From contig NZ_AKJF01000082.1 of assembly GCF_000282475.1 (NCBI RefSeq), positions 1 through 44,100 on the forward strand: 44,100 nucleotides of DNA, read 5' to 3'. Each line of letters begins with the position of its first letter. Position 1 is the stretch's first letter. Shown here in pieces: positions 1 through 44,100 of this stretch. The notes beneath the pieces were generated by a model, which made no database searches, was not told where the DNA came from, and was given only the letters and a program-made list of their open reading frames with translations. The DNA comes from Pseudomonas sp. GM78. Its GTDB lineage: Bacteria; Pseudomonadota; Gammaproteobacteria; Pseudomonadales; Pseudomonadaceae. The position numbers and the translations under genes were made by a program.

Positions 1-344
1 AGCCGACCATCCTGACCAACGTTCCGAACAACGCTGCCGTGGCCAAGGAAGAAACTTTCGGCCCACTGGCTCCACTGTTCCGCTTCAAAGACGAAGCCGA
101 CGTGATCGCGATGTCCAACGACACCGAGTTCGGCCTGGCTTCGTACTTCTATGCTCGCGACCTGGGTCGCGTGTTCCGTGTGGCAGAAGCCCTGGAATAC
201 GGCATGGTCGGCGTCAACACCGGCTTGATCTCCAACGAAGTCGCGCCTTTCGGCGGCATCAAGGCCTCGGGCCTGGGCCGTGAAGGCTCCAAGTACGGCA
301 TCGAAGATTACCTGGAAATCAAATACCTCTGCCTGAGCATCTAA
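1..344 (+). CDS. gabD: Succinate-semialdehyde dehydrogenase, C-terminal part (cut by window start)
   Basis: The reading frame is open from base 3 and ends at the TAA at 342-344, so only about the last 113 residues are present and the true start lies to the left. The visible part is the end of an aldehyde dehydrogenase catalytic domain. It contains the KEETFGPLAP segment, the NDTEFGLASY segment, and the FGGIKASGLGREG tail followed by GIEDYLEIKY, which is characteristic of GabD. GabD oxidises succinate semialdehyde to succinate with NADP+ in GABA catabolism, in the cytosol. Its usual partner gabT is not downstream; a terminator-like hairpin and an aldolase remnant follow instead, so the gene marks the edge of the conserved flank. 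The family call is firm; the choice of GabD over a close paralogue rests on the C-terminal signature. Confidence 0.93.
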   Translation, partial: PTILTNVPNNAAVAKEETFGPLAPLFRFKDEADVIAMSNDTEFGLASYFYARDLGRVFRVAEALEYGMVGVNTGLISNEVAPFGGIKASGLGREGSKYGIEDYLEIKYLCLSI

Positions 345-367
345 GCTCGGTAAAGGCATTGTTTCAA

Positions 368-401
368 GCGCAAAGGACACGAGAGCGCTGTCCCTTTGCG
401 C
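368..401 (+). terminator. Terminator-like hairpin after gabD
   Basis: Inverted arms 368-379 (GCGCAAAGGACA) and 389-401 (TGTCCCTTTGCGC) pair with one bulged base, leaving a 9-nt loop. It lies 24 nt after the gabD stop codon. No strong T-tract follows, so it may be a weak intrinsic terminator or an mRNA 3' end stabiliser. Confidence 0.6.
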
Positions 402-493
402 CGCTTCAAACGGACCTATTCTTTGTGGCCGGGAACGCTGTGGCAGTCGATCATCGCATGCTGCCGCCGTTGCTTCCCTCCGCTTAATCCTTG

Positions 494-944
494 AACCACG
501 CCCCCCAAGCGAAGACGGGTATCCATGCCCACCACAACCTGAGCTTGGGCGTTGCCAAGTCCTTCGTCGCGGTGGTCAGGGTTGTGATCGCGTTGACGCC
601 AGTGTTGCTGGAATGGGGCCGGTGCAGGGAACACACCATTGGTGGTGTTCATCGCCGCAGCCGAGCGCCTGGGCTGGAACCATGGCACCGGTCTGTACAC
701 CCTGATGGATGCCGCCGATGACATCATCCGTCCCCTGCAGGACCGTCCAGTGCGCGTTGATCGCGAAACGCTGGCACTGGGTTGTGCCGGCGTTTACTCA
801 ACCTTCCTTCGCCACGCCGAAGCGGCTGCCCAGCGCTACGGGTTGCGAACCGTCGACATCCTGGTCGAGTTGAGTCGGCGAAAAATGGTCTGTGGGCAAG
901 AGGACATGATCGTCGATGTGGCGCTGGATTTGACCCACCGCTGA
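494..944 (+). pseudogene. 4-hydroxy-2-oxovalerate aldolase remnant (DmpG/BphI/MhpE family), frameshifted
   Basis: Three reading frames must be joined to recover the C-terminal ~145 residues of a meta-cleavage pathway aldolase. Frame 2 (about 494-578) gives TGIHAHHNLSLGVA. Another frame (about 580-618) gives [13 protein letters not shown]. The third (about 615-941) gives [20 protein letters not shown], the [16 protein letters not shown] segment and the [13 protein letters not shown] tail, ending with TGA at 942-944. The order matches functional family members exactly, so this is one gene with two frameshifts and no N-terminal half (a stop sits at 485-487). The intact enzyme cleaves 4-hydroxy-2-oxovalerate to pyruvate and acetaldehyde after aromatic ring meta-cleavage. 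The stop codon lies inside the first copy of the three-copy operator-like element. Confidence 0.85.
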
Positions 945-977
945 TTGGTGCAACAGCGCAACAGTCTTTGGTGGTTT
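942..977 (+). promoter_or_regulatory. Operator-like element, copy A (LTTR-like dyad plus TTGGTG)
   Basis: A 36-nt segment aligns without gaps to 8305-8340 and 10437-10472. It has the left half TTGGTGC and right half GCAACAG separated by 6 nt (one mismatch in the dyad), followed by CTTTGGTGGTTT. The dyad fits the T-N11-A rule of LysR-type regulator boxes. It lies 65 nt upstream of the SDR start at 1043. Binding by one of the two NahR/NodD-like LysR proteins in the region is an inference. Confidence 0.65.
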
Positions 978-1042
978 TACGGGATTCTCGATCGTTACCC
1001 CGGTAAATACAGTAAGCGGCATTACAAAACGAGAGTGTGGAT

Positions 1043-1807
1043 ATGAGCAACCTTGACGACCGGAACATCATTATCACTGGCGCCTCGGGCGGAATTGGCC
1101 GTGCTTCGGCACTGGCTTTTGCCAAAGCGGGCGCGAGGGTTGTGCTGCTTGATCGCGATACCGCAGGCATCGAAGAAACCGCCAGTGCTGTCACGGCTGC
1201 CGGCGGCAAGGTTTATTCAATTCCCTGCGACGTTACCGACGAAGATGCTGTGGCCGCAGCAGTCGATGATGTCGTCACCCGATTTGGCCGTCTGCATGGC
1301 GCGTTCAACAATGCAGGGGTCGAGCAAAGCAATTTGCCTCTGCATGAAATCTCGTCTGCGGCGTGGGATCGCATTATCCGCATCGACCTGACCGGTGTTT
1401 TCTACTGCATGAAGCACCAGATCCGCGCCATGTTAAACAGTGGCGGTGGCGCCATCGTGAATACCGCTTCGTCTCTGGGCTCGGTAGCGATTGCCGCTGC
1501 GTCGGACTATATCGCTGCCAAGCATGGGGTGGTCGGTTTGACCAAGGCCGCCGCCGTCGACTACGGCACCCTCAATATCCGGGTCAACGCAATCATGCCA
1601 GGCATCATCGAAACGCCGATGATCGTGCGTGCGAGTGAAGAGCCGAATTTTGCCAAACAGTTCGCTGCATTGCGCGAACGACACCCTATCGGTCGTTTCG
1701 GAAAACCGGAAGAAATCGCCAAGGCTGCGCTATGGCTGCTGTCCGATGACGCCAGTTTTGTGACCGGAGCGGCAATGGCCGTAGACGGTGGTTATCTCAC
1801 CGTTTGA
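1043..1807 (+). CDS. Short-chain dehydrogenase/reductase (SDR), classical type
   Basis: A 254-aa classical SDR of the Rossmann fold, NAD(P)-dependent. Visible are the cofactor glycine motif TGASGGIG near residue 12, NNAG in the middle, and a YIAAK active site with Tyr156 and Lys160 preceded by the catalytic Ser in NTASS. The C-terminal GAAMAVDGG segment is typical of the family. The ATG at 1043 is chosen because GAGAG at 1031-1035 lies 7 nt upstream; a GTG at 1037 is in frame but too close to it. The gene starts an apparent operon with the AtaL-like (75 nt later) and SnoaL-like genes. It is preceded by operator copy A. The substrate cannot be read from the sequence; the context suggests oxidation of an alcohol or dihydrodiol-type intermediate in a catabolic pathway. 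Confidence 0.92.
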   Translation: MSNLDDRNIIITGASGGIGRASALAFAKAGARVVLLDRDTAGIEETASAVTAAGGKVYSIPCDVTDEDAVAAAVDDVVTRFGRLHGAFNNAGVEQSNLPLHEISSAAWDRIIRIDLTGVFYCMKHQIRAMLNSGGGAIVNTASSLGSVAIAAASDYIAAKHGVVGLTKAAAVDYGTLNIRVNAIMPGIIETPMIVRASEEPNFAKQFAALRERHPIGRFGKPEEIAKAALWLLSDDASFVTGAAMAVDGGYLTV

Positions 1808-1881
1808 GACCCCCTGACAGACTGTCCCTGACACTCGACAGGGAGTCGGTCACTTTTGAACCTGAAACCCCGGAGTACTCC

Positions 1882-2346
1882 ATGATCAATGTAAGTCGTC
1901 GCTTGAAAGTCAATGCCCCTGAGGAGTCGGGCGGTGTGAACCTGAACCGCAGCCAGGTATGGGAAGGCTTGGTGAGCAAGGCTCGCAATGCGGTGCCGTT
2001 CGTTGATGCCATTACCGAATGTAATGTCGTTGAGGACCAGGGCAATACCTTTATCCGCGAAGTGGTGCTTCACGGTGAGCGCCTTCAGGAAATGGTCCTT
2101 CTTACTGAAGAGCAGCAAGTCGAGTTCGTGCGCCTCTCCGGTAATGCCCGTGGTCTGATCAAGAACGTCATCGAGGAAGAGGATGGCGAACTGTTCCTGC
2201 GCTTCTCATTCGATTTCTCCCTGCCGGGCGTATCGGCGGGCAGCGAGAAGGAAGTCGAGTTCTCAACCGGCATGCAGACGTCCTACCTCAGCGCCGTGCG
2301 ATCCACCCTGCAAGCCATCCGTAACAAGGTCAGCAAAGCGGCATAA
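1882..2346 (+). CDS. AtaL-like SRPBCC-fold protein (DUF1857 type)
   Basis: A 154-aa protein without signal peptide or membrane segment. The start is the ATG at 1882, with GGAG at 1872-1875 six nt upstream; the frame is open further upstream but no better site is seen. The sequence (MINVSRRLKVNAP..., LNRSQVWEGLVSKARN, FSFDFSLPGV, then a C-terminal helix) resembles the DUF1857/AtaL-like branch of the SRPBCC (START/Bet v1-like) fold, which binds hydrophobic ligands in a deep pocket. Members are best known from fungal and actinobacterial secondary-metabolite clusters; no enzymatic reaction is established for this branch to my knowledge. It sits between the SDR and the SnoaL-like gene in one operon, which argues for a role as a cyclase, hydratase or ligand carrier for the same small molecule. 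Confidence 0.75.
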   Translation: MINVSRRLKVNAPEESGGVNLNRSQVWEGLVSKARNAVPFVDAITECNVVEDQGNTFIREVVLHGERLQEMVLLTEEQQVEFVRLSGNARGLIKNVIEEEDGELFLRFSFDFSLPGVSAGSEKEVEFSTGMQTSYLSAVRSTLQAIRNKVSKAA

Positions 2347-2400
2347 GAGAAACCGCAGCGACCAGACATGAAAAAACAAAAACAAGAAATGAGGCGTGTA

Positions 2401-2793
2401 ATGAACCATGAATTGACAGGTATGTTTGAAAGTGTCGATCGGATGTCGGTCGAAGGCTTTTTGAGTTATCTGACCGATGACGTCGTGTTTCGGTTTGGCA
2501 ATTCCCCGGAAGTAGTGGGGAAAAAGGGTGTCAGGGCGGCGATTGAGTTATTTTTTACTCAAATAGCCTCGCTGGAACACATTCTTCAAGGCGTGTGGAG
2601 CGAAGGCAACACGACAATCATGCGTTTTGATACCTATTACACCCAGCATGACGGCACGATTATCAATGTTCCTTGTTGTGTCGTTGTTCACTTCAATGCT
2701 TCCCGATTGATCAATGATTATCGAATACACATTGATATTTCGCCCCTGTACAGCAGCGCATCTGCGGGTAATGTTGTCCAAGCGTCTGCATAA
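2401..2793 (+). CDS. SnoaL-like / NTF2-fold small protein
   Basis: A 130-aa cytosolic protein with the cone-shaped NTF2/SnoaL pattern: an N-terminal helix (ELTGMFESVDRMSVEGFLSYLTDDVVFRFGN), GKKGVRAAIELFF, then strands ending in INDYRIHIDISPLY. The family includes isomerases, cyclases, hydratases and pure ligand binders, so function is open. The start at 2401 is preferred over an in-frame ATG at 2368 because GAGG at 2391-2394 lies 6 nt upstream. It follows the AtaL-like gene by 54 nt, and a 9-bp-stem hairpin (2820-2856) closes the unit. Two pocket-type proteins encoded together with an SDR suggest handling of a ring-containing intermediate. Confidence 0.72.
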   Translation: MNHELTGMFESVDRMSVEGFLSYLTDDVVFRFGNSPEVVGKKGVRAAIELFFTQIASLEHILQGVWSEGNTTIMRFDTYYTQHDGTIINVPCCVVVHFNASRLINDYRIHIDISPLYSSASAGNVVQASA

Positions 2794-2819
2794 CCACTGA
2801 TGAGTGCCAGTTGAGCTGT

Positions 2820-2856
2820 ACTTGCCAGTCGAAGCCACGAAACTTTGCTGGCAAGT
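2820..2856. terminator. Hairpin between SnoaL-like gene and LysR gene
   Basis: Perfect 9-bp inverted arms at 2820-2828 (ACTTGCCAG) and 2848-2856 (CTGGCAAGT) with a 19-nt loop, followed by GCAGTGTTTTGG. It lies 27 nt after the SnoaL-like stop. It may end the operon or act as part of the LysR leader. Confidence 0.45.
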
Positions 2857-2895
2857 GCAGTGTTTTGGTTTCCGAATATCAGTCAAGGCATCGTG

Positions 2896-3804
2896 ATGAA
2901 GGATTTGAATCTGCTCTATACCTTTGAGGCGTTGTGGCGAGACCACTCAGCTTCCATTGCGGCGCAGAATCTGGGTGTTACGCAGGCAGCCGTCAGCGGT
3001 TCGCTAAAACGGTTACGCAACGACTATGGCGACAGGCTGTTTACGCTGGTCGGTCGCCGAATGGAACCCACACCGTTTTGTGTCCATATCGCGCCGCGAC
3101 TGTTGGCATCCCTTGCGATGGTCAGGGAGGCTGGATGCCAAATGCCGGTGTTTGATCCGAAAGGTTGTGAAAAATCATTTATCTTTAGAATGCGCGACAT
3201 TGGCGAGGTCGTTTGTTTGCCACCCATCTTGAGCGAATTGTCCAGGGTTGCACCTCAAGCGCGGATACACACCGTTGTGGGTGGGATGGATGAGACGCTC
3301 AATGGCCTGTCCACTGGCAGGATAGACCTGGCGCTCGGCTTTATGCCGACCCTTCAGACTGACATTCACCGTACGCCGGTTATTTCTCAGCATTACGTCT
3401 GTGCCATGCGCAAAGACCACCCCTTGGCCCATCGCGGCTTGAGCCTTGAAGCGTTTGTCACCAGTGAGCATTTGTTGGTGGAATCCGGGGGGAGCGGTCA
3501 CCAGGCACTGGAGCGTGCCCTGATCGATGCGGGCGGAAGAGACTGCATTAAAATGCGCACCCCTCAGTTCCTGTCCGGTCCGCACTTGCTGCTCGATACC
3601 GACATGATATGGACGCTTCCTATTGCCCTGGGTAAAACCCTGGCGCAATTTTATCCTCTGGTCATACACCCTCTGCCTCTGCAGATACCCTCATTCGAGA
3701 TCGATCTTTACTGGCATGACCGATTTCACCGGGACCCTCAGAACAAGTGGTTGAGGGAAATGGTTGGCCAGGTACTGCGCAGCCAACAGTCGGCCTGGCA
3801 ATAG
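2896..3804 (+). CDS. LysR-type regulator, NahR/NodD-like subclass
   Basis: A 302-aa LTTR. The N-terminal winged HTH reads MKDLNLLYTFEALWRDHSAS, ASIAAQNLGVTQAAVSGSLKRL; the co-inducer domain follows. The DLNLL start, the R-x-MEPTP segment after the HTH and the C-terminal YWHDRFHRDP-x-x-x-WLR motif mark the NahR/LinR/NodD-type subclass, whose members often respond to aromatic compounds. The ATG at 2896 is chosen over upstream in-frame codons because AAGG at 2885-2888 is 7 nt away and the HTH starts there. A second protein of the same subclass is encoded at 7314 with the matching C-terminal motif. It lies just downstream of the SDR/AtaL/SnoaL operon in the same direction and is a good candidate to bind the three-copy operator. 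Confidence 0.93.
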   Translation: MKDLNLLYTFEALWRDHSASIAAQNLGVTQAAVSGSLKRLRNDYGDRLFTLVGRRMEPTPFCVHIAPRLLASLAMVREAGCQMPVFDPKGCEKSFIFRMRDIGEVVCLPPILSELSRVAPQARIHTVVGGMDETLNGLSTGRIDLALGFMPTLQTDIHRTPVISQHYVCAMRKDHPLAHRGLSLEAFVTSEHLLVESGGSGHQALERALIDAGGRDCIKMRTPQFLSGPHLLLDTDMIWTLPIALGKTLAQFYPLVIHPLPLQIPSFEIDLYWHDRFHRDPQNKWLREMVGQVLRSQQSAWQ

Positions 3805-3885
3805 TCGCGTTGAGAGGGAACCGCGGCCATCAAGGCGTTATGTTCCCCGAGTTCAAAACATTACCCGGCGCGGCCTTCACCTTCT

Positions 3886-4824
3886 TCAAGCGACTCGCTC
3901 AACGGTGATGCTTCGTTCCTGGATGCTCTGGGGTAAATGGAGGCTCAGGTAGTCGATCAGGCTGCGCACGGAGGGCAACATCCCCTTCGGTTTGGGGTAG
4001 AGCAGATGGATGATATGCGTTGCACCGGTCCAGGAGGGAATGACGACTTCCAGGGTCCTTGCGCGCACAGAGGCTGCTGCTATTGGTTCCGGCAACAGGG
4101 CGACGCCCAATCCATTGACGGCGGCCTCCAACTGCATTCGCCGGTCATCGCATATGAGACGTGGTTGATGTGCGACGAGTTGCTCTTCGCCAGATGAACT
4201 GCGCAGGAGCCAGCGACCGACACCGTCATGGATATCACCAGGACGACAAAGAGTCTCAATTTCCGAAATGGCCTTGATCGTGGCAGGCCGGCCGACACGA
4301 TCGAGAAAGCGTGGGCTTGCTACCAGAATCTGCCGGGTTGCCCCTAACTCCTTTGCCACCAATCCGGCCGTTTCTTCAATTCGGGCACGCGATCGCAAGG
4401 CCACATCGAAGCGCTCTTCAAAGAGGTCGACCTCTCGATCTACCGCATTCAGCTCAAGCCGGACCTTCGGATATTTTTCCATATATTCAGGCAGCAGGGG
4501 GGCCAAATAACTCTGTGCCATGACCTGAGGACAACTCAGCCGCACCAACCCGACCGGTTCTCGTCGCAGATGCTCGACACTTTCATAGGCGGTATGCGCT
4601 CCCTCGACAACGGGTTGGCTCAGCGTAAAGAAATGGTGACCGGCTTCGGTCAGTGACACCTGGCGCGTTGTGCGATGTAACAGTCTGGCCCCCATTCGCA
4701 ACTCCAGATCCGCGACATGACGACTGAGCAACGTTTTTTCAATGCCCGTTGCCCGTGCCGCTGCCGAGAATCCTCCATGTTTGACCACCAGCACGAAGTA
4801 ATAAAGGTCATTAAGGTCTTTCAT
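3886..4824 (-). CDS. LysR-type regulator, DmlR/AaeR-like subclass
   Basis: A 312-aa LTTR on the minus strand. MKDLNDLYYFVLVVKHGGFSAAARATG, LLSRHVADLELRMGARLLHRTTRQVSLTEAG is the HTH of the large DmlR/CrgA-like subclass; the C-terminal domain contains LRSRARIEETAGLVAKELG and GLGVALLPE. The ATG at 4824 is chosen because family members begin there and AGGAG lies upstream (spacing rather long, 12 nt); a TTG at 4860 is in frame. It diverges from the LysR gene at 5006 and converges with the LysR gene ending at 3804. No target enzyme gene is adjacent, so its regulon is not evident. Confidence 0.92.
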   Translation of the reverse strand: MKDLNDLYYFVLVVKHGGFSAAARATGIEKTLLSRHVADLELRMGARLLHRTTRQVSLTEAGHHFFTLSQPVVEGAHTAYESVEHLRREPVGLVRLSCPQVMAQSYLAPLLPEYMEKYPKVRLELNAVDREVDLFEERFDVALRSRARIEETAGLVAKELGATRQILVASPRFLDRVGRPATIKAISEIETLCRPGDIHDGVGRWLLRSSSGEEQLVAHQPRLICDDRRMQLEAAVNGLGVALLPEPIAAASVRARTLEVVIPSWTGATHIIHLLYPKPKGMLPSVRSLIDYLSLHLPQSIQERSITVERVA

Positions 4825-4932
4825 GCAGTTGACGCTCTCCTGCGGGGGGACGTTGAGCAACCGTCAACGGCACCTGGCACTGTACTGATTGAGTTCGAGG
4901 CATGTGCAATGGCTTCGAAGGTTGACGTGGCT

Positions 4933-5001
4933 ATCATTGATCAAACTGGATTCGGGATAAACTGGCTGCAATTGAAAAGACTGATCCACTCATGGAGCAA
5001 T
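4933..5001 (+). promoter_or_regulatory. LysR promoter/operator region shared with the OYE promoter at 18945-19013
   Basis: This 69-nt stretch directly upstream of the LysR start at 5006 aligns without gaps to 18945-19013 upstream of the OYE gene, with 54 of 69 bases identical by hand count. The conserved core is CGGGATAAACT, and both copies end in TGGAGCAAT, which here supplies the GGAG Shine-Dalgarno for the LysR gene. It is the pattern expected of a divergent LTTR promoter region with its autoregulatory site. Confidence 0.7.
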
Positions 5002-5005
5002 CAAT

Positions 5006-5881
5006 ATGGAACTTCTGAACGACATGGCGCTGTTCGTCGAAGTCGTCAAAGCCCATAGTTTTCGCAAGGCCGCAGAAGCGATGGCGATGCCGAACTCGAC
5101 CTTGTCGAGACGCATCAGCGGGCTTGAAAAGGCCATTGGCTTGAGGCTGTTGCACCGCACGACGCGCAAAATCGAATTAACCGAGGCGGGGCAGTTGTAC
5201 TTTGACCGATGCAAGCGAATCGTGGACGAGGCGCGACTAGCACACGAGCAACTAGGTGAAATGCTTGCGCATCCAAGCGGTCTTTTGCGCGCATCACTGC
5301 CCGTGGATTTCGCCAATATTTACCTGGCGCCGCTCATCGCCGAATTCGCCCGACGCTATCCTGGCATCAGCTTTGAATTCGACCTCACGCCGCGTCAGGT
5401 CGACCTGGTAAGCGAACCTGTCGATGTGGTCATTCGCATGGGCGAACCGGCAGATTCGAATCTGATTGCACGAAAACTCGCGAGCCTCTCTCGTCGCTTG
5501 TACGCCTCGCCTCGTTATCTGGAACTCAATGGAGCGCCCAGCCATCCGTCTGAGCTGGTCAACCACGAATGCCTGCGATTGCGAAAGGCTAGTCAGTGGC
5601 AGCTCTCCCATTCAGGCGAAGTCGTAGAGATCGAGGTGGGCGGTCGGTTTCAACTTAATAGCGTCGGAATGCTTCGGCGATTGGCGACACTGGATCTGGG
5701 GATAGCGCTGCTACCTGAAGGCATTGCAGCGGACGATCTGCGCACTGGCTTGCTGCAACCGGTACTGCCTCGATGGCACGCCAATCCGATCCCGGTGTAT
5801 GCCCTCACTGAAACCCGTCTTTTGCCCGCAAAAACTCAACGCTTCATTGAGTTTCTGCGTGAGCAACTTGAGCAGGCTTGA
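5006..5881 (+). CDS. LysR-type regulator, DmlR/CrgA-like subclass
   Basis: A 291-aa LTTR: MELLNDMALFVEVVKAHSF, RKAAEAMAMPNSTLSRRISGLE, GLRLLHRTTRKIELTEAG at the N-terminus, and a ligand domain with FEFDLTPRQVDLVSEPVDVVIRMG and DLGIALLPEGIAADD. GGAG at 4994-4997 lies 8 nt before the ATG. The last 38 nt overlap, tail to tail, with the MFS gene on the other strand. Because its upstream region is nearly duplicated at the OYE promoter (18945-19013), where no LysR gene remains, this protein is a plausible regulator of that OYE in trans. That is inference; the site homology itself is visible. Confidence 0.93.
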   Translation: MELLNDMALFVEVVKAHSFRKAAEAMAMPNSTLSRRISGLEKAIGLRLLHRTTRKIELTEAGQLYFDRCKRIVDEARLAHEQLGEMLAHPSGLLRASLPVDFANIYLAPLIAEFARRYPGISFEFDLTPRQVDLVSEPVDVVIRMGEPADSNLIARKLASLSRRLYASPRYLELNGAPSHPSELVNHECLRLRKASQWQLSHSGEVVEIEVGGRFQLNSVGMLRRLATLDLGIALLPEGIAADDLRTGLLQPVLPRWHANPIPVYALTETRLLPAKTQRFIEFLREQLEQA

Positions 5882-7205
5882 TTGTCTGGTTCCGGCGAAG
5901 GTCGAGACTATAAAGGCAGCCGATTGCTGTCGCGCCGATCAACACCGGAAGCGCCAACCAATGGAAGAAGACCTGTGATGTGCCCGCGCTAGAAATAAAC
6001 CAGGCGCCCAGCGTTGAGCCGACAATTGAACCGCACCGGCCGACGGCCATCGCCCAACTCACTCCGGTCACGCGGGCGGCGGTGGGGTACAGGGTGGCTG
6101 ACACCAGGTTGAGTCCGTTCTGAGCACCGGCGACACCGAAACCGATGAGAAATACCATAGCGGCCAGCTGATAGGGATCACCCATCAGATAGCCTGTGAC
6201 GGCAATGACCACAGCCGTCAATGAATACGAGAGCGTCAGCACAGGGTAGGGACCGACACGATCCATCAGCAGGGCCATGAGAATGGCGCCGACGGTGCCG
6301 CCCAGCGGCACCATGGCGCCAATACGCGAAGCGTGAGCGATATCGTAGCCTGCCTCTTTAAGCAGGGTCGGCAGCCAACTGGTCAGCAGGTAGAAAACAA
6401 AAAGCGAGCAGAAGAAGGTCACCCACAGCAGCAGTGTTCGGATCAATCGGCCATCAATGAACAGGTGCGAGATCGGCGACTTGACTTGGGCCGGACGTTC
6501 GTCATCGAGGATCGTGACTCCGCCCCAGCTCTTTCTGGTGATGCGTTCCACCACACGACGCAACGCGTCGCCGTGCTTGGCCGAGGACGCCATGAACCGA
6601 ACTGATTCAGGCATAAGCCAAGCCAACAATGGCAGTAGCGCCAGCGGCATGACGCCGCCAAGTACCAGCACAGAACGCCAGCCGAATGCAGGGATCATAT
6701 GCGCAGCGAGCATGCCGCCCAAGGCTAGGCCAGCCGTGAAGCCACTCCAGCTCAGAGTCACCATGATCATGCGCCGCCGGGCAGGGGAATACTCGGCACT
6801 CAATGCAATGCACGCCGGCATCGCACCCCCCAGGCCGATGCCGGTGATGAAGCGCAGAATTGTCAGCGACTCGATCGAGTGTGTATAAGCGCTGGCCAGG
6901 GTGGCGAGACCGAACACCAGCACTGAAATCAGCAAAATGCTTTTGCGCCCGATGGCATCGGCGATCGGCCCCAGGATCAGGCTGCCGACCATCAGGCCGA
7001 ACAATCCAGTCCCGAAAACCGGTGACAACTGGGCAGGCAACAGACCCCATTCTTCGCGCAGTGACGGGGCGATATATCCAATGACTGCGGTATCGAAACC
7101 ATCCACCAGGACGATGAGGAAACACAGGGCAAGGATAACGACCTGGTACGGTGAGATCTTCGCGTTGTCGATGATCTCGCCAATTCGGGCATTGTCAGGA
7201 TTCAT
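5844..7205 (-). CDS. MFS transporter, aromatic acid:H+ symporter (AAHS/PcaK-like)
   Basis: A 453-aa protein with about 12 hydrophobic segments. The first membrane segment carries LIVLVDGFDTAVIGYIAPSL, the AAHS signature seen in PcaK and BenK. The loop after TM2 has LGPIADAIGRK (MFS motif A), and RFITGIGLGGAMP follows in TM4. AAHS members import 4-hydroxybenzoate, protocatechuate, vanillate and similar acids with protons across the inner membrane. The start ATG at 7205 is preceded on its strand by GGAAGG about 7 nt away. It diverges from the LysR gene at 7314 (108 nt between), the usual arrangement for a regulator and a target gene. Specific substrate unknown. Confidence 0.93.
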   Translation of the reverse strand: MNPDNARIGEIIDNAKISPYQVVILALCFLIVLVDGFDTAVIGYIAPSLREEWGLLPAQLSPVFGTGLFGLMVGSLILGPIADAIGRKSILLISVLVFGLATLASAYTHSIESLTILRFITGIGLGGAMPACIALSAEYSPARRRMIMVTLSWSGFTAGLALGGMLAAHMIPAFGWRSVLVLGGVMPLALLPLLAWLMPESVRFMASSAKHGDALRRVVERITRKSWGGVTILDDERPAQVKSPISHLFIDGRLIRTLLLWVTFFCSLFVFYLLTSWLPTLLKEAGYDIAHASRIGAMVPLGGTVGAILMALLMDRVGPYPVLTLSYSLTAVVIAVTGYLMGDPYQLAAMVFLIGFGVAGAQNGLNLVSATLYPTAARVTGVSWAMAVGRCGSIVGSTLGAWFISSAGTSQVFFHWLALPVLIGATAIGCLYSLDLRRNQTIKPAQVAHAETQ

Positions 7206-7313
7206 GCGGCTACCTTCCGTTTTTATTTTTTTATGTAGACGAGATCGTCGCTAAGCGCATTAAATAAAGGAAGCCAATTCTAATTATTCAAACTATCTGG
7301 TTTTGTTATACCT

Positions 7314-8210
7314 ATGCGCACCGATCTCAACTTGCTCCGCGTCCTGCTAGCCGTTTATGAAACCGGCAATGTCACCGCGGCGGCAAAGCGGCTAGGCACG
7401 AGCCAGCCCGCAACCAGTGCTGCACTGGCCCGCCTGCGTCACTCACTGGGCGACCCACTGTTCATTCGCTCGGGCAACCTGATGGAGGCGACGCCACGTG
7501 CGCAAGGCATCATTGAACGCACCCGCGAGGTGATCGAAATAATCGACCGGGACATCCTCAGCGGCCCGACCTTCGACCCCACTACCAGCGAGCAGGAGTT
7601 TGTCTTTTGCCTGAGCGAAGTGGGTGAGGTGGTCTTTCTACCGGCGTTGTTCCAGAGCCTGCGTAGTGCGGCGCCGAATACACGCATCCGAACCGTCAGC
7701 CTGGCACCCGATGAGCTTGTGGAGAACCTGCATGAAGGTCGGGTCGATGCGGTGCTTGGCTATTTTCCCGACCTCACTACCCCCAACATCTATCAGCAAC
7801 GGTTGTTCTCCCATGACCTGGTCTGCCTGATCCGCAGCGATCATCCTCTGGCGGGGGAACGCCTGTCCCTGGAGGATTTCACCAGGCTGGAACATCTGCA
7901 GGTACGGGATGGCAGCCGTCGCCAGGAAATGTTCGAAGCCCACCTGACCAAGGCAGGTATTCATCGCAACATCGTGCTCCAGACTTCTCACTACATGAGT
8001 GTGCCATCGATCATCGAACGCTCTGATCTGATCGTGGTGTTGCCACGGACCGTTGCTAACATGTACACGCATAATCTGAATGTACGAATAGTCGAGCCGC
8101 CTGTGGACATCCCACGCTACGACCTCAAGCAGTACTGGCATGCGCGTTTTCACGAGGCCCCCAGAAGCGTCTGGCTGAGGCGTTTGATCATGTCGGTATT
8201 CAACGGGTGA
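7314..8210 (+). CDS. LysR-type regulator, NahR/NodD-like subclass (second copy in region)
   Basis: A 298-aa LTTR starting MRTDLNLLRVLLAVYETG, HTH AAKRLGTSQPATSAALARLR, then LFIRSGNLMEATPRA. It shares with the LysR at 2896 the DLNLL start, the MEATP/MEPTP element, the SEVGEVVFLP/RDIGEVVCLP segment, and the terminal YWHARFHEAP-x-x-x-WLRR motif, so the two are paralogues of one subclass. The Shine-Dalgarno is weak. It diverges from the AAHS transporter and lies upstream of the second SDR unit. It is one of two candidate activators of the three operator-bearing promoters. Confidence 0.93.
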   Translation: MRTDLNLLRVLLAVYETGNVTAAAKRLGTSQPATSAALARLRHSLGDPLFIRSGNLMEATPRAQGIIERTREVIEIIDRDILSGPTFDPTTSEQEFVFCLSEVGEVVFLPALFQSLRSAAPNTRIRTVSLAPDELVENLHEGRVDAVLGYFPDLTTPNIYQQRLFSHDLVCLIRSDHPLAGERLSLEDFTRLEHLQVRDGSRRQEMFEAHLTKAGIHRNIVLQTSHYMSVPSIIERSDLIVVLPRTVANMYTHNLNVRIVEPPVDIPRYDLKQYWHARFHEAPRSVWLRRLIMSVFNG

Positions 8211-8304
8211 CGTACCTGGAAAACCGCTGTGGTCAGATCCGGAACAAAACCACCTCTTGAATTTCTGACCCTGCCTGTCATCTCCCTTATGGACCCTTTC
8301 ACCG

Positions 8305-8340
8305 TGATTGTTGCTTGAGAGCAACAGTCCTTGGTGATTT
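8305..8340 (+). promoter_or_regulatory. Operator-like element, copy B (perfect dyad)
   Basis: This is the most symmetrical copy: TGTTGC and GCAACA are perfect inverted halves separated by TTGAGA, followed by CCTTGGTGATTT. Similarity to copy C continues to about 8365 (CTAGTCA-x-TA...TAGTG). TTGGTG could be a -35 element; no clear -10 is seen. It lies 118 nt upstream of the SDR start at 8458. Confidence 0.7.
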
Positions 8341-8457
8341 CCGTGCCTAGTCAATAAGTAGTGGTCTACCTACAGTTCGGCAACTCATTAATCGCCACGA
8401 CGGATCGGTGTGTTACTGCACCATCTGTTCTTATAAAAAACAAGCAGGAGAAATGGG

Positions 8458-9228
8458 ATGCATATCAGTAATCGTCTGCAGGGTAAAGTTTGCATTATTA
8501 CCGGTACTGGCGGATCAATGGGACGAGCGGCTGCGATAATGTTCGCGCAACAAGGCGCCAAAGTAGTGGGGTGTGACATCTATCATGAAGCTGCTCAAGA
8601 GACGCTTGATGCAGTGAGGTCTATGGGTGGGAATATGGTTTCTTTGAGCAATTGCGACCTGACAGACCCAGCCAACTGCGCACGGCTGGTCGAATTGGCT
8701 GTTTCGGAATTTGGGCGCGTCGATGTGTTATTCAATAATGCGGCGATGGCCTATTTTGGATGGATCGATCAGATATCAGACGATGACTGGCATCGAACAA
8801 TCGATCAGGAACTGAATCTGGTATTCAACCTTGTACGTGCAGCCTGGCCTGAGTTAATCAAGTCCGCGGGTGCTTCCATAATAAACACGGCATCTGTTTC
8901 GGCATGGTCGACCTACCGTATGCTCCCCGGAATCGCGCATAGCGCGGCCAAAGGAGCCGTGCTTTCCATGACTCGCCAACTGGCGCTTGAGGGCCGGCTC
9001 CATGGCTTGCGCGCCAACAGCATCTCCCCAGGGTTGATTGAGTCCAAGCAAACAATCCCATTGCTGCAGGATCCCGAGTGGGCTGAAACGATGGTGGGCA
9101 AGGTGATGCTGGGGCGTTTGGGTAAGCCCGAAGAAGTTGCGGCCACCGCTGTGTTCCTGGCCTCTAATGAAAGCTCTTTCATCACGGGTACTGATATTCG
9201 GGTCGATGGTGGTACCACTGCCTGGTAG
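8458..9228 (+). CDS. SDR-family protein with His in place of the catalytic Tyr
   Basis: A 256-aa SDR-fold protein. The cofactor motif TGTGGSMG (residues 15-22), VLFNNAA and the C-terminal FITGTDIRVDGG are clear. The classical YxxxK active site reads HSAAK here: codon CAT at 8938-8940 encodes His161, and Lys165 is kept. NNAG also reads NNAA. The rest of the fold is intact (RANSISPGLIESKQT in the substrate loop), so this is not simple decay; it may be a distinct SDR branch with altered chemistry or a non-reductive role. An AGGAGAAATGGG sequence just before the ATG serves as ribosome site. It is followed by the outer-membrane channel gene and preceded by operator copy B. Confidence 0.9.
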   Translation: MHISNRLQGKVCIITGTGGSMGRAAAIMFAQQGAKVVGCDIYHEAAQETLDAVRSMGGNMVSLSNCDLTDPANCARLVELAVSEFGRVDVLFNNAAMAYFGWIDQISDDDWHRTIDQELNLVFNLVRAAWPELIKSAGASIINTASVSAWSTYRMLPGIAHSAAKGAVLSMTRQLALEGRLHGLRANSISPGLIESKQTIPLLQDPEWAETMVGKVMLGRLGKPEEVAATAVFLASNESSFITGTDIRVDGGTTAW

Positions 9229-9423
9229 GTCTGCCTAACACCAAACTTGACTGTTAAATTTGGCCTGCCTGAAACATGGAGGGACTCTATTGTTTTGCAA
9301 ATAATAACCCCTTAAAGGCAGGCCCTGTTGTCGTTGTGGGGCGTTATCCCAGTTATTCTGTTTGTAATGTTTATTTGCATGAATCTTCGTAATCAAAATA
9401 ATAATCTATACGAGATCATCTTT

Positions 9424-10371
9424 ATGTTGCGCGTAAAAACCTTGCGACTCAGTAACAGTTCTACTTTGCTCTGCACGGCAGCCATGCTGCTGACGTGTAC
9501 CCATATTCACGCTACGGAAAACAACGGAACTGCTTACCCACTCGGTCTTGACACCGTATTGGCTGGACGAATGCCACCGCCAGGGTTAACCACCTTTTTT
9601 TACAGCTCTGCTTACGAGTCGACTGAATTAAAGGGAGCCTATGGGCGCAGCATGGCCGGGATTGAGGACTTCAACCTCAGTTACCAGTCACTCGCGGTAT
9701 GCCTGGACTACGTTTATTCCGACTACACCTTATGGGGCGCAACGCTGGCCAGTCGTGCAGCCTTGCCCTACATAAAAGGGCAGGTGAGTTTTTATACAGA
9801 AACGCCCCAAGGACGTGTCCGCAACAGTGGCAAGGACGAAGGATTCGCCGATTTGGCCTTCACTCCACTGTTTCTGGGTTGGAGCTCACCACGTTTCCAT
9901 CAGATGCTGGGTGTGGATTTTTATGCACCCACCGCTTCGTATGACAAGGATCGGCTGTTCAATGTGGGAACCAACGTGTGGTCCTACTCGCCGTGGTACT
10001 CCTTCACGGCGAACCCGATAGACGAGGTGGAGCTAAGCGCCAAGATTCTCTACATGATAAACGACAAGAATCGTGCGACTGATTACCGGTCGGGGCGCGA
10101 GTTTAACGCTGACTACCATCTTGGCTACAGCTTGAACAAAAATTGGCAGGTTGGAATCAGTGGGTATTTGTACAAGCAGGTGAGCGATGATGAACGTCAC
10201 GGTGAGTCGGTGTGGGAGGACGGCAATCGAGGTCAAGTCGTTGCTTATGGCCCTGTTGTGAAATATCAAACTCCCGAATTTGGCGTACTGATGAAGTGGC
10301 AGCATGAAACGCTTGTCGAAAACAGGGCTCGCGGTGAACGGCTCTGGCTCCAGGCAGTCATGCGATTTTAG
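9424..10371 (+). CDS. Outer-membrane MetA-pathway-type channel (Phenol_MetA_deg family)
   Basis: A 315-aa secreted beta-barrel. The ATG at 9424 is chosen because a signal peptide starts there (basic MLRVKTLR, hydrophobic TLLCTAAMLLTC, likely cleavage after HIHA near residue 29); the frame is open upstream to 9328 but without supporting features. The mature start YPLGLDTVLAGRMPPPGLTTFFY is typical of the family associated with phenol, aromatic and sphingolipid degradation genes. Alternating aromatic strands and a terminal Phe (AVMRF) fit an outer-membrane barrel. The family is thought to help hydrophobic substrates cross the outer membrane. It lies 195 nt after the SDR and is probably in the same unit. 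This supports a catabolic function for the regulon. Confidence 0.85.
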   Translation: MLRVKTLRLSNSSTLLCTAAMLLTCTHIHATENNGTAYPLGLDTVLAGRMPPPGLTTFFYSSAYESTELKGAYGRSMAGIEDFNLSYQSLAVCLDYVYSDYTLWGATLASRAALPYIKGQVSFYTETPQGRVRNSGKDEGFADLAFTPLFLGWSSPRFHQMLGVDFYAPTASYDKDRLFNVGTNVWSYSPWYSFTANPIDEVELSAKILYMINDKNRATDYRSGREFNADYHLGYSLNKNWQVGISGYLYKQVSDDERHGESVWEDGNRGQVVAYGPVVKYQTPEFGVLMKWQHETLVENRARGERLWLQAVMRF

Positions 10372-10436
10372 CCTGGCGACAGGCTTCATCTGCTAAGCAG
10401 GGGCGCCAGTCGTGGCCCTTGTGGACTCTTGCGTCG

Positions 10437-10472
10437 TGATTGGTGCGCAAACGCAACAGTCCTTGGTGATTT
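10437..10472 (+). promoter_or_regulatory. Operator-like element, copy C
   Basis: TTGGTGC and GCAACAG halves with 6 nt between, followed by CCTTGGTGATTT; ungapped match to copies A and B. Similarity to copy B continues through CTAGTCAGTACCTAGTG up to about 10495. It lies 31 nt before the first ATG of the hydrolase gene and 67 nt before the second in-frame ATG. Confidence 0.68.
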
Positions 10473-10503
10473 TCCTGTCTAGTCAGTACCTAGTGTCTCA
10501 CTT

Positions 10504-11484
10504 ATGTTCTGGTTCTTAGATCATCAGGCGGGCTTTGGGATGCTGCAAAAGAAACACTTCAGAACACTGAACGGCTTTGGCTCCGTGCACGGCGTACCCA
10601 AGCTGCCAACCGGTTTTACTGACGTTTTCGAAAGCTACGAGATCGATGCCAACGGCGTGAAACTGCACGCCGTCATTGGCGGGCAGGGCAAGCCATTGCT
10701 ACTGCTTGGAGGCTGGCCGCAAAACTGGTTTGTGTGGCGTTACCTGATGCTGCCGCTGGCTCGCACGTTCACCGTGATCGCTGTCGATCCAAGGGGCGTC
10801 GGGCTCTCGGAAAAAGCCCGGGAGGGTTATGACTCAAGAACCTTGGCCCAGGACATGTTTGGACTGATGGACGCCTTGGGACATGAGTCCTTCGCCATGG
10901 CCGGCCATGACATCGGCATGTGGACCGGTTATGCCATGGCACACGATCAACCCGCCCGAATCGAGCGCATTGCGCTGGGCGAGGCGCTTATTCCTGGCGT
11001 TTCGGACTCTCCGCCATTGCTGCCTGAGCACCGCTGGCTCAGTGATTTTCTCTGGCATTTCAACTTCAATCGGGCACTGGGCATCAACGAGCTACTGGTC
11101 AGTGGTCGCGAAGAGCTCTACTTCGGTCACCAGTTCGCGACCAAAGCAGGCTCGCCAGAGGCCGTACCCCGTTACGCGGTCGACTTCTACATCGAACAAC
11201 TCAAGCGCGATCCACAAGCCCTGCGGGCCAGCTTCGATTATTACCGCGCAATCGATCGCTCGATTCCACAGAACCAAGCGCGCAAAGCAATTCGCCTGAC
11301 CTTACCGGTGCTGGCGTTTTCGGGTGCGCTTGCCTGTGGCGACGGTGTCGAGGTCGAGTTGCGCACGATCGCTGCGGATGTTGAATCCGTGGTCATTCCG
11401 GATTGCGGTCACTATCCGGCGGAAGAGCGCCCGGAGGCACTGCTAGCCGCGTTTAAGGCGTTTTTCGCGCCCTATGCAGGATGA
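10504..11484 (+). CDS. Alpha/beta hydrolase, epoxide-hydrolase-like
   Basis: A 326-aa alpha/beta-hydrolase fold. GGWPQNW (residues 69-75) stands where epoxide hydrolases have HGWP, DPRGVGLSEK follows, and the nucleophile elbow is AGHDIGMW with Asp136 rather than Ser. The catalytic His is His303 in CGHYPAEERPE. An Asp nucleophile points to epoxide or haloalkane substrates rather than ester hydrolysis. The start is uncertain: ATG 10504 lies inside the likely core promoter next to operator copy C, so the in-frame ATG at 10540 (314 aa) may be the real one. The gene is the first in its unit; the pirin gene begins 83 nt later. It lacks a signal peptide and is cytosolic. Confidence 0.88.
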   Translation: MFWFLDHQAGFGMLQKKHFRTLNGFGSVHGVPKLPTGFTDVFESYEIDANGVKLHAVIGGQGKPLLLLGGWPQNWFVWRYLMLPLARTFTVIAVDPRGVGLSEKAREGYDSRTLAQDMFGLMDALGHESFAMAGHDIGMWTGYAMAHDQPARIERIALGEALIPGVSDSPPLLPEHRWLSDFLWHFNFNRALGINELLVSGREELYFGHQFATKAGSPEAVPRYAVDFYIEQLKRDPQALRASFDYYRAIDRSIPQNQARKAIRLTLPVLAFSGALACGDGVEVELRTIAADVESVVIPDCGHYPAEERPEALLAAFKAFFAPYAG

Positions 11485-11567
11485 CCCATTGCCGTTCGGT
11501 GAGAGATGGTGGGGCTACACTCATTATTGCGCATTGAACGACACCACCAGTACCAGAGGCTGCTGTC

Positions 11568-12302
11568 ATGTCTGTCGTTATCGCCCAGCTTAATCGCGCC
11601 AACCTCGGCGGGCATTTCCACGGTTACGGTCTGCGCACCGAGCCAGAGTTGATCTCTCCCTTCATCGGGGTCGACCACTACTGGATGGACGCGCCGACTT
11701 TTGCGCCACACCACCATGCCGGTATTTCGGCATTGTCCTACCTGCTTCTCGATTCCGAGACGGGGATGGCCAACCGTGACTCGATCGGCACCCAGAACGT
11801 GATTCAACCAGGCGGCCTGCACTGGACCACCGCCGGCCGTGGTGTGACTCACGAGGAGGTCCCGGCTGAAACCGGAAAAACGGTTCACGGACTGCAGATA
11901 TTCGTCGCCCTTGCCCCATCACGCAGGGACATCGCTCCGTTCCCGTTGATACTCGAAGCGCAGGACGTGCCAGTCATGCAGGAGCCAGGTGCCAAGGTAC
12001 GGGTACCGTTGGGGAGCTATCGTGAGATGCGCTCCCCGCTGAGTCCACCGACCGAGGTAACGATGCTCGACATCTCTCTGGAGGAGTGTGCCGAGTTGAG
12101 TGTGCTGATTGCCGCAGGCCACTGCATGTTCCTCATGCCAATCGAGGGCACGGTGGAGGTGGGGTCCCAACGCTTCAATCGCGAGGACCTCAAGCTACCG
12201 GTGTTCCCGGCACAAGAGGCTCCGCGCGAGGTCACGTTAAGAGCCCCGCAGGGCAGTGCCAACGTGGTTCTGTTCAGCGGGCCTGCGCTCCCCTTTGTTT
12301 GA
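11568..12302 (+). CDS. Pirin family protein (cupin fold)
   Basis: A 244-aa double-cupin protein. The metal-binding residues of pirins are visible in FAPHHHAGISALSYLL, and then in GGLHWTTAGRGVTHEE; the second cupin starts around residue 140. Bacterial pirins bind iron and some have quercetin 2,3-dioxygenase activity or modulate central metabolism and redox responses. The ATG at 11568 has an AGAGG about 8 nt upstream. The isochorismatase-fold gene follows after 25 nt, so the two are co-transcribed. A second pirin gene (16998-17834, minus) has the same layout of motifs with clear similarity, indicating two paralogues within 6 kb. Confidence 0.92.
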   Translation: MSVVIAQLNRANLGGHFHGYGLRTEPELISPFIGVDHYWMDAPTFAPHHHAGISALSYLLLDSETGMANRDSIGTQNVIQPGGLHWTTAGRGVTHEEVPAETGKTVHGLQIFVALAPSRRDIAPFPLILEAQDVPVMQEPGAKVRVPLGSYREMRSPLSPPTEVTMLDISLEECAELSVLIAAGHCMFLMPIEGTVEVGSQRFNREDLKLPVFPAQEAPREVTLRAPQGSANVVLFSGPALPFV

Positions 12303-12327
12303 ACCCAACGAAACGAGGATTTGTACT

Positions 12328-12933
12328 ATGGCTGACGTACGATTTACTGCAGAGAACGCCGCGTTGTTGCTGATCGACCATCAGGTCGGCACTATGCAAC
12401 TGATCAAAAACATAGACCGTGAGTTTGCCGCGAAACAGTCGATTGCGCTGGCCAAGATGGCGAAGATCCTCAACATGCCGGTCGTAATTACGTCTAGCCA
12501 GGAAGATCAGGCCCAGGGGCCGATTCTCCCGGAAATCGCCCAGGTGCTTCCAGAAGCGCATGCGGCGCGGATCAAGCGACCCGGTGTGGTTAATGCCTGG
12601 GAATACGCCGACTTTCGTGATGCGGTGCTTGCCACTGGGCGCAAGCATCTGATCATGGCCGGTGTGACCACCGACGTTTGCCTTATCTTTCCAGCCATCG
12701 ATGCTGCGCTCGAAGGCTTTGCCGTGCAGGCCGTGCTGGATGCTTCGGGTTCGCCCAGCGACCTTTCCGAAGAGCTCGCTCGTCAACGAATGCACGATGC
12801 CGGCGTCGTGCTCACCGCCACCAATACGCTCATGGCAGAGATCGGGCAGGATTGGTCCACACCTAACGGACAGCAACTGATTGGCTTGTTGTTCACTGAT
12901 GTATTTCCGGCCTTGGGTGCCGGCATCCAGTAA
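12328..12933 (+). CDS. Isochorismatase-fold cysteine hydrolase (YcaC-like)
   Basis: A 201-aa protein with the Asp-Lys-Cys triad of the isochorismatase-like hydrolases: Asp17 in LLLIDHQ, Lys83 in IKRPGVVNAW, and Cys118 in AGVTTDVCL, the last preceded by the conserved cis-peptide segment. The family hydrolyses amide, imide or vinyl ether bonds of small molecules; YcaC-like members have no settled substrate. Start ATG 12328 with GAGGA upstream. It follows the pirin gene by 25 nt, and pairing of pirin with YcaC-like hydrolases is common in Pseudomonas. A long bidirectional hairpin (12945-12987) ends the unit. Confidence 0.92.
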   Translation: MADVRFTAENAALLLIDHQVGTMQLIKNIDREFAAKQSIALAKMAKILNMPVVITSSQEDQAQGPILPEIAQVLPEAHAARIKRPGVVNAWEYADFRDAVLATGRKHLIMAGVTTDVCLIFPAIDAALEGFAVQAVLDASGSPSDLSEELARQRMHDAGVVLTATNTLMAEIGQDWSTPNGQQLIGLLFTDVFPALGAGIQ

Positions 12934-12944
12934 AACTGCAATAG

Positions 12945-12987
12945 TGTCGCGCTGCCTGAAGCGCATGGCTCTTCGGGCAACGCGACA
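12945..12987. terminator. Bidirectional terminator-like hairpin
   Basis: Arms 12945-12961 and 12971-12987 pair over about 17 bp (outer TGTCGCG/CGCGACA, inner GCCTGAAG/CTTCGGGC) with two imperfect positions and a 9-nt loop. It lies exactly between the convergent isochorismatase-fold gene (ends 12933) and monooxygenase gene (ends 12997). Confidence 0.75.
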
Positions 12988-12996
12988 GTTCCCAGA

Positions 12997-14115
12997 TCAG
13001 TTCGCTGCCGCATAACGAAGATATTCGGCACTGATCCGGTTTGAATGGGTGACCAACCCGCGGACGAAGGGTAATCGTGCTGCTTCATAACGGGCCAGCA
13101 CAGCGGCAACGGGTTCGTCTGCGCTTCGTTCTGCGAGTAGACGAGCCAGCACCGCCGCATCTTCCACTCCGGTCAAAAAGCCGCGCCCGGTCATCGGTGA
13201 CACGACGTGGGCAGCGTCCCCGATGATGGCCAGTGCGCCACGTGCCAGCCGCTGCGGCTTGTACTCGGCAATCGGGGCTCCGCTCAATACATTCGCTGAG
13301 CGCACACCGACAGTCACTGCCTCCGCCCACATCATGGGCCAGACCTGAGGGACCTGGGCGACTAAGCCAGACCTCACGTCTTCTTCGATCGTCCCGCGTC
13401 TGAGTGTGCCCACGATGTGGCCATCGGCACTCAGGCAACCGGTGTTACGGAGCAATGCCTCCTGATGCACATCGAACCATGCGAATGTCACTTGACGCTG
13501 GCCTGGCTCCATCGAGCCGTCGCGACCTGGAAGTACCGCAGCAACGAGACGATATCCGCCCACGAATTCAATCCATAGGCCACCATCCGACGGCCATGGA
13601 ACGGAACGCGTCAGCGTTCGCTCCTCGACCAACCCACGCCACACCAGATAACCGGCATAGCGGGCAAACGGTGCATCTGGCGTGATTGCCTGGCGAACGA
13701 TGCTGAGATATCCATCCGCACCGATCACCGCTGCGGCAAACCTCTGCGTTCCGTCGGCAAAGGAGAGTTGTGCCCGATCCCCAAGGTCTGCGACTGAGAT
13801 AACAGCTTTGCCTTCTTCGAGGACAATGCCGGGTGTTGCGAGAGCCCGGTCTCGTAGCCAGTTGTAAAGTGCTGGCCAGGTCGTCAGCTCACGATAGGCG
13901 GGGACCACGGGCAAGATGGGCGCAGCACGTGGATCATGGCCAACCGTCGTCGCGACCAGTTCAAGATCGATACTCAGGCTGTCTCCACCGTGCACGCGCG
14001 CGACAGAGCGCTCAACGACACGAACGGGGACGCCCCTGGTCGCGCAAGCGAGCGCAAGCGTGAGGCCGGCAAGGGATGCGCCGACAATAATAATTTCCGG
14101 GTGCGTGGTATTCAT
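12997..14115 (-). CDS. FAD-dependent monooxygenase (aromatic hydroxylase-like)
   Basis: A 372-aa group A flavoprotein hydroxylase-like protein. Motifs in order: the dinucleotide fold IIIVGASLAGLTLALA (residues 8-22), the DG motif IGADGYLS (132-138) and the GD motif IIGDAAHVVSPMTGRG (298-312) that closes the FAD site. Such enzymes use NAD(P)H and O2 to hydroxylate aromatic or related substrates. ATG 14115 is used; an adjacent GTG at 14118 is also in frame and the Shine-Dalgarno is weak. It is followed in the transcript direction by the bidirectional hairpin and preceded by the damaged emrB-like gene. Substrate unknown. Confidence 0.9.
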   Translation of the reverse strand: MNTTHPEIIIVGASLAGLTLALACATRGVPVRVVERSVARVHGGDSLSIDLELVATTVGHDPRAAPILPVVPAYRELTTWPALYNWLRDRALATPGIVLEEGKAVISVADLGDRAQLSFADGTQRFAAAVIGADGYLSIVRQAITPDAPFARYAGYLVWRGLVEERTLTRSVPWPSDGGLWIEFVGGYRLVAAVLPGRDGSMEPGQRQVTFAWFDVHQEALLRNTGCLSADGHIVGTLRRGTIEEDVRSGLVAQVPQVWPMMWAEAVTVGVRSANVLSGAPIAEYKPQRLARGALAIIGDAAHVVSPMTGRGFLTGVEDAAVLARLLAERSADEPVAAVLARYEAARLPFVRGLVTHSNRISAEYLRYAAAN

Positions 14116-14160
14116 CACGTGTAAGCACTCATAGCATCAAATTCGTGAAAGTATTCCGGT

Positions 14161-15673
14161 TCATCTAAAGGTCTTCTGCGTGACTGAAATGATGAGCGCG
14201 ATCACCGCCACGCCGATCACGACCCAGAAATATTCCATGCTGGCGACCAGAGTCGATTGCTGCTGCAGCATTTGTGCGTGCATCGCCACCGAGATTTGAT
14301 TCGCTGTCGTGGCGCCCACTTCGGATGACAGTGCTTGCGCCAGCTGTTGAGTCTGCTCCAAATAGAGAGGGTCACTGGCGCTGAAGTGCACGTTGAGGTT
14401 GTCGTATTGCGTGGTGGTGCGCCATTGCAGAAACAATGTGGCTACAGTGGTGCCTATCGCCATGGCGATCTGCCCCATCATGTTTTTGATCTGGTAGGCA
14501 TGCGCGAAGAGCTTCTCCTCTTGCATCACGTCCCGAAAGGTCTGCATCGCGGCCGTTGACATCACCAACATCACAAAGCTGCCGTTGAGAATCAATGCCG
14601 GCAGAATGTTCGACCACATATTGGCGTTGGGAGGAGAGCAGCCAGCCAAAGCCACCCAGCGAGATGAATCCCAGAATGAAGAACTTCTTTGGGGCAGGGT
14701 ACTTTGGCAGGAGAGTGGCCATGATGACCCAGGTGGCCAGGGTGCCGGTCAGTCCGATGGCCTGGAATGTACCGATGGTGTCCCAGGAGTAGCCCAATCC
14801 TGTTTGCAGGAAGTACGGCAAGATGTAGTTATTGGCGCCCAGTACAACGTAGGCGTAGCAAAACAGCGCCACGCCCTGGAGGTAACGAGGCTGCATCAAG
14901 TCTCTGACCTTCAGGAACGGCTTTGTCTTGTTGTGTTCGGCGTGGAAGAAGGTGTACACCCCCAGTGCTGCCAAGAGTGCGCAACCGACGATGATGAAGG
15001 TGTCGTTGTAAAAGTCGTAGTAGGACCGTTGCAAAATGTAGAGCAGAAAGAAGCTGCTGACTGACAACAAGAGAATGCTTGCCAGGCTTAAGGGGGTTCG
15101 CTCCTCCTCGGGGATAGGGCTGGTAGGTAGAAAGCGCACGCAAAGTGCTGCTGCAACCAGGGCGCCAACGATCAAAATCCAGAAGATGGCATGCCAGGTA
15201 TTTTCGGCCACCACTAACGACGAGATAAAAGGCGCAGCCGCCGTCCCGCCAGCGAGCCCGGTGGCAAAAACTTTGATTCCCGTGAACCGGCCCGGTCCAG
15301 GGGGAAGCAGGTTGATCATGAGGCGTGCCGACGTCATGAACGAGGCCCCACCCAGGGCCATGACGACTCGACCTACGGTGAAGCTGGTCAACTCACTGCT
15401 CACGCCACACACGAAAGCGCCCAGCACGAAAACGCTGATTGAACCGAGCATGAAATTGCGCCAGCCCAGGCGCTCAGTCAACCAATGCTGTTTCGAAATC
15501 ACCACCACAGCGATACAGGCATACAGGGCGGCCACCAGGCTGAATTCTTCAGGGCTGGCCTCGATTTCGCCGCGAATCGGTGCATTGGCAAAAGCGATCA
15601 TGCCCGCCTGCAAATATTCCAGCGCACAGAGCAAACCCACAGTGAACAACAAGGCAGCGTGTTTTCTGTACAT
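14161..15673 (-). pseudogene. emrB: EmrB-type DHA2 drug exporter, frameshifted
   Basis: The gene starts at the ATG at 15673 (MYRKHAALLFTVGLLCALEYLQ) and encodes the first ~345 residues of a DHA2-family 14-TM exporter up to GGFGWLLSS. Near 14630-14640 the frame changes: the rest, NANMWSNILPALILNGSFVMLVMS through the large periplasmic loop to SMEYFWVVIGVAVIALIISVTQKTFR, is in another frame ending at 14161. A one-base insertion around a C run explains it. Joined length is about 504 aa, full length for the family, so the damage is one event. With EmrA it would form an inner-membrane drug/acid pump coupled to an outer-membrane channel. Sequencing error cannot be excluded. Confidence 0.85.
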
Positions 15674-15683
15674 GATTCCCCCG

Positions 15684-16875
15684 TCAAAATTTCAAGTTTT
15701 GGGGGGCATGGTCATTACCCTCATTGGCACTGATCACACGTTCCACAACTCCATTGGCGTCCTGGAGCTCGCTCTTGAAAACCTCGGTGCTGTAAGCCGG
15801 TTGTTGCGCAACGGTCTTGTTCAAGACGGAACCAGTGCGATCGGATGTATTGACCGAAACCCGCATGGACAAACCTAGGCGCAAGGGGTTCTGTGCTATT
15901 TCCTGTGGCCGTAAAGCGATCCTTACCGGCACCCGTTGGGTGACCTTGATCCAGTTGCCCGTAGCGTTCTGAGCCGGCAGCAAGGCGAAAGCACTGCCGG
16001 TACCGGCATCCAGGCCGATGATGGTCCCGTGGAATATGACGCTGCGGCTGTAGGCATCCGCGCGCAGCTCAACGGGTTGGCCAATACGCAGGTCTTCAAT
16101 CTGCGATTCCTTGAAGTTGGCATTGACCCAGACTTGATCACCCGGCACCACCGACATCAGCGCGACGCCCGGACTGATTTTTTTGTCCGACCTGCACGGT
16201 GCGTTTGGTGATTACGCCTGCAACCGGAGAATTGATTTGGGTGCGATGCAAGGCCATGTAGGCATCTCGCAGGTTGCTTGCCGCCACCAACACATCCGGG
16301 TGAGTGCGAAGTGTAGTGTCGTCGACCATCGCGCGCCGAATGGAGAGGGCGTGTTTGCTCCCATCAAGCCCTGCGATTGCGTTCTTGAGGACGTCGGCAG
16401 TGTGACTGATCTCTTCACGAGAAACTGCACCACTGTCGGCGAGCAGGTTGCGCCGACGCAAATCATCCCGGGCCTTGCGCACGTCATTTTTACGCTGCTC
16501 GACTTCAGCCTGGAGTTGCTGGACCTGATAGTACCCAGTGCGTGCCAGGCGTACTGCGCGTGCGAGATTGGACTGGGCGCGCTCGTACTGAATTTCGGCA
16601 TCCACGGCGTTCAATGTGACCAAGGGCGAGTTGGTATCGACATGATCGGTGTTGTCGTTGCTGATTGCCGTCACGGTACCGCTTACTTGTGAAGTCACCT
16701 GAACAACATTGCCGTCGACATAGGCATCGTCGGTGGATTCGCTATCCAGTCTCAGGAGGTAGGTACTGCACAAGGCAACGACAAGAAGCACTATGGCTGC
16801 AATCAGCAACAATGTAGGACGATACGACGTTCGTAGTTGAGGGGAGGGTGATGGGGAGAGCGTGTCTTTAGTCAT
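15684..16875 (-). pseudogene. emrA: EmrA-type membrane fusion protein, frameshifted in a run of seven A
   Basis: From the ATG at 16875 the protein has a cytosolic tail, one membrane anchor (TLLLIAAIVLLVVALCSTYLL) and the HlyD/EmrA start STDDAYVDGNVVQVTSQVSG, then a coiled-coil hairpin. At 16178-16184 there is a run of seven T on the plus strand (A on the coding strand). With six, the frame continues VGQKISPGVALMSVVPGDQVWVNANFKES; with seven, it ends after 245 residues. The remaining part (MSVVPGDQ... to QNLKF) is open in the other frame to 15684. It lies 10 nt upstream of the emrB-like gene. Both partners therefore carry one frameshift each. A long homopolymer could be a sequencing error or permit transcriptional slippage. 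Confidence 0.85.
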
Positions 16876-16997
16876 AATGTCATGTACCCATCAAAGGGGG
16901 AGTGGCCTTGTCGGGCGCAGGATTTCGAGCATGTATCCGCTCCTCAAAGCCGACAAAGGCGCGCTTGCAGGGGAAGCTGCTTTCGATTTCAGGTCTA

Positions 16998-17834
16998 TCA
17001 ACGGGGTTGGAGCTTTCCGAACGCACCCTGCTGATATCGATCAAGGGCTTCGGCCAGCGCGGGCTGAGAGGCAAGCGCCAGCGGTCCTTGCCAAAACACC
17101 GGCTGGTTAAGCGGGGCGCCAGAAAACAGCACGGCTTTGGCGTTGCCCTTGGGTGCGCGCAACCTGACTAAGCGATCGTCACCCAGCGGCAGATTCACCG
17201 GCAGCTTCAGTTCGATGAGATTGAAGGTGAGACCGTCGACCAACACATCGCCATCAATCGGCATCACGAACGCCACGTGCCCTTCGGGGATCGGAACGCT
17301 GAGTTCAGCGCCGTCCTCGATGGAGATGTCCAGCACGGTCACATCGGTGGGCACCGACAGGGGGGACGACACCTGTGCGAAACTGCCCAGTGGCACGCGC
17401 ACCTTGCTCCCCGGCAACCGAACCACGGGCACATCCTGGGCTTCAAGACTGAGCGCAAACGGAGCGTCGGCCTGGCGCTCCTGCGGCAAGTTGACGAAAA
17501 TTTGCAGCATGTGCACCGTTTTACCTGGCTCAGCCGGCACCTCCTCATGCACCACACCTTTACCAGCTGCCGTCCAATGCAGCCCGCCGGGTCTAATCAG
17601 GTTGCGATTACCCAGCGCATCCCGGTTTTCGATCCCGGTCTCGGAATCAAGAAACAGGTAGGACACCGCCGAGAATCCGGCATGCGGGTGTGGTGGAAAA
17701 GTCGGCCCGCTGATCCAGGCATGATCGACAGCAAGGAAGGGGTCGATAGGCTTGGCGAACTGATTTCCACGCAGACTGAAAGCCCGGAACTGGCTGCCGT
17801 GATTCATGCGCTGCAGACGTGCAATTGGTGACAT
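16998..17834 (-). CDS. Pirin family protein, second copy
   Basis: A 278-aa pirin with the metal-site pattern FPPHPHAGFSAVSYLFLD and GGLHWTAAGKGVVHEEVPAEPGKTVHMLQIF. It is clearly similar to the pirin at 11568 but about 34 residues longer at the C-terminus (QPVFWQGPLALASQ...). The ATG at 17834 has TGAGGA about 8 nt upstream on its strand. It lies 11 nt downstream of the OYE gene and is in the same operon. A cytosolic iron-binding cupin encoded beside a flavin reductase suggests response to quinone or electrophile stress; that link is inference. Confidence 0.92.
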   Translation of the reverse strand: MSPIARLQRMNHGSQFRAFSLRGNQFAKPIDPFLAVDHAWISGPTFPPHPHAGFSAVSYLFLDSETGIENRDALGNRNLIRPGGLHWTAAGKGVVHEEVPAEPGKTVHMLQIFVNLPQERQADAPFALSLEAQDVPVVRLPGSKVRVPLGSFAQVSSPLSVPTDVTVLDISIEDGAELSVPIPEGHVAFVMPIDGDVLVDGLTFNLIELKLPVNLPLGDDRLVRLRAPKGNAKAVLFSGAPLNQPVFWQGPLALASQPALAEALDRYQQGAFGKLQPR

Positions 17835-17845
17835 GGCCGTGTTCC

Positions 17846-18916
17846 TCAGACGCGTTGCGCTGCGGGCAAAGCAGGGTAGTCGATATACCCTTGCGCACCC
17901 GGTGCGTAGAACGAATTCTTGTCCGGAACGTTGAGCTGGGCGCCTGTGCGAAAGCGCTCGGGCAGATCCGGGTTGGCGAGGAATGCACTGCCAAAGACGG
18001 CAGCATCGGCGTGGCCGTCAGCGATCAGGGATTCGGCGGAGCGTTGATCGAGCCCACCACCGATGAGGTAACTGCCGTCGAACAGTGGGCGCAGCAACGT
18101 GTGGTAGTCGACGCTGGCTCCGAACAGGGCCACGTGCAGATAGGCGAGACTCAGTCCATGCAGGTGTTCGACCAGATAGGTGTAGGTTTCTTGCGGGTTG
18201 GCATCGACGATGTCGTTGAAGTTCATTTCAGGAGAGATCTTTAGCCCCACCCGATCACCACCAATTTCCGTCGAAATAGCGGACAGCACGTCCAGTACAA
18301 AGCGCACACGGTTTTCAACCGACCCACCGTATTCATCCGTGCGCTGATTGCTACCCGTCGAGAGAAATTGTTCAGGCAGATAGCCCGACGCGGCATGCAA
18401 CTCGACACCGTCGAAACCCGCCTCGATGGCCAGGCGCGCCGCTTGGCGATAGCCCTCAATGACAGCGGCGATCTCAACCACGCTTAGTGCATGGGGGGTG
18501 ACGAAATCCTGAAGGCCCGTCGCGGTCCAGGTCTGGCCGGCGGGTTTGATCGCGGAAGGTGCCTGTGGCTGGGCTCCATTCGGAAGCAGCGAAGGGTGCG
18601 AAATACGGCCACTGTGCATCAGTTGCATGAAAATCCTTCCGCCACGAGCATGCACGGCCTCGGTGACGTTCTTCCATGCGGCGACTTGTTCTGCCGTTTC
18701 TATACCTGGAGTACGGACATAACCTTTGCCCATTGCAATGGGGAATACGCCTTCACTGATGATCAGGCCGGCGCTGGCACGCTGTGCGTAGTAAGTCGCA
18801 ACGAGTTCACTTGGCACGCCAGCATCATCGGCACGCGAACGCGTCATTGGGGCCATGACCATACGGTTGGAGAGGGTGTAGCGACTGATCTGGACTTGGG
18901 AAAAGAGAGAATTCAT
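17846..18916 (-). CDS. Old Yellow Enzyme-type NADH:flavin oxidoreductase (NemA/XenB-like)
   Basis: A 356-aa TIM-barrel flavoprotein. Family motifs are NRMVMAPMTRSRA near the start, FMQLMHSGRISH, the active-site segment VELHAASGYLPEQFLS, then DEYGGSVENRVRF and the phosphate-binding end AVFGSAFLANPDL. The usual HxxN pair reads HAAS here. These enzymes reduce activated alkenes, nitro compounds and nitrate esters using FMN and NAD(P)H. The ATG at 18916 is chosen because GAGGAG lies 8-13 nt upstream on its strand; in-frame codons further upstream would fall within the promoter. It is first in an operon with the second pirin gene. Its promoter region is homologous to that of the LysR gene at 5006. 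Confidence 0.93.
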   Translation of the reverse strand: MNSLFSQVQISRYTLSNRMVMAPMTRSRADDAGVPSELVATYYAQRASAGLIISEGVFPIAMGKGYVRTPGIETAEQVAAWKNVTEAVHARGGRIFMQLMHSGRISHPSLLPNGAQPQAPSAIKPAGQTWTATGLQDFVTPHALSVVEIAAVIEGYRQAARLAIEAGFDGVELHAASGYLPEQFLSTGSNQRTDEYGGSVENRVRFVLDVLSAISTEIGGDRVGLKISPEMNFNDIVDANPQETYTYLVEHLHGLSLAYLHVALFGASVDYHTLLRPLFDGSYLIGGGLDQRSAESLIADGHADAAVFGSAFLANPDLPERFRTGAQLNVPDKNSFYAPGAQGYIDYPALPAAQRV

Positions 18917-18944
18917 TGTGGGGCTCCTCAATAGTGATGGAGCC

Positions 18945-19013
18945 ATCATTGACCAATCCGAATCCGGGATAAACTAGGTAAAACTGAAATGACTAATCCA
19001 TTAGTGGAGCAAT
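18945..19013. promoter_or_regulatory. OYE upstream region: LysR-type divergent promoter without its LysR gene
   Basis: The 69 nt align ungapped with 4933-5001 (54 identities). Even the Shine-Dalgarno region that serves the LysR gene at 5006 is retained here (TGGAGCAAT at 19005-19013), but the next bases do not encode an LTTR in any plus-strand frame: the frame from the ATG at 19012 stops after 26 codons with no HTH. The rest of the gap to 19217 holds one hairpin (19186-19207) and nothing else recognised. This looks like an LTTR-OYE intergenic region whose regulator gene has been lost or moved. Confidence 0.65.
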
Positions 19014-19185
19014 GCCTTTTAGCGGATTTCGCGATAGGCTCGGAAAATTCAGCGATCCCCTCGTGAGCGCAACTACGTTGGTAGAAAGCTAATACGGCTG
19101 ACGCCTAGAGGAGGGGGCACCTGTTTCGGGCGGATTTATGCTTCGGCTTGGCAGATCACATGCCATGCTGCAGGCAGAATGAACT

Positions 19186-19207
19186 CGACCGTGGTGGCCC
19201 ACGGTCG
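19186..19207. terminator. Perfect 9-bp-stem hairpin downstream of the RHH gene
   Basis: CGACCGTGG (19186-19194) and CCACGGTCG (19199-19207) are perfect inverted arms with a 4-nt loop. It is 10 nt past the end of the minus-strand RHH gene at 19218. There is no T-tract on the minus strand, so it is a possible rather than a typical terminator. Confidence 0.45.
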
Positions 19208-19217
19208 TTGTCATAGG

Positions 19218-19451
19218 CTAATCGACACTCAATAGTTGCTGTCGAATGTGGACGCTGTTCAATCGATCATCGGCGTCCATATCCGTCTCAGTCAGAATGT
19301 CTGATATGCCTGAACCTTCTTCGACCCTATCCAACCAGTACAGCACTGCTTTCTTCATAAACCAATGTGGCGTTCGATCCAACGAAGCGGCTGCCTGTTT
19401 GATCCTTTGCTTTGTTGAGGGATCAAGTTTTATCCCTGTCGTCGTGCTCAC
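19218..19451 (-). CDS. Stand-alone ribbon-helix-helix regulator, PutA N-terminal type
   Basis: A 77-aa protein: TTTGIKLDPSTKQRIKQAAASLDRTPHWFMKKAVLYWLDRVEEG. This matches the RHH DNA-binding domain found at the start of trifunctional PutA, which represses put genes, but here without the proline and P5C dehydrogenase domains. A short acidic tail follows. The GTG at 19451 is used, with GGGAGGAGG a few nt upstream on its strand. It lies 39 nt downstream of the permease gene on the same strand and is probably co-transcribed. A proline-type regulator next to ornithine cyclodeaminase (whose product is proline) makes local control plausible. It could also be the relic of a larger putA. Confidence 0.75.
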   Translation of the reverse strand: MSTTTGIKLDPSTKQRIKQAAASLDRTPHWFMKKAVLYWLDRVEEGSGISDILTETDMDADDRLNSVHIRQQLLSVD

Positions 19452-19490
19452 ACAAGCCTCCTCCCTATTACCTGCCTTTTTCCATGAGCA

Positions 19491-20909
19491 TTAAGCTGCA
19501 GTGGCTGCTACGTGTTGAGCGGTAGCCTTCGCGTTTCGACGATAGGCAAGTAGTAAGCCGATGTACCAGACGGGCATCACATAGAGGGCAGTACGAGTGT
19601 CTGGCTCCAGGGTAAGGAGACACAGAACAGAGATCAGGAAAACTTGAGCCAGTGCTGCTGTGAGCCTGCCACCGGGAAGCTTGAATTTGGATCGCAAGTG
19701 AGCCTCGTGGTCCTGGCGACGGTATGCGAAGTAGGACATGAGAATCAGTGACCATGTGACGATGACCATCACAGCGGAAATGGTTGAGACCAAAGTAAAG
19801 ACGGCCATCACGTCTGGGATCACGAACAACAGTGTCAACGCGATAGTCATGCAGAGGCCAGAAAACATCAGCGCTCGGACTGGCGTACCGGAGCCGGACA
19901 ACCTCCCAAATGCCTTCGGCGCCTGCTGCTGGTGAGAAAGACCGTAGAGCATCCTTGAGCCCGAATATACGCCGCTATTGGCGGAGGATGCTGCAGACGT
20001 CATTACTACGAAGTTGATCATACCTGCAGCAGCTGGGAGGCCACCCAATAAGAACAGTTCAACGAAAGGGCTGCGATTAGCCGGGACATTGGCCCAAGAG
20101 ATCACGCTGATGATGCAGGCGAGTGCTGTGATGTAGAACAAAAGGATACGCAGTGGGATCGTGTTGATCGCCTTAGGCAGTGTTTTCTCGGGGTTATGGG
20201 CCTCAGCCGCTGCAGTACCAATCAATTCTGTACCGACAAACGAGAAGATTGCGATCTGGAATCCGGCCAGGAAGCCGACAATGCCATGGGGCATGACCAC
20301 GCCAGGCTCAACCAAATGGCTGAAGGAGGCGGTTACGCCTACTGGGGAGGTATAGGATGTGGCGACCATTACGAGGCCTGTGATAACCAGTGCGACGATG
20401 GCGATGATCTTGACTAGGCCGAACCAGAACTCCACTTCACCAAACGCCTTCACGGCCAGCATATTGAGTGCTACGAGGAGGAACATCGTAGCGAAGGCCG
20501 GAATCCATGTGGGTAAGTCTGGATACCAATATTGGAGAAATCCTGCCACGACGACCACGTCGCCAACCGCTACTACTACCCAACTGAGCCAGTATGACCA
20601 GCTCAGTATGAAGCCGGCACGTGGACCAAGGTAGTGATGGACGAGATCTGCGAACGACCCCATTTCAAGATTGGCAAGGAGCATTTCCCCCATTGCCCGC
20701 ATGATACAGAAGACAAAAAAACCGATGATTGCATAGACCAGGATAATTGATGACCCAGACAGCGCAATCATCTTTCCAGACCCCATAAATAGGCCTGTAC
20801 CAATTGCTCCACTAATAGCAATCAGTTGGATGTGTCGATTTTCCAAGTGCCGTTTTAATGTTCGACTATCACTTTGAGTCTCGTCTTGCGGCTTGCACGT
20901 TTGATGCAT
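19491..20909 (-). CDS. APC-family amino acid permease
   Basis: A 472-aa inner-membrane transporter with about 12 hydrophobic segments. The conserved start LKRHLENRHIQLIAISGAIGTGLFMGSG is the AAT-family signature; SFVGTELIGTAAAEAHNPEKTLPKAIN in the middle is the second conserved element. Relatives carry D-Ser/D-Ala/Gly, proline, aromatic or basic amino acids with protons. The context (ornithine cyclodeaminase, citrulline hydrolase, Lrp regulator, PutA-type RHH) suggests citrulline, ornithine or proline. The ATG at 20909 is followed by a hydrophilic N-terminus. The RHH gene follows in the same direction. Confidence 0.93.
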   Translation of the reverse strand: MHQTCKPQDETQSDSRTLKRHLENRHIQLIAISGAIGTGLFMGSGKMIALSGSSIILVYAIIGFFVFCIMRAMGEMLLANLEMGSFADLVHHYLGPRAGFILSWSYWLSWVVVAVGDVVVVAGFLQYWYPDLPTWIPAFATMFLLVALNMLAVKAFGEVEFWFGLVKIIAIVALVITGLVMVATSYTSPVGVTASFSHLVEPGVVMPHGIVGFLAGFQIAIFSFVGTELIGTAAAEAHNPEKTLPKAINTIPLRILLFYITALACIISVISWANVPANRSPFVELFLLGGLPAAAGMINFVVMTSAASSANSGVYSGSRMLYGLSHQQQAPKAFGRLSGSGTPVRALMFSGLCMTIALTLLFVIPDVMAVFTLVSTISAVMVIVTWSLILMSYFAYRRQDHEAHLRSKFKLPGGRLTAALAQVFLISVLCLLTLEPDTRTALYVMPVWYIGLLLAYRRNAKATAQHVAATAA

Positions 20910-21230
20910 GTTTGACCTCTTATTTTTTTCTGTGAAGCCTCAGCCTATCCCTCTTGATTGAAGGTGTTTTTATTCAGGCGTGAGTTATTGACGTCTCGTA
21001 AAACAAAGATTGGGCTTGTCCACAGACTTAGTTATTCCAACCTTTTAGCTCCCCCATACATGCTCGGAGTCGCTCAGCCATACGCTGGAGGCAACCCATT
21101 CTGCCAGCCACAGTTGCCAACCGGAACGCTACAAAGCGTCAGGCCGGAGCGCAAAATTAAGCACTTTGCATTGAAAACTGTGCAGATTGATAAGCTGCAC
21201 AGACATGGTGCAAAACCGCGCCAATCTGGC
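20910..21230. other. 321-nt intergenic region between permease and Lrp genes
   Basis: No convincing gene. It must hold the permease promoter (the segment next to 20909 is AT-rich) and the 3' end of the Lrp gene. A perfect 8-bp inverted repeat, CTGTGCAG (21178-21185) and CTGCACAG (21195-21202) with a 9-nt loop, lies 29 nt past the Lrp stop and may end that transcript or be a regulator site. Confidence 0.5.
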
Positions 21231-21653
21231 TTACATCTTGAAGGTCGATAGGAGGATGCTGGTCTCGGTGTTTTCGATGTGCTGGATCGAGCGGATGTTA
21301 TTCAGCGCCTTATCAAAGGCTTCCAGCGTTTCCGCCCTGAGTTCCGCCATGAGATCCCAGCGGCCATTGGTAGTGTGGATGGCGACAACGTTAGGATGCC
21401 CGCGTAGAGCGTGTTTGACCTCGGCGGCATGGTGCCCGCTGATGCCGATACTGGTGATTGCTCTCACGCCGCGTTCTATGGCGTCAGACTGAAGACGGAT
21501 CGTATACCCCATGATGATGCCTTGGTCTTCAAGCTTCGTGAGGCGATTCTGAACGGTGGCGCGTGCGACTTTCAGCTTCTTCGCCAGCGTCATTACCGGG
21601 GTGCGAGCGTTGTCACGCAACAGAGCGATAAGCTCACTATCAATGCTATCCAT
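21231..21653 (-). CDS. Lrp/AsnC-family transcriptional regulator
   Basis: A 140-aa Lrp-type protein: HTH in DSIDSELIALLRDNARTPVMTLAKKLKVARATVQNRLTKLEDQG, then the RAM ligand-binding domain (VRAITSIGISGHHAAEVKHALRGHPNVVAIHTTNGRWDLMAEL). The ATG at 21653 is preferred to the adjacent TTG. It diverges from ornithine cyclodeaminase (182 nt between start codons), the standard layout for a local activator of amino-acid catabolism. Likely effector is an amino acid of the pathway, such as ornithine, citrulline or arginine; that is inference. Confidence 0.93.
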   Translation of the reverse strand: MDSIDSELIALLRDNARTPVMTLAKKLKVARATVQNRLTKLEDQGIIMGYTIRLQSDAIERGVRAITSIGISGHHAAEVKHALRGHPNVVAIHTTNGRWDLMAELRAETLEAFDKALNNIRSIQHIENTETSILLSTFKM

Positions 21654-21835
21654 CAACGCCTACCATCCAAATTGCTATTTTAAGTTAGCAGATTGTCTAG
21701 GAAACCGATAATTCTGGCAACCTGTAGGCTTCAATTTGTATTGTTTTTTCATCAAAATTTCCGAGGTGGCAAGAATTCATACTTAGCGCTCGCCCTGCAC
21801 TACTTAATGGCTGGCGCACTCATTAGGTGCATAAG

Positions 21836-22888
21836 ATGACACATTTCATAGACGTTCCTACAATGTCTGATCTAGTTCACGACATCGGGGTAGTCCGGTT
21901 CTTGGGTGAGCTTTCCGATGTAATTCGGGACGACTTTAAGCGCTGGCCGGAATTCGATAAGTCTGCCCGTTTAGCAAGTCATTCTGAAGTAGGCGTCATT
22001 GAGTTGATGCCCGTGGCAGACACCACTCAATATGCGTTCAAGTATGTAAATGGCCATCCTGCCAACACCTTCAAAGACCTCCACACCGTTATGGCATTTG
22101 GCGTGTTGGCCAATGTAGAAACTGGTTACCCAGTCTTGCTTTCTGAGCTGACCATTGCGACTGCACTGCGTACCGCCGCTACTTCACTGGTGGCCGCCAA
22201 GGCGCTGGCCCGCCCTGATTCTCGGAGGATGGCTCTCATCGGCAACGGTGCCCAGAGTGAGTTCCAGGCGGTGGCATTCCATAAGCACCTCGGAATCCAA
22301 GAGATCGTTGCTTACGACACCGACCCGCTCGCCACTGCGAAGCTGATCAGGAATTTGCAGGAGTACCCAGAGCTCAAGATCACTCGAGCCGAAAGTGTTG
22401 TCGAAGCTGTGCGGGGCGCGGACATCGTGACCACCGTTACCGCAGATAAGGCCTACGCAACGATCATCACGCCTGAGATGCTTGAGCCTGGCATGCACTT
22501 GAATGCCGTTGGTGGCGACTGCCCTGGCAAAACTGAACTCCACGTTGACGTCCTTCGTAATGCCAAGGTGTTCGTGGAGTACGAGCCACAGACCCGCATC
22601 GAAGGTGACATTCAACAGCTCGAAGCTGACGCCCCTGTATTTGACCTCTGGCGGGTGCTCACCGGTGAACAAGAAGGTCGCCAGAGCGCTGAGCAAGTGA
22701 CCGTGTTCGACTCTGTTGGCTTTGCTCTTGAGGACTACTCGGTACTGCGCTACGTACTCCAACAGGCAGAAAAACGTGGAGCTGGCACGAAGATCGACCT
22801 CGTTCCATGGGTCGAGGATGATCCGAAAGATTTGTTTAGCCACACCCGTGGCAGCTCCGCCAAAAAACGCATCCGACGCGTTGCATAA
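21836..22888 (+). CDS. ocd: Ornithine cyclodeaminase
   Basis: A 350-aa member of the ornithine cyclodeaminase/mu-crystallin family, full length for the bacterial enzyme. Visible are ELMPVADTTQYAFKYVNGHPANT (substrate and Lys region), ELTIATALRTAATSLVAAKALARP, the Rossmann motif LIGNGAQSEFQ and GMHLNAVGGDCPGKTEL with the catalytic Asp. It converts L-ornithine to L-proline and ammonia with bound NAD+. ATG 21836 is chosen (AGG 8 nt upstream) over a GTG at 21827. The citrulline hydrolase gene starts 26 nt after its stop, so the two form one operon. Confidence 0.95.
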   Translation: MTHFIDVPTMSDLVHDIGVVRFLGELSDVIRDDFKRWPEFDKSARLASHSEVGVIELMPVADTTQYAFKYVNGHPANTFKDLHTVMAFGVLANVETGYPVLLSELTIATALRTAATSLVAAKALARPDSRRMALIGNGAQSEFQAVAFHKHLGIQEIVAYDTDPLATAKLIRNLQEYPELKITRAESVVEAVRGADIVTTVTADKAYATIITPEMLEPGMHLNAVGGDCPGKTELHVDVLRNAKVFVEYEPQTRIEGDIQQLEADAPVFDLWRVLTGEQEGRQSAEQVTVFDSVGFALEDYSVLRYVLQQAEKRGAGTKIDLVPWVEDDPKDLFSHTRGSSAKKRIRRVA

Positions 22889-22914
22889 AAAAGCCCCTGC
22901 ATTGGTGACTCAAG

Positions 22915-23853
22915 ATGGCATTTCCTACGCGTTCGATTCAAGCGCCTGCGGCAATTGTGATGGTTCGTCCACACGCCTTTACGCCTAACCCAGAAACGGC
23001 TGCAGACAACTCGTTCCAGAGCTCGAACCATGACCTCGCGGCATTAAACCTCGCTGAGGTGGCTCGTGATGAGGTGACTCAGGCTGCTGAGCGGTTGGAG
23101 GCTGAGGGTGTAAGGGTTCACCTGTTCGATGATTTCGGTGAAAAGAACACCCCAGACTCTGTGTTCCCGAACAACTGGTTCTCTACTCACCCTGGTGGGC
23201 ACGTCGCAATCTACTCGATGTATTCGCGAAACCGTCGCCGCGAAAGGCGTACAGACGTAATCGAGATGCTCAAACAGGAGTATCGGGTTCAGGACGTGAT
23301 TGACTATTCTGGCCTTGAGCAAGACGAGTTGTTCCTCGAAGGCACCGGGGCCATGGTGTTCGACCACATGTCTCGGGTGGCCTATGTGGCGCGTTCGAAT
23401 AGAGCAGATCCGATTGCCTTGGAGCGCTTCTGTACACACTTCAATTTCGAGCCAATGGTGTTCGATACGGCGGATGAGAAGGGAACTCCGATTTACCACA
23501 CCAACGTTTTGATGTGTGTGGGGACTGAGTTCGCGCTGGTTGGTTTTGGCACATACACCAACAAGGCTAGAGCTGAAGAAGTTCGTATGCGCCTGAGAGA
23601 GTCTGGTCGAGATGTTATCGATCTGACGAACCAGCAGATCAATGAATTTGCCGGCAACGCAATCGAACTCTCTGGGCGAGACGGTCGCATCCTGGCCCTC
23701 TCGCGTAGAGCTTTCAGCAGCCTGACCCAGGAGCAGTGTCAACGCATCGAGCGTTCGGCCAGGTTAGTGCCGCTGGATGTTCCAACTATCGAGATGGCCG
23801 GTGGCTCCGTCCGTTGCATGATCGCGGGAATCCATCTTTCGCCTCGGAAGTAA
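22915..23853 (+). CDS. ctlX: Amidinotransferase-fold citrulline hydrolase (CtlX-like)
   Basis: A 312-aa guanidino-modifying-superfamily protein. Conserved parts: VRPHAFTPNPETAADNSFQ, FPNNWFSTHPGGHVAIYSM (substrate Asp/Asn region), LEGTGAMVFDH, the catalytic His in IYHTNVLMCVG, and the C-terminal catalytic Cys301 in AGGSVRCMIAG. CtlX-type enzymes are reported to release ornithine from citrulline. Encoded directly after ocd, it would give citrulline -> ornithine -> proline. Arginine deiminase-like activity is the alternative. A weak ribosome site and the short gap suggest coupling to ocd. A strong terminator follows. Confidence 0.88.
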   Translation: MAFPTRSIQAPAAIVMVRPHAFTPNPETAADNSFQSSNHDLAALNLAEVARDEVTQAAERLEAEGVRVHLFDDFGEKNTPDSVFPNNWFSTHPGGHVAIYSMYSRNRRRERRTDVIEMLKQEYRVQDVIDYSGLEQDELFLEGTGAMVFDHMSRVAYVARSNRADPIALERFCTHFNFEPMVFDTADEKGTPIYHTNVLMCVGTEFALVGFGTYTNKARAEEVRMRLRESGRDVIDLTNQQINEFAGNAIELSGRDGRILALSRRAFSSLTQEQCQRIERSARLVPLDVPTIEMAGGSVRCMIAGIHLSPRK

Positions 23854-23864
23854 TCCTCCGGTAA

Positions 23865-23899
23865 GAAAAATCCCCATCCTCTGTCGGTGGGGATTTTTC
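23865..23899 (+). terminator. Intrinsic terminator after ctlX
   Basis: A perfect 12-bp stem, GAAAAATCCCCA (23865-23876) with TGGGGATTTTTC (23888-23899), has an 11-nt loop. The 3' arm includes T5, giving a rho-independent terminator 12 nt after the ctlX stop codon; the A-rich 5' arm makes it work in both directions. Confidence 0.92.
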
Positions 23900-24088
23900 T
23901 TCGTCAACTTGCGACGCTGTCGTGGCCTTGAGGTGCTGAGACACCTAGAGCGTGGCATGACCCATTGCGCGTCCGCATGATTAGGGCCAGGTCTTCGAGG
24001 CCTGAACGCTCAGCAAGTACAAAAGCAACATTCCGCAGCGCAGAAGTGAGCCTAAGCAACCCGATATGCGTACCAATGGCGTTTTCGA

Positions 24089-24535
24089 TCAAAACAAGCC
24101 TTCTGCAACCTGTATTAGCATCTCCTCTACCTGGTGAGTACCTGATGCAGTTGCGAGCATCGCGATTGGATCCTTTCCTGAAAAACGACTCTTGGGCTTC
24201 GAAAGCCACGACCGGGCTTTCTCTTCGCTCCCAAATACCACTTCCGCCATAGCCAAGATATAGGCATTTCTGAATAGGCGGTCACTCTCATCTACTGTAA
24301 GTTTCTGCCCGCGCGACAACCGGAAGCTGAGTGTCTTGTGAGAGACAATGTGGTCACGTTGATGTAGGGGGATCTTGCCCAGCTCACAAAAAATATTGAA
24401 CCGGTCGATTGAAAAGCCTGCAAAGATCATCTCGTGGAGATCAGAGTCTGAAGCGTCAATAGGGAGATTGAGTAATTCTGACAACCCGCCCCGGAAGGCA
24501 CGATAAAAATCCTCTTTCAGCACTTCGGGAAGCAT
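24089..24535 (-). CDS. Xre/MbcA/ParS-type antitoxin, apparently orphan
   Basis: A 148-aa protein. The first ~70 residues resemble the Xre-like HTH of RES-Xre antitoxins (...IFCELGKIPLHQRDHIVSHKTLSFRLSRGQKLTVDESDRLFRNA). The C-terminal part, AEVVFGSEEKARSWLSKPKSRFSGKDPIAMLATASGTHQVEEMLIQVAEG, is the DUF2384-type toxin-binding domain. In intact loci a RES-domain NADase gene follows immediately. Here the bases downstream on the minus strand (24088-23900) hold no RES motif in any frame, so the toxin is missing. AAGGTG lies 5 nt upstream of the ATG. It could act as a solitary antitoxin against related toxins elsewhere, or be a relic. Confidence 0.8.
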   Translation of the reverse strand: MLPEVLKEDFYRAFRGGLSELLNLPIDASDSDLHEMIFAGFSIDRFNIFCELGKIPLHQRDHIVSHKTLSFRLSRGQKLTVDESDRLFRNAYILAMAEVVFGSEEKARSWLSKPKSRFSGKDPIAMLATASGTHQVEEMLIQVAEGLF

Positions 24536-24735
24536 GGTGCACCTTCATGGTTGGATCTTTGCCACTTAGTATCTGGCAGATCCATATTGCATGAAAGCGC
24601 GCAGATTTTGACGGCCTATTCCACATGGATCATTTGGAACTCGAGGGGCAGGGAAGCGCCCAGTCACTAGGGTGCTCGGTCAGGAGCGAAAACCCATAAG
24701 GATGGCTAAATCCATATCAACGCATGCGTATTGGT

Positions 24736-24990
24736 TCAGTCGCTTGCCGTCAAATCAGAAGCCAATTCGTGGAGAGACAGCGCTTCTGGCAAGAGAAATT
24801 GCGGCTCGCAATCCAATACGGTGGCTATGCGGTATAGCTTTTCCACGGTGATGTTGACTTCACCGCGCTCAATACGCCCCATATAGCTACGATCGACACT
24901 GCAGGAGTGCGCCAAGGCATCTTGGGAAAATCCTTTGGCCTTCCTTTGTGTCCGTATTCTTTCGCCCAATGCCTTCGCAAGCTGATGCAT
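24736..24990 (-). CDS. XRE-family repressor of the divergent helicase operon
   Basis: An 84-aa single-domain Cro/C1 HTH protein: LAKALGERIRTQRKAKGFSQDALAHSCSVDRSYMGRIERGEVNITVEKLYRIATVLDCEPQFLL, the standard five-helix fold, with a short acidic tail. ATG 24990 is chosen because GAGG lies 5 nt upstream on its strand; the frame stays open upstream but from a TTG only. Its ribosome site falls inside an imperfect inverted repeat (24993-25016). The divergent promoter 60 nt away has its -10 inside a perfect palindrome. Small XRE proteins of this kind (controller type) repress restriction and defence operons until their product accumulates. Confidence 0.92.
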   Translation of the reverse strand: MHQLAKALGERIRTQRKAKGFSQDALAHSCSVDRSYMGRIERGEVNITVEKLYRIATVLDCEPQFLLPEALSLHELASDLTASD

Positions 24991-24992
24991 AA

Positions 24993-25016
24993 CCGCCTCG
25001 GTTCCCACTGAGGCGG
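24993..25016. promoter_or_regulatory. Inverted repeat over the XRE ribosome site
   Basis: CCGCCTCGGT (24993-25002) and ACTGAGGCGG (25007-25016) are inverted arms with one mismatch and a 4-nt gap. The left arm contains the Shine-Dalgarno of the minus-strand XRE gene, so the element could be an autoregulatory operator or an mRNA hairpin that hides the ribosome site. Confidence 0.5.
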
Positions 25017-25029
25017 CACTATCGTGCGT

Positions 25030-25061
25030 TTGCGGATGAATCAACCACGGATTATAATCCG
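25030..25061 (+). promoter_or_regulatory. Sigma70 promoter with -10 inside a 14-bp palindromic operator
   Basis: TTGCGG (25030-25035), a 17-nt spacer, then consensus TATAAT (25053-25058). The -10 lies at the centre of the perfect palindrome CGGATTATAATCCG (25048-25061). A GCGGAT half-site also occurs at 25032-25037. Transcription would start near 25065 and run into the winged-helix gene at 25102. A repressor bound here would block RNA polymerase directly; the divergent XRE protein is the obvious candidate. Confidence 0.75.
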
Positions 25062-25101
25062 CATTTTGGCTGTTCCGCGAATTTCCCTTCCAGGTGCCTG
25101 C

Positions 25102-25683
25102 ATGAAACCCGATTCATTCATCCTCGACAGGCGGCTCTACGACCTGTTTCAGCAGGGGCATCTACGCCAGTTTACGACCCAGGATCTACGTGACGCCTAC
25201 GCTGCGCACCTGACGGGTATGACTTTCAACAGCAGTGACTTGCGTCGATATGTCTATGAGCAGATCCGACGCATGCTGCGTACCGGATGGGTCATTCAGG
25301 ATGAAAAACGACAAAAGCGGGGTCAGATCTATCACTGGCAGAGTATTCCGGCGAACTTGCAGGTGGAGCTCATCGACAATGGGTACGAAAGCAGTGCTAA
25401 GCCGGCGAACAAACCGTCTCATCAACCCTTACAAAGCACTGATCCAGAGCAGCCAGGCCCAGGTGTGATCGAGCACCTGGAGTCGATACTCAAAGAAATT
25501 CGGCTCGACTTTCTTTCTTCGATGGGAGAGGCGGAGCGGTATAAACAGCTGCTCGACGAAATGCCGCATCTGAAAGACCAGGTCGAAGGCGAATATCTGG
25601 AAGCACGAGACCGAAGCTCCCGTCTTTTAGGACATCTCCGAGCGGTCGAAAAGACGCTCAAGACAGTCACGTCCGCGCGATGA
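25102..25683 (+). CDS. Winged-helix plus coiled-coil protein, first gene of helicase operon
   Basis: A 193-aa protein of unknown function. Residues ~1-75 (RRLYDLFQQGHLRQFTTQDLRDAYAAHL..., DLRRYVYEQIRRMLRTGWVIQDEKRQKRGQIYHW) look like a winged-helix DNA-binding domain with a basic wing. A linker rich in Pro, Ser and Gln follows, and residues ~115-190 are charged and heptad-like (EHLESILKEIRLDFLSSMGEAERYKQLLDEMPHL...), probably a coiled coil. ATG 25102 is used (AGGTG 5 nt upstream); in-frame codons before it would lie within the promoter. Its stop overlaps the helicase start (ATGA at 25680-25683), so the two proteins are made in coupled amounts and probably interact. It may be the DNA-recognition partner of the helicase. 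Confidence 0.8.
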   Translation: MKPDSFILDRRLYDLFQQGHLRQFTTQDLRDAYAAHLTGMTFNSSDLRRYVYEQIRRMLRTGWVIQDEKRQKRGQIYHWQSIPANLQVELIDNGYESSAKPANKPSHQPLQSTDPEQPGPGVIEHLESILKEIRLDFLSSMGEAERYKQLLDEMPHLKDQVEGEYLEARDRSSRLLGHLRAVEKTLKTVTSAR

Positions 25684-27065
25684 AAGCATCTCCGAGAAAA
25701 TGGCAGAACCAATGCATTGAAATCGCGTTGGAGCACTACACCTCAACGCCGCACTTCTTCTGTCAGGCCACCCCAGGGGCCGGGAAAACTCGAATGGCCG
25801 CCGAGCTGGCTCGACAACTGATGGAGCAGGGCAAGATCGATCTCGTACTCTGTTTTGCTCCCTCATGCCAAGTCGTCGACGGCTTTCGCGCGACATTCTC
25901 TGCTGTATTGGGGAGGCGCCTGGATGGACTTATCGGTGCCATTGGAACCGCATGTACCTATCAAGCGATGGAGCACCAGGATGAAGCTTTCTGGGGGCTT
26001 TTCGATGACTATCGCGTGTTTGCAGTATTCGACGAGATCCATCACTGCTCAGGACACGATCCACTTTTGAGCAATGCCTGGGGGCAACAAATTCTTTTGA
26101 AGATGCAGGACCGTGCCGCCTTTACCTTGGCTTTATCGGGCACACCCTGGCGCTCCGATGACAGAGGTATTGCTCTGGCTCGTTACTCCAACCCGGAAGG
26201 CAGATTGATTTGCGATTATAGATACGGTCTCAAAGAAGCCATTTTTGACGGGGTTTGTCGGTCACCTCGCATCGTTCTGTTAGATAACCAGATGCTGAGG
26301 CTCAAAGAAGATTCTGCAAGTGACAGTACCGTCAAGATTTTTCCCAGCATCGCTAAGCTACTGCGTGAGTCACCGGTCTCCTACGAAGACCTGATTTGTC
26401 ATGAGGAAGCGCTCAGCCAGTTGCTCGACCTGGGGAGCAAGAAACTTGATGAAATGCGAATGCTTAAACCGAATGCCGCGGGCTTGGTTGTTGCCACCAA
26501 TATCGAGCATGCACACCAAGTCGCTATGGCGCTGAAGGACATGGGTGAAAGCTTCCAGGTCGTGACCACCAGAACCCCGGACGCGCAACAGGTAATCAAC
26601 GGGTTCAAAAATAGCGATTGCCGTTGGATTGTGGCGGTGGGAATGATCAGCGAGGGGACTGATATTCCGCGGCTTCAAGTTTGCTGCTACCTCAGTCGAA
26701 TTCGTACTGAACTGCATTACCGTCAGGTGCTGGGAAGAGTCCTTCGACGTATGGGCGAGATTGACGATCAAGCTTGGTTGTTCGTCTTGGCGGAGCCGAC
26801 ACTGAAGCGATTCTCTCAGCGTATCGCCGATGATCTGCCGGAAGATTTGGCTGTTGTGTGCTCAGTAGGTGAGCCTGCACCCCAGGCTTGTTCAATCGAA
26901 GGTGAGTTGGATTGTGCTGTGAACGCTCGCCCTGGGGACCAGGGAAACTCAACACCTACCGTTACAGCGCAGAAATTTCTATCACCGGTCGATTTATCCC
27001 CTGCATCGACTTATCACATAAGCTTTTCGAAGAATTATCGCCAGCAGCTGCTGGCCGTTTTTTGA
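25680..27065 (+). CDS. SF2 DEAD/DEAH-type helicase
   Basis: A 461-aa superfamily 2 helicase with all core motifs: the Q-like WQNQCIEIAL, motif I ATPGAGKTR (residues 30-38), motif II DEIH (118-121), motif III SGTPWR (153-158), motif V GMISEGTDIPR (321-331) and motif VI RQVLGRVLRR (348-357). The arrangement resembles the UvrB/RecG-like and restriction-type (type I/III, ResIII) ATPases. It has no recognisable nuclease or accessory domain, so its partner proteins must give specificity. The start overlaps the upstream stop (ATGA). The 59-aa ORF begins 32 nt after its stop codon. Likely role: DNA translocation or unwinding in a defence-like complex (inference). Confidence 0.92.
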   Translation: MKASPRKWQNQCIEIALEHYTSTPHFFCQATPGAGKTRMAAELARQLMEQGKIDLVLCFAPSCQVVDGFRATFSAVLGRRLDGLIGAIGTACTYQAMEHQDEAFWGLFDDYRVFAVFDEIHHCSGHDPLLSNAWGQQILLKMQDRAAFTLALSGTPWRSDDRGIALARYSNPEGRLICDYRYGLKEAIFDGVCRSPRIVLLDNQMLRLKEDSASDSTVKIFPSIAKLLRESPVSYEDLICHEEALSQLLDLGSKKLDEMRMLKPNAAGLVVATNIEHAHQVAMALKDMGESFQVVTTRTPDAQQVINGFKNSDCRWIVAVGMISEGTDIPRLQVCCYLSRIRTELHYRQVLGRVLRRMGEIDDQAWLFVLAEPTLKRFSQRIADDLPEDLAVVCSVGEPAPQACSIEGELDCAVNARPGDQGNSTPTVTAQKFLSPVDLSPASTYHISFSKNYRQQLLAVF

Positions 27066-27096
27066 TGTGCATTTTGTCCATTGCAAGGCCATATCA

Positions 27097-27276
27097 ATGC
27101 TGGTTCAGGGGGCCAAGGTCCGCCTGTGTTGGATCCCTGTGATCCATCTCTCCGCTGAGCTTAGCCAGATGCCGGGCTTCTTTAGCACTGATGGAGGAGG
27201 GAGGTACCTGGTTGTGATCGGCGCGACAGCAAGCCATTTTGCTCATCAAAAGCGTGAGGGTGGTAATGAAAGGTAA
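27097..27276 (+). CDS. 59-aa small protein between helicase and phosphatase genes
   Basis: A short ORF, MLVQGAKVRLCWIPVIHLS... to ...HFAHQKREGGNER, fills the gap in the operon. AAGG lies 8 nt before the ATG, and the TAA at 27274-27276 overlaps the start of the next gene (ATG 27266) by 11 nt. A GTG at 27067 would extend it so that it starts one base after the helicase stop. There is no family match I can name; it has a beta-like centre (RYLVVIGATA) and a basic end. The position and overlaps argue that it is translated, either as a functional small partner or as a leader that couples translation. Confidence 0.5.
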   Translation: MLVQGAKVRLCWIPVIHLSAELSQMPGFFSTDGGGRYLVVIGATASHFAHQKREGGNER

Positions 27277-28270
27277 GCGCAAAGCGAAAACATCCAAATG
27301 GGCCATGAAGTTTCGATTTGAAATGGAGGCTGAGCGGTTAATGTCCGCTAGGTCCGAAAAAGCGTCAAATCGTTTTCTTGATGTCGCGCTGCATTTGGGT
27401 TCAGCGCACGAGCCGCTAGGCAAGCTCGCCGGGGCGCCACCCAACAACCACTCAAATAGTCCCGATCTGCCAGCGCTGCTTTCCTCCGTCATCAACATCG
27501 TTTGCCAGGCAGGACAACTTCTCGTAACAGAATGGCAACGAGCAGACGGGCCAAGGGGGCAGGGGGACAAGGCAGTAGTTGATGTGGAAATTGAACAGCT
27601 TCTACGTCAGCAGTTGCTTGACCTGTTGTTCTGCGACTTCTGGGGGGAGGAGACCGACCATACCCTGACAGGAGATTCATGGTGCTGGGTTGTTGATCCC
27701 AACGATGGCACAAATGATTTTCTGAGAGGGCTAAAAGGTTCAGCTATTTCAGTCGGCCTTCTGCACAAGCACACGCCAATATTAGGTGTGGTTTATGCGC
27801 CTGTAACGATAGAAGGTGTTCCAGATTGCATCGCTTGGGCTGAGGGATTGTCCAATTTGATACGCAATGGGAAATCCGTATCACCCAAGCTTCCGGACAT
27901 GATTTGGTCGAGCGATAGCCGTGTGATGCTCAGTTCAGCTGCCGTGAATAAGGCAGAAATAAATCAAGAGCTTTGTGCTCCAAGCAGTTTCGTCGCCATG
28001 CCCTCGATCGCCTATAGGCTTGCAAAAGTAGCCGCTGGCGATGGCGTGTGCGGTGTATCTGTCTGCCCTGTGTCTGCTCATGATGTTGTTGCGGGTCATG
28101 CGTTGCTTAGGGGGACGGGCGGAGTTTTGCTCAATGAAACTGGAAATTCAATACAGTACGTAACGCAGGACAACATGCAAGTAGTATCAAGACGCTGCTT
28201 TGGTGGATTGGAAGCTGTGTGCCGGACATTGGCTGCTCGAGAATGGGATCGCATTTTCACAGATGATTAA
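27266..28270 (+). CDS. Inositol monophosphatase/CysQ-fold protein with N-terminal extension
   Basis: A 334-aa protein whose residues ~70-330 form an IMPase/CysQ-type phosphatase. Metal-site motifs are GDKAVVDVEIE (100-110), GEE (127-129), WVVDPNDGTNDFLRG (141-155, the DPxDGTxxF signature with Asn at the variable place) and SAHDVVAGHAL (270-280, the WDxAAG equivalent). All acidic metal ligands appear kept. Housekeeping members are ~250 aa; here ~70 extra residues precede the domain and begin strongly basic (MKGKRKAKTSKWAMKFR). ATG 27266 has GAGGGTGG just upstream. Known family substrates are inositol phosphates, PAP and PAPS. Placement at the end of a helicase operon under an XRE repressor suggests a nucleotide or DNA-end substrate; that is inference. 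Confidence 0.88.
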   Translation: MKGKRKAKTSKWAMKFRFEMEAERLMSARSEKASNRFLDVALHLGSAHEPLGKLAGAPPNNHSNSPDLPALLSSVINIVCQAGQLLVTEWQRADGPRGQGDKAVVDVEIEQLLRQQLLDLLFCDFWGEETDHTLTGDSWCWVVDPNDGTNDFLRGLKGSAISVGLLHKHTPILGVVYAPVTIEGVPDCIAWAEGLSNLIRNGKSVSPKLPDMIWSSDSRVMLSSAAVNKAEINQELCAPSSFVAMPSIAYRLAKVAAGDGVCGVSVCPVSAHDVVAGHALLRGTGGVLLNETGNSIQYVTQDNMQVVSRRCFGGLEAVCRTLAAREWDRIFTDD

Positions 28271-28367
28271 TTACTTCCTGGAGAATTAGTCTGTCGCATG
28301 AACCGCTACCAGTAGGCAACAAACTATCCGCGTTAATCGTTCCGTACATTCAAGAGGTACACCGGCA

Positions 28368-28520
28368 ATGTATAAATCCTTGAGCCAGAGTCAGGTTCGT
28401 CGCCGCTTGCGCCGACTCCTTGCGCTGGTCAATCAAGGCTACACCTTTGTCATCACCAAGCATGGCAAAGCGGCTTGTTTGCTCTTGGAGGAGAAAAGGG
28501 AAAGAGGGGATGATAAATGA
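28368..28520 (+). CDS. Miniature Phd/YefM-like antitoxin (50 aa)
   Basis: A 50-codon ORF: MYKSLSQSQVRRRLRRLLALVN, GYTFVITKHGKAACLLLEEK... The pattern of an N-terminal R/L-rich helix, then a 'G-x-x-x-x-I-T-K/R-x-G-K-x-x-A-x-L' strand-turn-strand is that of the Phd/YefM DNA-binding half. It lacks the C-terminal toxin-neutralising tail of full-length members (~80 aa). AAGAGGT lies 9-15 nt before the ATG. Its stop overlaps the start of a 32-codon ORF (ATGA at 28517-28520). It may be a truncated antitoxin whose toxin gene was replaced by the adjacent aldehyde dehydrogenase fragment, or a mini-regulator. Confidence 0.6.
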   Translation: MYKSLSQSQVRRRLRRLLALVNQGYTFVITKHGKAACLLLEEKRERGDDK

Positions 28521-28615
28521 GCAAAGCGCCTCGACCCATAAATAAGACGTTCCTGGACGGATCGCAATCGGGAATGGCATCAAGCCCTTATGATCTATCC
28601 ATGAGTAATGCCTGA
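28517..28615 (+). CDS. 32-codon ORF overlapping the Phd-like gene
   Basis: Begins with the ATGA overlap at 28517-28520 (GAGGGG 7-12 nt upstream) and reads MSKAPRPINKTFLDGSQSG... to a TGA at 28613-28615. The gene position is where a toxin would be expected after a Phd-type antitoxin, but the product matches no toxin family I recognise. It may be the 5' end of a toxin gene interrupted by the aldehyde dehydrogenase fragment, or not a gene. Confidence 0.3.
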   Translation: MSKAPRPINKTFLDGSQSGMASSPYDLSMSNA

Positions 28616-28718
28616 CACCTCATTCGTTGCTGCGAGCAGTAGCTTGCCGGCATCGAATACAAGAATGTCCTGCGGTCGACAGCCTCCAATGTATCCATTA
28701 CTGGAGGTTAAAACCGGG

Positions 28719-29447
28719 GCGAACACCATGAAGCGCGTGACGCTCGAACTGGGCGGCAAGTCGCCCACCGTGGTGCTTGACGATGCGGACTTCCAGGCGG
28801 TAATGCCCTTGGTTCTGCATGCCGAATTTCTCAACAGCGGCCAGGCTTGCGTCGCGGGCACGCGCATCCTTGTGCCGCGCGGGCGGCTTGCAGAGTTTGA
28901 GAGGGTGGCGGAGCAGGCTGTGTCTCAGATCCAACCGGGCGATCCGCGCAACGCCGACACTGACATCGGCCCGATGGTGAGCCAGAAACAATGGGAGCGG
29001 GTGCAGCGCTACATTCGTACTGGCCAGGAAGAAGGTGCGAGGTTGCTGGCGGGTGGCGAGGGTCGCCCGGAAGGCCTGCACGTCGGCTGGTTCGTGAAGC
29101 CCACGATCTTCACTGATGCCCACAACCGGATGCGCATCGCGCGCGAGGAAACATTCGGCCCCGTGCTGACGATCATCCCCTACGACGATGACGCTGATGC
29201 GATCAGTATTGCCAACGACACGGACTATGGGCTGAGCGCCCTGGTGCTGGGCAAGAGTTCCGAACGCTGTCTGAATATCGCCCGCCAGATCGATTCGGGA
29301 CGTGTGCTCATCAACACCCTTGCCCACGAACCGCGTGTTCCCTTTGGCGGCTTCAAGCATTCAGGCCTTGGGCGCGAAATGGGCAAGTGGGGGATGAGTG
29401 CTTATCTGGAGCCGAAGACATTGATCACGTACGATCTGTTGACATGA
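28719..29447 (+). pseudogene. Aldehyde dehydrogenase, C-terminal half only
   Basis: Homology begins abruptly at GANTMKRVTLELGGKSPTVV and continues to the normal C-terminus (VPFGGFKHSGLGREMGKWG, YLEPKTL). The catalytic Glu (LELGGKSP) and catalytic Cys (NSGQACVAGTR) are present, and so is the EETFGPVL segment, but the ~240-residue NAD-binding N-terminal half is absent. The frame stays open upstream to 28608, yet those residues look unrelated to the family. About 240 of ~480 residues remain, so it cannot be an active enzyme. The codon choice looks more GC-rich than its neighbours, suggesting another origin. It separates the Phd-like gene from the subtilase. Confidence 0.88.
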
Positions 29448-29757
29448 TCGGGTGGATTTCTGCTTGGGAGCACTTAGCGGGAACAGCAGAAAGCGTCTGC
29501 TTCTGGCCGATTTCTGCCTGTTGTGCGGCTAGACTGTCTGGGTCAATTCAGCCTGTCGTGACCGGCAGCAAACCAAAGAAGACATGCACTGGCTGGAGGT
29601 ATCGGCGAGGAGAAAGAGCCCAAAAGGTGCCTATGAAACCAAGGGCGAATTCGGGTTGCTTTCGACTGTATTAAGCTATGGAACACCTGGGAAGGGTAAA
29701 GCAGCCAGCCCCCATATCTGGCCACTTTCTCCAGCATTGAAATGGTCAAGGTGCCAA
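29448..29757. other. 310-nt gap between ALDH fragment and subtilase gene
   Basis: No convincing gene. Around 29495-29519 the bases GCGTCTGCTTCTGGCCGAT resemble the GCTTTTGGCCGAT junctions of the two repeat elements at 34.3-34.8 kb, which suggests that this GGCC-centred motif is dispersed in this genome. The remaining sequence shows nothing I can name. Confidence 0.4.
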
Positions 29758-32013
29758 TTACACGTGCACGGCCGCCAGAGCAAAGTCCTGTGGACCCGCC
29801 GAGACATTCGAGGCGACAACTTCGATTGTCCACTCGCCAACCATTGGCTTGTCGACTTGGACCATTTCGACATTATTGGTGCTGTCGAGTTTGAGGATTC
29901 CGGCCTTCGCACCGGCAGACTGGTTGCCAATCAATCTCTTCCCGGACGGAGTGCGAACGATGAGATTGAGGTTGTTCACCAGTTTTTTTCCTGGATAGTC
30001 AGTGTAAGCGAGCACTATCCGTATAGGCCGTGCCGTCTCTGCAATCGTTTGTGTGACAATCCACTTTTTCCCCGTCACGAGGGCCGGTCCATCAATCGTA
30101 AGAATTGGGTAGGAGAGTGACCGGTCAAGATTTACACGTCCAAAACCTTGATGGGGGTCGAGCAAGACGCCTTTGGGAGCCGTTCCAGGCAGACGCTCCG
30201 CCCCGGCGATCAGTAATGCTTTGATGAGGGCTGCACTCGGATTGGATAGCTGCCTTTGGCTGCGTAGATATTCTCGCAGCAATGCCGCCGCCCCAGCTGT
30301 GAGCGGTGTGGCCATGCTTGTTCCCCCCATGTAGAAGTATTTGTGGTTGATCGGATATGGGGACCACGCAAAGTTATTCGGGGCGATTTGGGTCGAACGC
30401 GTAGAGAGAATGAAGGTGCCTGGGGCAACGACATCGGGCTTGATGCGGCTGTCGCTGGTGGGACCGCGGCTGCTAAATGCCGCCACCTGGTCCGGCTTGT
30501 CAGCCATCGGGGCGCTGTGGAGTGGGGCCACAGGGTAGTCGTCTGGCCACCACTCACCATAGGTATTGGACTTGAATTCCGGACGCCTGTTTTCACTTGC
30601 TCCCACGGTAATGCAATTCTTGGCCGTTCCAGGAGACGTCACACTCATTAAATTGATCTTGCCGTCACCATCCTTGTCTGTCCCATCGTTTCCTGCTGCG
30701 ATGATGAAGCAGAAATCCCGGTGTTTCCAAACATACTCGTCAAATTGCCTGCATTGATCGTCGTATTCACCAGCATCCCCACCGCCCCAAGAATTGGAGT
30801 GGATACGGGCGCCTTTATCGTAAGCGAACTGGAATAAGGTGCCGAGATTGTCGGGCAGGCCAGCAAGTATGTATCGGCGTCGTGCCAGGCTCGGAGCGGT
30901 TGCTGGCTTCCATTTCATTTCCTGCTCTATGGCTTGAAAAACAAGCTTGGCCTTATAGGCGAGGCCATGGATTCGTTCCGGTCCACCGTTCGATGCGGTA
31001 CCGTTGCCGAGCACCGAACCACTGACATGCGTGCCATGCCCGGAGTCGACATCGGCGGCTCCGTCATCCGCGCCGCCATTGGTGACGTAATCAAGCCAGG
31101 ACGAGGCAATTGGATAGCTCTTGATAGCGACGATCCTCCCGGCGAAATCAGGATGGATGGTCGCCGGATCCCCCGTGTCGAGACCGGTATCACATACGGC
31201 AATGATTTCCCCATCGCCAGTCAGGCCGAGCTTTGTAGACATGCTTTTCGGATTGCCGTTACCCATGATGATGGTGGCCACGTTATTGCTTGTTCGCGGA
31301 ATGACCCTTTGCCGGACGTATCGCACGCCGTGCACTGCAGACACCTGACGCAGTTGCTCCGGGATGGTTTTCGAGGCCTGGGTGGATGCCACGATCAAGA
31401 CGCGAGCACGGGCGTTCTTGGCAAGGATCTTAAACCCGAGTCGACTTACCTCCTTCGAAATCCTCTGCACATCGGCACCGTCAAAAAGCTCTATCGAGAA
31501 ATTGTCAGGGACCTCGTGCCGCCTCGGGAGAGTTTCACCGTTATCTTTTTTCTCCACGAGTTCAGGAGCAAGCCGCGCATCGTGTTGCAAATGTCCCACC
31601 CACTGTACGAAGGGGAGCGCGGCAATCTTCGTGAGTTGTTTCCCCGCCGTCCGGATGACATATCCAAAAGCGCCATAGGGCTCGCAAATTTTCACTCCGA
31701 CTTTTCGCAGTTGGTTCAACCAGGTGCGTTTGATTGGAGCAATGAACTGCACCACGTAGTGGTGTGGCTTCTCATCCACTTCGGATACATTCGGGTCAAC
31801 TCCCCCGCGGCTCAGCGTGTTGATCGTGTGCTTGCCCATTTGCAAGTCATATTCCTGAGTGATGTCTTCTACAGGAAACTCACGCGCTAGTTCTGTGGCG
31901 TCCTGGTTATTCGCCTGAACCACCACGAACGCGTCATAACGATCAATGATCTGCGCTCGTGTCTCAATTGAAGGGATATCGGATTTGTCAGCAAAAACTT
32001 TGAGGACAGACAT
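29758..32013 (-). CDS. S8 family serine peptidase (subtilase), no signal peptide
   Basis: A 751-aa subtilase. The triad is Asp275 (AVCDTGLDT), His326 (DSGHGTHVSG) and Ser566 (GGTSMATP), with the oxyanion Asn442 (AAGNDG). Residues 1-250 form a long N-terminal part with repeated ferredoxin-like segments (YVVQFIAPIKRTWLNQLRKVGVKICEPYGAFGYVIRT), comparable to propeptide domains. A beta-rich C-terminal domain (~640-751: IVLAYTDYPGKKLVNNLNLIVRTPSG, then GEWTIEVVA) is like that of the KP-43 type. The N-terminus (MSVLKVFADKSDIP) has no signal peptide, unusual for subtilases, so it may act inside the cell or leave by another route. An AAGGAGC ribosome site precedes the ATG. Neighbouring genes are accessory. 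Confidence 0.93.
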   Translation of the reverse strand: MSVLKVFADKSDIPSIETRAQIIDRYDAFVVVQANNQDATELAREFPVEDITQEYDLQMGKHTINTLSRGGVDPNVSEVDEKPHHYVVQFIAPIKRTWLNQLRKVGVKICEPYGAFGYVIRTAGKQLTKIAALPFVQWVGHLQHDARLAPELVEKKDNGETLPRRHEVPDNFSIELFDGADVQRISKEVSRLGFKILAKNARARVLIVASTQASKTIPEQLRQVSAVHGVRYVRQRVIPRTSNNVATIIMGNGNPKSMSTKLGLTGDGEIIAVCDTGLDTGDPATIHPDFAGRIVAIKSYPIASSWLDYVTNGGADDGAADVDSGHGTHVSGSVLGNGTASNGGPERIHGLAYKAKLVFQAIEQEMKWKPATAPSLARRRYILAGLPDNLGTLFQFAYDKGARIHSNSWGGGDAGEYDDQCRQFDEYVWKHRDFCFIIAAGNDGTDKDGDGKINLMSVTSPGTAKNCITVGASENRRPEFKSNTYGEWWPDDYPVAPLHSAPMADKPDQVAAFSSRGPTSDSRIKPDVVAPGTFILSTRSTQIAPNNFAWSPYPINHKYFYMGGTSMATPLTAGAAALLREYLRSQRQLSNPSAALIKALLIAGAERLPGTAPKGVLLDPHQGFGRVNLDRSLSYPILTIDGPALVTGKKWIVTQTIAETARPIRIVLAYTDYPGKKLVNNLNLIVRTPSGKRLIGNQSAGAKAGILKLDSTNNVEMVQVDKPMVGEWTIEVVASNVSAGPQDFALAAVHV

Positions 32014-32446
32014 CGCAAAGCTCCTTGTTAGGCAAGAGAGGCCGGCGCAGGCTTTCGTTTTTTAGCAACACTCTTTTTCCAGGGGGCACCAGCACGTCCG
32101 TGACGTACACTTCGGTCCTTTCCGTTAAAGCCAACACATACGTCATAGTAGTACGGTGAATACAAATCCACCTCCGCTACTGCGACAGGAGCGCCTGGAG
32201 TGAAAAGGCGAATGTCCGCATCTGGCCGGCTCCCACCGGTCGCGGCAGTCAGGAGTTAGCCAGATGCGTTAATCCTGAATCGGCTGCTTTTGGGCGCCCC
32301 AGTACCGGCTATGATGTCTTTGTCAGCGTCGCGGAACGGTACATACATGGCCTCAGTCGTCCAGGCTAGAGGTGCAGGCTTCGACACCTGCTGCTGGCAG
32401 CTCGCTGCAATCAGCCATTTCATGGCGCTCAATCTCACCTTCCGGG
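32014..32446. other. Intergenic region between divergent subtilase and SEC-C genes, with a possible small minus-strand ORF
   Basis: A minus-strand frame is open from 32255 to the TAA at 32028-32030, ending 15 nt before the subtilase start. It reads ...PGAPVAVAEVDLYSPYYYDVCV, RSVRHGRAGAPWKKSVAKKRKP, but it has no ATG; a GTG at 32171 would give 47 aa. It may be the eroded 3' end of a gene once upstream of the subtilase. The remainder must contain the promoters of both divergent genes; no clear site is seen. Confidence 0.35.
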
Positions 32447-34066
32447 ATGCCTATGCGGATGCGCAACACGCCTGGCCGAAATGATCCCTGCCCTTGCGGT
32501 AGCGGCCGCAAGTTCAAAAAATGTCATGGGACAATCGACAGTCTCAACATAGTGCGAAAGCCAAATGGACCGCTCATACTCCAGGAGATGCAGATGACAC
32601 TCGCTCGTCATGAAGCCCAAGAGTTTCAAAGGCGTGAGCAGCAGGGTCTTGGTAGGCCGATCATTTCCACTGAGTACCATGATCACAGAGTCATAGCCGT
32701 CGGTCAGACGATACATTTCTCACAGAAGTGGAAAACGTTTCACGACTTCCTGAACGACTACCCCAAGATCGTCTTAGGCAAAGAATGGTGGATGTCAGAG
32801 GGAAACAAGCCTCCAGAGGAGCGACATCGTATTCTCACCTGGGCAGTCCGCAGCTACGAGCACGCAAAAGCTCACATGGAACAGATGGGGCCAGGTGTTG
32901 CTCAGCCGATGACGGGGGCCATTGGTGTCTATATGCGCTTCGCATATGACCTTTACAGCCTGAAGCACGCCGTCGAGGTCCAGAAGCTGCTTATCGATCG
33001 AATCAAATGCCCCGAGAACTTCCCTGGTGCGTTGTATGAAGTGCAGGTCGCCGCCGCCCTGCTTCGGGCGGGCTTCAGGCTGCAGCACCAAGATGAAACC
33101 GACAGACGTACTACCCACGTTGAGTTCATCGCTACGGATGCTAAGTCCGGTGCGACTTACGCCGTTGAGGCCAAACGACGAGAAGGCAGGCGGATGAACG
33201 TCAATAGGCAAATACATCGCGCTTTGAGCAAAAAGTCGGATCACCCTCGCATTGTTTTTATTGACACAAACGATGGGCGCTTAGAACTGGGCAGGGGCCG
33301 GCCTAATCCAGTAGCGCTTGTGGAGGCTGAGAACCTCTTGAAGCTATATGAGCGAGACCCGACTGGGCAAACGCTTCCGCAGGCATATGTCATAGTCACG
33401 TACGATCCGGATGAGCATCACCTTGATGCCATTGATCTGCCTTCCGGAGTGCTTCTCTGGGGCTTCCACATCGAAGATTTTCATCCTGGGCCGAAAACCC
33501 TGCTCCAGCAGGTCAAAATTAGGCGTCGGCATGCGCCAGTCTTTTCGCTGCTGGAGTCCATGCAGAAGCACCGGCGCATCCCCGCGACGTTTGATGGAGC
33601 GGCTGAGGCGTTCTCAGGCGGAACTCCCAAGGCACGGCTACAGGTCGGTCAGCGGATGGAAGTGCCAGGACCCAACGGAACGCAGATTGAGGCGACGCTA
33701 GAGAGTTGCGTCGTCATGCCCAAGTCGAGAGAGGCATTTTGTGTCGTTCGCAGCGACGATCAACAGCGCTTCGTAGTCAAAATTCCGTTGACAGATGATG
33801 AACTACAAGCTCACGCCCAGCACCCTAAGACCTTCTTTGGCGTTATTGATAAAAATGCTGGGCGTCCGCGTCCGAAGACTGGCTTGGACTGGTTCGACTT
33901 CTTCTGGGAAACATACTCGAGCAGCACAAAAGAGAAACTCATAGAGCTCATGGACCATGCTCCTGACGTTGAAAGATTGAAGCAGATGACCCAAGAGGAC
34001 TTGGCCTACGAATACTGCGCTCAAATGGCAAACGCAATGATTAAGCCCCAAATGGGAAGGATGTGA
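32447..34066 (+). CDS. SEC-C zinc motif plus PD-(D/E)XK-like nuclease-fold protein
   Basis: A protein of about 539 aa; ATGs at 32447, 32453 and 32459 are all possible starts and no clear ribosome site decides. At the N-terminus GRNDPCPCGSGRKFKKCHG is a SEC-C zinc motif (Cys15, Cys17, Cys26, His27), as found at the end of SecA and in many stand-alone proteins. Around residues 195-245, ALYEVQVAAALLRAGF, then HVEFIA, then YAVEAKRREG give an E198...E226...E241-x-K243 pattern that resembles the PD-(D/E)XK nuclease core. The ~300 residues after it, including QVGQRMEVPGPNGTQIEATLES, are unassigned. No signal peptide. It diverges from the subtilase gene. A nuclease effector in defence is possible, but the fold assignment rests on a motif only. 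Confidence 0.78.
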   Translation: MPMRMRNTPGRNDPCPCGSGRKFKKCHGTIDSLNIVRKPNGPLILQEMQMTLARHEAQEFQRREQQGLGRPIISTEYHDHRVIAVGQTIHFSQKWKTFHDFLNDYPKIVLGKEWWMSEGNKPPEERHRILTWAVRSYEHAKAHMEQMGPGVAQPMTGAIGVYMRFAYDLYSLKHAVEVQKLLIDRIKCPENFPGALYEVQVAAALLRAGFRLQHQDETDRRTTHVEFIATDAKSGATYAVEAKRREGRRMNVNRQIHRALSKKSDHPRIVFIDTNDGRLELGRGRPNPVALVEAENLLKLYERDPTGQTLPQAYVIVTYDPDEHHLDAIDLPSGVLLWGFHIEDFHPGPKTLLQQVKIRRRHAPVFSLLESMQKHRRIPATFDGAAEAFSGGTPKARLQVGQRMEVPGPNGTQIEATLESCVVMPKSREAFCVVRSDDQQRFVVKIPLTDDELQAHAQHPKTFFGVIDKNAGRPRPKTGLDWFDFFWETYSSSTKEKLIELMDHAPDVERLKQMTQEDLAYEYCAQMANAMIKPQMGRM

Positions 34067-34267
34067 CCCATTCTCCGGCTCTAGCCCAGCAAAACTCTAG
34101 TGCCTGAGGACGACGAGCGTCACCGCCCTTGAATAAGCTTGGAATGCTCCCATGAGTCGGCTCATGCTATTTCTCACAACGGTTGAACGACCGCATCCCA
34201 CAGTCGAGATTGAACTTCAAAATGTCCACACCGGGTCGATAAATACCGTTCGCGAGTGGCTGCTTTT

Positions 34268-34454
34268 GGCCGATTCTGTTGAAAAAGTCGATTCTTCCAG
34301 ACAGCCCCCCATACTGAGCGCTGAAAACGTCTTTTTGCGCGTTGCTACGCCAAATCTGAGCCCCGAATCCCATGCTCAAAGCAAAGATTTTCAATCTCAA
34401 GCGCGTACTTTTCTGTCGTGGAAACCATGGCCGACTTTTTCAACAGAATCGGCC
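34268..34454. mobile_element. MITE-like element, copy 1 (187 bp, 23-bp perfect terminal inverted repeats)
   Basis: GGCCGATTCTGTTGAAAAAG... at 34268-34290 is the exact reverse complement of 34432-34454. The interior is non-coding and nearly the same as in copy 2 (shared stretches include GAAAACGTCTTTTT, AATCTGAGCCCCGA and TCAAGCGCGTACTTTTCTGT). GGCC stands at both ends and may be a duplicated or palindromic target. No transposase is present. Confidence 0.82.
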
Positions 34455-34555
34455 GATTGCTGCACATCGCGAAGGGCAGAAATCGTCGCTCAAAGGCCGA
34501 CCGTGTCTTGAAGGTAAACTACCGCTGATTGGTGAAAGTTGCCCTTGGAAAACGT

Positions 34556-34752
34556 CCGCTTTTGGCCGATTCTGTTGAAAAAGTCGGTTCTCCCAGACTG
34601 CCCCCCCGCTGAAAACGTCTTTTTTGCGCGTCGATACGCGAAATCTGAGCCCCGAGAATCCCATGCTCAAAGTAAAGATTTCAATCTCAAGCGCGTACTT
34701 TTCTGTCGTGGAAACCATGGCCGACTTTTTCAACAGAATCGGCCGAAAGCGG
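34556..34752. mobile_element. MITE-like element, copy 2 (197 bp, direct repeat of copy 1)
   Basis: The inverted ends (34564-34586 and 34722-34744) are the same 23 bp as in copy 1, in the same orientation. Here the symmetry extends outward to CCGCTTTTGGCC (34556) and GGCCGAAAGCGG (to 34752) with one mismatch. Small indels in the interior account for the length difference. It ends 2 bp from the stop of the truncated LysR reading frame. Confidence 0.82.
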
Positions 34753-34753
34753 C

Positions 34754-35092
34754 CTACCGTTGGACGCGTTCCCTCCCACGATGGACCACCAGATGATCCA
34801 TACAGCCGTTAGCCCCTCGAAGGCTAGCCGCGTTGCTACTCCACCCTAAGCCCTGGCATCCTGAGTAGCCTGCGCACGGATGCCAACCAGTCGCGAGCCC
34901 ACCGACTACGCGAACTGCCCGATGAAAGCCCAGTGCTGCCCGAACACTATGTTTCGCGCGCAGACGCGCCAGCCGTCCGGACAAGGCCGGCTGCGTAATC
35001 CCCAGGTGGGTCGCGGCCCTCGTCACATTACGCACTTCGTTCAGCGCCTTGAGTGCCAGTAACAAGGTTGCGTCAATATCCGCGTAGCTCAT
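34754..35092 (-). pseudogene. LysR-type regulator, N-terminal fragment
   Basis: From the ATG at 35092 (GGAG upstream) the frame reads MSYADIDATLLLALKALNEVRNVTRAATHLGITQPALSGRLARLRA, a normal LTTR HTH of ~46 residues. After that the sequence (KHSVRAALGFHRAVRVVGG...) no longer resembles an LTTR and stops at 34754, beside MITE copy 2. The ligand-binding domain is gone, so it is a truncated gene. It lies 35 nt downstream of the MBL-fold gene on the same strand and may be the former regulator of that cluster. A short DNA-binding peptide might still be made. Confidence 0.8.
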
Positions 35093-35127
35093 GGCCGTCT
35101 CCGTGTTCGTGTGGTTGCCCGCCCATC

Positions 35128-36123
35128 TCAGTCGCGGTTTCGGTATTGGCTGGCAACCCACTCGTAGTGTTCACCTTTACGTCGAATGTGGCCCACACCG
35201 GGGAAGGGTAGATGGGCAACGGCCACCAGCTTTCTTTCTTCTGCTGCCGCCGCAAACTGACGCAGGCGTTGTGCGCGGGCAGCGTCCTGGTTTATGTCGA
35301 ACGTGATGGTCACTTGCGGTTGCGGGAACTGGATCAGGCCGACATGCATGATATCGCCCCAGAACTCGATGCTTTGACCCTCATTCTCGAGCAGAAAAAA
35401 GCTGTGACCTGGCGTGTGGCCCGGAGTAGGGATGGCAGTGATGCCGGGCACAATCGTTGTTTTTCCGGAAAATACTTTCACCTTGCTGGCCCTGTTGTAC
35501 GGTCCAATAGTTTTCAGTGCTTCTTCCAGATGAGCTGGTTTCAAGCCCTTGGAAAGGTTGGCGCGATCAAGGAAAAAATCGACATCGGCTTGATTAACGT
35601 GAACCATTGCGTTGGGGAACAGCATCTTGCCGCCGCGTGTCAGTCCGCCGGAGTGATCGGTATGAATATGCGTGATCAGGATATCGCTGACCTGTTCGGG
35701 TCGGTAACCGGCTGCCGCCAGGCTGTCCGGCAGTTTGCCAGCGACGGAACCGAATAGCTCACCGGCGCCGCTGTCGATCAGGACCACGCGAGGTCCATCG
35801 TCGATCACATAGGCATTGATTGAGGTTTCAAGCGGATTGCTGGCGAAGCCGTTGTGCAGTAGCGCATCGATCTGCCGTGGGGATATGCCCCTCAAGAGCG
35901 GGTGCAGGTCGAGCGGTAGCGTACCATCGCTCAATGCGGTGATGCGGACATTGCCCACGTTGAACCGATAAACGCCGGGGACTTGCGGTTTGAGCGTTTG
36001 CGCAGAGGGCGCGGCAATTGCCGGTAGTGTCTCTGCGGCCATCGATTGGAGGGGGTAGGTTGCCGCGAAAGAAAGAATGGCAGCGGTCAGCGTCTTAATG
36101 TGGGGCCGCATCGTACTTTTCAT
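35128..36123 (-). CDS. Exported metallo-beta-lactamase-fold hydrolase
   Basis: A 331-aa protein. The start at 36123 (AAGGTG 7 nt upstream) gives a signal peptide: MKSTMRPHIKTLTAAILSFAATYPLQSMAA, cleavage near residue 30. The MBL zinc motif is THIHTDHSGG (His152, His154, Asp156, His157); further ligands are in GHTPGHS, FWGDIMHVG and VAHLPFPGVGH. The family includes lactonases, sulfatases and beta-lactamases; substrates cannot be told from motifs. It is likely periplasmic. It is last in the minus-strand series after the exported amidase (176 nt apart), so the two could act on the same imported compound, for instance an N-acyl lactone or amide. Confidence 0.9.
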   Translation of the reverse strand: MKSTMRPHIKTLTAAILSFAATYPLQSMAAETLPAIAAPSAQTLKPQVPGVYRFNVGNVRITALSDGTLPLDLHPLLRGISPRQIDALLHNGFASNPLETSINAYVIDDGPRVVLIDSGAGELFGSVAGKLPDSLAAAGYRPEQVSDILITHIHTDHSGGLTRGGKMLFPNAMVHVNQADVDFFLDRANLSKGLKPAHLEEALKTIGPYNRASKVKVFSGKTTIVPGITAIPTPGHTPGHSFFLLENEGQSIEFWGDIMHVGLIQFPQPQVTITFDINQDAARAQRLRQFAAAAEERKLVAVAHLPFPGVGHIRRKGEHYEWVASQYRNRD

Positions 36124-36299
36124 GAGGAGCACCTTTAGATTGGCGCGACCATGGGTGATCGCGTAAACCAAGATAGGGGCAAGTCTTCGCGCAGAGAACT
36201 GTGGTGTCTCTTGTACGTACCATAGCGTGTGATAGCTACGATACTAGTCAACGGCGTGAGACAGATGCGTATTTCTTGGAATGTGATTTCGGGTATCAA

Positions 36300-38246
36300 C
36301 TAATCCTGCGGCTCCTGCAATTCGCGCACCGCCATTGCCCCCGTCCCAAGGGGTGAGTCCAGGGTATAAAGCTGCACGCGCAGTCGGCCTGCCAACAGTT
36401 CCTCGCGATCCCTGGCCTTGAGAATCAAGCTGTCGCTCGCCCGAGTCATATGGGGTTTAAGCAAGTTCCATATGATCGGCCCCGGCTTCTCGTCGAGGCT
36501 GCGCGCAAGCGTTACACCAGCAACCTGATCGCCGGGAATGTCGCGTGTATGAGCGGTGTAAGCGAGTTTACCCGTGAGCTTGTCGTAAACGAAGTTCACC
36601 ACGACCGAGGCATTCTGGGTAGTGAGTGAGGTGGCCTGGAACTTCAATGGCGAAGGCGCCTTGCCAGCCTCCAGCGGCGGGGTGGTGAATGGCGGGTGAC
36701 GTGGCTGGGTGTTGCGTTCCCAACCATAGGCCAGGTTCAGGAGTTCGGACTCGGCATATTCGTTCCCCAGCAACTCCAGTCCCACCGGCAACTGATCGGC
36801 TGACCAGCCCGCTGGCAGCGCGATAGCGGGTAGACCGGTGCTGGCGCTTAGCTGGCAGTTCGTGGCGCCGAACTGCGGTTCTCCGATCAGCGCAGGCTTG
36901 CGTTGAATGGTCGGGTAGGCCAGGGCACTCAAGTGCTGGTTACGCAATTGCAGGGTTATCAGGGCCTTTAGTGCCGCGCGTTTCTGCAGAACCTTGTTCA
37001 ATGCTTCCCGGTCGCTGGCTTTTTCGAGGTCGACAGCGTCGCGAATCCGCAGGCCAGGATCGAGCAGTAGATGATCCATGCCTTGTTCAAGTATCTGGCC
37101 CAGGCTGTCCACGGGAGCGCCGGGATGTTTAGCGAGATAAGCGGCCAGGTCGTACTTGAATTCGTAAGGGATGATGCTGCTGTCACGCAGCAATTCGTCC
37201 AGTTCCGGAATCGAGATTTCAACCACTGTGGCACCCTGGGTCTTGAGATGCTCCAGCGCCTTGTCGATGACCTGCACCACCTCCATGTCCTCAGGGGCGG
37301 TACCAAACAGCCCGCGGATCACGCCGATTCTCGCGCCTTTCAAGCTATCGGCCTTGAGTGAGGTGAGATAGGAGGGGGGAATATGCCGATTAGCATCAGC
37401 AGTCGAAGGATCGCTCGCATCGCTGCCGACAGTGGCATCGAGCATGACTGCCAGGTCCGCAACACTGCGTGCCATAGGACCTGCTACGTCCTGGGTTGAG
37501 GACAGCGGCATCACTCCGCTACGGCTGGCAAGACCTCTGGTAGTGCGCAGTCCCACCAGATTCTGATAGGCCGCTGGAATCCGTATGGAGCCGCAGGTAT
37601 CGCTGCCCATACCGGCGGTGGCGAAACTGGCGGCCACTGCTACGGCGGTGCCTCCGCTGGAGCCGCCCGGTGCGCGAGTCGGGTCGTAGGCGTTGCGGGT
37701 ATAACCCGTCAAGGAAGACACCGTGGTGACGCCGGCAGCCAGCTCGTGCATCGTCGTCTTGCCAATGATGACCGCCCCCGCCGCGCGTAATCGCTGCACC
37801 TGGTAGGCATCGGCGGTGGGCCGTAGATTGGCGAGTGCGAGGGTGCCGCCGGACGTTGGCATGTCAGCGGTGTCGTAGTTGTCCTTGACCACGATAGGGA
37901 TCCCGTGGAGCGGGCCGCGCGGCCCTTTCGTGCGGCGTTCTTCGTCGAGGCGCTGTGCGTCCTGCAGCGCGTTCGGATTGAGACTGACCATGGCATTGAG
38001 CGCCGGCCCCTGTTGATCGTAAGCCTTGATCCTTGCCAGGTATTGTTCCACCAGCTCGTGCGAGCTGATCGTGCCGGCGCTCATTGCCGCCTGCAACTCG
38101 CTGATCGAGGCTTCATATACAGAAGGTGCCGGACTCGCTGTTACCGCCTGGGTATTGGCTGCCAGCCCGAGGCAGGCAATAGCGCAGAGTGAACCCGATG
38201 TTCTGCGTGTAAGTGAGAAGGCGTTTGTCACGTGCAGTGTTTTCAT
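36300..38246 (-). CDS. Exported amidase-signature hydrolase with CHRD-like C-terminal domain
   Basis: A 648-aa amidase-signature enzyme. A signal peptide is visible (RRTSGSLCAIACLGLAANTQA, cleavage near residue 35). The Ser-cisSer-Lys triad is Lys121 (VVKDNYDT), Ser197 (GGSSGGTAVAVA) and Ser220 (DTCGSIRIPA). The amidase domain ends near residue 530. The last ~105 residues (ASVVVNFVYDKLTGKLAYTAHTRDIPG ... LLAGRLRVQLYTLDSPLG) resemble a CHRD domain. Amidase-signature enzymes hydrolyse amide bonds; export and the extra domain suggest a peptide-like or polymeric substrate outside the cytosol. It lies 12 nt after the deacylase gene, so they are co-transcribed. Confidence 0.9.
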   Translation of the reverse strand: MKTLHVTNAFSLTRRTSGSLCAIACLGLAANTQAVTASPAPSVYEASISELQAAMSAGTISSHELVEQYLARIKAYDQQGPALNAMVSLNPNALQDAQRLDEERRTKGPRGPLHGIPIVVKDNYDTADMPTSGGTLALANLRPTADAYQVQRLRAAGAVIIGKTTMHELAAGVTTVSSLTGYTRNAYDPTRAPGGSSGGTAVAVAASFATAGMGSDTCGSIRIPAAYQNLVGLRTTRGLASRSGVMPLSSTQDVAGPMARSVADLAVMLDATVGSDASDPSTADANRHIPPSYLTSLKADSLKGARIGVIRGLFGTAPEDMEVVQVIDKALEHLKTQGATVVEISIPELDELLRDSSIIPYEFKYDLAAYLAKHPGAPVDSLGQILEQGMDHLLLDPGLRIRDAVDLEKASDREALNKVLQKRAALKALITLQLRNQHLSALAYPTIQRKPALIGEPQFGATNCQLSASTGLPAIALPAGWSADQLPVGLELLGNEYAESELLNLAYGWERNTQPRHPPFTTPPLEAGKAPSPLKFQATSLTTQNASVVVNFVYDKLTGKLAYTAHTRDIPGDQVAGVTLARSLDEKPGPIIWNLLKPHMTRASDSLILKARDREELLAGRLRVQLYTLDSPLGTGAMAVRELQEPQD

Positions 38247-38258
38247 GAGGCTCAGCCC

Positions 38259-39722
38259 TTATGCCGTGAGGTCGCTATTGCGCCGGGTGATCACATGTCC
38301 GGCCCGGGCGCCCTGGTGCCGGCCTTCTCTCCAGGTGACCTGACCGTTGACGATGACGACCTCTATGCCTTCGGCAGGTGCGGTGGGGTGGTCATAGTCG
38401 GCGACGTCGCGCACGGTCAGCGGGTCGAACACCACGATGTCGGCTTGGTTGCCCACGGCAAGAATGCCGCGCTTGTCGAGGTTGAAATTGCGCGCGGTCA
38501 GCCCGGTCATCTTCCAGACTGCCGTTTCCAGCTCAAACAGGCCGAGGTCACGGCTGTAGTGCCCTAGGATTCGAGGAAAGGTGCCCCAAAGGCGCGGGTG
38601 TGGCTTCTCGCCCGTTGGGATGCCGTCGGAGCCGATCATGGTTTCATCGAAGGCGAGAATGTTCTGCACGTCTTCTTCATCCATGCCGAAGTAGATCGCA
38701 CTGGCTGGCTGCAGGCGCGCGGCCGCCTCGACCTTGCTGACACCCCACTCGGTAGCGATGTCGTCGAGGTCGCGGCCGGTGTGTTCGGGATGCGGCTCGC
38801 TGGAAGCAATCAATACGCGCCCCTGCAAGCGATTCGGGTCGGTATGGAGCATGGTCGAACTGGCGTTGTAGGGGTAGCAGTCCAGGGCAATGCATTGGCA
38901 CTTCATCGCTTCGCGAATGATCGGCAAGGTAATTACCGATTTGCCGAAGTTCTGCCGGCGTTGCAGCTTGTGGTGGGAGATCACCACCGGGCTGTCCAGT
39001 TCTCGACCGATATGAAAGCTCTCCTCCAGTGACGCCAGGGTGTTGTCCGCCTCATCGCGCATGTGTGTCACGTAGAGTGCTCCACTGCCGGTTAGCGGCC
39101 TGCAGACGTCGATGATTTCCTGGGTCGGGGCGTGTGCTGCCGGTGGGTAATAGGTACCGGTGGAAATGCCGATTGCGCCCGCTGCCAGGGCCTCCTCCAG
39201 CAGCGCCTGCATAGCATCGATCTCTGTAAGGTCCGCGGCGCGTTCAAGCGAGTCCATGGTCATGACGCGCAAGGTGGAATGCCCGACCATGGCCGCGACG
39301 TTGACCGCCGAGGGGGACTGGCGCAGCGCGTCAAGATAGCCCTTGAAGGTGGAAAAGCGCGCGCTGTCGGTGTCATCCAGCAGGTTGAGCGGCGAGGGCA
39401 GGTCACTGTCCTGGCGCAATGGCGCAATGCTGATGCCGCAGTTGCCGGTGATCACGGTGGTGACCCCTTGGGACACCTTGAACGTCATGTCGGGCTGGGA
39501 CAGCACCGCCTGGTCATCATGGGTGTGGGAGTCGATGAAGCCCGGTGCGACCACCTTGCCCGTGGCATCGATACGCTGGTTGGCCTGGAAGGCCGACAGG
39601 TCCCCGAGTGCGCTGATACGCCCATCGATAATACCCAGGTCAGCGCGGTAGCGAGGTGCCTTGCTACCGTCTATGAGCATGCCGCCTTCAATGATGAGGT
39701 CGAACGGGTGATCGTTACGCAT
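38259..39722 (-). CDS. N-acyl-D-amino-acid deacylase (D-aminoacylase family)
   Basis: A 487-aa amidohydrolase-superfamily enzyme. DLIIEGGMLIDGSKAPRYRADLGI is the family start, and the metal site begins with VAPGFIDSHTHDD (His66, His68). The bridging Cys95 in TGNCGIS, YVTHMRDEAD and ISHHKLQRRQNFGK follow, then the Asp in MIGSDGIPTG. This set is typical of D-aminoacylases, which release D-amino acids from N-acyl derivatives in the cytosol. The start overlaps the MFS stop by 8 nt (coupled translation). A D-amino-acid dehydrogenase-like gene in the same series fits: deacylation, then oxidation to the keto acid. Confidence 0.92.
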   Translation of the reverse strand: MRNDHPFDLIIEGGMLIDGSKAPRYRADLGIIDGRISALGDLSAFQANQRIDATGKVVAPGFIDSHTHDDQAVLSQPDMTFKVSQGVTTVITGNCGISIAPLRQDSDLPSPLNLLDDTDSARFSTFKGYLDALRQSPSAVNVAAMVGHSTLRVMTMDSLERAADLTEIDAMQALLEEALAAGAIGISTGTYYPPAAHAPTQEIIDVCRPLTGSGALYVTHMRDEADNTLASLEESFHIGRELDSPVVISHHKLQRRQNFGKSVITLPIIREAMKCQCIALDCYPYNASSTMLHTDPNRLQGRVLIASSEPHPEHTGRDLDDIATEWGVSKVEAAARLQPASAIYFGMDEEDVQNILAFDETMIGSDGIPTGEKPHPRLWGTFPRILGHYSRDLGLFELETAVWKMTGLTARNFNLDKRGILAVGNQADIVVFDPLTVRDVADYDHPTAPAEGIEVVIVNGQVTWREGRHQGARAGHVITRRNSDLTA

Positions 39723-40953
39723 GTGCTTGTCCTGCTTGTTGTTGGAGGATAGGTGCGGGATTGCGCCAGGTCAGGGCGATAACAAAGGCCGTCATGGCCG
39801 CGGCGACGAGGAACCAGAAGGCCGCCATGTAGGAACCGTCGAAGGCTACGATCAGGCTGCCCATGATGATCGGGGCGACGGAGCCGGCCATCTGTCCGCC
39901 GAAATTCATCAGCCCCGTGGCGCTGCCAATCAAGTGCGAGGAAAAGCGTTTGAGCGGCACGGAAAACACCGTGGCATAGATGAAGTTGAACGACAGCAGG
40001 CAGAGGGTCCAGTACATCACCAGCAACGTGATTGAAGTGGTGCTGATCATCAGCGAGAGAAAGATGGCGCAGCACAACGAGCCGCCCATCATGAAGTGCC
40101 GTTCACGGTCTTGACCGACCTTGTCGAGCAACCAGCCCACGGCGTTGGTACCCAGGAATGCGATCAAGTAGGGAATCGCGGAGGCCAGGCCGATATGCAG
40201 CAAGTCGATCTGGTATTGCTTCATGAGGTAGGACGGCATCCAGGAGATCATGCCAATGTAGAGAATGCTGGTGCAGAACCAGATTGCCGTGAGCTTGAGC
40301 GCCGCCGGGTTGCGGATCAGTTCGCGCAAAGGGTTGCCCGTCTGGATGTTTTTGGTTTTCTGTTGCTGTGCGATGCCGCTCCTGAGTGCCAGCCACAGGA
40401 CCACTGACACCAGCAGGCCCACGCCCGCCAGCAACTGGAATGCTTCACGCCAGCCCCAATAGACGACAACTAGCGCCACCAGCCCTGAGCCGACCGCATT
40501 GCCAAGAAATACCGTGGAAATCAGAAAGGACTTGGCTCGTGCGCGCTCCTGCTTGGGGAACACTTCGGCAACGGTCACCGAACTTGCCGGTGAAAAGCAG
40601 CCCTCACCCATACCGAAGAGAAAGCGGATCAACAGTAGCGACGCGAAGGACCACGCCACGCTGGTCAGGCCGGTGAACACCGACCATGCGATCACGCAAC
40701 CCACCACCACGAGGCGTGAACCATAGCGGTCCGACATCCAGCCACCCACCAGTTGCATGAGTGCGTAACTGACATAAAACGCGCTCAGCACCATGCCCGC
40801 TTGCCGTGCATCCAGTGCAAATTCCTGGCCGATGGGAATGATCGCCGTGCTCATCACAATCCGGTCGGCATAACCGACTGCCCACGCCAGGAACAGGGCG
40901 CTGAGGCAAATCAGTTTCTGCGTTTTGCTGCTTGTTTCACTGAGACTCTTCAT
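39715..40953 (-). CDS. MFS transporter, anion:cation symporter-like
   Basis: A 412-aa inner-membrane protein with about 12 hydrophobic segments. AWAVGYADRIVMSTAIIPIGQEF in TM1, GGWMSDRYGSRLVVV (motif A) and RFLFGMGEGCFSPASSVTVAEVFPKQERARA in TM4-5 are typical of the ACS family, whose members take up organic acids, sugar acids and small peptides. It sits between the DadA-like and deacylase genes and overlaps the latter, so it probably imports the substrate that these enzymes process, such as an N-acyl amino acid. Confidence 0.92.
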   Translation of the reverse strand: MKSLSETSSKTQKLICLSALFLAWAVGYADRIVMSTAIIPIGQEFALDARQAGMVLSAFYVSYALMQLVGGWMSDRYGSRLVVVGCVIAWSVFTGLTSVAWSFASLLLIRFLFGMGEGCFSPASSVTVAEVFPKQERARAKSFLISTVFLGNAVGSGLVALVVVYWGWREAFQLLAGVGLLVSVVLWLALRSGIAQQQKTKNIQTGNPLRELIRNPAALKLTAIWFCTSILYIGMISWMPSYLMKQYQIDLLHIGLASAIPYLIAFLGTNAVGWLLDKVGQDRERHFMMGGSLCCAIFLSLMISTTSITLLVMYWTLCLLSFNFIYATVFSVPLKRFSSHLIGSATGLMNFGGQMAGSVAPIIMGSLIVAFDGSYMAAFWFLVAAAMTAFVIALTWRNPAPILQQQAGQAHA

Positions 40954-41045
40954 ACGTTTTCGCTCTACCTGGATGTTGTTTTAATAGGCAGTGAAGGTTG
41001 AAACGCTTGCGCTACAGCTGTTGTTTTAGGGGAGTAGGTGTTGCA

Positions 41046-42260
41046 TCACACCTGGATGTTTTCGTGGCCGGCGATCATCTCGCTCAAGCGCTGGGCGCTG
41101 GCACAGGCAAGGGTGAAGCCCAATGCGCCGTGGCCCAGGTTCAGCCATAAATTGCGGTACGGCGTGGCGCCCACCATGGGCACGCCGCTGGGTGTTGCCG
41201 GGCGCATGCCGGCCCATTCCAGTGCCTGCGAGTAATCGCCGCCGTGGGGAAAGAGTGCTGAAGCGGCCTGGCGAATGCTGTCGATTCTTCGGCGGTCGAT
41301 GCAGGGATCGAAACCGACGATGTCGACCATGGCGGCGACGCGCAACTGCTGGCCGAGGCGTGCGAAAACGACTTTGCGGTCATAGTCGGTGACACTCACC
41401 TCGGGCGCTTGATGCACAGGCAGAATGGGGACGCTCAGGCTGTATCCCTTCAGCGGATAAACCGGAATTCGCATGCCTGGCAGCGCCAGTGCCGCGCTGC
41501 GATAACCGGTGCTCAACACCAGCTGTTGCACCGGCAGCACCTGATCACCTAGTTCCACCGCCTGCACCTTGCCCCCGACCTCGCGGATGCGCGTTACCGC
41601 CTGGCCGAGGATAAAGTTGCACAGCCCAGAAGCCCGCAACCGCTCTGCCAGCAACAGGCAGAACTGATGGCAATCGCCGACTTCTTCATCCGGGGTAAAA
41701 ATGCCGCCCACAAACGGCGCGTTTGCCAGCGTCGGCTCGAGATCGAACAGTTCGCTCGGGCTTAGCACCTGCTGGGTCTGGGGTTCGCAAAGCCGGGTGC
41801 GGGCATGGGAAAAACTGCTCCTGGAGCGGAACGTCACCAGCTTGCCGTTGCGTCGCCAGGCGAACTCCCCCAGTGCGTCTTCTTCGCGCCAGGTGTTCAG
41901 CACCTGCTGGCTCTGCAGCGCCAGGCGGTAAAGCTGTTCTGCATTGCGACGGTTGACCGAACCTCGGCAGGCGCCGAGGAAAGCCATCATCCAGCGCCAC
42001 TGGCGCAGATCCAGGCGCGGGCGCAGCTTGAGCGGTGAGTCACCTTGCAGCATCCAGCCCAGGGCCTGCAGCGGCACACCGGCATCGGCCAGTGGCGCCA
42101 CGTAGCGATAGGACAGTTGCCCGCCGTTGGCAAAGCTGGCCTGGCGGGCGAGGTCCGGTTGCGCATCGATCAAGTTTACCTGCAGTCCTTGACGCACCAG
42201 GGCATAAGCCGTCGTCAGGCCAATCACGCCACCACCGATGATGCACACACGCTGAGTCAT
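41046..42260 (-). CDS. DadA-like D-amino-acid dehydrogenase (FAD-dependent)
   Basis: A 404-aa DAO-family flavoprotein: RVCIIGGGVIGLTTAYALVRQG (FAD-binding fold), ASFANGGQLSYRYVAPLADAGVP (DadA signature) and WAGMRPATPSGVPMVG with NLWLNLGHGALGFTLACASAQRLSEMI at the end. It oxidises D-amino acids to 2-keto acids, passing electrons to the respiratory chain. The ATG at 42260 is chosen (AAGGA 7 nt upstream) over an upstream TTG. The close resemblance to DadA together with the linked D-aminoacylase suggests a D-amino-acid substrate. It diverges from the LysR gene at 42365 (104 nt), its likely regulator. Confidence 0.92.
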   Translation of the reverse strand: MTQRVCIIGGGVIGLTTAYALVRQGLQVNLIDAQPDLARQASFANGGQLSYRYVAPLADAGVPLQALGWMLQGDSPLKLRPRLDLRQWRWMMAFLGACRGSVNRRNAEQLYRLALQSQQVLNTWREEDALGEFAWRRNGKLVTFRSRSSFSHARTRLCEPQTQQVLSPSELFDLEPTLANAPFVGGIFTPDEEVGDCHQFCLLLAERLRASGLCNFILGQAVTRIREVGGKVQAVELGDQVLPVQQLVLSTGYRSAALALPGMRIPVYPLKGYSLSVPILPVHQAPEVSVTDYDRKVVFARLGQQLRVAAMVDIVGFDPCIDRRRIDSIRQAASALFPHGGDYSQALEWAGMRPATPSGVPMVGATPYRNLWLNLGHGALGFTLACASAQRLSEMIAGHENIQV

Positions 42261-42364
42261 GAGCCGTTCCTTATCTGCAAGCAAGCGTCACAGTAATGGG
42301 CATGACAGCGGGCCGATAATGAATAAAGATAGGCCGGGTATAGATAAAGGTTATGGGTTAAAAC

Positions 42365-43273
42365 ATGCGACTCAGACATATCGAGGTGTTCCAGGCGATT
42401 CGCCAGGCGGGGTCCATCAGCGGGGCGGCCCAACTTCTGCATATCAGCCAGCCCGCGGTGACCAAAACCCTTCAGCACGCCGAATCGCAGCTGGGTTTCG
42501 CTTTGTTTTTGCGGGTCAAGGGCAAACTTCTGGTGACGCCCGAAGCGCTTGAGCTGGAGCGCGAAGTGAACAAGGTGACGGCCAGTGTCGACGGTGTGCG
42601 GCGGCTGGCCGAGAACCTGCGCCACCAACCCGGGCAGACCTTGCGCATCGGTGCAACACCGGCGCTGGCGTTTTCGTTGTTGCCGACCTTGATCGGTGAA
42701 TGGTCTCGGCGCTATCCCGGCACTTCGTGCGAGCTGGCCAGCCTGCACAGTCAGGAGCTGGTGCAGAATCTTTTCATGCGTGAAATCGATATCGGCCTGA
42801 CCCTGCGCTACCCCGATCATCCGGGCTTGAATGTGCAACCCCTGGCCGAGAGTTTCCTGGTGGCGTTGGCGCCACGGGACTATTGGACGCCGCAACAGCA
42901 AGCATTGCCGTTGCCGGTCGAGGAGCTCAGTGATGCGCCGCTGATTGGGTTGTCCCATGCCGATCCTCTGTTTGCCCAGCTGGGTCTGTACCTGAACACC
43001 ATTGATCCGCCACCGCGGACGGCCATTCGCGTGCAGACCTACTCGTTGGCGAGCGCGCTGGTGGCGTCCGGCACGGGGCTCGCGGTCGTTGACCCGTTCA
43101 CCGCCCTCAGCGCGCCGCCCGAACGCACGGCGATACGCACCCTGACGCCTTCATGGCCAGTGACGCTGTTCGCCATGACCCGGGCCAATGAGCCGCACCC
43201 TCATATCCTCGACAGCCTGATCGCGCTGTTGGGCGAACAGGCCCGTCACCTCCTGGCGTCAATCCGCCAGTGA
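42365..43273 (+). CDS. LysR-type regulator of the D-amino-acid/amide cluster
   Basis: A 302-aa LTTR: MRLRHIEVFQAIRQAGSISGAAQLLHISQPAVTKTLQHAESQLGFALFLR, followed by a ligand domain with GATPALAFSLLPTLIGEWSRRYP and GTGLAVVDPFTAL. It resembles the OccR/NocR/LysG-like group that senses amino acids or opines. The Shine-Dalgarno is weak. It diverges from the DadA-like gene and overlaps the following amidase gene tail to tail by 15 nt (43259-43273), so it is placed between two transcription units it may control. Confidence 0.92.
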   Translation: MRLRHIEVFQAIRQAGSISGAAQLLHISQPAVTKTLQHAESQLGFALFLRVKGKLLVTPEALELEREVNKVTASVDGVRRLAENLRHQPGQTLRIGATPALAFSLLPTLIGEWSRRYPGTSCELASLHSQELVQNLFMREIDIGLTLRYPDHPGLNVQPLAESFLVALAPRDYWTPQQQALPLPVEELSDAPLIGLSHADPLFAQLGLYLNTIDPPPRTAIRVQTYSLASALVASGTGLAVVDPFTALSAPPERTAIRTLTPSWPVTLFAMTRANEPHPHILDSLIALLGEQARHLLASIRQ

Positions 43274-44100
43274 GGCGCGATCTTGCTGATTGAGCAGGCG
43301 CTCCACTCGACGGGCATGGTGCAACAAGGCCTGATCGACGTTATTGCGGCCGGATAGCATGAAACCGCTCGGCGCGTGGCCGGGGCGGTGCATGGGCAGG
43401 GAAATCGAGCATCCGTCGAACAGGTTGACCATCCCGGGATTTCGCAGTATCAGGCGATTGAACCGGGTATACGCCGGTTCATCTTCCAGGGCGCTGATGG
43501 CTGGCGCTACGATCGGAGTCGTGGGCATTGCGAACAGGTCGAAGCCGCTCAGTGACTGGGTAATCTCGGCGATGAACTGGTGACGCAGACGGTGCAGTTC
43601 GCGGTATTGCTCTGGCGTGATGTGGCGGCCCGAATCAATGCGCGATAGCACGCGTGGGTCGTATCGAGACAGATCCAATCCTCGACGTTGGGCATGCCAG
43701 TGCCAGGACTCATAGGCGCTGAAGCCGCCATTGGCATGCAAGGCAGGCACGCAATCCAGGGCCGCCAGTTCTCGCCGCTCGACCTGCACGCCATCGGCCC
43801 GCAGCCGCATCAGCGCCCGTTCGAAATCGTCCGCGACGGTTTGATCAGTGTCCAGCGAGGCCAGCGATTGCGGCACCAACAAACGCAACGGCCGCTTTTC
43901 ATCGGTTGGTCGAGGTTCGATACTTCGGCCAGACATGATCGAATAAAGAATCTCGCAACAGTCGACACTCATCGCCAACGGGCCGACGCTGTCCAGGGTC
44001 GTGGACAACGGCAGGACGCCCTGCCTGTTGATATGCGCGGCGCTGGGCTTGTAGCCCACCACGCCACACAGCGCTGCCGGGATACGGCAGGGGCCGCCGG
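43259..44100 (-). CDS. Amidase-signature hydrolase, C-terminal part (cut by window end)
   Basis: The minus-strand frame runs off the right edge, so the start is missing. The visible ~280 residues begin with GGPCRIPAALCGVVGYKPSAAH, the nucleophile region of amidase-signature enzymes, where the position of the usual Ser in GGSxRxPA is Cys here (GGPCRIPA). Then come the LDSVGPLAMSVDCCEILYSIMSG segment and the C-terminal helices. No CHRD-like tail is present, unlike the amidase at 36300. Encoded beside LysR and DadA-like genes, it probably belongs to the same amide/amino-acid catabolic set. Confidence 0.88.
   Translation of the reverse strand, partial: GGPCRIPAALCGVVGYKPSAAHINRQGVLPLSTTLDSVGPLAMSVDCCEILYSIMSGRSIEPRPTDEKRPLRLLVPQSLASLDTDQTVADDFERALMRLRADGVQVERRELAALDCVPALHANGGFSAYESWHWHAQRRGLDLSRYDPRVLSRIDSGRHITPEQYRELHRLRHQFIAEITQSLSGFDLFAMPTTPIVAPAISALEDEPAYTRFNRLILRNPGMVNLFDGCSISLPMHRPGHAPSGFMLSGRNNVDQALLHHARRVERLLNQQDRASLAD

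Follow-up and report, generated by a model that had tools for sequence, protein, structure and literature searches.

Three genes, encoding an XRE regulator, a winged-helix protein and an SF2 helicase (738 amino acids in total), are the true unit within the window, as the whole analysed stretch of 44,100 nucleotides from Pseudomonas sp. GM78 is called here (Table 1). With a probability of about 0.5, this module is a mobile effector cassette of two proteins gated by XRE, whose most likely targets are phages or other foreign DNA. The genes travel as one tight unit in islands rich in anti-virus genes, and a defence system is therefore their likely identity.

Table 1. Features of the three-gene module and its surroundings, with positions in the window
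Feature	Position	Strand	Remark
Xre/ParS-type antitoxin gene	24089-24535		no toxin recognised alongside
XRE/HTH_3 single-domain regulator, 84 aa, core	24736-24990	-	HTH_3 5e-13
Divergent control region, about 100 bp	24991-25101	.	29 invariant columns, 68 distinct sequences
Inverted repeat, consensus CCGYCTCAA-N6-TTGAGRCGG	24993-25016	.	spans XRE ribosome-binding site (by eye)
TTGCGG-N17-TATAAT promoter-like pair for the winged-helix gene	25030-25058	+	read from sequence
Winged-helix protein with C-terminal helical hairpin, 193 aa, core	25102-25683	+	ATG 25102
SF2 (ResIII/RadD/XPB-like) helicase, 461 aa, core	25680-27065	+	motifs I, II, III, V, VI intact
63-codon ORF, not core	27266-27454	+	homologous to a small ORF that stands alone in other islands
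IMPase-fold phosphatase (Inositol_P), 271 aa, optional companion	27455-28270	+	PF00459 1.8e-23
Phd-type antitoxin gene	28368-28520		no toxin recognised alongside
Aldehyde-dehydrogenase-like fragment	28608-29447		named by eye

The relatives of the module considered here are the best 80 of at least 468 confirmed ones, several of them sharing one genome, and the genes in their loci were called with a simple, purpose-written caller. The winged-helix gene lies immediately 5' of the helicase gene in 79 of these 80, and the divergent XRE gene is retained in 72, six of the seven remaining cases being at a contig edge. The window and 79 relatives have both the winged-helix and the helicase gene, and at 76 of these 80 loci the two genes share an ATGA overlap, at the other four a 1-base overlap. 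Moreover, the distances of the two proteins follow each other across 73 loci (Mantel r 0.95), and the co-divergence of the module proteins gives r of 0.95, 0.87 and 0.88. Purifying selection acts on all three genes when they are compared with six relatives (dN/dS 0.02-0.17 overall; 0.08-0.17 for XRE, 0.02-0.12 for the winged-helix gene, 0.09-0.15 for the helicase), and it is also seen in the closest pair, the window and locus L113, with no recombinase detected near either. Five close relatives were compared, and the block that the window shares with the two most rearranged ones gives the module border. The linkage (72 to 79 of the 80 best relatives), the purifying selection and the correlated distances show that the arrangement is more than chance. 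The analysis supports a conserved, putatively XRE-controlled operon of a predicted DNA-binding winged-helix protein and a helicase. The sequence-only reading had described an XRE gene diverging from four tightly packed genes; the XRE gene on the minus strand and the ATGA junction at 25680-25683 hold, but the four-gene set does not. Insertion borders were also sought through the same-species genome G264, in which no empty site was found, so that such borders could not be drawn in the window. The left flank matches G264 in scattered pieces, the main three of them 66-69% alike, the stretch 28600-34500 matches in short pieces only, and the right-side piece 34754-38246 has no match there.

The AF2 model of the winged-helix protein (mean pLDDT 85.2) contains a winged helix at about residues 4-98, a disordered segment at 101-117 and the hairpin at 120-191. 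Its best Foldseek match is PadR 5x11 (E 2e-4, TM 0.27), and PadR-type regulators may resemble it in having a long helical hairpin behind a winged helix. The match reaches a TM of about 0.3, and, unlike in those regulators, translation of the winged-helix gene is coupled to that of a helicase. In the fold search, many unrelated coiled coils also match the hairpin, and the search of the whole model against viral models gave nothing below E 0.001. A phage origin of the gene was considered and rejected: none of 50,697 phage records matched it at E 1e-5.

In the helicase, both ResIII and Helicase_C score above their Pfam cut-offs, which, with motifs I, II, III, V and VI and two RecA domains, places the protein in superfamily SF2, and these motifs are retained in 78 to 81 of 81 loci (the window and the best 80 of at least 468). 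The model of this protein (m429c57e59274) has a mean pLDDT of 69. Phage relatives of the helicase are distant, with 38 records of which one covers at least 80%, and the matches in 49 viral loci are at most 34% identical. Two helicase homologues on Actinobacterial plasmids (L243 and L244) were set aside, as by annotation they have no XRE/winged-helix pair. In plasmid records, the module genes are annotated as 'hypothetical protein' and 'DEAD/DEAH box helicase family protein'.

The sequence-only reading knew of no named defence system with such a composition, and within the sources covered here this is supported. The winged-helix protein has no model in PADLOC 2.0.0 (2023), in which it matches 0 families at E <= 1; the helicase draws only generic or partial helicase matches in the same release; and no named system combining XRE, winged helix and helicase was found in PADLOC 2.0.0 or in a mostly open-access literature including PubMed Central. 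Among named systems, PbeABCD is matched through the helicase part of PbeA alone (48 bits, best stretch at profile positions 379-618 of 672). PbeA bears an HKD nuclease, according to PMC10853773; unlike PbeA, the module helicase has no PLD/HKD domain in the Pfam scan, and no PbeBCD genes are seen beside it. Shango (TerB, an ATPase and a DEAD/DEAH helicase) is described in PMC10250203 as a small helicase-bearing defence operon of Pseudomonas islands. The module is a small helicase-bearing operon too, but its partner genes differ.

The start of the XRE gene is best placed at ATG 24990, as in the annotated homologues L061 and L069, and the alternative TTG 25044 would give a protein of 102 aa. The inverted repeat next to this start is proposed as a candidate XRE operator, although it could instead be a leader hairpin. 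Changes on both sides of the repeat are seen in 24 cells, compared with 7.2 for shuffled data (0 of 500 shuffles), and slid controls give at most 13; the further pair types number 8, below the 9.4 in shuffles, which counts against the operator reading. Within the promoter-like pair of the winged-helix gene, the -10 element sits inside the palindrome CGGATTATAATCCG (25048-25061), and TATAATCCG is invariant across the 68 control-region sequences. A consensus promoter scan did not report this pair, which fails the -35 rule of the scan.

In the proposed mechanism, XRE would bind both dyads of the control region between the divergent genes, thereby keeping the two promoters low. Once XRE is titrated out or lacking, for instance upon arrival in a new cell, coupled translation would yield the helicase along with the winged-helix protein. 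The latter may then pair through its helical hairpin, bind DNA and load or direct the helicase, and this RadD/XPB-like motor would translocate on, or remodel, replicating or branched invader DNA. The block would result from DNA remodelling or from host nucleases, and no cleavage by the module itself is proposed because no nuclease domain was found in the three core proteins. No other toxic domain was found either, and the lack of both counts against a defence role. A more specific version is put forward tentatively, in which the module is an undescribed nuclease-free immune system, the winged-helix loader and the RadD/XPB-like motor remodel invading DNA, and multi-recombinase islands carry the module in their first cargo slot, where it protects the cell and excludes rival elements. 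If the module defends, it represents a minimal three-gene system without a nuclease that is easy to clone and test, and its conserved control region predicts switching-on in a new host.

The distribution of the module is that of a mobile unit. The winged-helix gene is patchy, being present in 36 of 298 Pseudomonas genomes (fragments only in four of them) and not found in the same-species genome, and the module adjoins SE-like, GInt-like and other multi-recombinase genes, occurs on plasmids, and in one copy lies inside a Tn7-like type I-F CRISPR transposon. A class-wide draw at E 1e-60 recovered the helicase from the window's own genome only (1 of 369), which counts against the proposal. Within 8 kb of the 80 loci (best of at least 468), type I restriction-modification (R-M) subunits occur at 12-13, type IIG at 5, HEC-06 at 2, and Gabija GajA and MzaB at 1 each, with a union of 22 loci by cluster membership; neighbours of plasmid-borne modules include CBASS, TIR, Pycsar, DUF499-type and multiubiquitin genes. 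The mobile islands that carry the module are rich in defence genes: 130 sampled module neighbours match 205 PADLOC families and 130 random-region proteins match 10, these counts referring to models, many of them near-duplicates, and not to proteins. For comparison, 82 non-recombinase proteins from 20 SE-like islands without the winged-helix gene or helicase match 220 PADLOC families; this set is not dereplicated, five of its genomes (G056, G096, G217, G270 and G288) hold an intact or fragmentary winged-helix gene at another place, and in two of its regions XRE is matched but the other module genes are not. The enrichment of defence genes around the module is not specific. Islands free of the module are equally defence-rich, and therefore defence by the module is no more than likely.

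A small likelihood is given to a different role, in which the module serves as an accessory of multi-recombinase elements and would assist or regulate SE/GInt-type islands in their copy-out circularisation, their replication or their immunity. Operons with the gene order and sizes of SE and GInt often adjoin the module, and the terms SE-like and GInt-like refer to this order and size, not to published sequences. Two SE-like sets match each other weakly, in intA and intB only, and neither matches the GInt-like set at E 0.001. An accessory role would agree with the position of the module, which occupies the first slot behind the last gene of the recombinase operon in 11 loci with unrelated recombinase types (L062, L068, where an IS lies between, L069, L156, L176, L063, L187, L122, L153, L186 and L174), or in eight once each of the near-identical pairs L068/L176, L069/L156 and L153/L186 is counted as one. 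Furthermore, recombinase genes are found in the fetched flanks of 31 of the 80 loci (best of at least 468), against none of 20 random regions placed by hand, and 11 Pseudomonas genomes contain both SE-type tfp and the winged-helix gene (odds ratio 4, p 0.0016, with fragments included). However, no recombinase was detected with the queries used in 27 of the 48 loci having at least 8 kb on both sides (from the best 80 of at least 468). Similarly, of 37 tfp-bearing genomes, G032, G139 and G251 alone have an intact winged-helix gene within 3 kb of tfp, and G231 has a fragment there, although broken contigs can hide such links. The window has none of the recombinase genes searched for: it matches neither the two SE-like gene sets (L069 and L064; SE being intA, tfp, intB and srap) nor the one GInt-like set (L063; GInt being the ginABCD operon), and SE-type intB and tfp have no match in its genome. 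According to the literature, a synthetic GInt with ginABCD alone integrates and excises (PMC5385486) and one SE carries no cargo gene (PMC10214605), and the terms 'helicase' and 'Xre' are absent from the texts of both papers; the copy-out mechanism of these islands is presented as an open question in PMC10214605. Should the module nevertheless serve its carriers, it would be an accessory factor common to several unrelated multi-recombinase islands. Either way, borders are now given to a gene set recorded as a hypothetical protein and a helicase.

Another role that appears unlikely is DNA repair or the maintenance of plasmids and islands, with a RadD-like helicase and its own loader selected in carriers under DNA stress and not by phages. 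The DNA repair helicase RadD (YejH) is nearest to the helicase core among solved structures and in sequence (6jde, phmmer 2.5e-6; 8h5y, Foldseek 5e-17), and umuC-like genes, recognised by eye, lie near some loci (cluster 7, 8 of 80, best of at least 468). The helicase, however, reaches 50.3 bits where the RadD equivalog demands 720, and it covers profile positions 4-347 of 573 only. Putative control by XRE and an island company shared with defence systems also argue against repair. RadD is not known to be part of an XRE/winged-helix operon.

The sequence-only reading had joined the four packed genes into one system, in which the IMPase would act on a nucleotide or a phosphorylated end. This system is rejected because of the neighbour counts, with both the IMPase and the 59-aa ORF rarely co-occurring with the module, and it is now very improbable. 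In 7 of 81 loci (the window and the best 80 of at least 468), the 7 belonging to several lineages, the IMPase gene follows the module within 3 kb and in the same orientation; it was not found there in the other 74, 11 of the 80 relatives ending less than 3 kb past the helicase. In L122, IMPase pieces are on the opposite strand; in the other loci read, the gene is mostly free-standing, in three cases near HipA/HipB-like genes recognised by eye. At the level of genomes, 12 of the 36 Pseudomonas genomes that have the winged-helix gene carry this IMPase subfamily, as do 20 of the 262 that lack it (odds ratio 6, p 7e-5, the 32 positive genomes being hand-picked from a match table), a co-occurrence that is more than chance. 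The metal-binding motifs of the IMPase are present by eye, and the protein scores 84 bits against a cut-off of 27 for Pfam Inositol_P, but 66 bits against 229 for CysQ TIGR01331, too low for a CysQ bisphosphate nucleotidase; it matches 0 PADLOC 2.0.0 (2023) families at E <= 1. Its dN/dS is 0.16 against L113 and 0.29 against L114. The supposed extended IMPase of 334 aa turns out to be the 63-codon ORF (dN/dS 0.34-1.5) joined to the 271-aa IMPase. The two are joined likewise in L113, L114 and L077, and in other genomes they are separate with a stop between them, or the small ORF occurs without the IMPase. The 59-aa gene (27097-27276) was rejected as a real protein, as none of the five aligned relatives maintains it as a gene: stops interrupt its frame in L113, L115 and L116, the frame stays open in L114 but continues into the next ORF, and L077 matches in short pieces only. 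Profile searches gave it no family matches. Both the small ORF and the IMPase thus accompany the module as optional extras.

It is least credible of all that XRE is the controller of neighbouring R-M genes to which the helicase belongs. XRE does match the PADLOC Control_protein models (1.6e-15) and R-M genes lie beside at least 18 of the 80 loci (best of at least 468, part of the neighbours scanned), but none was identified in the other 62, and the same three genes are retained whatever their neighbours. R-M C proteins share with the module the single-domain XRE, the dyad at its own start and the divergence from an operon; unlike in their systems, the unit has no cognate REase or MTase among the seven window proteins scanned. 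The orphan antitoxins and gene fragments noticed in the surroundings are present, as two antitoxins with no toxin recognised alongside and one aldehyde-dehydrogenase-like fragment named by eye.

The common unit of this locus is three genes, encoding an XRE regulator, a winged-helix protein and an SF2 helicase (the module). The window is one entire contig (C82, 44.1 kb) of a 7.29 Mb genome, and the closest named relatives of the locus, among the matches listed, are Pseudomonas, with which the gabT RNA of the window is consistent. One genome per species was scanned for helicase relatives; at least 468 were confirmed and the best 80 studied, and counts out of 80 or 81 refer to these (81 with the window). 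Gene calls bore out the divergent XRE gene and the ATGA overlap described in the sequence-only reading. Among the helicase relatives, the winged-helix gene stands immediately 5' of the helicase gene in 79/80, L164 being the sole locus with the helicase alone. The divergent XRE gene is also kept in 72/80; of the seven winged-helix loci without it, six are at the end of their contig, and in L121 the winged-helix gene is broken. Among the 80 loci with both genes, window included, the two frames overlap by 4 bases in 76 and by 1 base in 4. Distances of the three proteins run parallel across 73 loci (r 0.95, 0.87 and 0.88; 0/999 permutations each), and dN/dS against six close relatives is 0.08-0.17 for XRE, 0.02-0.12 for the winged-helix protein and 0.09-0.15 for the helicase. 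Five close relatives were also compared with the window at the DNA level: two are similar over 24732-27069, from the XRE stop to just past the helicase stop, and in the other three the similarity extends further on one or both sides.

Features of the window and of compared loci (window positions unless a locus is named)
Feature	Position	Strand	Remarks
gabT RNA	424-484		
Xre/MbcA/ParS-type antitoxin gene	24089-24535	-	no adjoining toxin gene recognised
XRE regulator	24736-24990	-	Pfam HTH_3
193-aa protein	25102-25683	+	no Pfam family above cut-off
Winged helix (193-aa model)	residues ~4-98		
Disordered stretch (193-aa model)	residues 101-117		
Helical hairpin (193-aa model)	residues 120-191		
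SF2 helicase, 461 aa	25680-27065	+	Pfam ResIII + Helicase_C
59-aa ORF	27097-27276		
Small ORF, 63 codons	27266-27454		
IMPase, 271 aa	27455-28270		
Phd-type antitoxin gene	28368-28520	+	no adjoining toxin gene recognised
Aldehyde-dehydrogenase-like fragment	28608-29447		279 codons, named by eye
S8 peptidase, 751 aa	29758-32013	-	Peptidase_S8 3e-47
Four-gene operon, L074 (also in L117)	1295-7775		735/672/322/435 aa; two proteins with integrase domain
Helicase fragment, L113	13661-14066		degenerate, C-terminal
XRE-type/175-aa/small ORF/IMPase, L108	8534-10790		also in L106, L107

The starts of the XRE and winged-helix genes are mostly 99-111 bp apart (80 loci), and this control region keeps 29 invariant columns across 68 distinct sequences, even though the identity of winged-helix proteins to that of the window goes as low as 42%. 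It contains a TTGCGG-N17-TATAAT pair, which we read as a predicted winged-helix promoter, with its -10 inside a nearly fixed palindrome. An inverted repeat, as read from the sequence, covers the putative XRE ribosome-binding site; its arms covary (24 cells changed on both sides vs 7.2 in shuffles), although further pair types are no more frequent than in shuffles. Repeat and palindrome are read as candidate XRE operators, a leader hairpin being an alternative reading of the repeat.

The AlphaFold2 model of the 193-aa protein (pLDDT 85; 69 sequences in the alignment) sustains, as architecture, the winged helix and coiled coil proposed earlier. PadR regulators are its top Foldseek matches (E 2e-4), but the TM is just ~0.3, and a second comparison aligns chiefly the hairpin, a shape that many coiled coils share; the architecture is thus supported, kinship to PadR is not. 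No PADLOC model matches this protein, and the helicase gives generic or partial helicase matches only. Of the 81 loci, 78 to 81 retain each of the helicase motifs I, II, III, V and VI, and 47 have a short conserved C-terminal peptide. RadD and XPB are the nearest solved relatives by sequence and by structure, but the helicase, whose model is of moderate quality (mean pLDDT 69; residues 398-449 below 50), falls far short of the RadD family cut-off. Family scans (Pfam, PADLOC and further profiles) found no nuclease domain in the module proteins.

The winged-helix gene occurs in 36/298 Pseudomonas genomes (E 0.001; fragments only in G056, G151, G212 and G231), 21/72,556 plasmid records and 0/50,697 phage records. 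In a class-wide draw of 369 genomes the helicase was found at E 1e-60 in one, that of the window itself. At the DNA level, the version on an E. coli plasmid matches 3/5,426 E. coli genomes, two over at least 80%; one of them has it beside broken genes like those of the strand-biased circularizing element (SE: intA, tfp, intB, srap). Recombinase genes lie in the fetched flanks of 31/80 module loci, against 0/20 random regions. Neighbouring operons include some that by gene order and size are SE-like (L062, L064, L067, L068, L069, L156, L176, L247) or GInt-like, after the ginABCD island (L063, L187), and others of further multi-recombinase kinds (L117, L122, L153, L186), with Pfam integrase matches at L074, which shares the L117 operon, and L122. 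The L074/L117 operon has no BLAST match to the SE-like and GInt-like sets at E 0.001 and may be another multi-recombinase type; genes of 694/204/472 aa at L122, L153 and L186 are likewise a candidate type. On a Vibrio plasmid (L246) the module lies between TniB and TniQ, inside a Tn7-like element that carries type I-F cas genes. The helicase fragment of L113 lies 3' of its module, as if a second copy had once been there.

One explanation that deserves respect is that the module helps multi-recombinase elements: it occupies the first slot behind unrelated recombinase operons at 11 loci, eight distinct. However, no recombinase was detected at 27/48 loci with long flanks, and an intact winged-helix gene stands beside tfp in just 3/37 tfp-bearing genomes. 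Defence is the most likely role, with a probability of about one half, since the module is patchy, mobile and XRE-linked, shows purifying selection in the window and L113, neither of which had a recombinase detected, is sometimes broken, and keeps its particular company in islands. No description of it was found in the literature searched.

Defence genes no more than 8 kb from the module are type I R-M subunits (12-13 loci), type IIG (5), HEC-06 (2), GajA (1) and MzaB (1). Together they mark at least 22/80 loci, a lower bound because just 20 proteins were scanned individually; with a threshold of 1e-8, 12 of these 20 matched no PADLOC model, and one matched solely RecD-like and candidate models. 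Among 12 annotated stretches of plasmid DNA surrounding the module, seven (L061, L062, L064, L069, L070, L246, L247) have the CRISPR transposon or genes of CBASS, TIR, Pycsar, DUF499-type, multiubiquitin or R-M-like kind. Sampled module neighbours (130) matched 205 PADLOC families, against 10 for 130 random-region proteins. However, in a stricter control, 82 proteins from 20 SE-like islands that lack both the winged-helix gene and the helicase reached 220 families. The islands are thus defence-rich and the module is one passenger, not singled out by its company.

The proposal that four products form one system failed downstream of the helicase. None of five aligned relatives has the 59-aa ORF as a gene: its frame meets stops in L113, L115 and L116, runs on in L114 and leaves short pieces in L077. 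In 7/81 loci the IMPase gene follows the module in the same orientation, at most 3 kb away, sometimes directly and sometimes behind a 100-aa gene. It is present in 12/36 genomes with the module vs 20/262 without, and this above-chance co-occurrence makes it a frequent fellow traveller outside the core. The supposed 334-aa extended IMPase is the small ORF and IMPase run together: its first 63 residues are a separate small ORF in other genomes, ending before the IMPase or lacking an IMPase match, and nearly all complete homologues with called frames begin near residue 64 (265-275 aa). L113, L114 and L077 read through as the window does. In L106-L108 a second XRE-type gene diverges from a 175-aa protein gene, followed by small-ORF homologue and IMPase, possibly the original home of both; L062 has a comparable XRE-type/149-aa/IMPase set.

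The orphan antitoxins and gene fragment noticed earlier around the locus are present. The aldehyde-dehydrogenase-like fragment, between IMPase and S8 peptidase, points to gene loss or an insertion. In L071, a plasmid locus, an IMPase of the same subfamily is likewise followed by an S8 peptidase, a larger one with an ATP-binding gene next to it. A ParS-type gene adjoins the module in L114, L115 and L116 and lies near the IMPase in L106-L109.
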